From Hyphomicrobiales bacterium (GTDB lineage Bacteria; Pseudomonadota; Alphaproteobacteria; Rhizobiales; Rhizobiaceae): a stretch of DNA of 36,464 nt. The stretch spans positions 1 through 36,464 of the forward strand of contig JAALLE010000038.1 in assembly GCA_011087605.1 (NCBI GenBank), read 5' to 3'. The position numbers and the translations under genes were made by a program. Below, piece by piece: positions 1-36,464 of this stretch (its first letter is position 1; the number at the start of each line of letters is the position of its first letter). Below the pieces are notes generated by a model. The model did not search any database and had not been told where the DNA came from. It saw only the letters and a program-made list of their open reading frames with translations.

Positions 1-3000
1 CGTCTGATGGGCCGTCTATAAAAGCATCAGGTTGGGGTAGCTGGGTAGTTACAAGCGACTTTGGAATTCTTACTTTTGGGGGACCTTCCCCAGGAGGTGG
101 TGACGCTTATAACAATACCAGCTTCGCGGCCGGTAACACGCTGGGAGGACTGCCCGCAATTGCACCGTTTTGGGATGTGCTGGGGATGGACCGGGTCAAT
201 AGCGACGACGTCTATACTTTAACACAGGGATTGCCCGGCGAACGCGAATTTATCGTTCAATACCATGATGTCGTAATATATTTCGATGACACCGCTGGTG
301 AGACAGTCACCTTTCAGGTGGTACTGCGCGAAGGCAGCAATGAAATAGAATTTCGCTACGACGATGTGACGCTGACCAACTCCACCTATTCTCTGGGTAA
401 TTCTGCGACAATCGGTATTAGCGATGGCAGCGGAACCCGATTTGAGGAATTCTCTTTCGCAAGTGCGGCTCTCAGCGACAATAGCCGCGTGGTATTCTCA
501 GCAGATAATTCTGCCAGCCAAACTCTGTCATTCTCGCTGGCGGCTATTTCGGACGCCAGTTTTGAAGGGTCGGAAGACTTATCGATTGTCTTGAGCAACG
601 GGACGGAGGCGACAGTCTCTGGAACCGCCGCTTCAGTTACGACATCTATTACTGATGTTAATCTGGGTCCCGCAAACACGGTTCCGGTGACCGGCGGCAG
701 TGCTATTACCGAGACAACGACCGCTGAAGATACCTCGCTCGTCTTCAATTCTACTAATGGTAATGCTCTTGCCGTCGACGATCCGGACGGAGACTCGATC
801 ACGGTAACCCTGTCGGTTTCCAACGGTATGTTGACTGCAGCCTCAGGCAGTGGAGCTGCATTGACTGGCGACGGAACAGCAATCCTCGTTTTGGCGGGAA
901 CTCAGGCGGAAGTGAACGCTGCGTTGGACGGGCTCAGTTATTCAAGCATAGCCGATTTCAACGGCACCGATCTGCTGACCTTCTCCACCGATGACAATGC
1001 AGGTCAGGCCAATTCGGTCACGGTCAGCACTGTTGATCTGGCAGTAACCGCAATAGACGACATTGCTATGGATCAAGCGCCGATCACAACCGGCAACTCC
1101 GTTATAATAAATGTTCTGGGCAACGACAGCTTTGAAGGTGTTATCACCAATCTGACGGCAATTGACGGGTCACGTGGAACGGTCATTGTCAATGGCGACA
1201 ACACCATCACCTATACCTGGACTGATGCGGTCAGTTCCGGGCTAGATAATTTTACCTATACAGTTACTTCAGGTGGCGTAACTGAAACGGCCAATGTAGT
1301 CGTTCTCAAACAGACACCATCATCACCGATTGACGATGTGGCTTCAGCGGACGAAGACAATGTTTTAAATATCGCTGCAGGCGGTGTGCTAAGCAACGAT
1401 TATGGAACAGCGCCTGTGCCAATGCTGGATTATTCCAGTATTGACGTTAGCGGTGCTCCGTTGGGATCTTGGAGTGCCGGTTTAGCCAGTCACGATCTGA
1501 GCTGGATCGGCGGTATTACTCAAAATACCAGTCCAATGACCAGCTTCTCCGGCCTTACTGAAAGCCTGGTATTTGATGGCAGTGGTGGTGCGACCGGTGC
1601 TTCGCTGCAGACATTGACTGGTAATCCTACGGACGCCGATGCCAGTTTTGATATTTGGTTCAAGTATGACCCGGCAGACTACGCAAGCGGATTGGGTGCG
1701 GTTCTCTACGAAACTGGTGGCACAACTGACGGCATGTCAATTGCCCTGTCTGATTCCACCGGCAGTGGATCAGGAACAATTGACCACCTGTTGGTCCAGT
1801 TCAATGACAGTGGCAATACAATCGTACAGCTGATCGATCTCGAAGATGTGCTGGGTTCTGGAAATATACCCAATGAATTCATAAGCCTAACCGCAGTTTA
1901 CGACAGGGATTCAAACGGCACCGACGATGAAGTGAGGCTTTATGTCAACGGCATGTTGCTGGCGGCGCAATCTGCAGCCTCGCTCAACGATTGGGCGGGC
2001 GGCAATGGCTCAGGATTGGGGACCACCAGCAACACGGCAAATATCGGCTCCGCTAATTTCGGCAATTTTGTAGGGGAGATAGCTAAATTCAACTTTTCCG
2101 AATCCGCGTTGTCTGACTCTGAAGTGAAGAGCAGTTTTGATACGATCACCGGCTTGACGGTGACGTCCCATGATGCGACTTCCGCCTTGGGTGCCAGCGT
2201 GACGGTCAACGCTGACGGCAGTTACAGTTATGACCCAACTGGATCTGCAACTCTTCAGGCGATGCAGTCAGGAGACAGCTTAAACGATAGTTTTACCTAT
2301 GAAATTACTGACGCAAATGGCTCAACAACCACCGCCACTGTCAACCTTACCGTTGCCGGCATTAATGATGCGCCATCCGGCACAGATGTTTCGATAACAA
2401 TCAACGAAGACACAACTCACACGCTGACCATAGCAAATTTCGGGTTCGACGATCCCATTGATGGAACCAATGATGCCTTCCAGGATGTTATATTTACAAC
2501 CGTGCCGGCTGACGGAGATCTGGTTTATGACGATGGTGTAGCCGCACCGTACAATATTTCAGCCGGCCAGTCAGTTAGTGCTGCAGACATTGCCAGCGGG
2601 TATGTGCAATTTGTTCCCGACTCGGATGCAAACAACAGTTTCACATCAGGCGGCAATTACACCAGTTTTCAATTTCAGGTGGTAGATGATGGTGGCGTTG
2701 CCAATGGCGGCGTGAATACTGATCAATCTCCCAACACATTCACATTCAGCGTCACCCCTGTTGATGATGTTGTTTCGCATGTATTGCCCGGTGTTCAAAC
2801 GGCTGTTGAGGATACGGCCTTGTCGATTGGCGGCGTGTCGGTTGTTGATGTTGACGGTGATGCGTTGACGACGCTTGTGTCGGTGCCGGCTTTTGCCGGG
2901 GGTTTGTCGGTGACGACGGGCGGCGGGGCGGTGATTACCGGCAATGGCAGTGCGTCGGTGACGCTGAGCGGCTCGGCAGCCCAGATCAATGCAGCACTTG

Positions 3001-6000
3001 TTGGTCTTTCCTATACGCCTGCAGCCGACTTCAATACCGATGTGGCAGGAGCCTTTGATCTGTCGATCACCTCAGATGATGGCGGCCTGCCGGTATTTGA
3101 TACGGTCTCGGTTTCGGTAACAGGGGTGGCCGATATTGTTGCTGATAGCGTGACGGTGGCGGAAGACAATACCCTGACCTTTGATGCGATTGCCGGTACC
3201 GGTGGCGGCGGCGGCGGAAGTGCGGATAATTTTGAAGATGCCGGTGCGCTTGTCCTGGCCGTTACCCAGGGGGCCAGCGGGGCGGTATCGATCAACGCAT
3301 CGGGTGAGATCGTCTATGTGCCGGTGGCCAACTTCAATGGCACCGATACATTCACCTATACGGTCAGTTCCGGCGGTGTCAGCGAAACGGCGAGTATCAC
3401 GGTGACGGTCAACCCGGTCAATGATGGCCCTGATCTTGTGGCGGATACGGCTTCCGGTGATGAGGATGGCGGTCCGGTGACCGGCGATGTGCTGGCCAAT
3501 GACAGTGATCTTGACGGGGATGGTCTGACGGTCACGACATTCACGATTGCCGGGATCGGGGGCACCCACAGTGCCAATGATACGGTGACGATTGCCGGTA
3601 TTGGCGATCTGAGGCTAAACGGTGACGGCTCATTCTCATTTGCTCCGGCGGCCGACTATAACGGCCCGGTGCCGCAGGTCACCTATACGGCAAGTGACGG
3701 GGCATTAAGCGCCACCTCAACCCTGGATATTACAATTGACCCGGTCAATGATGCGCCTGTTGGGGTAGCTGATAGCAATTCCACGGCCGAAGACGTGCCG
3801 TTGATTGTTGCCGCAGCGACCGGCGTATTGAGCAATGATCATGATGGCGATGGCGGGGCGCTTGGTGGCGGTGTCAGCGTTACCGGCTTCAGTGTTGGTG
3901 GAACCGGATATGCAGCAGGTGCGACTGCGTCGCTTGCCGAGGGCGATCTGACCATCAACGGCGATGGCAGCTACTCGTTTATCCCGACAGCCAATTATAA
4001 CGGCCCGGTACCACAGGCCACCTATACGGTGGAAGATGCAGGTGGCCTGGCAGCAAATGCAACCCTCGATATAACCGTAACTCCCGTCAATGATGCACCG
4101 GTGGTGAGTGCGCCCGGGGGCACGGTGAATGGCAGCGAGGACAGTGATCTTGTGTTCTCGGTGGCCGGAGGCACAGCGATTGCAATCAGTGATACAGATG
4201 TTGGCGGCGCCGCCGCCGCCGCCGATCCGGGCACCAGTTCGGTGACCTTGAGTGTCGATCACGGAACGCTGACGGCGGCGTCGGGTTCTGGTGCGACAAT
4301 TGGGGGGGATGGCAGCGACAACCTTGTGGTGAGCGGTACGATTGCCCAGATCAATGCGGCTCTGGACGGTCTGGTCTATGCAGGTGTGGCTGATTATTAC
4401 GGCGGTGATCTGATCTCGATTGCGGTTGATGACGGCTCCGGGGCGGCCAATGCAACGGGCAGCGGCTCGGTGGTGCTCAATGTCGGGGCGGTTGTTGATA
4501 TTGTCGATGACGGGGTAACCACGGCGGAAGACAATGCGGTTGGCTTTAATGTGCTGACCGGTGTGAGCGGGGGGGCGCCTGACGGGGCGAGTGCGGATAA
4601 TTTTGAAAGTGCCATCAGTCCTGCCGGTGCCCAGCTGAGTGCCATTGGCAGCGGCATTAACGGGCCGCAGAATGGCTCGGTGAGCTTTGTTGCTGACGGC
4701 TCGGTGGTGTATACGCCGGATGCGGATTTTGCCGGTATTGACGGCTTTACCTATACGATCTCAACGGCTGACGGGAATGGTGGCTTTGTTACCGAAACCG
4801 GCACGGTGACGGTCACGGTGACACCGGTCAATGATGCCCCTGTCCAGATGGTTCCCGATACCAGTGGCGGTCCGCTTGCCAGCACGACGATCGGGGAAGA
4901 CGGCACGCTTACCTTTGCAGCGGCCAACGGCAATGGCCTGTCGGTTGGGGATGTTGACGGCCCTGGCCTGACCACCACGATGAGTGTCACCCATGGTCTG
5001 TTGACGGTGGCCGGTGGATCGGGGGCCAGTGTGACGGGCGATGGCACGAATGGTGTGAGTGTGTCGGGCACGGCAGCCCAGATCAATGCAGCCCTTGAGG
5101 GTCTGGTCTATACGCCGCTTGATGACTTCAACAGCGACGGAGTGCAGAGCGAACAATTGGTGATCAGCACCGATGACGGGTCGGGGGCGGCCAATGCTGT
5201 GACCAGTGATACAGTTGACCTGGCGATTACCGGGATTGGCGATGTGGTGGATGATGCGATCACCACCAATGAAGACAGTGCCGCCAGCTTCAATGTGCTG
5301 AGCGGCCTGAGCGGGGGCGCGCCGGACGGAGCGAGTGCGGATAATTTTGAGGGCATGGCGACAGTGTCGGCGGTGACCCAGGGCAGCCATGGGTCGGTCA
5401 GCTTTGATGCGGCGGGCAATGTCACCTATACGCCGGATGCCAATTACAATGTCGCCACAGGTGGACTTGATACATTCACCTATACGGTTGAGACGGCCGA
5501 TGGGGCCGGAGGCACGATTGTCGAGACGGCGACGGTGACGGTTACCGTTGTGGCGGTCAATGACAGCCCCGATGCGGTGGGCAATGCCTATATCAGTGCT
5601 GAGGATACACCCATTGCCGGTAATCTGATCAGCGATGATACCAGTGCAACAGCGGGCAGTGAGAGCGGTGTCGACAGTGATGTGGAAACCGCATCAGCGG
5701 CCCTGACCATCACCTCGTTCACGCTTGCCGGAACCCCGGGGCCGAACCCGGACTTGTCCTGGCCGGCGGGCAGTTCTGCAACGGCTGGCGGCTTTGGCAC
5801 GCTGACCATTAATGGGGATGGCAGCTTTACCCTGGTACCTGCTGCAAACTTCAACGGGGCATTCCCGACGGTCACCTATACGGCGGATGACGGGTCCGGG
5901 GCAGCTCCGGGTCCCGATGGTCCAACCGATACAGCCCCGGTGATCTTTACCTTCACACCGGTCAATGATGACCCGACCGCCAGTGGTGCCAATCCAACCA

Positions 6001-9000
6001 CCAATGAGGATACCGCCGTTGCAGGATCCATCACCATGGGGGATGTGGACCTGCCGGGTGGCCCGGATGTTCTGACAGCCTCGCTTGATGGCGGTGTCGG
6101 ATCAGCCCCCAATAATGGCAGCGTCGTGGTCAATGGGGACGGGTCCTACACCTATACGCCGGATGCCGACTTTAACGGCACTGATACATTCACCATCCGG
6201 GTGGAAGACGGGCAGGGCGGTTCAACCACCACGGTGATTACCGTTACGGTCACCCCTGTTGATGATGTTGTTTCGCATGTATTGCCCGGTGTTCAAACGG
6301 CTGTTGAGGATACGGCCTTGTCGATTGGCGGCGTGTCGGTTGTTGATGTTGACGGTGATGCGTTGACGACGCTTGTGTCGGTGCCGGCTTTTGCCGGGGG
6401 TTTGTCGGTGACGACGGGCGGCGGGGCGGTGATTACCGGCAATGGCAGTGCGTCGGTGACGCTGAGCGGCTCGGCAGCCCAGATCAATGCAGCACTTGTT
6501 GGTCTTTCCTATACGCCTGCAGCCGACTTCAATACCGATGTGGCAGGAGCCTTTGATCTGTCGATCACCTCAGATGATGGCGGCCTGCCGGTATTTGATA
6601 CGGTCTCGGTTTCGGTAACAGGGGTGGCCGATATTGTTGCTGATAGCGTGACGGTGGCGGAAGACAATACCCTGACCTTTGATGCGATTGCCGGTACCGG
6701 TGGCGGCGGCGGCGGAAGTGCGGATAATTTTGAAGATGCCGGTGCGCTTGTCCTGGCCGTTACCCAGGGGGCCAGCGGGGCGGTATCGATCAACGCATCG
6801 GGTGAGATCGTCTATGTGCCGGTGGCCAACTTCAATGGCACCGATACATTCACCTATACGGTCAGTTCCGGCGGTGTCAGCGAAACGGCGAGTATCACGG
6901 TGACGGTCAACCCGGTCAATGATGGCCCTGATCTTGTGGCGGATACGGCTTCCGGTGATGAGGATGGCGGTCCGGTGACCGGCGATGTGCTGGCCAATGA
7001 CAGTGATCTTGACGGGGATGGTCTGACGGTCACGACATTCACGATTGCCGGGATCGGGGGCACCCACAGTGCCAATGATACGGTGACGATTGCCGGTATT
7101 GGCGATCTGAGGCTAAACGGTGACGGCTCATTCTCATTTGCTCCGGCGGCCGACTATAACGGCCCGGTGCCGCAGGTCACCTATACGGCAAGTGACGGGG
7201 CATTAAGCGCCACCTCAACCCTGGATATTACAATTGACCCGGTCAATGATGCGCCTGTTGGGGTAGCTGATAGCAATTCCACGGCCGAAGACGTGCCGTT
7301 GATTGTTGCCGCAGCGACCGGCGTATTGAGCAATGATCATGATGGCGATGGCGGGGCGCTTGGTGGCGGTGTCAGCGTTACCGGCTTCAGTGTTGGTGGA
7401 ACCGGATATGCAGCAGGTGCGACTGCGTCGCTTGCCGAGGGCGATCTGACCATCAACGGCGATGGCAGCTACTCGTTTATCCCGACAGCCAATTATAACG
7501 GCCCGGTACCACAGGCCACCTATACGGTGGAAGATGCAGGTGGCCTGGCAGCAAATGCAACCCTCGATATAACCGTAACTCCCGTCAATGATGCACCGGT
7601 GGCAAGCGACGACGATTATATTGTGCAGGAGGACACACCAACGGGTGTAAGTGGCAACCTGATATTGGATAATTGCGGGTCTGGTGTGGATAGTGATATC
7701 GATGGCGATATTTTGGCGATTGTAGCCGCCACGATGGATATAAATGGATCCGGCAGCATTGACCCGATTGTTTTGGGCAGTCCCACCTCGCTGACTGACG
7801 CAATTGGCAACCCGCTCGGTACGCTGATGCTTGAAAGCAACGGTGTATTCAATTTTGTTCCTGCGGCAGATTTTTGGGGCGTCTTGCCCCCTGTCACCTA
7901 TACGATTGATGACGGATCGGGCGCGGCTAATTCGACAGATGCTGGCCTTTTGAGCATTGCCGTTGCACCCGTAAATGACGCGCCTGATGGTGCAATTGAT
8001 GTTGTTGCCGGGAATGAAGATCAGGTGTTTGCGCTCAATCCGACCTTGCCGGTTGATATTGATGATGCCCAATCGGTCCTGACCGTCGTTGTCAGCCAAA
8101 TTCCACAGGCCAGTCAGGGAACCTTGAGTTATTCCCAGGATGCAGGAGGGACAGGCTTCGTCCTTCCCGACCTGGTCATGACGATGAGTGAACTGGCGAG
8201 TGTAAATTTCCTTTCAGCGCCGAACTACAATGGGTCGGTCGACTCATTTGTCTATCAGGCAATGGATGATGAAGGCGAGACCGATACCGGATCAATTGGC
8301 GTGGTCGCGATATCGTTGAATGCGGTCAATGATGCGCCGGTTGCGAACGCGGACGGTCCGGTGGCCCTGACCGAGGATATCATCGCCAGCGGAAACGTTT
8401 TACTGAATGATGCCGATATCGATGGTGACGCAATTGAAGTTGTGAGCTTTACGGTCAGCGGGCTGGCCGGTGTCGCACCTGCAGGAACCGCAGTGACGGT
8501 TCCGGGAGTTGGCGATATTGCTCTCAACGTCAATGGTGATTTCATTTTTACGCCATTGGCAAATTACAACGGTCCAGTTCCCAACGTTACTTACACGATG
8601 ACAGATGGCAACGGTCAGTTCGACACAGCCATATTGACATTCGATGATGTCTTGCCGGTCAATGATGGGCCCGTCGCCACCGTCAACAGCTACGTCACGG
8701 CGGAGGAAACTCAGCTGGTCGGCAATCTGTTGCTCGACGACACGGGGGCTGGACTGGACTACGACGTCGACGGTGATGGTCTGACAGTGTCAGATTTTGC
8801 CGTGTCAGGGGAGGCCGGGCCATTCTTAGTCGGCACACCGATAAATTTGGCTGGAATTGGTGTTTTGTCGATTCAATCGAATGGTCAGTTCATATTCGAT
8901 CCCGCCACCAACTTTAATGGTGTTGTTCCGCAAATTTCCTACACGGTATCTGATGGCAACGGAGGTAGCGCCACCGCTGTCGTTGATATAGTCGTGACCC

Positions 9001-10970
9001 CTGTCAATGATGCTCCAACCGTCACGGCAACAGATGCACTAACGCCTGAAGACCAGGTAGCAGCCGGACGAGTTGTTATGGCTGATGTGGACGGTGACAC
9101 ACCGATTGCACATTTATCTGTCGCGGCATCCAACGGTTCTGTTCTAGTGAATCCAGATGGAAACTGGACGTATACGCCAAATGCGGATTTCAATGGAACC
9201 GACCAGTTTGAAGTTCTGATTGATGATCTGAACGGGGGCATCGCGACAATCACAGTGAATGTGACGATCTCTCCTGTTGCCGATATTGCTGACGACCTAA
9301 TCGTGACAACGGAAGACACTCCGATCACCTTCAACCCGCTAACCGGGGGTGGGACGATTGGTGGCTCGGGAGGGAGTGGTGCTGACTCGTTTGAAGGAGC
9401 CGCAATTGTCACCGGAATATCTCAGGGCACTTATGGGTCGGTTACTTTCACCGCTGCTGGCGATATTACTTATGTACCTGATCCAGATTACAACGGGCCG
9501 GACAGTTTTACCTACCTTGTGTCATCGGGAGGGGTTACGGAAACCGCTACTATCTCCGTTAATGTGACCGCAATGAATGACGCCCCGACGGCGAGTTCGA
9601 CCCCGGCTGTGACTCTGGAAGACACGCCGGTATCCGGCGCGATTACTATGGCAGATGTGGATGCAGATCCGCTCACGGCCAGTGTCGGGCTCGGTCCTGT
9701 GCATGGCAACGTGGTGGTTAATTCCAATGGCAGCTGGACCTATGCACCGGCTCCAGACTTTGAAGGGTTTGAGAGGTTCTTCATCAATGTGGATGACGGC
9801 AATGGTGCCCGCACTAGTGTTGAAGTCGGCGTGACGGTCGTTGCAGTCAATGACGCGCCGGATGCCTATTCCGCAATTCTGGTTGTTGCCGGGTCAGAAA
9901 CTGTGCCGCTGAACGTCAACCTGCCAACAGATGTGGACGATGTTTCTGCTGCACTTCAGTCTACTATCGTGCAAGTGCCAGACCCACTGTTTGGTAATCT
10001 GGTTTATTTGCCGGATGGAATTGCTGGTAGTCATCGTCAGGTATCGGTTGAAATGGTGCTCAGCAATGTTGAGCTGGCGACCCTGCAATTTGTTGCGTTA
10101 CCAGGAGCCGTAGGACCGGCCGGCACATTGATATACAGGGTACAGGATGATGATGGTGCCTCGAATGCTGGCAGTGAAGCTCGCATTAACATCGAAATTG
10201 CACACGCAAACGACCATGTCGAGGGGAAGCCACTGATATTGCCGCAACTGGAAGAAGAAGTGGGAACGCAATCTGATGATCTGATTATGCCGATTGTGGT
10301 GGATGCGGTAAATCAGATTTCCAGTCTGGGATCGGTCGGGGAGATCAGCTCCAACGATGGCATTGTAAGCGATACCGTGAACCAGATTTCTTCGACGAAT
10401 GCGACGGTGGATGTGGTTTCTGTTGATCCTGCGGTACTGGAGGCTGTGCAGGCAATAGACGCGTTGCGTCAAGTCCACCGGGAAAATTCCGGCATCAGTC
10501 CGGAGGAACACCTGGTTTCCGTCAATGATTGGGGCGTGGAAAGTCTTACCGGATTTTCGCTTAAATTTGCTCATGATGACCGTCAGGAAGAAGACGATGT
10601 AGAATATTCAGATGTCGGCCAACTGGTGGTCGAAACCTATGTTCGGGAACGCATCCTGTTCATCGATGTATCAAATACGTTCGACCCCGATGTTGAAGGG
10701 GTCGTGACGGGTTATCAGGTAGAAATGGCTGATGGCAGCGACCTGCCTGACTGGATAAGGATCGTGCGTGACGGATTTATTGTTGCTGAACGTCCGGCCA
10801 ATTTGTGGGACTTGAACCTGAAGATCAGCGCCGAAATGGAAGACGGATCGTTGGTCACACGCGGCGTATTGATCGACGGCCCAACCGGTGAAATTCAACC
10901 GCTGGAAGTGGGCGGTCAGGAAGACGGCAAGCGATTTGAAGATCAATTGCGCAGTTTGGTTAAAACTTAG
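1..10970 (+). CDS. Giant cadherin/Ig-like tandem-repeat surface protein (5' truncated by window)
   Basis: The reading frame is open from base 3, so the gene starts upstream; 3,655 residues are visible and the stop is TAG. Residues about 50-150 resemble the bacterial NIDO-like extracellular domain (motifs APFWD, FQVVLREGSNEI), followed by a Calx-beta-like stretch. The bulk is about 25 cadherin/VCBS-type units of roughly 100-130 residues, each closing with a variant of the VTPVNDAP motif and often containing NGDGSYSF-like strands. A LamG/concanavalin-like domain is inserted at about residues 473-713. The last 250 residues lack these units: they hold a low-complexity segment with VNQISS twice, then a dystroglycan-type cadherin-like fold (motif DGSDLPDWI). 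No RTX nonapeptides, LPXTG motif or transmembrane anchor are visible. Such proteins are usually secreted adhesins or matrix proteins; the secretion route cannot be told from this window. Residues 917-1368 are repeated exactly at 2083-2534. Confidence 0.9.
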   Translation, partial: SDGPSIKASGWGSWVVTSDFGILTFGGPSPGGGDAYNNTSFAAGNTLGGLPAIAPFWDVLGMDRVNSDDVYTLTQGLPGEREFIVQYHDVVIYFDDTAGETVTFQVVLREGSNEIEFRYDDVTLTNSTYSLGNSATIGISDGSGTRFEEFSFASAALSDNSRVVFSADNSASQTLSFSLAAISDASFEGSEDLSIVLSNGTEATVSGTAASVTTSITDVNLGPANTVPVTGGSAITETTTAEDTSLVFNSTNGNALAVDDPDGDSITVTLSVSNGMLTAASGSGAALTGDGTAILVLAGTQAEVNAALDGLSYSSIADFNGTDLLTFSTDDNAGQANSVTVSTVDLAVTAIDDIAMDQAPITTGNSVIINVLGNDSFEGVITNLTAIDGSRGTVIVNGDNTITYTWTDAVSSGLDNFTYTVTSGGVTETANVVVLKQTPSSPIDDVASADEDNVLNIAAGGVLSNDYGTAPVPMLDYSSIDVSGAPLGSWSAGLASHDLSWIGGITQNTSPMTSFSGLTESLVFDGSGGATGASLQTLTGNPTDADASFDIWFKYDPADYASGLGAVLYETGGTTDGMSIALSDSTGSGSGTIDHLLVQFNDSGNTIVQLIDLEDVLGSGNIPNEFISLTAVYDRDSNGTDDEVRLYVNGMLLAAQSAASLNDWAGGNGSGLGTTSNTANIGSANFGNFVGEIAKFNFSESALSDSEVKSSFDTITGLTVTSHDATSALGASVTVNADGSYSYDPTGSATLQAMQSGDSLNDSFTYEITDANGSTTTATVNLTVAGINDAPSGTDVSITINEDTTHTLTIANFGFDDPIDGTNDAFQDVIFTTVPADGDLVYDDGVAAPYNISAGQSVSAADIASGYVQFVPDSDANNSFTSGGNYTSFQFQVVDDGGVANGGVNTDQSPNTFTFSVTPVDDVVSHVLPGVQTAVEDTALSIGGVSVVDVDGDALTTLVSVPAFAGGLSVTTGGGAVITGNGSASVTLSGSAAQINAALVGLSYTPAADFNTDVAGAFDLSITSDDGGLPVFDTVSVSVTGVADIVADSVTVAEDNTLTFDAIAGTGGGGGGSADNFEDAGALVLAVTQGASGAVSINASGEIVYVPVANFNGTDTFTYTVSSGGVSETASITVTVNPVNDGPDLVADTASGDEDGGPVTGDVLANDSDLDGDGLTVTTFTIAGIGGTHSANDTVTIAGIGDLRLNGDGSFSFAPAADYNGPVPQVTYTASDGALSATSTLDITIDPVNDAPVGVADSNSTAEDVPLIVAAATGVLSNDHDGDGGALGGGVSVTGFSVGGTGYAAGATASLAEGDLTINGDGSYSFIPTANYNGPVPQATYTVEDAGGLAANATLDITVTPVNDAPVVSAPGGTVNGSEDSDLVFSVAGGTAIAISDTDVGGAAAAADPGTSSVTLSVDHGTLTAASGSGATIGGDGSDNLVVSGTIAQINAALDGLVYAGVADYYGGDLISIAVDDGSGAANATGSGSVVLNVGAVVDIVDDGVTTAEDNAVGFNVLTGVSGGAPDGASADNFESAISPAGAQLSAIGSGINGPQNGSVSFVADGSVVYTPDADFAGIDGFTYTISTADGNGGFVTETGTVTVTVTPVNDAPVQMVPDTSGGPLASTTIGEDGTLTFAAANGNGLSVGDVDGPGLTTTMSVTHGLLTVAGGSGASVTGDGTNGVSVSGTAAQINAALEGLVYTPLDDFNSDGVQSEQLVISTDDGSGAANAVTSDTVDLAITGIGDVVDDAITTNEDSAASFNVLSGLSGGAPDGASADNFEGMATVSAVTQGSHGSVSFDAAGNVTYTPDANYNVATGGLDTFTYTVETADGAGGTIVETATVTVTVVAVNDSPDAVGNAYISAEDTPIAGNLISDDTSATAGSESGVDSDVETASAALTITSFTLAGTPGPNPDLSWPAGSSATAGGFGTLTINGDGSFTLVPAANFNGAFPTVTYTADDGSGAAPGPDGPTDTAPVIFTFTPVNDDPTASGANPTTNEDTAVAGSITMGDVDLPGGPDVLTASLDGGVGSAPNNGSVVVNGDGSYTYTPDADFNGTDTFTIRVEDGQGGSTTTVITVTVTPVDDVVSHVLPGVQTAVEDTALSIGGVSVVDVDGDALTTLVSVPAFAGGLSVTTGGGAVITGNGSASVTLSGSAAQINAALVGLSYTPAADFNTDVAGAFDLSITSDDGGLPVFDTVSVSVTGVADIVADSVTVAEDNTLTFDAIAGTGGGGGGSADNFEDAGALVLAVTQGASGAVSINASGEIVYVPVANFNGTDTFTYTVSSGGVSETASITVTVNPVNDGPDLVADTASGDEDGGPVTGDVLANDSDLDGDGLTVTTFTIAGIGGTHSANDTVTIAGIGDLRLNGDGSFSFAPAADYNGPVPQVTYTASDGALSATSTLDITIDPVNDAPVGVADSNSTAEDVPLIVAAATGVLSNDHDGDGGALGGGVSVTGFSVGGTGYAAGATASLAEGDLTINGDGSYSFIPTANYNGPVPQATYTVEDAGGLAANATLDITVTPVNDAPVASDDDYIVQEDTPTGVSGNLILDNCGSGVDSDIDGDILAIVAATMDINGSGSIDPIVLGSPTSLTDAIGNPLGTLMLESNGVFNFVPAADFWGVLPPVTYTIDDGSGAANSTDAGLLSIAVAPVNDAPDGAIDVVAGNEDQVFALNPTLPVDIDDAQSVLTVVVSQIPQASQGTLSYSQDAGGTGFVLPDLVMTMSELASVNFLSAPNYNGSVDSFVYQAMDDEGETDTGSIGVVAISLNAVNDAPVANADGPVALTEDIIASGNVLLNDADIDGDAIEVVSFTVSGLAGVAPAGTAVTVPGVGDIALNVNGDFIFTPLANYNGPVPNVTYTMTDGNGQFDTAILTFDDVLPVNDGPVATVNSYVTAEETQLVGNLLLDDTGAGLDYDVDGDGLTVSDFAVSGEAGPFLVGTPINLAGIGVLSIQSNGQFIFDPATNFNGVVPQISYTVSDGNGGSATAVVDIVVTPVNDAPTVTATDALTPEDQVAAGRVVMADVDGDTPIAHLSVAASNGSVLVNPDGNWTYTPNADFNGTDQFEVLIDDLNGGIATITVNVTISPVADIADDLIVTTEDTPITFNPLTGGGTIGGSGGSGADSFEGAAIVTGISQGTYGSVTFTAAGDITYVPDPDYNGPDSFTYLVSSGGVTETATISVNVTAMNDAPTASSTPAVTLEDTPVSGAITMADVDADPLTASVGLGPVHGNVVVNSNGSWTYAPAPDFEGFERFFINVDDGNGARTSVEVGVTVVAVNDAPDAYSAILVVAGSETVPLNVNLPTDVDDVSAALQSTIVQVPDPLFGNLVYLPDGIAGSHRQVSVEMVLSNVELATLQFVALPGAVGPAGTLIYRVQDDDGASNAGSEARINIEIAHANDHVEGKPLILPQLEEEVGTQSDDLIMPIVVDAVNQISSLGSVGEISSNDGIVSDTVNQISSTNATVDVVSVDPAVLEAVQAIDALRQVHRENSGISPEEHLVSVNDWGVESLTGFSLKFAHDDRQEEDDVEYSDVGQLVVETYVRERILFIDVSNTFDPDVEGVVTGYQVEMADGSDLPDWIRIVRDGFIVAERPANLWDLNLKISAEMEDGSLVTRGVLIDGPTGEIQPLEVGGQEDGKRFEDQLRSLVKT
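2751..4104 (+). repeat. Exact 1,354-bp direct repeat, copy 1 (inside giant repeat gene)
   Basis: This segment matches 6249-7602 base for base in every line I compared, at an offset of 3,498 bp, a multiple of three. It encodes four cadherin-like units, from the VTPVDDVVSHVLPG motif to VTPVNDAPV. The boundaries are sharp: base 2750 (c) differs from 6248 (g), and base 4105 (t) differs from 7603 (c). Identity at synonymous sites implies recent duplication or gene conversion, or an assembly error. Confidence 0.95.
6249..7602 (+). repeat. Exact 1,354-bp direct repeat, copy 2 (inside giant repeat gene)
   Basis: Second copy of the segment at 2751-4104, separated from it by 2,144 bp of related but non-identical repeats. 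Because the offset is 1,166 whole codons, recombination between the copies would delete or duplicate 1,166 residues without breaking the frame. Downstream of copy 2 the sequence continues with a different unit (motif VASDDDYI) from the one that follows copy 1 (motif VVSAPGG). Confidence 0.95.
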
Positions 10971-11090
10971 GGATCCGGTCTGGAAAACGTTCCGGCCCGA
11001 CTTGCGTTTTAACCGCTCCGGCGCATAGTGCGCATAAGTGCTCTGGCGACATTCAAGAACCGATCCAAATTGCTCGAATTTGAACCACAA

Positions 11091-11813
11091 ATGCTCCAGT
11101 CATTCTGGATCGCCGGTGCGGTGGTGGTCATCGTATTTGCGGGATCCGTTGTTCAAGCTGGGCTTGGCATGGGATTTGGTTTGACTGCCGCGCCTGTCTT
11201 GGCCTTGTTGGACCCGGTGCTTGTGCCAGTTTCTGCCCTTTATCTTGGCACGGCAACGTCAATTGCCGGGGCGCTCAGCGAACGGGCAAATATAGTGTGG
11301 CGGGAGGTAACTATCTGTCTGAGCGGCCGCATTTCGGGTATTTTGGTCGGCTTGTTTGTGTTGATCAGCCTGACCAGCCTGGCAACGTTTTCACTCGTAT
11401 TCGGCCTTGTAATATTGTTTGCGGTGCTGCTCTCGATTGCCGGATGGCAGTTGAAACTGAACATGCCAAATCTGTTTGCAATGGGAATTGTCAGCGGTTT
11501 CACGGGCGTCATCACTTCAGTTGGTGCTCCACCGTTGGCGTTGATTTACCAGAGCCAGCCAGCACTCCAGACCCGCGCAACATTGGCAGCATTCTTTGCC
11601 CTGGGTGGTATGGCCTCACTTATCGTGCTTCATGTAGCCGGATTGGCGAGTCTGACGCATTTCTGGCTGGCTCTTGTTATTGCGCCGGCTGCTATTTTGG
11701 GTACGTGGACTGGGCGTCGGATGAAGGGCCGGTTTGACCGCCGCTATCGTGTGTTCTTGCTGGGCATTGCCGTTCTGGCGTCGCTGATGTTGATTTATCG
11801 AGGTTTGTCATGA
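11091..11813 (+). CDS. TauE/SafE-family (DUF81) membrane permease
   Basis: A 240-residue, strongly hydrophobic protein with several predicted membrane helices. The start of helix 1 carries the glycine-rich pattern GSVVQAGLGMGFGL, and a related GFTGVITSVGAPPLAL pattern lies mid-protein. This duplicated glycine-rich signature is typical of the TauE/SafE family, which exports or imports sulfite, sulfoacetate and other small organic anions. I chose ATG 11091 because it places helix 1 near the N-terminus as usual; a GTG at 11028 would add 21 polar residues, and neither start has a clear ribosome-binding site. The stop overlaps the next gene by four bases (ATGA), so the two are probably co-translated. 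The substrate cannot be told from sequence. Confidence 0.82.
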   Translation: MLQSFWIAGAVVVIVFAGSVVQAGLGMGFGLTAAPVLALLDPVLVPVSALYLGTATSIAGALSERANIVWREVTICLSGRISGILVGLFVLISLTSLATFSLVFGLVILFAVLLSIAGWQLKLNMPNLFAMGIVSGFTGVITSVGAPPLALIYQSQPALQTRATLAAFFALGGMASLIVLHVAGLASLTHFWLALVIAPAAILGTWTGRRMKGRFDRRYRVFLLGIAVLASLMLIYRGLS

Positions 11814-12160
11814 AGTTACTGGATGTTGTTGTAGGTTTGACCAGCCTGATTTTTGTGAGCAAATTGGCGTCAGCAAAGCCGCTCACCTCAGATGAGATAT
11901 CGGAACTGCTGCCGACAATCGTGGCGATCGGTGACCAGACCAGTCAGATATTTTCAGCGGCCGGAGCAACAACATATACTGATCGTGGACGGGCAAGTTT
12001 TGGTTCGTGGCGGGTTCAGGCCAATAAATATTGTTCGCAGTGGCCACCAGCCGGTGGCTGGAGTTGCTATGTCGTGGATTATGACGATCAGTCAAAGGTG
12101 TTGATCTGGATCGGTTTGAGTGGCGACCGCACCATCAACCGTGCGGAACTGAAGAAATAG
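11810..12160 (+). CDS. Small secreted protein, family not firmly recognised
   Basis: A 116-residue protein whose first 22 residues form a signal peptide (hydrophobic core VVVGLTSLIFV, likely cleavage after LASA). The mature part has a compact C-terminal motif set (TYTDRGRASFGSWRV, KYCSQWPP, WSCYVV) containing two cysteines that could form a periplasmic disulfide. This pattern recalls small alphaproteobacterial exported proteins of the DUF995 type, but I am not sure of the family. It starts inside the stop of the permease gene (ATGA overlap), so a periplasmic accessory role to that permease is plausible but unproven. It ends one base from the stop of the convergent oxidoreductase gene, with no terminator hairpin between them. 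Confidence 0.7.
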   Translation: MKLLDVVVGLTSLIFVSKLASAKPLTSDEISELLPTIVAIGDQTSQIFSAAGATTYTDRGRASFGSWRVQANKYCSQWPPAGGWSCYVVDYDDQSKVLIWIGLSGDRTINRAELKK

Positions 12161-12161
12161 A

Positions 12162-13502
12162 TTACAGTTCGCGTCCTGCCCGAAATTCTGACCAACGCAT
12201 GAAGACATTGGCACCAATCGACGCAAAGGGTTCCGGCGGTAGAATTGATGGTTGAGGCTGATCAAGCATCGCCTTCAGTGTTTTCGAATTCTGATCGGTA
12301 GCCAGTTCTGCGGCCAGTTTACCCGACAGGGTTCCCATCACCGTGCCAAGGCCATTTTGGCAGCAGGCAGAGTATAAATTGGTGTCGATCTCTCCAAAGG
12401 CCGGTGCACTGTTGCGACTCAGGCACAAAAGTCCTCCCCATTGATGCTCCATTTGGACGTGCTGGAGTTGTGGAAATCGAGTTTGGAAACTTCGATCGTG
12501 AACCGGTGCGATGCTCTTAATTTTTTGCTCAGAAACCGACCGACCGGGTGCCCAGGTGAACCTGTTGCGAACAAGTATTCGGTGTCCGCCAGTTCCTGAG
12601 ATTTTGCGAACCGTTGTCCCAAGCGGATCTGCAGGGGTAAATGCCCAGTTGCGGTGTCCGCCCAGTGCAGTAATTTCGGCTTCGGTTAAGGCGCGGGTGA
12701 TAGATGCATAAAGATAGATATGCATCAATTGACGTTTGAAAAATCCAAAACTTTCAATATGGCCGTTGACCGCGAGGATCACTTTGCCGGCAGAAATTAC
12801 TGCTTTGGGGGTCTCAACGTGCCAGCTATCGCGGCTGCGAGACAGGGATGTCACCGGGCTGGATTGATAGATTTGCACCCCCTGTTGATCAAGACCTGCT
12901 GCCAACGAACGAATGAACAGTGCTGGTTGTATCGTTGCGGTGCCAGGACTGAACAGTCCGCTTTGGTAATAGTTGGAGCCGCAGATATCGCGCATTGCTG
13001 CCGCGTCCAGCAGTTCATGAGTTTCGCCAAGATTGCTGAGGTGTTCAGCATAATTTTGATTGTTTGCGACGCCTGTTGAACCCGCTGCTGCATTGATTTT
13101 GCCGCTCTTATCAAACGCTTCTTGCGCCATATCGAACTCTGCTGCGGCTGTTTGGGAAAATTGAATTGCTTCTCGGTTCATGGAAATACGCAGCAGATCG
13201 GCGTCACGACTATCGGCATAGTCCCTGGAATCCAGTTTATGAGGAATGTCGATCATGAATCCGGAGTTACGCCCGGCTGGCCCTTCGGCAATTTTTCGGG
13301 CTTCCAGAACTACAATTGTCGCTCCCGGCTGTAACTGGCGTAGCCGTCGTGCTGCGGCCAGACCAGCAAAGCCTGCACCGACTATGACGAAGTCTGCAGT
13401 TTGGGCATGTTCGGCTAGGGGGAAATCCTTGGCCGGACCGAGCAATGCATTCCAGGCCGCAGGTCCGGGATCAGTCGGCATTTTATTGACGGCGATTGTC
13501 AC
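12162..13502 (-). CDS. FAD-dependent amine/amino-acid oxidase (DAO fold, PuuB-like)
   Basis: A 446-residue flavoprotein. The FAD-binding Rossmann motif GAGFAG lies at residues 42-47, followed by the downstream acid (LEARKI) and the GRNSGF motif typical of the gamma-glutamylputrescine oxidase and sarcosine oxidase branch of the DAO family. These enzymes oxidise secondary or primary amines or amino acids to the imine and, as oxidases, make hydrogen peroxide. It is the last gene of the five-gene minus-strand operon, starting two bases after the methyltransferase stop. In context it would oxidise the demethylated amine and pass an aldehyde to the aldehyde dehydrogenase. A D-hydroxyproline or sarcosine dehydrogenase role is an alternative the sequence cannot exclude. 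Confidence 0.85.
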   Translation of the reverse strand: MTIAVNKMPTDPGPAAWNALLGPAKDFPLAEHAQTADFVIVGAGFAGLAAARRLRQLQPGATIVVLEARKIAEGPAGRNSGFMIDIPHKLDSRDYADSRDADLLRISMNREAIQFSQTAAAEFDMAQEAFDKSGKINAAAGSTGVANNQNYAEHLSNLGETHELLDAAAMRDICGSNYYQSGLFSPGTATIQPALFIRSLAAGLDQQGVQIYQSSPVTSLSRSRDSWHVETPKAVISAGKVILAVNGHIESFGFFKRQLMHIYLYASITRALTEAEITALGGHRNWAFTPADPLGTTVRKISGTGGHRILVRNRFTWAPGRSVSEQKIKSIAPVHDRSFQTRFPQLQHVQMEHQWGGLLCLSRNSAPAFGEIDTNLYSACCQNGLGTVMGTLSGKLAAELATDQNSKTLKAMLDQPQPSILPPEPFASIGANVFMRWSEFRAGREL

Positions 13503-13504
13503 TC

Positions 13505-15061
13505 TCAGTACTCGTCGTTTAAGGCGTCGACTGCAGGAATTTCACGTTCCCGACGGGCAATGTAGTCCTTCAATTGTTCGTCGATTGCTGCATCAAGCAT
13601 GGGTTCCTCATAGGCCGCCAGCAGTTCCTTTGCTCGACCCAAGGCCCGAGCCGTAATCTCCTGGCTGCCTTCCGCCATCCATTGTTCAATTGAATTGTTG
13701 TCAAACATCTCCGGCATAAAAAAAGCTTTTTCGAATTTTGCGCGAGTGTGATGGTGACCAAGATAATGTCCGCCCGGACCGATATCGCGAACTGCTGCAA
13801 GCGCCTCGTCGAAATCGTCCCACTGGACTCCTTCGACCATCCGATAGCCCATGGCACATTGCTCTGCGTCAACAATGAATTTGGCGATGGAACAATGCAT
13901 GCCGGCTTCGTTCCAGCCAGCGGAATGCCAAAGATAATTTGCCCCCGACATCAGCGTTGCCATCATCGTGGACGCGCTCTCATAACCAGCCTGTGCGTCA
14001 AAGTTCTTGGCACCACCCAGCGTATTGGAAGTGCGCCAGGGAATTTTGTAATACCGCGCCATTTGACCGATCATCATATTCATCAGGCTGATTTCCGGCG
14101 TGCCGGCCATCGGCGCCCCCGATTTCATTGAGACGGTCGACAGGTAGTGACCATAGATCGCGGGGCATCCTGTGCGAACCACCTGGGTATAAGCCAGTGC
14201 CGACAGGGCTTCAGCATTGAGTTGAGCAACCGCAGCGGCGGTTGAGGCCGGTGTATTGGCGCCACCCAACACGAATGGTGAGCACAAGACCGGTTGATTG
14301 CGTTTGCAGAAAGCACGCATTGCTCCGAGCATGGTTTCATCCCACACCAATGGCGAATTGCCGTTGCAATTGCCGGTCGATACGGGATGAGTTTCCATGA
14401 AGTCTTCGCCAAACAAAATGGCACACATCTCCATGACATCTTCAGCGTTTTTCGGGCTGGTGGTCATCCCCATGAAGGTTTTGTCGCTGTGCTTCATCGA
14501 AGAATAGGTGATCCGCAGGTGACGGTGAGCCACCACATGATCCATGGGTTCAACAATGTGATGGGCCGATGAATGCATGGCCGGAAGCATCTGGGCCAGT
14601 TTGTGAAAATTGGCCAGGTCATCGAGCGTCGGACCACGCCGTTTGTCTTCAAGATCGCGCAGGTAGGGAGCTCCCGTCATCGGTACAAAGATCGAATGAT
14701 CTCTGCCAAACGGCAGATTGTTTGCGGGATTTCTAGCGTGATAGGTGAAGCTTTCGGGGATTGTCTGGATGAGTTCCCGGATCAGATTTCGGTCCAGATG
14801 GATCCGATCATCATCGCGAATGTCAGCACCAGCCTTGCGCCAATCTTCAATGGCGATGGGGTCGCGAAAGATAACGCCGACATCTTCCAATATGGCCATG
14901 GAAGCCGCGTCAATTTTTTCGATTTGTTCCGCTGACATCGGCTCGACCAGCGGCAGATTGCGCTTGAGCGCGGGTAGCATTTGTGTGTCGAAAGCAGAAC
15001 GTAATTCGCGACGTGCTTCTCGCCCGCCCCGGCGCCCCCGAGTCGCGCCGCCGCCGCTCAA
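13505..15061 (-). CDS. MttB-superfamily (trimethylamine/betaine) methyltransferase, non-pyrrolysine
   Basis: A 518-residue member of the trimethylamine methyltransferase superfamily (COG5598). It has the basic N-terminal patch (RGRRGGREARRELR), the ILEDVGVIF motif and a long TIM-barrel body including SPFVLGGANTPAS and NTLGGAKNFDAQAGYES. Characterised non-pyrrolysine members (MtgB, MtpB, MtcB) move a methyl group from a quaternary amine such as glycine betaine, proline betaine or carnitine to a corrinoid protein. No amber codon interrupts the frame. It starts with TTG overlapping the aldehyde dehydrogenase stop (TTGA), which suggests translational coupling; the conserved basic N-terminus supports this start over the ATG at codon 29. 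No corrinoid protein or reactivase gene is visible here. Substrate unknown. Confidence 0.87.
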   Translation of the reverse strand: MSGGGATRGRRGGREARRELRSAFDTQMLPALKRNLPLVEPMSAEQIEKIDAASMAILEDVGVIFRDPIAIEDWRKAGADIRDDDRIHLDRNLIRELIQTIPESFTYHARNPANNLPFGRDHSIFVPMTGAPYLRDLEDKRRGPTLDDLANFHKLAQMLPAMHSSAHHIVEPMDHVVAHRHLRITYSSMKHSDKTFMGMTTSPKNAEDVMEMCAILFGEDFMETHPVSTGNCNGNSPLVWDETMLGAMRAFCKRNQPVLCSPFVLGGANTPASTAAAVAQLNAEALSALAYTQVVRTGCPAIYGHYLSTVSMKSGAPMAGTPEISLMNMMIGQMARYYKIPWRTSNTLGGAKNFDAQAGYESASTMMATLMSGANYLWHSAGWNEAGMHCSIAKFIVDAEQCAMGYRMVEGVQWDDFDEALAAVRDIGPGGHYLGHHHTRAKFEKAFFMPEMFDNNSIEQWMAEGSQEITARALGRAKELLAAYEEPMLDAAIDEQLKDYIARREREIPAVDALNDEY

Positions 15062-16548
15062 CTGACCTTGTCCTGGTTCGCCGGGTCGGACAAATCGACC
15101 CAGATGGTTTTCAGCTCCGTATATTGATCATGGGCATGGAGGCCGTTGTCCCGTCCGCCAAATCCCGACTGTTTATAGCCACCAAAGGGTGTGGAGATAT
15201 CTCCTTCACCATAACAATTCACGGTCACGGTGCCGGCACGCACCGCTCGGGCGGTGGTCAACGCGCGGCGGGTATTGGCGGTGAAAACGCTCGCAGCGAG
15301 GCCGTAGTCGGTGTCGTTTGCAATTTCGATGGCTTCATCAAGCGAGCCAACTTCGATGATCGACAATACAGGCCCGAATACTTCTTCACGGGCGAGCCTG
15401 TCATCGGCAGAATTATTGTAAATAGTAGGTTCTATATACGGACCATCCAGCTTGCCACCGTTCAACGCGCCGTCCTCCAGATATGACGCCACTTTCTTGC
15501 AATGATCTGTGTCTATCAGAGCGCCAAGATGGTTTGTCGGATCAAGTGGATCACCTGTACGCCAGTCGCGAATGCGCGCCTGGATAAGTTCGGTCAACTT
15601 GTCCCTGACATCTTTATGGACGATCAATCTTGAACAGGCTGAGCAATTTTCACCCATATTCCAGAACGCCGCGCTGACGATATGCCCGGCAACCAGATCG
15701 AGATTTTCAGCGTCGTCCAAGACGATGGCAGGGTTCTTGCCGCCGCATTCCAGCACCACTTTTTTCAAGTTTGAATCGGCGGCATAGCGCAGAAAACGTC
15801 GCCCCGTTTCCGTGGACCCGGTAAAGCTGACCATGTCGACATCGAGGTGGAGGCCAAGCGGTTCACCAACCGCAGGGCCATCACCCGGCAATACCTGTAA
15901 GACGCCACGAGGAATACCCGCTTCGGCGGCGAGTTCGGCAATTCTCAACGCTGTCAACGATGTTTGCTCTGCCGGTTTTACGATCACCGAGTTTCCGGCG
16001 GCGAGGGCAGGGCCGATTTTCCAGGCCAGCATGAGCAAGGGGAAATTCCACGGCAGGATTGCTGCGACAACACCAATTGGCTCCCTGACGATCATCGCCA
16101 TGGCATCTTCGCCAGCGGGTGCTGTCTGATCATATATTTTGTCGGCCGCTTCAGCATGCCATTTGATGGTGTGGATGGTTTCTGGAATGTCGATGGTTTC
16201 GCAGTCGCGAATTGGTTTTCCAGAATCGAGACTTTCCATCACCGCCAGTTCGCGGGCATTTCGGGTAATCAGCTTGCACAGGCGAATGAGCACATCCTTG
16301 CGCTCGCTTGGATGTAATCTTGACCAGTGTCCCTGATCAAATGCTTCGCGCGCCTTGCTGACGGCCAGATCAACATCTTCGGCATTGCAGGCAGAGATCT
16401 TGCAGAGTTCCTCTCCCGTTGCAGGATTTGCGGTGGCCAATTTGCCACCCCGACCGGGCTGATATTTGCCGTCAATGAATGCGGTTTTGGGGAAATCGAT
16501 CTGTGCGGCGATCCCTGCGTATTCTTCCCGGGTTAGCAATGCGGTCAT
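15058..16548 (-). CDS. NAD(P)-dependent aldehyde dehydrogenase (PuuC-like)
   Basis: A 496-residue enzyme of the usual ALDH length. Catalytic residues are in canonical places: Asn168 (PWNFP), Glu267 (motif LECGGKNP) and nucleophile Cys302 (GENCSACSR). FTGST and the C-terminal PFGGYKQSGFG motif are present. Overall it is closest to gamma-glutamyl-gamma-aminobutyraldehyde dehydrogenase (PuuC) and betaine-aldehyde types. It starts at an ATG overlapping the DapA-like gene (ATGA) with an AGGAG ribosome-binding site, and overlaps the methyltransferase gene at its end. It likely oxidises the aldehyde released by the FAD oxidase. The substrate, for example an aminobutyraldehyde or 2-oxoglutarate semialdehyde, cannot be fixed from sequence. 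Confidence 0.93.
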   Translation of the reverse strand: MTALLTREEYAGIAAQIDFPKTAFIDGKYQPGRGGKLATANPATGEELCKISACNAEDVDLAVSKAREAFDQGHWSRLHPSERKDVLIRLCKLITRNARELAVMESLDSGKPIRDCETIDIPETIHTIKWHAEAADKIYDQTAPAGEDAMAMIVREPIGVVAAILPWNFPLLMLAWKIGPALAAGNSVIVKPAEQTSLTALRIAELAAEAGIPRGVLQVLPGDGPAVGEPLGLHLDVDMVSFTGSTETGRRFLRYAADSNLKKVVLECGGKNPAIVLDDAENLDLVAGHIVSAAFWNMGENCSACSRLIVHKDVRDKLTELIQARIRDWRTGDPLDPTNHLGALIDTDHCKKVASYLEDGALNGGKLDGPYIEPTIYNNSADDRLAREEVFGPVLSIIEVGSLDEAIEIANDTDYGLAASVFTANTRRALTTARAVRAGTVTVNCYGEGDISTPFGGYKQSGFGGRDNGLHAHDQYTELKTIWVDLSDPANQDKVS

Positions 16549-17453
16549 GACTTTTCTCCTTCGATCAGAGCTATGGCTTTGTTCATGGTGCGGATAACTT
16601 CTGCCAATTCCCGCTTGTCGTCCTTGTTAAGCGGCTGCAGGGGACGTCGCGGAGGCCCGCAATCGATGCCGCGCATTGTTACGCCGTGTTTGATGCATTG
16701 AACGAACTTGCCGCCCTGTTCGAGCACGCGCATGAGTGGCAACATCGCTGACATGATCCGGCGTCCCTTGTTGAAATCGCCCTCCATGGCGCAGGTTCGA
16801 TAAAGAGCCAGATGTGCCTCGGGAGCAAAGTTTGACCCGGCGCAAACCCATGAGCGAGCGCCCCAGGCAAAAAATTCCAACGCCTGATCATCCATCCCAC
16901 AGGACAATTGAATATGAGGGTAATCCCGGGCCAGCATATGAAGGCGATTTGGATCACCTGAGGATTCCTTGACGGCACAAAAATTTGCACTGCGGCCCAA
17001 TCGATCGAGGGTTTCTTCGTCCATATTGACACTCATGCGGCCGGGATAATTGTAGAGCATCACAGGAAGATTTGCAGCGCGGTCGATGGCAAGTGCATGC
17101 AGGGCGATCTCCCGTCCTGTGGGATAAGCATAAGGTGGTGTGGTGACGAGAAGAGCATCAGCGCCAATGCGCTTTGCTTCGGTGGCGAAAGTGATGGCAT
17201 CTTCGGTGCGAATGGCGCCGGTGCCGATGATCAGGGGCAGACGCTTGCCTATGATTTGCTTGGCCAGCGCCATTAGATGAAAACGCTCTTCGACGCTTTG
17301 AGCATAATATTCGCCCGTCGTACCGGCGATGATCAGGCCATGAACGCCTGAGCCAATGAGGTCCTCAATGATCGCTTCAAAGGCTTCTTCATTGATCGAG
17401 TGATCATCATTGTGAGGCGTCACCACAGGGGTGTAAATTCCTTCAAATTGCAT
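16545..17453 (-). CDS. DapA-family Schiff-base lyase/deaminase
   Basis: A 302-residue TIM barrel of the dihydrodipicolinate synthase / N-acetylneuraminate lyase family. The pyruvate-binding loop GTTGE is at residues 44-48, the tyrosine motif YNYPGR begins at Tyr134, and the Schiff-base lysine is Lys162 (VKESSGD). I chose ATG 17453, which gives the normal N-terminus (MQFEGIYTPVVTP) and has a GGGAG site; a longer start at 17510 would intrude 68 bases into the regulator gene. With the chosen start it overlaps the regulator by 11 bases. The family spans aldolases, dehydratases and the hydroxyproline-pathway deaminase. With an oxidase and an ALDH beside it, a role like pyrroline-4-hydroxy-2-carboxylate deaminase is a possible guess; lysine synthesis is unlikely. 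Confidence 0.88.
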   Translation of the reverse strand: MQFEGIYTPVVTPHNDDHSINEEAFEAIIEDLIGSGVHGLIIAGTTGEYYAQSVEERFHLMALAKQIIGKRLPLIIGTGAIRTEDAITFATEAKRIGADALLVTTPPYAYPTGREIALHALAIDRAANLPVMLYNYPGRMSVNMDEETLDRLGRSANFCAVKESSGDPNRLHMLARDYPHIQLSCGMDDQALEFFAWGARSWVCAGSNFAPEAHLALYRTCAMEGDFNKGRRIMSAMLPLMRVLEQGGKFVQCIKHGVTMRGIDCGPPRRPLQPLNKDDKRELAEVIRTMNKAIALIEGEKS

Positions 17454-18150
17454 TCTGGTTCTCCCGGTGATCCTCGGCAAGTTCAAATGGCAGCGGGTCA
17501 GGACTGACAAACTGCTCCATTTGGTGGCGGGATAATTCCCAATGTTCGAGCGTCAGCTGTACCGCTTGCGAGGGCTCGTTTTTGGCAAACGCCTCTATCA
17601 TTTGATCATGCTGATCGGCGGCCTGCGCGATTCTATGTCGGTCCGATGGATTGTTGTTTTGGTAAAATACGCGGCCGATCCGAGTATGATCAATCAGCAA
17701 TCGGTCAAGACTGGGCATCAGATAGGGGGACTCGGCCATTTCACCGATTACCTGATGGAAACGATAATTGAGCATCGCAGTTTCCTGCACGTGGTCGGCC
17801 GCAATGGATTTGCGATATTGCTGTTGAACCGATTTCAGCGTGTCAATTTGAGCAGCAGTGGACCGCTCTGCCGCGAGACGGGCAATAGACGCGTAGATCA
17901 TGGGCGCCGCCTGAAAAAAATGACGCATGGTGGAAATATCCATCGAGGCGACCTTCGCCCCGCGGTTCTCCTGGGAAGATAAATATCCTTCTCCGCACAA
18001 ACGCTGAATAACCTCGCGCAAAGGCGTTCGCGAAATGCCAAATTCCTGCGACAAGGCTGTCTCATCCAACAATTGGCCGGGGACGATTTCCATCGACAAA
18101 ATCCGTCGCTTAAGTGCTGAAGCACAAGCAGACTTTGAGTTTGACTTCAT
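17443..18150 (-). CDS. GntR-family (FadR/FCD subfamily) transcriptional regulator
   Basis: A 235-residue regulator. The N-terminal winged helix spans residues about 10-70 (motifs ILSMEIVPGQLLDE, GISRTPLREVIQRL), and the rest is a helical FCD ligand-binding domain containing the NYRFHQVIGEM stretch. Members usually repress a catabolic operon and release DNA when they bind a carboxylate from the pathway. It is the first gene of the minus-strand operon, with an AGGAGG ribosome-binding site just upstream of the ATG. A 23-bp palindrome overlaps its promoter, so autoregulation together with the four downstream enzymes is very likely. Confidence 0.9.
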   Translation of the reverse strand: MKSNSKSACASALKRRILSMEIVPGQLLDETALSQEFGISRTPLREVIQRLCGEGYLSSQENRGAKVASMDISTMRHFFQAAPMIYASIARLAAERSTAAQIDTLKSVQQQYRKSIAADHVQETAMLNYRFHQVIGEMAESPYLMPSLDRLLIDHTRIGRVFYQNNNPSDRHRIAQAADQHDQMIEAFAKNEPSQAVQLTLEHWELSRHQMEQFVSPDPLPFELAEDHRENQNAI

Positions 18151-18171
18151 CAGATATCCTCCTAAATGCAG

Positions 18172-18194
18172 AAATTATACAAATTGTATAATTT
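18172..18194. promoter_or_regulatory. Palindromic operator of the GntR operon
   Basis: A perfect 9-bp inverted repeat, AAATTATAC and GTATAATTT, around the 5-bp spacer AAATT. The TATAC...GTATA core resembles sites of FCD-type GntR regulators. It covers the -10 hexamer and part of the spacer of the minus-strand promoter ahead of the regulator, as expected for direct repression. A second, smaller inverted repeat (AGCAAC at 18199-18204, GTTGCT at 18214-18219) lies next to it. Confidence 0.8.
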
Positions 18195-18203
18195 GTAAAG
18201 CAA
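18174..18203 (-). promoter_or_regulatory. Sigma-70-type promoter of the GntR operon
   Basis: Read on the minus strand: TTGCTT (18198-18203) as -35, an 18-bp spacer, and a perfect TATAAT (18174-18179) as -10 preceded by TTTG (extended -10). The predicted start lies just upstream of the AGGAGG site, giving a very short leader. The palindromic operator overlaps it. Confidence 0.65.
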
Positions 18204-18323
18204 CATCATTTTAGTTGCTGCGACGGTCGTCGAATATCATTGGATGTTGGGTCTATTTGGGTGGGAACAGGTTGTGGTGCACATTGAAGATGCCCAACCA
18301 ATCCGCCTGGTCGTATGCTGAAA

Positions 18324-20015
18324 TCAGCCTTTGTCCAGGGTCAAAGCCTCATCTCGCAGTTCCCGTCGCAGTATCTTGCCAACATTGGTTCGCGGAAGAT
18401 CTTCGCGGAACTCGATGTATTTTGGTTTCTTGTAGCCGGTCAGGTTGTCGGCACAGAAGTTGGTCAGATCCTCTTCGGTCAGCGCATCGTCCTTCTTTAT
18501 GACAAAGAGCATAACAGCTTCGCCGGATTCATCGTCGGGCACGCCAACAGCGGCTGTTTCCAGAACACCTGGATGGTTGGCCGCAACATTTTCAATTTCA
18601 TTTGGATAGACGTTGAACCCGGATACAAGGATCATATCTTTTTTTCGGTCGACAATCTTCACATAGCCGCTTTCGTCCATAATTCCGACATCGCCGGATT
18701 TGAAGAAACCATCGTCGGTCATTACTTCGTCAGCGGCTTCAGGGCGCTGCCAGTAATTCGCCATGACCTGTGGTCCGCGAATGGCAATTTCTCCACGCTC
18801 GCCTTGGGGTACCTCTTTTTCGTCATCATCGAGAATTTTGATGTCAACGCTGGGCAGTGGCAGACCAATGGTTCCGGTAAACCGATCCGAATTTGTCGGA
18901 TTACACGTGACGCCGGAGGAGGTCTCTGAAAGCCCGTAGCCTTCACAGATGGGACAGCCAGTTACTTCCAGCCAGTGCTTGGCAGTGGCTTCCTGGATTG
19001 CCATGCCGCCACCCATGGATATTCGAAGTTGACTGAAATCAAGCTCGGCAAAATCCGGGCGATTGGCAAGTGCGTTAAACAACGTGTTGACCGCAGGAAA
19101 CAGGTGGAACTTGTATTTTCGGATTTCCTTGATAGTCGCATCAAGATCCCGCGGGTTCGGAATCAGCACAACCAACCCCCCGGCCCGCATGGTCAACATG
19201 CTGCAGGTGACAAAGGCAAAGACGTGGTAGAGGGGGAGTGCGCAAACCGAAATCATCTGCCCGCTGATTGGATTTTTGTCTATGGCTGGCTGCATCCATG
19301 CCTCAGACGCCAGCAAATTGCCGATAATGGTCTTGTGAAGCAGGGTGGCACCTTTTGAGACGCCTGTTGTGCCACCCGTATATTGGAGGACAGCCACATC
19401 GTCGGACGTGATTTCAGGCTTGTCCAATGTCATGGATGCCCCGATTGCCAGCGTATCCTTAAAGGGAGTTGTGCCTGAAAGAGAGTAACCTGGAACGCCT
19501 TTTTTGACGTGCCGGATAACGAAGTTCACGAGGCCGCCTTTTAGTCCTCCCAACATTTCTCCGATATTGGCGATGATCGTATGTTTAATTGGCGTCTTGT
19601 TGATCACCTGTTCCAGAGTTGCAGCAAAATTTTCCAATATGATGATTGCCGTGGAGCCGGAATCGTTTAGCTGATGCTCCAGTTCGCGCGGCGTGTAGAG
19701 CGGATTGACATTTACCGCGATCAGCCCGGCGCGTAAAATTCCGCCGATGGCAATTGGATATTGCAGCACGTTGGGCATCATCACCGCCACGCGGTCACCC
19801 TTTTTCAAACCGAGACTTTGCAGATAACAGGCCATCGCCATCGACTGACGATCAAGCTCGCCATATGTCATGCGCTTGTCCATGAATACATAGGCGTCGT
19901 CATTGGCGTATCTGGTGAAGCTGTCTTCCAGCAAATCAACGAGCGAATTGTATTGGGTGACATCAATTTCTGTGGGGACCCCTTCGGGATAGTGGCTTAA
20001 CCAAATTCGTTCCAT
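18324..20015 (-). CDS. fadD: Long-chain fatty-acid-CoA ligase
   Basis: A 563-residue adenylate-forming enzyme that matches the proteobacterial FadD layout from the N-terminus (IWLSHYPEGVPTEI) onward. The ATP-binding P-loop YTGGTTGVSKG is at residues 212-222, the EGYGLSETSSG motif follows, and the C-terminal VDRKKDMILVSGFNVYPNEI and PRTNVGKILRREL motifs are intact, including the adenylation lysine. It activates fatty acids to acyl-CoA at the inner membrane for beta-oxidation. It sits alone on the minus strand, divergent from the hydroxy-acid oxidase operon and upstream of the GntR operon. A DmdB-like role in activating methylmercaptopropionate was considered because of the DmdA-like gene nearby, but the sequence looks like ordinary FadD. 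Confidence 0.92.
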   Translation of the reverse strand: MERIWLSHYPEGVPTEIDVTQYNSLVDLLEDSFTRYANDDAYVFMDKRMTYGELDRQSMAMACYLQSLGLKKGDRVAVMMPNVLQYPIAIGGILRAGLIAVNVNPLYTPRELEHQLNDSGSTAIIILENFAATLEQVINKTPIKHTIIANIGEMLGGLKGGLVNFVIRHVKKGVPGYSLSGTTPFKDTLAIGASMTLDKPEITSDDVAVLQYTGGTTGVSKGATLLHKTIIGNLLASEAWMQPAIDKNPISGQMISVCALPLYHVFAFVTCSMLTMRAGGLVVLIPNPRDLDATIKEIRKYKFHLFPAVNTLFNALANRPDFAELDFSQLRISMGGGMAIQEATAKHWLEVTGCPICEGYGLSETSSGVTCNPTNSDRFTGTIGLPLPSVDIKILDDDEKEVPQGERGEIAIRGPQVMANYWQRPEAADEVMTDDGFFKSGDVGIMDESGYVKIVDRKKDMILVSGFNVYPNEIENVAANHPGVLETAAVGVPDDESGEAVMLFVIKKDDALTEEDLTNFCADNLTGYKKPKYIEFREDLPRTNVGKILRRELRDEALTLDKG

Positions 20016-20047
20016 GTGCTCGGTCCCAGGAGAATTTCTGTTACGCT

Positions 20048-20086
20048 ACCTTGAACAATTCACAGCTGAAAGAAAAGGTTCAAGGT
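20048..20086. promoter_or_regulatory. Inverted repeat upstream of fadD
   Basis: ACCTTGAAC (20048-20056) and GTTCAAGGT (20078-20086) form a perfect 9-bp inverted repeat separated by 21 bp, about 30 bp centre to centre or roughly three helical turns. It lies 33-71 bp upstream of the fadD start. It could be a pair of operator half-sites or an mRNA hairpin in the fadD leader. No regulator is assigned. Confidence 0.45.
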
Positions 20087-20128
20087 GAAATTGGTGTCGG
20101 CTTGATTGCATAGTTTTTTTGAATAGGT

Positions 20129-20140
20129 ATTCGAACGAAT
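20129..20140. promoter_or_regulatory. Short palindrome in the fadD / hydroxy-acid oxidase divergent region
   Basis: ATTCG-AA-CGAAT, a perfect 5-2-5 inverted repeat in an AT-rich part of the divergent intergenic region. It lies about 100 bp upstream of the hydroxy-acid oxidase start, where an operator would be expected. Only a weak promoter (TTGATT at 20102-20107, 17 bp, AGGTAT) is visible beside it. Support is limited to the symmetry and position. Confidence 0.3.
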
Positions 20141-20238
20141 TTTATTTGATGTATATGTCTGATGAAGGGTAATTTTGGCTGGGCCATCACGGCCCACATC
20201 CGACGGGCGCGTTGTTATCACCAGAATTAGGGTATCGA

Positions 20239-21396
20239 GTGAGCAGTATATTTGGACCATCACCGATCCAGGATGCTGTCGAGGCCCGAGTGAAAGCCCG
20301 CAAGCGCTTGCCACGACTTGTATTTGACTTCATCGACGGCGCGACAGGGCAGGAAGTTGCAATGCAGAATAATTGCGTCGAACTAGATGCAATTCAACTG
20401 CAGCCGCGGGTTTTGGTTGACGTTGAGAACATCTCACCAGCGTGCAAATTGCTTGGCGACAATTATGGATTGCCCTTCGGGGTGGCGCCGATGGGCATGT
20501 GTAACCTGGCATGGCCGGGAGCCGACGCGGCGATTTCTGAGCAAGCGGCGAAACGTCGATTACCACATTGTGTATCAACTGCTGCATCTACAACGATGGA
20601 GAAATCCTATCAGCAGGCAAATTCTCAAGCCTGGTTTCAACTCTATGCTGGTACGGACACCGAGCAGAGTGAAGAAATGATCAGCCGGGCCGAAGCTGTG
20701 GGATATGAGTATTTGGTACTCACCGTTGATACTCCCCGTCTGTCCAGACGCAATCGGGATGTCCGCAACGGATTTCAGGTGCCGTTTCGGATTGGCCCGC
20801 GACAGTTTGTGGATTTTGCGCTGCATCCCCGGTGGGCGCTTTCGACCTTGTTGGGCGGCCCCCCCGGACCGATGAATTATCGCACTTCAAAATTGGGTAA
20901 GTCCTTTCAACGAAATGACAGTCGGGGCGGAATAGATTGGACATATCTGCAAGAACTGCGTCGGCGGTGGCGGGGCAAGTTGATTGTAAAGGGTGTCTCT
21001 TCAACCAAAGATGCCATAGAGGTCAAAGCGCTGGGAGTAGACGCCATTTATGTTTCCAACCATGGAGGGCGACAATTGGACAGTGCACCAGCGGCCATTT
21101 CAGTTTTGCCTGCCATTCGACAGGCGGTTGGCGAGGATTATCCGCTGATCTTTGATAGTGGAATCCGCAGCGGTGATGATATCGTGCGGGCTCTGGCGAT
21201 GGGCGCAGATTTTGTCATGTTGGGCAGACCGATCTTGTTCGCGCTTGGCGCCGGAGGTGCAGCTGGTCTCAACTCGTTTTTCAATCATCTGGAAGAAGAT
21301 GTTAAATCGGTCATGGCTCAAATAGGCGTCACCAATATTCACCAAATAAACTCAGCCGTGCTGGCAGAAATACAATCGGGAAACCTCAATGACTGA
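20239..21396 (+). CDS. FMN-dependent alpha-hydroxy-acid oxidase/dehydrogenase (LldD family)
   Basis: About 385 residues with the family features in order: RLPRLVFDFIDGATG near the N-terminus, the FMN-binding APMGM motif, STAAS, WFQLYAG, LTVDTP, the FMN lysine in LIVKGV, and the catalytic histidine in VSNHGGRQLD, then FDSGIRSGDD. These enzymes oxidise L-2-hydroxy acids such as lactate, glycolate or mandelate to 2-oxo acids, passing electrons to oxygen or quinone. I prefer the GTG at 20239, which gives a normal-length N-terminus; a TTG at 20212 adds nine residues. It overlaps the ThDP-enzyme gene by eight bases, so the 2-oxo acid product may feed that enzyme. Confidence 0.9.
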   Translation: MSSIFGPSPIQDAVEARVKARKRLPRLVFDFIDGATGQEVAMQNNCVELDAIQLQPRVLVDVENISPACKLLGDNYGLPFGVAPMGMCNLAWPGADAAISEQAAKRRLPHCVSTAASTTMEKSYQQANSQAWFQLYAGTDTEQSEEMISRAEAVGYEYLVLTVDTPRLSRRNRDVRNGFQVPFRIGPRQFVDFALHPRWALSTLLGGPPGPMNYRTSKLGKSFQRNDSRGGIDWTYLQELRRRWRGKLIVKGVSSTKDAIEVKALGVDAIYVSNHGGRQLDSAPAAISVLPAIRQAVGEDYPLIFDSGIRSGDDIVRALAMGADFVMLGRPILFALGAGGAAGLNSFFNHLEEDVKSVMAQIGVTNIHQINSAVLAEIQSGNLND

Positions 21397-23119
21397 TCCA
21401 AAACGCATCCGGGGAGGCAACCTTTTGGCGCGTGCCTTGCACGAAAAGGGGGTTGAACATGTGTTCACTCTGGCAGGAGGATTCTGCAACCCGGCACTTG
21501 AAGGTTTCATGGAATGCCAGCTGCCGGTGATTAATTGTCCCCACGAGCAAGTTGCTGGACATTTGGCTGATGGGCATGCGCGCATCACTCGAAAACCGAC
21601 TGTATGTTTGGTCGGGCCGGAAGGTTTCGCAAATGCGGTGCCGGCCATGCTTGAGGCCTGGGGAGAACGGTCACCGGTGATTTTTGTTACCGGGTCGAGC
21701 ACGCTGAAACGGCAAGGTTCAGGCGGCTTTAAGGAAATTGATGATGTGGCGGTAGCTGCCCCTTTGACCAAGTATTCAGTTCAAATTACCGATGGTGAGA
21801 GGATTGGAGAATTTGTTGATCGGGCATGGAAAATGGCAACAAGTGGCTATCCGGGCCCGGTTCATTTGAGCCTGCCTGTCGACATTATGTTTTCATCTTT
21901 CGAAGAAGATGCTGGCAGGCAGGAGCGCCCGTTTCAGCGTCGTGATTTGCCCAGGCCGCGCGCCTGGCCCGATCCAAGGGACCTGGCTCCGTTAATGGAA
22001 TTGATCAGCAATGCCGAGCGACCAATGCTGATTGGTGGACATGGCGTATGGTGGTCCAGCAACGAAAATGCGCTTGAGGCGGTCGGGCAGGAATTGAATA
22101 TTCCGGTTTTTAATGTGCCCTACCACCAAAAACTGCTAGGCGAAGATTGCGAAGCCTATATGGGGTTGGCTGACGTTCATCAGTACCCGCCATCGAAATT
22201 TGCTCTGGAGCAATGCGACGTCTGCATCATGGTTGGCGGTCGTCTCGACAATCAGATGAATTTTGGCAACCCTCCGCTGTTTCCCAAGAGTTGTACCCTG
22301 ATCTGCGTCAATGGCAGTCATGAAGAACTGGACCACAACCGGGCGGCCGATCATGTATTGCTGAGTGATCCGGGAGCTTTTTTTGATCAGATGTTGGAAC
22401 TCCCACCTTTTCAACCGGACTGGATAAAACTGAACCGGACAAAGCGGGCAGAATGGGTTGAAAAAACACTGTCAGATTTGAAGGCCGAAACTGCTTCTAC
22501 CGATTGGGTGGGCAATCAAATTCACCCACTTGAACTGGCGCTGGATGTAAATGCTGCCATGGGAAAAAACGACTGGCTGGTATTTGACGGAGGCAATACT
22601 CATTTCTGGTCGGAAATTGCTGTCAATGTCGCCGGATGGCAGGGGCAACAGCTTGCCGGTGTGATGCATCCGGGTTCCTATAGTCTGCTGGGCGTTGGTG
22701 TATCATTCGCCTTGTCAGCCAAAAATACCCATCCCGAAAGCACAGTAGTGTTGATCAGTGGTGATGGAGCTTTTCTGTCGGGTGGTTTGAGTATCGAAAC
22801 GGCATTTCAGGAAAAAACCCCGATTGTCGTTGTAATTGATAACAATGGTGGGCTTGATTGCATATCTCAACAACAGGAGCGTTTGTTTGAAAACGGCACT
22901 CATTTCGCCACCGACTTCCGCGATATTCCATTTCATACAATGTTTGAGGGTCTGGGAGGGTATGGAGAATTGGTGGAGACACGCGATGAACTGGAACCAG
23001 CCCTGCAACGGGCCATCGCCAGCGGTAAACCTGCCTGCCTGAATGTCAAAACCAAAGGGGTGATCAGTCCGATTGTTCTGGCAACCACCAGCAAAAGAGA
23101 CAAGGCATCCATCGAGTAG
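21389..23119 (+). CDS. ThDP-dependent acetolactate synthase-like enzyme (carboligase, decarboxylase or 2-hydroxyacyl-CoA lyase type)
   Basis: A 576-residue protein with the three-domain ThDP-enzyme layout. The catalytic glutamate is Glu53 (CPHEQVAGHLADGHAR), the GGFKEIDDVAVAAPLTKYS segment matches the AFQE...TK region of acetolactate synthases and 2-hydroxyacyl-CoA lyases, and the C-terminal ThDP/Mg motif runs from GDGAFL to DNNGG. The family includes acetolactate synthase, glyoxylate carboligase, sulfoacetaldehyde acetyltransferase and oxalyl-CoA decarboxylase; I cannot place this protein in one of them. No ALS small subunit is nearby, so branched-chain synthesis is unlikely. It overlaps the hydroxy-acid oxidase gene and is three bases from the HIUase-like gene. 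It probably cleaves, decarboxylates or condenses the 2-oxo acid made by the oxidase. Confidence 0.85.
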   Translation: MTDPKRIRGGNLLARALHEKGVEHVFTLAGGFCNPALEGFMECQLPVINCPHEQVAGHLADGHARITRKPTVCLVGPEGFANAVPAMLEAWGERSPVIFVTGSSTLKRQGSGGFKEIDDVAVAAPLTKYSVQITDGERIGEFVDRAWKMATSGYPGPVHLSLPVDIMFSSFEEDAGRQERPFQRRDLPRPRAWPDPRDLAPLMELISNAERPMLIGGHGVWWSSNENALEAVGQELNIPVFNVPYHQKLLGEDCEAYMGLADVHQYPPSKFALEQCDVCIMVGGRLDNQMNFGNPPLFPKSCTLICVNGSHEELDHNRAADHVLLSDPGAFFDQMLELPPFQPDWIKLNRTKRAEWVEKTLSDLKAETASTDWVGNQIHPLELALDVNAAMGKNDWLVFDGGNTHFWSEIAVNVAGWQGQQLAGVMHPGSYSLLGVGVSFALSAKNTHPESTVVLISGDGAFLSGGLSIETAFQEKTPIVVVIDNNGGLDCISQQQERLFENGTHFATDFRDIPFHTMFEGLGGYGELVETRDELEPALQRAIASGKPACLNVKTKGVISPIVLATTSKRDKASIE

Positions 23120-23122
23120 ACA

Positions 23123-23479
23123 ATGGCAACCATCTCAACCCATACGCTCAATTCCGTTGACGGCACTCATGCAGGCGGCATCGCCCTGTCGGTTATAGCC
23201 ATAGCGGCGGATCAAAGCCGCAAAACTCTCTTGACCGGCGAAACCGACTCGGGTGGGCGTTTCGTGCAGGAAGTTGCTGCTGCGGATATTGATATTGGGG
23301 CTGATTATGAATTGGTCTTGCTCGTGGCACCATATTTTGAAAGCTGCCACCAAGGGGATGCAAAAGGTCGTTCGCTGAAAGAAGTGGTCGTCCGTTTTCA
23401 AATGCCGGATCCGGAAGGCCGCTATCACATGCCCTTCATGCTGGCGCCCAATTCATATAGCGTTTGGTCGTCGAGATGA
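23123..23479 (+). CDS. Divergent 5-hydroxyisourate hydrolase / transthyretin-like protein
   Basis: A 118-residue protein of the usual HIUase length. The N-terminal THTLNSVDG motif with His7, the arginine of the TxxxGR motif (Arg46) and the His102 motif (RYHMPFMLAP) match the catalytic His, Arg and His of HIUase. The signature C-terminus YRGS, which supplies the last active-site residues, is replaced by YSVWSSR. HIUase normally opens 5-hydroxyisourate in urate degradation, but no urate oxidase, OHCU decarboxylase or allantoinase gene is in the window. The gene is locked in an operon with a ThDP enzyme and a DmdA-like demethylase. A hydrolase or binding protein with a changed substrate is therefore possible. 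Family assignment fairly sure, function unknown. Confidence 0.78.
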   Translation: MATISTHTLNSVDGTHAGGIALSVIAIAADQSRKTLLTGETDSGGRFVQEVAAADIDIGADYELVLLVAPYFESCHQGDAKGRSLKEVVVRFQMPDPEGRYHMPFMLAPNSYSVWSSR

Positions 23480-24603
23480 CCGTCAGTAAATCCGGCAGTG
23501 GGCTAAACATGTCGCGCCGTATCCGACGCAGTCCATACACTGATCGGATTGAGCAGCATGGGGTCAGGGGTTTCAGCGTGGTCAACCACATGTTGTTGCC
23601 CAAAGCCTTTGCGCCAACTGTTGAAGAAGATTACTGGCATCTGCGCGAGCATGTACAACTCTGGGATGTTTCAACCCAGCGGCAGGTCGAAATCAGAGGT
23701 CCGGATGCTGCGCGTTTGGTGCAGTGGATGAGCCCGCGGGACTTGCGTGGTGCAAAGGTAGGTCAATGTCTCTACGTGCCTTTGGTGGATGAGTGGGGTG
23801 GCATGATCAATGACCCGGTTCTGCTCAAACTTGCCGATGATCATTTCTGGTTGTCGATTGCAGATTCTGATGTTCTGCTGTGGGCAAAAGGCCTGGCCCT
23901 GGGGGCAAAATTCGATGTTGAGATTGACGAACCCGATGTATCGCCGCTGGCGGTTCAGGGTCCCAAAGCTGAAGACCTTCTTGCCAAGCTGTTTGGAGAG
24001 AATATTCGCAGTATTGGCTTCTTCAAATTTGCCTGGATTGAATTTCAGGGTACCCGGCAACTGATGGCACGATCGGGATTTTCCCGGCAGGGTGGCTTTG
24101 AAATATACCTGCGGGGTGGACACCTTGGCGGCGCGTTGTGGGATACGATTTGGGAAGCCGGACGGGAGTTTAACATAACGCCCGGGTGTCCAAATCTGAT
24201 TGAGCGCATTGAAGGTGGGTTGCTGTCATATGGGAACGAGTTTACTCGTGCCGACACGCCGCTCGAATGTGGTCTTAAGGATTATTGTTCATTATCCAGT
24301 GACCTGGAATATATCGGCAGACCGGCACTGGAGAAACTGCAGGCACAGGGGATAAGGCGCGATATGCGCGGAGTGTTGTTTGACGGTCCACCGTTGTCCG
24401 GAGTTGGCATTCCTTTGCCGGTTAAATCAGGAGATCTCCATGTCGGGCAAATAACTTCCGGCATCTGGTCGCCGCGGTTGCGCAGGAACGTAGGTCTGTC
24501 GATGATCGACCGCGATTTTTGGACCCCCGGCCAAAAGGTTGAAGTGATGTTGTCACCAGACGATGAGCGGGCGGGCGAAGTCAGCTTGCTGCCGTTTTCC
24601 TAG
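23476..24603 (+). CDS. DmdA-like GcvT-family demethylase (DMSP demethylase family)
   Basis: A 375-residue protein of the aminomethyltransferase fold. Its motifs resemble dimethylsulfoniopropionate demethylase DmdA throughout: SRRIRRSPYTDRIE, VNHMLLP, EEDYWHLREHVQLWDV, RQVEI, NDPVLLKL, IADSDVLLWAKGLA, EPDVSPLAVQGPKA, ARSGFSRQGGFEIY and PNLIERIEGGLLSYGNE. DmdA transfers a methyl group from DMSP to tetrahydrofolate, giving methylmercaptopropionate. Related clades act on other or unknown substrates, so the DmdA name is tentative. ATG 23476 overlaps the HIUase-like stop (ATGA). It is the last gene of the operon. The usual partner genes dmdB, dmdC and dmdD are not adjacent, apart from the ordinary-looking fadD. 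Confidence 0.85.
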   Translation: MTVSKSGSGLNMSRRIRRSPYTDRIEQHGVRGFSVVNHMLLPKAFAPTVEEDYWHLREHVQLWDVSTQRQVEIRGPDAARLVQWMSPRDLRGAKVGQCLYVPLVDEWGGMINDPVLLKLADDHFWLSIADSDVLLWAKGLALGAKFDVEIDEPDVSPLAVQGPKAEDLLAKLFGENIRSIGFFKFAWIEFQGTRQLMARSGFSRQGGFEIYLRGGHLGGALWDTIWEAGREFNITPGCPNLIERIEGGLLSYGNEFTRADTPLECGLKDYCSLSSDLEYIGRPALEKLQAQGIRRDMRGVLFDGPPLSGVGIPLPVKSGDLHVGQITSGIWSPRLRRNVGLSMIDRDFWTPGQKVEVMLSPDDERAGEVSLLPFS

Positions 24604-24621
24604 ACAATCGATCAGGCACGA

Positions 24622-25521
24622 TCAGTCGGTTTGTTGATTGATCCGTTCTGACACAAGTTGCGCAAAGGCTCCGGCCTCGCGGGACAATGTATCCAGGCCT
24701 CTGGTGATGATTGCGACATGGTAAGTCATCGCCTGGAGCAAAGGGCGTGAAACCACGCCGCCCATCCGAACAGACAGCGACGCAGTGAATGGATCGACAA
24801 TGGCAAGTGCGCCTGTTGATCCTACCAATGCGGCGGCCATCGGCATATTGGTAGCCGAAATACTCGACTTTTTCTGGAGTTGTTGCGATAGAGATCGATC
24901 AATGCCGGTCATTTCGTCGGGATAAATGTCTCCGAATGTAACGAATTTTTCCGATTGACTCAGCTCCTGCAGATCGACCGGGCCGTTTTCCTTTGCGCGA
25001 TGATGACTATCGGGCAACAAACAGACATAGGGCACCGTGGTTTGGTGCAATATCTCGACACCATCGTAAGGTGGTTCGCGCCCGACAATACCAATGTCCA
25101 GTTGTTGCATGCGCACAGCATCGATAATGGCGGGGGTATTTCGAGTGGAAAGCATCAACCGCATATCCGGTCGCTCTGACAGCATGTGGGCAACGGCATC
25201 TGGCAAAATTGACTGAGAAAGGCTGGGAATAACCCCAACTGAAACGGCACCATCTGCCGTTGTTTTGATGGCTTCTGCGAGTTCGCGCAGACGGCCAACG
25301 CCAACGAACATGGATTCCACCGCTTTGTAAAAACGCCTGGCCTCAACCGTTGCGGTCAAACCCCGGCCAGCGCGAAGGAACAGAGGAAAACCAACGGACC
25401 TTTCCAGATCGGCAATCAATCGACTGACGCTTGGCTGGGAAACATGGAGTAGTTCCGCTGCAGCCGTTATGGAACCTGTTTCAATGGTGGCACGGAAAGC
25501 CTCCAACTGCCTCACATTCAT
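24622..25521 (-). CDS. LysR-family transcriptional regulator
   Basis: A 299-residue LTTR with an N-terminal helix-turn-helix at residues about 18-37 (SITAAAELLHVSQPSVSRLI), a linker, and a periplasmic-binding-protein-like effector domain. ATG 25521 is preferred: it has an AGGAG site nine bases upstream and gives the standard MNVRQLEAFRATIETGS N-terminus, whereas an upstream ATG at 25551 lies in the promoter. It is divergent from the PanE-family gene, the normal arrangement for an LTTR and its target, and convergent with the DmdA-like gene. A LysR box sits in the 137-bp divergent region. Confidence 0.9.
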   Translation of the reverse strand: MNVRQLEAFRATIETGSITAAAELLHVSQPSVSRLIADLERSVGFPLFLRAGRGLTATVEARRFYKAVESMFVGVGRLRELAEAIKTTADGAVSVGVIPSLSQSILPDAVAHMLSERPDMRLMLSTRNTPAIIDAVRMQQLDIGIVGREPPYDGVEILHQTTVPYVCLLPDSHHRAKENGPVDLQELSQSEKFVTFGDIYPDEMTGIDRSLSQQLQKKSSISATNMPMAAALVGSTGALAIVDPFTASLSVRMGGVVSRPLLQAMTYHVAIITRGLDTLSREAGAFAQLVSERINQQTD

Positions 25522-25545
25522 AACAAAATACTCCTGAATTCGGGC

Positions 25546-25568
25546 ATTCATTCAATTTATGGATGAAT
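25546..25568. promoter_or_regulatory. LysR box (ATTCAT-N11-ATGAAT)
   Basis: ATTCAT (25546-25551) and ATGAAT (25563-25568) are perfect inverted arms separated by exactly 11 bp, the canonical T-N11-A layout of LTTR recognition sites. A GAATTC occurs on each side (25536-25541 and 25565-25570). The box lies between the divergent LysR and PanE-family genes and overlaps a minus-strand promoter. Confidence 0.75.
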
Positions 25569-25582
25569 TCTTGTGTCGGCAA
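25554..25582 (-). promoter_or_regulatory. Predicted promoter of the LysR gene
   Basis: On the minus strand, TTGCCG (25577-25582), a 17-bp spacer and TAAATT (25554-25559) form a reasonable sigma-70 promoter upstream of the lysR-type gene. The -10 lies inside the LysR box, as expected for negative autoregulation. Confidence 0.45.
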
Positions 25583-25658
25583 GCCCCGGATGAACTGGCA
25601 CCAATCCGATGTTCGGGGTATGGAGATTGAAGAATAAGGATATTGAAGGCTCGTTGTA

Positions 25659-26594
25659 ATGAAAGTTACCATTGTGGGTGCCGGTGCCATGGGATCGGTC
25701 TACGCCGCGCTGTTTGCCGACACCTCAACTAATGGACAAGAAAACGAAGTTTGGGCCATCGATGTGTGGGAACAACATGTGGCGGCCATCAATGATGGTG
25801 GCTTGCGCGTTGAGGGTGCCAGTGGCGATCGCACTGTAACAACGGTTCGAGCCAGCAGCGATGTGGCGGATGCAGGAGAAAGCGACCTGTTCATCATTGC
25901 CACAAAGGCCTCCGGAGTCGGTGCAGCAGCCAGGTCGATTGCACCCTATCTGTCACCCAATTCGCTGGTTCTGACCATTCAAAATGGGCTCGGAGCTGGA
26001 GAGCGAATTGCTGAATTCATGCCAGTGGAGAATGTCTTGTTAGGCGTCGCGGAAGGGTTCGGCGCTTCGATTAAAGGGCCGGGACATGCTCACCACAATG
26101 CGATGAACCTGATTCGCATCGGCGAAATGAACGGTGGCCTGACCCCGCGTCTCAAGATGATTGAAAAGCTCTGGCAGGGTGCTGGTTTCAAGGCCAAAGC
26201 CTTTGGTGATATCCAACAGCTGATCTGGGAAAAATATCTCTGCAACTCAACCTATTCAGCGCCTTGCACGGCCTTTAACTGCACAATGGGAGAATTGCAG
26301 GCGTCGCCGGAGAAATGGGCGATTGCGGTGGGGTGTGCCCTGGAAGTGTATCAGCTGGGCAAGGCGAAAGGCATCAATTTCAGCTTTTCTGATCCCATTG
26401 CCTATGTGCGCGAATTTGGTGCCCGCATGCCCGATGCCCGCCCGTCAATGTTGCTGGATAACCTTGCTGAACGAAAGTCGGAAATCGATGCGATCAACGG
26501 CATGGCTCCCGTACTGGGTGAAGAGTTGGGCATCGCAACGCCCTATAACCAAACACTGTCGGCTGTCGTCAGAGATCGCGAATCGAAGTTTTAG
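25659..26594 (+). CDS. Ketopantoate reductase family (PanE/ApbA) 2-oxo acid reductase
   Basis: A 311-residue protein with an N-terminal NADP-binding motif GAGAMG at residues 7-12, the TKAS and IQNGLG motifs, and the PanE helical C-terminal domain with the catalytic lysine in EKYLCNSTYSA. The family reduces 2-dehydropantoate to pantoate, but many paralogues in catabolic loci reduce other branched 2-oxo acids. Its position divergent from a LysR gene and beside the hydroxy-acid oxidase/ThDP operon suggests a paralogue that interconverts a 2-oxo acid and its hydroxy acid rather than housekeeping pantothenate synthesis. That is inference. A GAAGG site lies about ten bases upstream of the ATG. Confidence 0.83.
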   Translation: MKVTIVGAGAMGSVYAALFADTSTNGQENEVWAIDVWEQHVAAINDGGLRVEGASGDRTVTTVRASSDVADAGESDLFIIATKASGVGAAARSIAPYLSPNSLVLTIQNGLGAGERIAEFMPVENVLLGVAEGFGASIKGPGHAHHNAMNLIRIGEMNGGLTPRLKMIEKLWQGAGFKAKAFGDIQQLIWEKYLCNSTYSAPCTAFNCTMGELQASPEKWAIAVGCALEVYQLGKAKGINFSFSDPIAYVREFGARMPDARPSMLLDNLAERKSEIDAINGMAPVLGEELGIATPYNQTLSAVVRDRESKF

Positions 26595-26622
26595 TCAGAC
26601 GGTCGGCATGTGAGTATCGGGA

Positions 26623-27648
26623 TTATGGGGCAGAGGTACTTTGACGAATAATCAGTCTGACTGGTAATGTCTTGACCTGAATCGTGTCGCCAAATCCGCC
26701 ATCCGTAACTCCCTTCAACAACAGTTCAGCAACTGTTTGTCCCAATTCGAATCGAGGCTGCCAGATGGTGGTCAGCGCCGGAATATACCGTTTGGCTATG
26801 TCGATGTCGTCATAGCCAATTACCGATAATTGATCCGGGACCCTGATGCCGGACTGATGCAATTCAGAAATCAGACCGAAAGCAATTTCGTCATTGGCAC
26901 AAAAAATTGCGCTTGGCCTGTCTTCCATCTTCATCCATTTTCGGGCGACGCTTGCGCCCGATTCAAGGGTGAAGTCACCTGCAAAAAACCAATCTTCGCG
27001 AACCGGCACCCCGCGATCTTTCAAGGCTCTTTTTGTGCTTGCCTTTCGAACCTGGGACAACACATTTTCATCGGGGCCATTGATATAGCCAATATTTGAA
27101 TGTCCCAGTGACGCCAGGTGCTCAATCGCCAGCAATGCGCCTTGTTCGTTATTGGCCCGCACGGATGGGTAGTGGCCATTCTGCAGCCACTCGCAACCAA
27201 ATACGATTGGAAGATTTTCCGCCGCCATTCCAGGCGAATTCAAAATTGATGGGGGCAGGGAACCATCAAGCGAAATAATGCCGTCGGCGCGCGAATGGTG
27301 GAGATAGTCAAGAATGAATTCATCACCAGACCCGGAATGCTTTGTGTCCACCATCAGGGTGCTCAAACCCCGGCTCGACAAAGTAGATTCAATACCCGCA
27401 AGGATCTGCGAGAAAAACGGGTTGCCCAAATTGGGGACCAAAAGAACGATTGCACCAGTACTCCGACGACGAAGATTTCGCGCTGCCAGATTGATCCGGT
27501 ACCCGGTTTCAGCGGCAGCTGCCAGCACCGCTTCGCGGGTTTGCTTGGCAACAGTTTCCGGCTTGCTTAAAGCTCGACTGACCGTGGCTGTCGAGACGCC
27601 CGCAACCCGCGCAACATCAGTAATTTTCGGTGCGGCTTCTTGTTCCAT
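26623..27648 (-). CDS. LacI-family transcriptional repressor
   Basis: A 341-residue regulator with the LacI helix-turn-helix at residues about 9-33 (ITDVARVAGVSTATVSRAL), a hinge helix (AARNLRRRSTG) and a sugar-binding periplasmic-fold effector domain (VPNLGNPFFSQI, SVIGYDDIDIAKRYIPALTT). It is divergent from the sugar-binding-protein gene, and the 234-bp region between them contains a perfect TGTAATCGATTACA palindrome, the form expected for a LacI operator. It most likely represses the transport and xyloside-degradation operon until a sugar inducer binds. Confidence 0.93.
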   Translation of the reverse strand: MEQEAAPKITDVARVAGVSTATVSRALSKPETVAKQTREAVLAAAAETGYRINLAARNLRRRSTGAIVLLVPNLGNPFFSQILAGIESTLSSRGLSTLMVDTKHSGSGDEFILDYLHHSRADGIISLDGSLPPSILNSPGMAAENLPIVFGCEWLQNGHYPSVRANNEQGALLAIEHLASLGHSNIGYINGPDENVLSQVRKASTKRALKDRGVPVREDWFFAGDFTLESGASVARKWMKMEDRPSAIFCANDEIAFGLISELHQSGIRVPDQLSVIGYDDIDIAKRYIPALTTIWQPRFELGQTVAELLLKGVTDGGFGDTIQVKTLPVRLIIRQSTSAP

Positions 27649-27732
27649 CTGCTGAAAAACTTCATCTTTTTAGTGCTTTGCACAGAGCCAAGAAAGGGAC
27701 TTGACAGTTTCAACGGCAACGGTCACGTTACA

Positions 27733-27746
27733 TGTAATCGATTACA
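27733..27746. promoter_or_regulatory. LacI-type operator O1
   Basis: TGTAATCGATTACA is a perfect 14-bp palindrome with the central CG step typical of LacI-family operators. It lies in the divergent lacI / binding-protein region, about 85 bp from the lacI start and 137 bp from the binding-protein start. Downstream, on the minus strand, a TATAAT hexamer is present (plus-strand ATTATA, 27753-27758). Confidence 0.82.
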
Positions 27747-27788
27747 AATGCAATTATACGTCCGCGAGATGGATGATTCGGCTTAAAT

Positions 27789-27799
27789 TATAATCGATT
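27789..27799 (+). promoter_or_regulatory. Candidate -10 with overlapping second operator core
   Basis: A perfect TATAAT (27789-27794) overlaps AATCGATT (27792-27799), the same 8-bp core found in the O1 palindrome, centred 56 bp away. This could be the binding-protein promoter with a secondary LacI site. No good -35 lies at 16-18 bp upstream, so the promoter call is tentative. Confidence 0.45.
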
Positions 27800-27882
27800 T
27801 AGATAGCTGGGAGGCTACCAAAAGTAACTTTGTTGAACGTCGGTCGAGACTTGGTCGGGACCGCGCTTTGGGAGAATAAAAT

Positions 27883-29115
27883 ATGAAACTTTTTAAAACC
27901 TTGTTGGGTTGCACGACAGCTATGGCAATGTCCACGGCAGCCTTTGCAACAGATCTGGAAGTCACACATTGGTGGACATCCGGTGGTGAAGCAGCAGCTG
28001 TGGCGGAATTCGCCAAAGCGTTTAACGAGGGTGGTGACAAATGGGTTGACGGTGCGATTGCCGGATCCGGTGGTGTTGCTCGTCCGATCATTATCAGCCG
28101 TATCATCGGTGGTGATCCCATGGGAGCTACTCAGCTAAACCATGGTCGTCAGGCCGAAGAACTGGTTGAAGCAGGTCTGATGCTGGATCTGACAGATGTT
28201 GCTGATGCCGAAGGCTGGAAAAACCTGGTTAACCCGGTGCGTCTGCTGGACAGCTGCACACTGGACGGCAAGGTTTATTGCGTGCCGGTCAACATTCACT
28301 CTCCGCAATGGATCTGGCTGAGCCATGCCGCTTATGAAAAAGCCGGCGTTGCTGTTCCTTCCAATTGGGACGAATTTGTTGCATCCGCGCCTAAGTTAAA
28401 AGCAGCAGGCATTGTGCCGCTAGCTATGGGCCAACAGCCCTGGCAGACGCAGTTGGCGTTTGACACTTTGATGGTCGCTGTTGGTGGTCAGGATCTGTTT
28501 GTCAAAATTCTGAACGGCAAAGATGCGGACGCTGCAGGCAGTGCTGAAGCTGGAAAAGTGTTTGAAGCTTATGCGAATGCGCGTGCGTTGTCTGACGGAT
28601 CAAATGTCAATGACTGGAACCAGGCCACTAACATGGTGATTACCGCCAAAGCCGGTGGTCAGATCATGGGCGACTGGGCTCAAGGTGAATTCCAGGTAGC
28701 CAAACAGGTTGCTGGCAAGGACTATACCTGCTTGCCCGGTCTGGGTGTAAACGAAATTATCGCCACTGGTGGTGATGCATTTTACTTCCCGAAAAGCGAT
28801 GATGCTGAAGTCACTGCCGCTCAAAAGCGCATGGCGTCACAGATGATTTCAAAATCGGTTCAGGTTGCGTTTAATCTGAAAAAAGGCTCTCTGCCAATTC
28901 GTGGTGACGTCGATCTGACTGCCGCAAATGACTGCATGAAAAAGGGCCTCAAGATCCTTGCTGCTGGCAACATCCTTCCTGATGGAGTGAATGCATTTTC
29001 GGCCGATACTCAAGGTCAGATTCAGGACTTGATGGTTGAATTCTGGAACGACAAGTCGATTACGCCGGCTGATGCCCAGAAGCGCTATGTCGCAATCATT
29101 GCATCTGCTGACTAA
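27883..29115 (+). CDS. Sugar ABC transporter substrate-binding protein (CUT1 type)
   Basis: A 410-residue exported protein: signal peptide over residues 1-22 (basic start MKLFK, hydrophobic core, AFA cleavage), then a family 1 solute-binding fold starting LEVTHWWTSGGEA. Aromatic residues such as HSPQWIW are typical of carbohydrate stacking sites. It captures a sugar in the periplasm for the two permeases and ATPase encoded next. A GGGAG site precedes the ATG. A stem-loop separates it from the first permease gene, as is common where the binding protein is made in excess. The linked beta-xylosidase suggests a xylo-oligosaccharide or xyloside substrate, but this is not provable here. Confidence 0.93.
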   Translation: MKLFKTLLGCTTAMAMSTAAFATDLEVTHWWTSGGEAAAVAEFAKAFNEGGDKWVDGAIAGSGGVARPIIISRIIGGDPMGATQLNHGRQAEELVEAGLMLDLTDVADAEGWKNLVNPVRLLDSCTLDGKVYCVPVNIHSPQWIWLSHAAYEKAGVAVPSNWDEFVASAPKLKAAGIVPLAMGQQPWQTQLAFDTLMVAVGGQDLFVKILNGKDADAAGSAEAGKVFEAYANARALSDGSNVNDWNQATNMVITAKAGGQIMGDWAQGEFQVAKQVAGKDYTCLPGLGVNEIIATGGDAFYFPKSDDAEVTAAQKRMASQMISKSVQVAFNLKKGSLPIRGDVDLTAANDCMKKGLKILAAGNILPDGVNAFSADTQGQIQDLMVEFWNDKSITPADAQKRYVAIIASAD

Positions 29116-29132
29116 GTCAATCTTTTGACTGG

Positions 29133-29165
29133 AGCCGACCCGCCGTTTTAGACGGGTCGGCTTTT
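29133..29165 (+). terminator. Strong stem-loop with T-run between binding-protein and permease genes
   Basis: AGCCGACCCG (29133-29142) pairs perfectly with CGGGTCGGCT (29153-29162) around a 10-base loop, followed by a short T-run. It looks like a rho-independent terminator or attenuator. Because the permease, ATPase and enzyme genes follow within 30 bp, it more likely acts as a partial terminator or 3' mRNA-stabilising hairpin that raises the binding protein to permease ratio. A smaller hairpin (AGTCAA / TTGACT) precedes it at 29115-29130. Confidence 0.82.
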
Positions 29166-29188
29166 CTGCACCAGGGAGGAGATGCAGG

Positions 29189-30085
29189 ATGGCGACTTCA
29201 CAGCGTCCGGTTCAGCTATTTCGAAATATGAGTGCCAAAATTGCGGCGATACCAATGGTACTGACCGCCCTGGTGATATTTGTTGGATGCACCATTTGGA
29301 CCATTGTTCATTCGTTCACCAAGTCCAAATTGCTGCCCAGTACGAAATGGGTGGGGTTTGACCAGTATGAACGCCTGTTTTCACAAAACCGCTGGCTGAT
29401 CTCAATTGAGAACATCGCCATTTACGGCATTTGTTCGCTAATTTTCTCGTTGGTAATTGGTTTCCTTCTGGCAGCAATGCTGGATCAAAAAATTCGCTTC
29501 GAAGACACGTTTCGAACCATCTTTCTTTATCCGTTTGCGCTCTCCTTCATCGTGACCGGACTGGTCTGGCAATGGGTTTTGAATCCGGAATTCGGCATTC
29601 AAAGCATTGTGCGCGGCCTGGGTTGGGAAAGCTTTGTTTTCGATCCGCTCTATGATGCCGATCTGGTAATTTATGGAGTTTTGATCGCTGGCCTTTGGCA
29701 GGGCACCGGCTTGATCATGTGCCTGATGCTGGCTGGCTTGCGTGGCATTGATGAAGACATTTGGAAAGCCGCCCGCGTTGACGGCATTCCCACCTGGAAA
29801 ACCTACCTACTAATTGTCATTCCAATGATGCGCCCGGTTTTTATCACCACGTTGGTGATCATCGCAGCAGGTATCGTCAAGGTCTATGACCTGGTGGTGG
29901 CGCAAACCAATGGTGGCCCCGGCATCGCGTCGGAAGTCCCTGCCAAATATGTTTATGATTATATGTTCCAGAACCAAAATCTGGGTCAGGGCTTTGCCGC
30001 ATCAACCGTCATGTTGGTGACTGTTCTGATCATCTTGATCCCCTGGGCTTACCTTGAGTTTGGAGGCAAGAAACAACATGGCTGA
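29189..30085 (+). CDS. Sugar ABC transporter permease (MalF family)
   Basis: A 298-residue inner-membrane protein with about six helices. Its cytoplasmic EAA loop (IWKAARVDGIPTWKTYLLIVIPMM) couples to the ATPase. ATG 29189 has a GGAGGAG site seven bases upstream. It ends eight bases inside the next permease gene, so the two subunits are probably translated together as a heterodimer. Confidence 0.93.
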   Translation: MATSQRPVQLFRNMSAKIAAIPMVLTALVIFVGCTIWTIVHSFTKSKLLPSTKWVGFDQYERLFSQNRWLISIENIAIYGICSLIFSLVIGFLLAAMLDQKIRFEDTFRTIFLYPFALSFIVTGLVWQWVLNPEFGIQSIVRGLGWESFVFDPLYDADLVIYGVLIAGLWQGTGLIMCLMLAGLRGIDEDIWKAARVDGIPTWKTYLLIVIPMMRPVFITTLVIIAAGIVKVYDLVVAQTNGGPGIASEVPAKYVYDYMFQNQNLGQGFAASTVMLVTVLIILIPWAYLEFGGKKQHG

Positions 30086-30974
30086 AGCACTTGAAGATGG
30101 CCCGCGCGGGCCCAAGCCAAAGCGCACGTTTTCGCGCCGCAACATTATTCTCTACGGTACGCTGATCGTTATCGCGCTGTATTACCTGCTGCCGCTTTAT
30201 GTGATGGTTGTTACGTCGCTAAAGGGCATGCCGGAAATCCGGCTGGGCAATGTATTTGCCCCACCGCTTGAGGTGACATTTCAACCCTGGGTGAAGGCAT
30301 GGGCGGAGGCCTGTACCGGCCTGAATTGCGACGGTCTGTCGCGCGGGTTCTGGAATTCCGTGCGGATCCTCATTCCATCAGTGGTAATTTCCATCGTCAT
30401 TGCCTCAATCAACAGCTACGCCTTGGCAAACTGGAAGTTCAAGGGATCCGAGATATTCTTTACGATCTTAATTTTCGGTGCCTTCATCCCCTATCAGGTG
30501 ATGATCTATCCGATCGTCATCATCCTGCGTGAACTGGGCCTGTATACCAAGCTTGGTGGTCTGGTGATGGTGCATACAATTTTCGGCATGCCGATATTGA
30601 CGCTCTTGTTTCGCAACTATTTTACGTCGGTGCCGGAAGAATTGTTCAAAGCAGCTCGCGTCGATGGTGCCGGATTTTGGGGAATTTACTTCCGTATCAT
30701 GCTGCCGATGTCGCTACCGATATTTGTGGTGGCCATCATTCTGCAGGTGACCGGCATCTGGAACGACTTCCTGTTTGGGGTGATCTACACCAAGCCGGAT
30801 AACTATCCGATGACGGTGCAGCTGAACAATATCGTCAACTCGGTTCAGGGCATCAAGGAATATAACGTCAACATGGCGGCAACCATCCTGACAGGACTGG
30901 TGCCATTGGTGATCTATTTTGTCTCCGGAAAACTATTTGTGCGCGGCATTGCCGCTGGTGCGGTGAAAGGCTGA
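30078..30974 (+). CDS. Sugar ABC transporter permease (MalG family)
   Basis: A 298-residue inner-membrane protein, partner of the MalF-type permease. It has the MalG-type EAA loop (LFKAARVDGAGFWGIYFRIMLPMS) and the short C-terminal tail (FVRGIAAGAVKG) that contacts the ATPase in this family. I chose ATG 30078 with its upstream GGAGG; a longer TTG start would add eight residues. The ATPase gene starts two bases after its stop. Confidence 0.93.
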   Translation: MAEALEDGPRGPKPKRTFSRRNIILYGTLIVIALYYLLPLYVMVVTSLKGMPEIRLGNVFAPPLEVTFQPWVKAWAEACTGLNCDGLSRGFWNSVRILIPSVVISIVIASINSYALANWKFKGSEIFFTILIFGAFIPYQVMIYPIVIILRELGLYTKLGGLVMVHTIFGMPILTLLFRNYFTSVPEELFKAARVDGAGFWGIYFRIMLPMSLPIFVVAIILQVTGIWNDFLFGVIYTKPDNYPMTVQLNNIVNSVQGIKEYNVNMAATILTGLVPLVIYFVSGKLFVRGIAAGAVKG

Positions 30975-30976
30975 TT

Positions 30977-32059
30977 ATGTCGAGCGTCTCTGTAAAAAGT
31001 CTCGATTTGAACTTTGGCGATGTCAAGGTTCTTCGAAATCTCAATATTGAAATCGAAAAAGGCGAGTTTCTGGTCCTTTTGGGCTCGTCGGGCTGTGGAA
31101 AGTCAACATTGTTGAACTGTATCGCCGGTCTTCTCGACGTCAGCGATGGACAAATCTTCATCAGCGGCAAGAACGTTACCTGGCTGGAACCGAAGGATCG
31201 AGACATCGGCATGGTGTTCCAGTCCTACGCGCTTTATCCGCAGATGACGGTAGAAGGGAATCTGTCGTTTGGCCTCAAGAACCAGAAGATGCCGGCTGCC
31301 GAGATTCAGCAGCGGATCAAACAGGCGTCCGAAATTTTGCATATCGAGCCTCTTTTGAAGCGAAAACCGGCGCAATTATCAGGCGGACAACGTCAACGCG
31401 TTGCCATCGGGCGAGCTTTGGTTCGAGATGTCGAAGTGTTTTTGTTCGACGAACCATTGTCTAATCTGGATGCCAAACTTCGCGCTGAACTGCGGGTTGA
31501 AATCAAGCGGCTTCACCAGAAGCTTGAAGACAACACAATGATCTATGTTACCCATGACCAGATCGAAGCAATGACCTTGGCTGATCGAATAGCGATCATG
31601 CGGGACGGCGCCGTTTTGCAACTGGCTGACCCGAATACAATCTACAATAAGCCAGCCAACAAGTATGTTGCCGGATTTATCGGATCTCCAAGCATCAATT
31701 TCATGGATGGTGACTTGCAGGCTGGTGGTAAGAAATTTGTTTCCAATGGCGTTGAAATTGACTTGAAGCGGTATGAATTTGCCAGTGGTCCGCGCGAAGG
31801 TTCGGCCTGTTTGGGGGTGCGTCCAGAACATATCAATCTTGGCAAGGCTACAGACAAAGGACTGTTTGAGGCGCAATTGACAATTGATGTTGTAGAACCG
31901 ATGGGGTCGGATACCCTGGTATGGTCAAAACTTGGAGACCAGGATTTTCGATTCCGGGTTGATGGGCAAACCAAGTTGAAAACTGGTGATCAACAGGTCG
32001 TCCATTTTGACCCCGAACGCGTGTCTATATTCGACCAGGATTCAGAGCTACGCATCTAA
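30977..32059 (+). CDS. Sugar ABC transporter ATP-binding protein (MalK/UgpC/MsmK type)
   Basis: A 360-residue ATPase. Walker A GSSGCGKST is at residues 36-44, the Q-loop glutamine in VFQSYAL at about 82, the signature LSGGQ at 134-138, Walker B FLFDEP near 155-160 and the switch histidine in YVTHDQ. A C-terminal TOBE/regulatory domain (CLGVRPEHINL) follows. It powers uptake through the two adjacent permeases. The full CUT1 set (binding protein, two permeases, own ATPase) is therefore present in one operon. Confidence 0.96.
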   Translation: MSSVSVKSLDLNFGDVKVLRNLNIEIEKGEFLVLLGSSGCGKSTLLNCIAGLLDVSDGQIFISGKNVTWLEPKDRDIGMVFQSYALYPQMTVEGNLSFGLKNQKMPAAEIQQRIKQASEILHIEPLLKRKPAQLSGGQRQRVAIGRALVRDVEVFLFDEPLSNLDAKLRAELRVEIKRLHQKLEDNTMIYVTHDQIEAMTLADRIAIMRDGAVLQLADPNTIYNKPANKYVAGFIGSPSINFMDGDLQAGGKKFVSNGVEIDLKRYEFASGPREGSACLGVRPEHINLGKATDKGLFEAQLTIDVVEPMGSDTLVWSKLGDQDFRFRVDGQTKLKTGDQQVVHFDPERVSIFDQDSELRI

Positions 32060-32096
32060 GCCGCATAAATTTTTGAGATTATCTACCGGAGACATC

Positions 32097-32843
32097 ATGA
32101 CTGATCTGTCCTACCAACTCTATTCGTCGCGAAACTTTCCTCCATTGAGTGATACTCTGACCATGCTTGCCGATCTTGGCTATGCTCAGGTCGAGGGATA
32201 TGGAGGCCTGTATGAAGACCTTGAGGGTCTGGCCTCAGCCCTGAAATCCAGCGGCCTTGCCATGCCTTCGGGGCATTTCGGTCTTGATGTTTTGGAACAT
32301 CAACCCGACAGGGTTATGGAGATTGCCGCTGCGGTTGGGATGACATCTATCTATTGTCCGCATATCGGTCCGGAATTGCGTCCATCTGATGCAGCAGGCT
32401 GGCAGGCGTTTGGACAAAGGTTGGAGAAAATGGGGGCGGTGTATCGTGACGCTGGCCTGAAATTCGGCTGGCACAATCATGACTTTGAATTTGTAGCGCA
32501 AGCTGATGGATCCATTCCAATGGACGGTATTTTGCAGGGCGGTCCTCTATTGTCCTGGGAAGCCGACATTGCATGGATTGTGCGCGGCGGTGGTGATCCG
32601 ATGGACTGGATTTCCCGCCACGGTTCGCGCATTGATGCTGTGCACGTGAAGGACATTGCCAGAGTCGGTCATTGTGTCGATGAGGACGGCTGGGAAGATG
32701 TTGGCCACGGCACAATGGACTGGAAAGGGTTATTGGGTGCTTTGCAACAAACACCCGCCAAAATCTTCGTAATGGAACATGACAATCCCAACGACCACCA
32801 GCGTTTTGCACGCCGCTCGATTGCGGCAGTGAAAGCTCTTTAG
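32097..32843 (+). CDS. Sugar phosphate isomerase/epimerase family TIM barrel
   Basis: A 248-residue protein of the xylose-isomerase-like TIM-barrel family (AP endonuclease family 2). Likely metal ligands lie in the GWHNHDFEF motif near residue 127, in WEADIAWIVRGG near 157, in HVKD near 183 and in DVGHGTMDW near 203. The ATG at 32097 (MTDLSYQLYSSRNF) is preferred because the longer frame overlaps the ATPase gene; a CGGAGA site precedes it. Members isomerise or epimerise sugars or keto-sugar derivatives, often working with a Gfo/Idh/MocA dehydrogenase as here. The exact sugar is unknown. Confidence 0.85.
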   Translation: MTDLSYQLYSSRNFPPLSDTLTMLADLGYAQVEGYGGLYEDLEGLASALKSSGLAMPSGHFGLDVLEHQPDRVMEIAAAVGMTSIYCPHIGPELRPSDAAGWQAFGQRLEKMGAVYRDAGLKFGWHNHDFEFVAQADGSIPMDGILQGGPLLSWEADIAWIVRGGGDPMDWISRHGSRIDAVHVKDIARVGHCVDEDGWEDVGHGTMDWKGLLGALQQTPAKIFVMEHDNPNDHQRFARRSIAAVKAL

Positions 32844-32854
32844 GATAATTGAAA

Positions 32855-34012
32855 ATGGCCAAAGTTATGAATGTTGGAATAATCGGCTGCGGAAATATTT
32901 CGCAAGCCTATATGGAACTGTCTTCACTGTTTAAGAGCATTAATGTCGTAGCCTGCGCCGACATGAATAAACAAGCGGCCGAAATGCGGGCCAAGCAGTT
33001 TGGCTTGCGGGCAGATAGTGTGGATGACCTGCTGAAAGCGGATGACATCGACATCATCGTGAATCTGACCATCCCGGCGGCGCATTATGAAGTGTCGAAA
33101 GCGATCATCAACGCTGGAAAACATGTTTATTCCGAAAAGCCTTTTGTTCTGTCGGTACGCGAAGGAAAAGATTTGTTGCGCCGCGCCGCAAAAAAAGGCG
33201 TTCGCGTGGGTTCTGCACCTGATACATTTTTGGGTGGCGCGCATCAGCATGCCCGCCATCTGATTGATGCTGGCGCTATCGGAAAAGTCACCGGTGGCAC
33301 GGCCCATGTTATGAGCCATGGCATGGAAGATTGGCATCCCAATCCTGATTTTTTCTTTCTTGAAGGTGGCGGCCCTGTTTTGGATATCGGCCCCTACTAC
33401 ATCACCAATCTGGTACAACTGCTGGGCCCGGTGAGTAAAGTCATGGCAATGTCGTCGACCCCGTCTTCGCATCGCACAATCACGTCGAAACCGCGCGCTG
33501 GAGAAAAAATCAAGGTTGAAACGCCAACCACTATTCATAGCTTATTGGAGTTTGAAAGTGGCGCGATCATAACACTCGGTGCCAGTTGGGACGTTTGGCA
33601 CCATGATCACACCAATATGGAATTGTACGGCGAAGATGGAACCCTTTATGTTCCTGATCCAAATTTCTTTGGTGGTGAATTGCAAATCAGCAAAGGCAAA
33701 AAACTGCGTGGCAAAATGCCGTCCTTTGCTCATGCGCTTGGCGTGCCGAACCAGAAGCATAATCAGGGCATGATGGCCAATTACCGCACAGCTGGATTGG
33801 CGGATATGGCCAGTGCAATTCAGGAGGATCGGCCCCATCGTTGTTCGCAGGAAATGTCCCTGCACGTCGTCGACGTGATGGTTTCAATTTTGAAGGCAGG
33901 TGAAACGGGCAAAGCCGTCAAACCGTCAACAACCTGCGACCGGCCAGCAGCTTTAGACAATAAACAGGCCCGGGCAATGTTGTCTCCAAAACCAAGGGCG
34001 AAGAAGAAATAG
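32855..34012 (+). CDS. Gfo/Idh/MocA-family NAD(P)-dependent oxidoreductase
   Basis: A 385-residue protein with an N-terminal Rossmann motif GIIGCGNIS (residues 8-16), the EKPF motif carrying the catalytic lysine, and a C-terminal substrate-binding alpha/beta domain with the GGGPVLDIGPYYITNLVQLLGP pattern shared by sugar dehydrogenases of this family. It would oxidise a hydroxyl of a sugar or sugar acid, with the adjacent isomerase processing the keto product. It starts 11 bases after the isomerase stop. The C-terminal tail is lysine- and arginine-rich. Substrate not deducible. Confidence 0.9.
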   Translation: MAKVMNVGIIGCGNISQAYMELSSLFKSINVVACADMNKQAAEMRAKQFGLRADSVDDLLKADDIDIIVNLTIPAAHYEVSKAIINAGKHVYSEKPFVLSVREGKDLLRRAAKKGVRVGSAPDTFLGGAHQHARHLIDAGAIGKVTGGTAHVMSHGMEDWHPNPDFFFLEGGGPVLDIGPYYITNLVQLLGPVSKVMAMSSTPSSHRTITSKPRAGEKIKVETPTTIHSLLEFESGAIITLGASWDVWHHDHTNMELYGEDGTLYVPDPNFFGGELQISKGKKLRGKMPSFAHALGVPNQKHNQGMMANYRTAGLADMASAIQEDRPHRCSQEMSLHVVDVMVSILKAGETGKAVKPSTTCDRPAALDNKQARAMLSPKPRAKKK

Positions 34013-34062
34013 AAAGGCCCTCTTCGACAGCGGCAACTTGGCCACTGAAGTTTCGAGAATCA

Positions 34063-35676
34063 ATGATCGTCAACCCAATTTTACCCGGTTTCAATCCCGA
34101 CCCCTCAATCTGCAGGGTAGGCGATGATTACTATATCGCTACATCCACATTCGAATGGTATCCGGGCGTCCAAATCCACCATTCTCGGGACCTGTGCAAC
34201 TGGCAGTTGGTGAACCGTCCTCTAAACAGGGTGAGCCAGCTTGATATGCGTGGAAACCCCGATTCTTGCGGGATCTGGGCCCCGTGTCTGTCTTACGCTG
34301 ATGGCTTGTTCTGGCTGGTTTATACCGATGTGAAGCGGCTCGACGGAAATTTCAAGGATACCCATAACTACATCGTCACTGCGCCCGTCATTTCGGGGCC
34401 TTGGTCAGATCCGATCTATATCAATTCATCCGGCTTCGACCCTTCCTTGTTCCATGATGATGGTGGGCGGAAGTGGTTTTTGAACATGCTTTGGAACCAT
34501 CGTTCGGATTCAGTAGGCGGAAGCCCGAAACATCCGGCTTTTGCGGGAATCCTGTTGCAGGAATTTGATGCGTCTTTGGGCAAACTGATTGGTGAAGTTT
34601 CCAATATTTCGCAGGGAAGCCCCCATGGTCTTGTAGAGGGACCACACCTGTTTAAACGCAATGGCTATTATTATCTGACCGTTGCGGAAGGTGGCACTGG
34701 CTACGAGCATGCCGTCACCATGTTGCGCTCGTCTTCAGTTGAGGGACCTTACGAACTTCATCCAAACATGTTTCTGATGACTTCCAAAGATGCGCCGGAA
34801 GCTGTTCTGCAACGATCGGGTCATGGCCAGATGGTCGAAACACCTGGAGGGCAGGTTTACCATACTCATTTGTGTTCAAGACCTCTGGGAGGGAGCCGTC
34901 GCTCGCCTTTGGGGCGTGAAACCGGCCTGCAAAAATGCGTTTGGCGAGAGGATGATTGGCTTTATCTGGAAGAAGGTGGATTAGTGCCATCAATTAATGT
35001 CGTTTCCCCCGACGGAAAATCGGTTCCTCAGGGTCCGCAACCGGTTTTGTGCCGTTTTGACAGCGAAGACCTGCCGAAGGACTTTCAGTGGTTGCGCAGC
35101 CCCTGTCCGGAACGCCTGTTCACCGCAACAACGTCCGGACTGGTTCTGCATGTGCGGGAATCCATTGGCAGTTGGTTTGAGCAATCGCTCGTTGCCCGCC
35201 GTCAGGAACACCTGGTGTTTCGGGCAGAAACCCAATTGGAATTCCAACCACACAATATTCAGCAGAACGCCGGACTTGTTCATTATTATAACCGCACGAA
35301 ATTTCATTTCATCGGTATAACCTGGCATGAAACCCGTGGCCGTATCCTGACCATCCTGAGTTGTCCGGGAGACTGGCCGGAGGGCCAATTGGAATTTCCG
35401 CTGCAGTCTTCAGTTGATTTGCCACAAGCAGGCCCTGTGCAACTAGCTGCGGAAATTGAGTTCGAGAAGCTTCAGTTTTTCTATCGCCTTTCAAAAAGCG
35501 ACGATTGGTTGCCTGCAGGACCGGTGCTCGATGCCAGCGTTATCTCCGATGAAGGAGGTCGCGGCGAGCACGCGTCTTTTACAGGGGCATTTATCGGCAT
35601 GGTCGCCTTTGATACCAGCGGTGAAGGCCTGCCCGCCACCTATGCACATTTTGACTATCTTCCAGGGGAGTGCTGA
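34063..35676 (+). CDS. xynB: GH43 beta-xylosidase (cytoplasmic)
   Basis: A 537-residue glycosidase of the length and layout of GH43 subfamily 11 xylosidases such as Geobacillus XynB3. The five-bladed propeller holds the three catalytic acids: base Asp13 (NPDPS), pKa modulator Asp126 (GFDPSLF) and general acid Glu192 (VEGPHLF). The C-terminal beta-sandwich (QSLVARRQEH, NAGLVHYYN, SFTGAFIGM) that closes the pocket is complete. There is no signal peptide, so it acts on imported oligosaccharides, cutting xylose from the non-reducing end. This gene is the main evidence that the operon's substrate is a xylo-oligosaccharide; some members also cut arabinofuranosides. Confidence 0.93.
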   Translation: MIVNPILPGFNPDPSICRVGDDYYIATSTFEWYPGVQIHHSRDLCNWQLVNRPLNRVSQLDMRGNPDSCGIWAPCLSYADGLFWLVYTDVKRLDGNFKDTHNYIVTAPVISGPWSDPIYINSSGFDPSLFHDDGGRKWFLNMLWNHRSDSVGGSPKHPAFAGILLQEFDASLGKLIGEVSNISQGSPHGLVEGPHLFKRNGYYYLTVAEGGTGYEHAVTMLRSSSVEGPYELHPNMFLMTSKDAPEAVLQRSGHGQMVETPGGQVYHTHLCSRPLGGSRRSPLGRETGLQKCVWREDDWLYLEEGGLVPSINVVSPDGKSVPQGPQPVLCRFDSEDLPKDFQWLRSPCPERLFTATTSGLVLHVRESIGSWFEQSLVARRQEHLVFRAETQLEFQPHNIQQNAGLVHYYNRTKFHFIGITWHETRGRILTILSCPGDWPEGQLEFPLQSSVDLPQAGPVQLAAEIEFEKLQFFYRLSKSDDWLPAGPVLDASVISDEGGRGEHASFTGAFIGMVAFDTSGEGLPATYAHFDYLPGEC

Positions 35677-35790
35677 ATGGCCGCGCAACTGTGCTGTTGG
35701 CCCTTGATCAACCGACATTCGCCGCTGGGTTCTTCACTCGGATTGTCTGCATAAAATCGCTGGTGACATGCACTTCGGAGGGGTTATTCT

Positions 35791-35835
35791 ATGATCCAAT
35801 ATTTCGAAATCGGTTTGGGAAAAATGAATGAATGA
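35791..35835 (+). CDS. Possible 14-codon leader peptide upstream of ligI
   Basis: ATG 35791 encodes MIQYFEIGLGKMNE and stops with TGA at 35833-35835. It has a strong CGGAGGGG ribosome-binding site seven bases upstream, better than that of ligI itself, and its end overlaps the ligI start (35828) by eight bases in another frame. This layout suggests translational coupling. It may be chance; the peptide resembles nothing I know. Confidence 0.4.
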   Translation: MIQYFEIGLGKMNE

Positions 35836-36464
35836 AATTCAGAAAATGGACGCAGATTATTTGCCGTTTCATCCAAGTCCGGCCAAACCCAATTATCTGC
35901 CGCCAAAAGGTGCTGTTGACGCCCATTGCCATGTATTTGGCCCCTCGGAAAAATTTCCCTATGCCAAGGAACGCAAATATACGCCATGTGATGCACCCAA
36001 AGAGAAGCTGTTTGAATTGCGCGACTATCTGGGTTTTGAGCGCAACGTAATTGTTCAGGCGTCATGTCACGGTCGTAACAATGATGCTCTGATGGATGCT
36101 CTGAAATCTTCAAATAACATGGCGCGTGGTGTTGCCGTTGTCTCGCCCGATATCAGCGATGAAGAATTGAGGGCGATGGACGAGGCAGGCGTTCGCGCGG
36201 TGCGGTTCAATTTCGTCAAAAGACTGGTAGATGCCACGCCGCGTGAAGTTTTCTTGTCAATTGCAGAGCGCATCGCAAAACTGGGCTGGCATATTGTCGT
36301 GTATTTCGAAGCTCCGGACCTGGAAGATTTGGCACCATTTTTAAAGCAATTACCAACCACGATTGTGGTTGATCATATGGGCCGGCCAGATGTTGAGAAG
36401 GGGGTCGATCATGCGGATGGTGTGGATGGCTCCTGCACCATCGGCGTCGTAATGCGCCATATTG
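35828..36464 (+). CDS. ligI: 2-pyrone-4,6-dicarboxylate hydrolase (LigI-like), 3' truncated by window
   Basis: An open frame of 212 codons runs to the window end. The protein follows LigI of the amidohydrolase superfamily closely: PAKPNYLPPKGAVDAHCHVFGP with His33 and His35, LRDYLGFERNVIVQASCHG, AVRFNFVKRLVD, WHIVVYFEA and VVDHMGRPDV. LigI opens 2-pyrone-4,6-dicarboxylate in the protocatechuate 4,5-cleavage (lignin) pathway. The last 15 or so residues, after HAD, no longer resemble the family, which may mean a frameshift or simple divergence. It lies 151 bp after the xylosidase gene, so it may belong to a separate unit or extend the sugar operon. Confidence 0.85.
   Translation, partial: MNEIQKMDADYLPFHPSPAKPNYLPPKGAVDAHCHVFGPSEKFPYAKERKYTPCDAPKEKLFELRDYLGFERNVIVQASCHGRNNDALMDALKSSNNMARGVAVVSPDISDEELRAMDEAGVRAVRFNFVKRLVDATPREVFLSIAERIAKLGWHIVVYFEAPDLEDLAPFLKQLPTTIVVDHMGRPDVEKGVDHADGVDGSCTIGVVMRHI

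Follow-up and report, generated by a model that had tools for sequence, protein, structure and literature searches.

What would a 2-hydroxy-acid oxidase, a ThDP-dependent enzyme, a relative of 5-hydroxyisourate hydrolase (HIUase) and a folate-dependent demethylase do together? The question is raised by four genes arranged head to tail at 20239-24603 of the DNA that we analysed (36,464 nucleotides, hereafter called the window), which comes from a Rhizobiaceae-related bacterium. OX (20239..21396; GTG start, with an upstream TTG at 20212 possible) encodes an FMN-dependent 2-hydroxy-acid oxidase/dehydrogenase; TH (21389..23119) a ThDP-dependent enzyme of an unnamed subfamily; HIU (23123..23479) a HIUase/transthyretin-like protein; and DMD (23476..24603) a GcvT-fold, DmdA-like folate-dependent demethylase. 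All are on the plus strand. OX and TH overlap by 8 bases, a gap of 3 bases separates TH from HIU, and HIU and DMD have an ATGA in common. Comparison of the window with its nearest relative (L092) gives dN values of 0.03–0.12 and dS values of 0.69–0.96 across the four genes, indicating that all are under purifying selection. A search of Rfam gave zero matches in the window at the gathering score. Taken together, the four genes look like an undescribed pathway for the breakdown of a methylated acid.

The first-pass annotation took the four genes to be a unit. Indeed, the set is present as it described, and the order is conserved in other genomes. A script found OX-TH-HIU-DMD complete and ordered in 43 of the 50 species' loci with a TH orthologue (TH score of at least 600 bits, window included), representing six families. 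In this count L093 was scored complete despite an HIU that reads as broken in the assembly, and L032/L033, judged from their lengths to be the contigs of L092/L093, were counted once. Three further loci are compatible with the full order: the L076 contig starts at TH; in L091, TH was read in two pieces and the contig ends inside DMD; and in L140, HIU is present and was overlooked by the script. In L141, OX is not in place, and a 42% relative is found elsewhere. Three loci from one genus (L044, L144 and L145) have the TH-HIU pair only, and L147 from the same genus, which fell below the TH score limit and was excluded from the count, has a TH fragment and HIU without OX or DMD. The four genes are therefore not always one pathway, and in loci that lack OX and DMD it is TH and HIU that remain side by side. 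Pairwise distances of the four proteins correlate (r 0.91–0.95, a figure that still includes shared species history); L093 was excluded from this co-variation test and from the HIU alignment.

The carriers belong to several alphaproteobacterial groups, for the most part probably marine. Of the genomes sampled, 24 of 40 in a small-genome family (f142) and 22 of 61 in the presumed SAR116 family (f110) have a TH orthologue, so that the pathway may matter in plankton. A plasmid search for TH orthologues gave zero matches at E 1e-80; at E 1e-30 all 304 records were below 60% identity, and the operon DNA matched plasmids in short pieces only, in 7 records. The literature searched, surveyed in part and mostly as excerpts, contained no description of the operon, and the excerpts of PMC12366255 had nothing on it.

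Judged from its sequence, DMD is labelled a DMSP demethylase by databases, yet is without two residues common to its relatives. The protein has GCV_T and GCV_T_C domains (Pfam) and, at 549.6 bits, passes the 410-bit cut-off of NCBIfam PRK12486 'dimethylsulfoniopropionate demethylase', as do the operon DMDs in all 23 searched genomes carrying one. In our tree, from which DMD rows shorter than 330 aa were removed beforehand, all 43 operon DMDs form one clade (support 100/99) that is equal to the TH-linked set. This clade stands apart from 29 other DmdA rows, including the SAR11 protein of known structure; the other-DmdA set is weakly held (87/73) and L216 is unplaced. Position 36 is Val in 43 of 43 operon DMDs versus Tyr in each of the 52 remaining homologues of the tree, L216 included; position 255 is Glu in 42 of 43 versus Asp in 52 of 52. 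The window's own DMD has V36, K43, Q195 and E255. K43 and Q195 are fixed in the clade, K43 without being specific to it, as Lys occurs there in nine remote GcvT-like rows. The first-pass annotation would have been undermined by a demethylase lying inside functional DmdA and active on DMSP alone; by the tree, DMD appears instead to be a clade of its own beside DmdAs of known type, and its substrate probably differs from DMSP. We also considered as a DMSP marker the residue 'W171', taken from the part of PMC7487153 available and mapped to position 202 by our own offset. The site does not discriminate, because Tyr is found there in both groups: in 10 of the 27 DmdAs compared, with the presumed roseobacter rows among these 10, and in 41 of 43 operon DMDs. 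L216 was omitted from this 27-row set, which also served for the comparison of invariant residues.

OX matches Pfam FMN_dh with 413 bits and falls below all NCBIfam cut-offs, including those for identity as L-lactate dehydrogenase LldD, L-lactate oxidase or MftD. Catalytic-type residues (Y136, D164, R171, K251, H275 and R278, with roles that we assume from glycolate/lactate oxidase) are found in all 44 operon OXs. OX is sister to four oxidases encoded directly after comD-comE, the sulfopyruvate decarboxylase genes, and two more distant OXs are encoded close to other ThDP enzymes. The position of the sister oxidases lends support to a logic in which OX acts and TH follows. Counting against the onium reading proposed below, OX and the comDE-linked oxidases have in common an Arg pair (R225 and R229); such a pair would accommodate another negatively charged group, and not a cation, when OX acts.

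TH has three TPP_enzyme domains (Pfam TPP_enzyme_N/M/C) and reaches no cut-off among the 25 listed of 51 matched NCBIfam families. Across 49 orthologues, 239 of its 576 residues are invariant, including E53, which we take to be the catalytic Glu, and G458-D459-G460 and N485-N486, presumably the GDG...NN motif of ThDP enzymes. Its AlphaFold model has a mean pLDDT of 53.7. The best relatives of known structure are oxalyl-CoA decarboxylase/2-hydroxyacyl-CoA lyase and benzaldehyde lyase/formolase, at 206 bits at best. Glyoxylate carboligase is not known to have the catalytic Glu. We disfavour this activity for TH, which keeps the Glu and for which glyoxylate carboligase ranks low.

HIU scores 59 bits against Pfam Transthyretin/HIUase (PF00576) and falls below the NCBIfam TIGR02962 cut-off (59.7 versus 87.45 bits). 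An alignment covered 50 HIUs linked to TH and 29 further HIUase hits. His7, Arg46 and His102, which we take to be the HIUase catalytic residues, are kept in all 50 TH-linked proteins. All 50 have W-x-S in place of the C-terminal YRGS, which is seen in 27 of the 29 further hits (the last two rows are misaligned), and His16 is present in 50 of 50 versus Pro in 27 of 29. The AlphaFold model (pLDDT 65.2, tail below 50) has transthyretin/HIUase as its best fold matches. A purine or caffeine pathway, with HIU acting as HIUase does in urate breakdown, is disfavoured: HIU is without YRGS and no identified neighbour is a urate gene. In one genome (G000) there are two additional HIUase hits elsewhere.

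We propose, at somewhat less than even confidence, that these genes form an operon for the catabolism of a methylated onium compound (a sulfonium or a quaternary ammonium) with a carbon skeleton that either is a 2-hydroxy acid or is turned into one. DMD, given its kinship with DmdA, would demethylate the onium centre, with tetrahydrofolate as the methyl acceptor. OX, whose family assignment is secure, would convert a 2-hydroxy acid to the 2-oxo acid. TH would then decarboxylate or cleave the 2-oxo acid to an aldehyde, in the manner of sulfopyruvate decarboxylase in the OX-sister clusters. The weakest step of the scheme falls to HIU, which might hydrolyse an intermediate (cyclic, lactam-like or hemiaminal-like) that TH either produces or receives. 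Where MttB, PanE, aldehyde dehydrogenase and dipeptide-type or TRAP transporters are neighbours of the operon, as in some lineages, they could complete import, demethylation and oxidation. The pathway logic of the first-pass annotation thus survives in part: oxidation of a 2-hydroxy acid followed by ThDP-dependent cleavage has gained support, and hydrolysis of an imidate or cyclic intermediate by HIU is only compatible with the catalytic residues that it keeps.

Neighbouring genes were counted around 51 operon loci (radius 6.5 kb) and 26 other DmdA loci (5 kb), with distances taken from gene centre to gene centre and with loci truncated at the end of a contig retained. Beyond DMD in the window lie a LysR-type regulator (24622..25551, minus strand), whose homologues accompany the operon in 25 of 51 loci and four families, and a PanE/ApbA-family 2-oxo-acid reductase (25659..26594, plus strand), found near the operon in 4 of 51. 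The reductase had been singled out from the window, and it also accompanies the operon in a second family (L136 and L137). On the other side, three minus-strand genes are possible accessories: a divergent FadD-type acyl-CoA ligase (18324..20015; 4 of 51 loci, in the window's own family only), an aldehyde dehydrogenase (15058..16548; homologues in 11 of 51 loci, two families) and an MttB-family methyltransferase (13505..15061). MttB-family genes are near 17 of 51 operon loci versus 0 of 26 other DmdA loci; the same comparison gives 20 versus 0 for a family-5 (dipeptide-type) binding protein and 16 versus 0 for an S51 peptidase. These context genes are lineage-bound: MttB occurs in f110 (15) and f24 (2), S51 in f110 only (16), and f110 makes up 22 of the 51 loci. 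The S51 peptidase and the dipeptide transporter are not accounted for by an onium-acid pathway. TRAP transporters stand beside the operon in some lineages.

These neighbours bear on a narrower form of our proposal, in which a quaternary ammonium compound resembling glycine betaine or carnitine is broken down and OX-TH-HIU act on a nitrogen-containing 2-hydroxy acid derived from it. We consider it unlikely, though by no means negligible. The MttB-family genes speak for it, as does L141, where TH-HIU-DMD is flanked on one side by carnitine 3-dehydrogenase and a beta-keto acid cleavage enzyme and on the other by folD, formate-THF ligase and one more gene, whose GcvT-type match is weak. Moreover, a homocysteine-methyltransferase family gene and a second GcvT-like gene adjoin the operon in 9 of 9 fetched f142 loci, and a choline-dehydrogenase-like GMC gene is near it in f142 and L143. 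However, within the neighbour radius MttB is confined to f110 and f24 and GMC to f142 and f24, and the gene after DMD in L139 belongs to the Cys/Met PLP family (methionine gamma-lyase/cystathionine type), pointing to sulfur.

Could DMD nevertheless be a DMSP demethylase, its clade being one within DmdA, with OX, TH and HIU acting on related or unrelated acids in a variant DMSP cluster? We think this improbable. It would explain why every operon DMD searched passes the cut-off, and many residues are invariant in both groups. Furthermore, the portion of PMC5015088 available lists SAR116 strain IMCC1322 among dmdA carriers. In genome G213, which we take to be this strain, only the operon copy passes the DMSP-demethylase cut-off. 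Against it, Tyr36 and Asp255 are replaced, and a second DmdA, placed outside the clade, is present in 9 of the 23 genomes searched that carry an operon DMD. Of the neighbours counted, those of the DMSP pathway (DmdB/C type) are seldom found: FadD only in the four loci above and acyl-CoA dehydrogenase in 1 of 51.

More doubtful again is the other narrow form of our proposal, in which the compound degraded is a sulfonium 2-hydroxy acid, for example 4-dimethylsulfonio-2-hydroxybutyrate (DMSHB). DMD would yield 4-methylthio-2-hydroxybutyrate, OX the 2-oxo acid and TH methional; these steps would fit the chemistry of all three enzymes, the Tyr to Val change at 36 could make room for a longer substrate, and the Cys/Met PLP gene of L139 is in keeping. 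Algae contain DMSHB, according to the excerpts of PMC5395565; however, those excerpts give no degradation step, and HIU, MttB and the dipeptide transporter would be without a role. Least probable of all is one-carbon salvage rather than demethylation. TH, acting like a 2-hydroxyacyl-CoA lyase, would free a one-carbon unit, which DMD would load onto tetrahydrofolate GcvT-style. TH's best relatives of known structure and a TH paralogue paired with a DMD paralogue in L098 favour it, but TH is distant from those relatives, with no cut-off reached among the families listed, and DMD matches DmdA far more closely than it does GcvT.

Leaving the exact substrate aside, we are inclined, with a little better than even confidence, to a broader conclusion: that mostly marine alphaproteobacteria have a widespread, undescribed folate-linked pathway that degrades some methylated compound, though not DMSP, and combines a DmdA clade of altered function with a novel hydrolase of HIUase type and a ThDP enzyme without a named subfamily, and that part of the surveyed dmdA, perhaps in SAR116 above all, would belong to it. 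dmdA is the marker gene for the demethylation of DMSP. With a clade above the DmdA cut-off that is without two conserved residues and has another genetic context, dmdA counts could come out too high, and what becomes of a different methylated metabolite could go unnoticed. In some cases, SAR116 perhaps among them, reports of 'dmdA' may refer to the DMD clade. The operon is a defined gene set that is testable in culture.

How does this operon compare with known systems? DMD resembles DmdA (SAR11 structure 3tfh) in its GcvT fold and folate-binding domain, in a nearly full-length match of 386 bits and in its many shared invariant residues; it differs in its separate clade, in Val36 and Glu255 for Tyr and Asp, in its fixed K43 and Q195 and in its neighbours. 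HIU shares PF00576 and the catalytic-type His7, Arg46 and His102 with HIUase (UraH/PucM), and departs from it in W-x-S for YRGS, His16 for Pro and a score below the TIGR02962 cut-off. TH, like 2-hydroxyacyl-CoA lyase, oxalyl-CoA decarboxylase and benzaldehyde lyase, is a ThDP enzyme and matches them over most of its length, but at 206 bits at best, and it constitutes a tight subfamily of its own. The OX-comDE arrangement of presumed dihydroxypropanesulfonate (DHPS) clusters in roseobacters likewise places an oxidase, ∼51% identical, beside a ThDP 2-oxo-acid decarboxylase. There, however, the decarboxylase is the two-subunit ComDE rather than TH, the substrate is presumably sulfolactate, and the stretches compared have no HIU or DMD annotated. 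Finally, the MtgBCD system for glycine betaine demethylation in aerobic marine bacteria, as described in the excerpts of PMC12478193, also employs a methyltransferase of the MttB family (pfam06253) and takes one-carbon units from an onium compound; it is cobalamin-dependent, whereas the demethylase within the operon has the GcvT fold.

Four genes at 20239-24603 on the plus strand, in a genome of 4.19 Mb, encode an FMN-dependent 2-hydroxy-acid oxidase (OX), a ThDP enzyme (TH), an HIUase-like protein (HIU) and a DmdA-like demethylase (DMD). They form one real unit, tightly packed and in the same direction, and Pfam domains bear out the families that the first-pass annotation had assigned. That annotation also took the four to act together, and gene order speaks for this: OX-TH-HIU-DMD, scored by script, is present in 43 of 50 species' loci (window counted; TH score at least 600 bits; 9 of the 24 TH carriers in family f142 fetched). 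Three of the seven other loci are compatible with the full order: L076 sits at a contig edge, TH is split in two pieces in L091, and a separate look at L140 found HIU. L141 has TH-HIU-DMD without OX, with a 42% identical OX relative elsewhere in the same genome. L044, L144 and L145 have only TH-HIU, as does L147, a fragment outside the tally. Of these four genomes, three have OX relatives at only 36–38% identity, and the fourth (G366) yielded none at E 1e-40. Because TH and HIU are kept where OX or DMD is absent, they are the firmest pair. All four TH-HIU-only loci come from a single genus of f81. L044 carries an asparaginase-family gene upstream of TH, and L145 has a gene 96% identical to it.

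The distribution of TH is patchy over the whole class, with a high frequency in a few families. Orthologues (at least 69% identity) occur in 6 of 385 genomes from the class, 2 of 398 from the phylum sample, 6 of 61 relatives, 9 of 198 in f24, 5 of 14 in f81, 22 of 61 in f110 (23 with any TH match) and 24 of 40 in f142, in overlapping samples that include the window's own or centre genome where sampled. TH is the most conserved of the four proteins (median 73%) and HIU the least (41%). Their pairwise distances over 42 loci correlate at r 0.91–0.95, with 0 of 999 permutations as high, a correlation that fits joint inheritance and in which shared species history is still contained.

The demethylases of the operon are a lineage of their own. 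A tree of 95 DmdA-like and GcvT-like rows places every one of the 43 TH-linked DMDs in a single clade (100/99), nested in a 73-row DmdA group (100/100). The rest of that group comprises one unplaced row and 29 others, which group together only weakly (87/73) and include some long branches. The SAR11 DmdA structure 3tfh scores 664 bits against L238, a non-operon row, whereas it scores 386 bits against P0004, the DMD of the window. A separate DmdA-like paralogue clade in the tree (L231, L233, L237 and L239, second copy) is perhaps the SAR11_1265 type, which is discussed in a passage of PMC3160333 and has no known function.

The clade also differs at specific residues. Position 36 is Val in 43/43 operon DMDs and Tyr in 27/27 compared DmdAs; position 255 is Glu in 42/43 of the former and Asp in 27/27 of the latter. 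All 52 non-operon homologues keep this Tyr and Asp, over a range that runs from near DmdAs to distant GcvT-like rows, nine of them near-copies from f142. Lys43 and Gln195 are fixed in all 43 operon DMDs; Lys43 is less telling because the nine f142 rows also carry it, and Gln195 also occurs in one of the 27 DmdAs. How residues 36, 43, 195 and 255 would be placed relative to the substrate is something we infer. The operon DMDs of all 23 searched genomes pass the NCBI DmdA cut-off, so annotation would label them DmdA. Nine of the 23 have a second DmdA outside the clade (G451, G413, G161, G1070, G888, G941, G1021, G787 and G857).

HIU combines conservation and change. His7, Arg46 and His102, which we take to be the catalytic residues of HIUase, are kept in 50/50 TH-linked HIUs. 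In the same 50, W-x-S replaces the tail motif YRGS, found in 27 of 29 other HIUase hits compared (the remaining two rows are misaligned), and position 16 is His, against Pro in 27/29. With the catalytic residues kept and the tail and position 16 changed, HIU is probably an enzyme whose substrate is not hydroxyisourate. The best matches of its predicted structure, a poor model, are transthyretin/HIUase folds.

We presume that genome G213 is strain IMCC1322 and f110 the family of that strain. Among eight f110 genomes searched for the DmdA family, the operon copy alone exceeds the cut-off in six; G413 carries it together with the other kind, and G109 carries only the non-operon kind. IMCC1322, of SAR116, is listed as a dmdA carrier in a part of PMC5015088; dmdA is confined to one SAR116 subgroup according to a section of PMC8547437, and spans the clade save one subclade according to an excerpt of PMC12262181. 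We propose, as a possible re-reading, that some of this SAR116 dmdA may be operon DMD.

The closest relatives of OX in the plasmid collection are roseobacter genes (48–51% identity), and all four fetched (L250-L253) lie directly after the sulfopyruvate decarboxylase genes comDE, with hisD-, SDR- and ADH-type genes and a TRAP transporter beside OX, in clusters taken to serve dihydroxypropanesulfonate. The 44 operon OXs join these four in a single group (100/100) that excludes six others, and by themselves they hold together at just 89/66. M85, R225, R229 and L344 are common to operon and comDE-linked OXs and absent from the six. Two of the six have another ThDP enzyme nearby, and at L254, among the remaining four loci, ThDP-type genes lie ~3–5 kb away. 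We infer that the comDE-linked OXs oxidise sulfolactate, a step assigned to other enzymes in a portion of PMC11131964.

In TH, 239 of 576 residues are invariant across 49 orthologues, and no cut-off was reached among the NCBIfam families listed. Two paralogues (36–38% identity) occur in f110 genomes (L097 and L098), each beside a GMC-type oxidoreductase gene and a small protein gene, whose product in L097 is of the Dabb family (Pfam). The L098 paralogue adjoins a DMD paralogue barely above the DmdA cut-off (415.7 versus 410).

Neighbours were counted within a set radius at 51 operon loci, 22 of them from f110, and 26 other DmdA loci. Absent from the 26 are the MttB family (17/51; f110 15, f24 2), family-5 binding protein (20/51; f110 12, f142 7, f24 1), S51 peptidase (16/51, f110 only), and TRAP (9/51) and LysR (25/51), each in four families. 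Aldehyde dehydrogenase is found at 11/51 (f1 3, f142 8) versus 1/26, FadD at 4/51 versus 6/26 and acyl-CoA dehydrogenase at 1/51 versus 2/26. A homocysteine-methyltransferase family gene and a second GcvT-like gene adjoin f142 operons, a carnitine 3-dehydrogenase gene lies near that of L141, and a Cys/Met PLP enzyme gene follows DMD in L139. These neighbours point to onium compounds and leave sulfur versus nitrogen undecided; in a part of PMC12478193, MttB-family proteins rise when an aerobic marine bacterium grows on N-osmolytes. The MttB gene of the window itself lies beyond the radius, in a separate minus-strand run at 12162-18150 that also holds FAD oxidoreductase (DAO), aldehyde dehydrogenase, DapA-like and GntR genes and is likely a further methylated-amine locus. 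Elsewhere in the window are a single open frame of 3597 aa (177-10970, plus strand) and, at 26623-35676, apparently a sugar locus: a LacI regulator, sugar-type ABC transporter genes, weak inositol-enzyme matches and a GH43 glycosidase.

In the pathway that we propose, DMD would transfer a methyl group to THF, OX would oxidise its substrate to a 2-oxo acid, TH would carry out ThDP-dependent decarboxylation or cleavage, and HIU may contribute a hydrolytic step. The Arg pair of OX and Lys43 of DMD would go well with a second anionic group on the substrate, which is at odds with simple candidates such as 4-dimethylsulfonio-2-hydroxybutyrate. The proposed pathway accounts neither for this hint nor for the S51 peptidase and the asparaginase-like gene.

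We found no description of the operon in the open-licence PMC literature searched. Its component families are already known; what appears to be undescribed is the way the genes are combined, the DMD clade with its residue changes, and the variant form of HIU.
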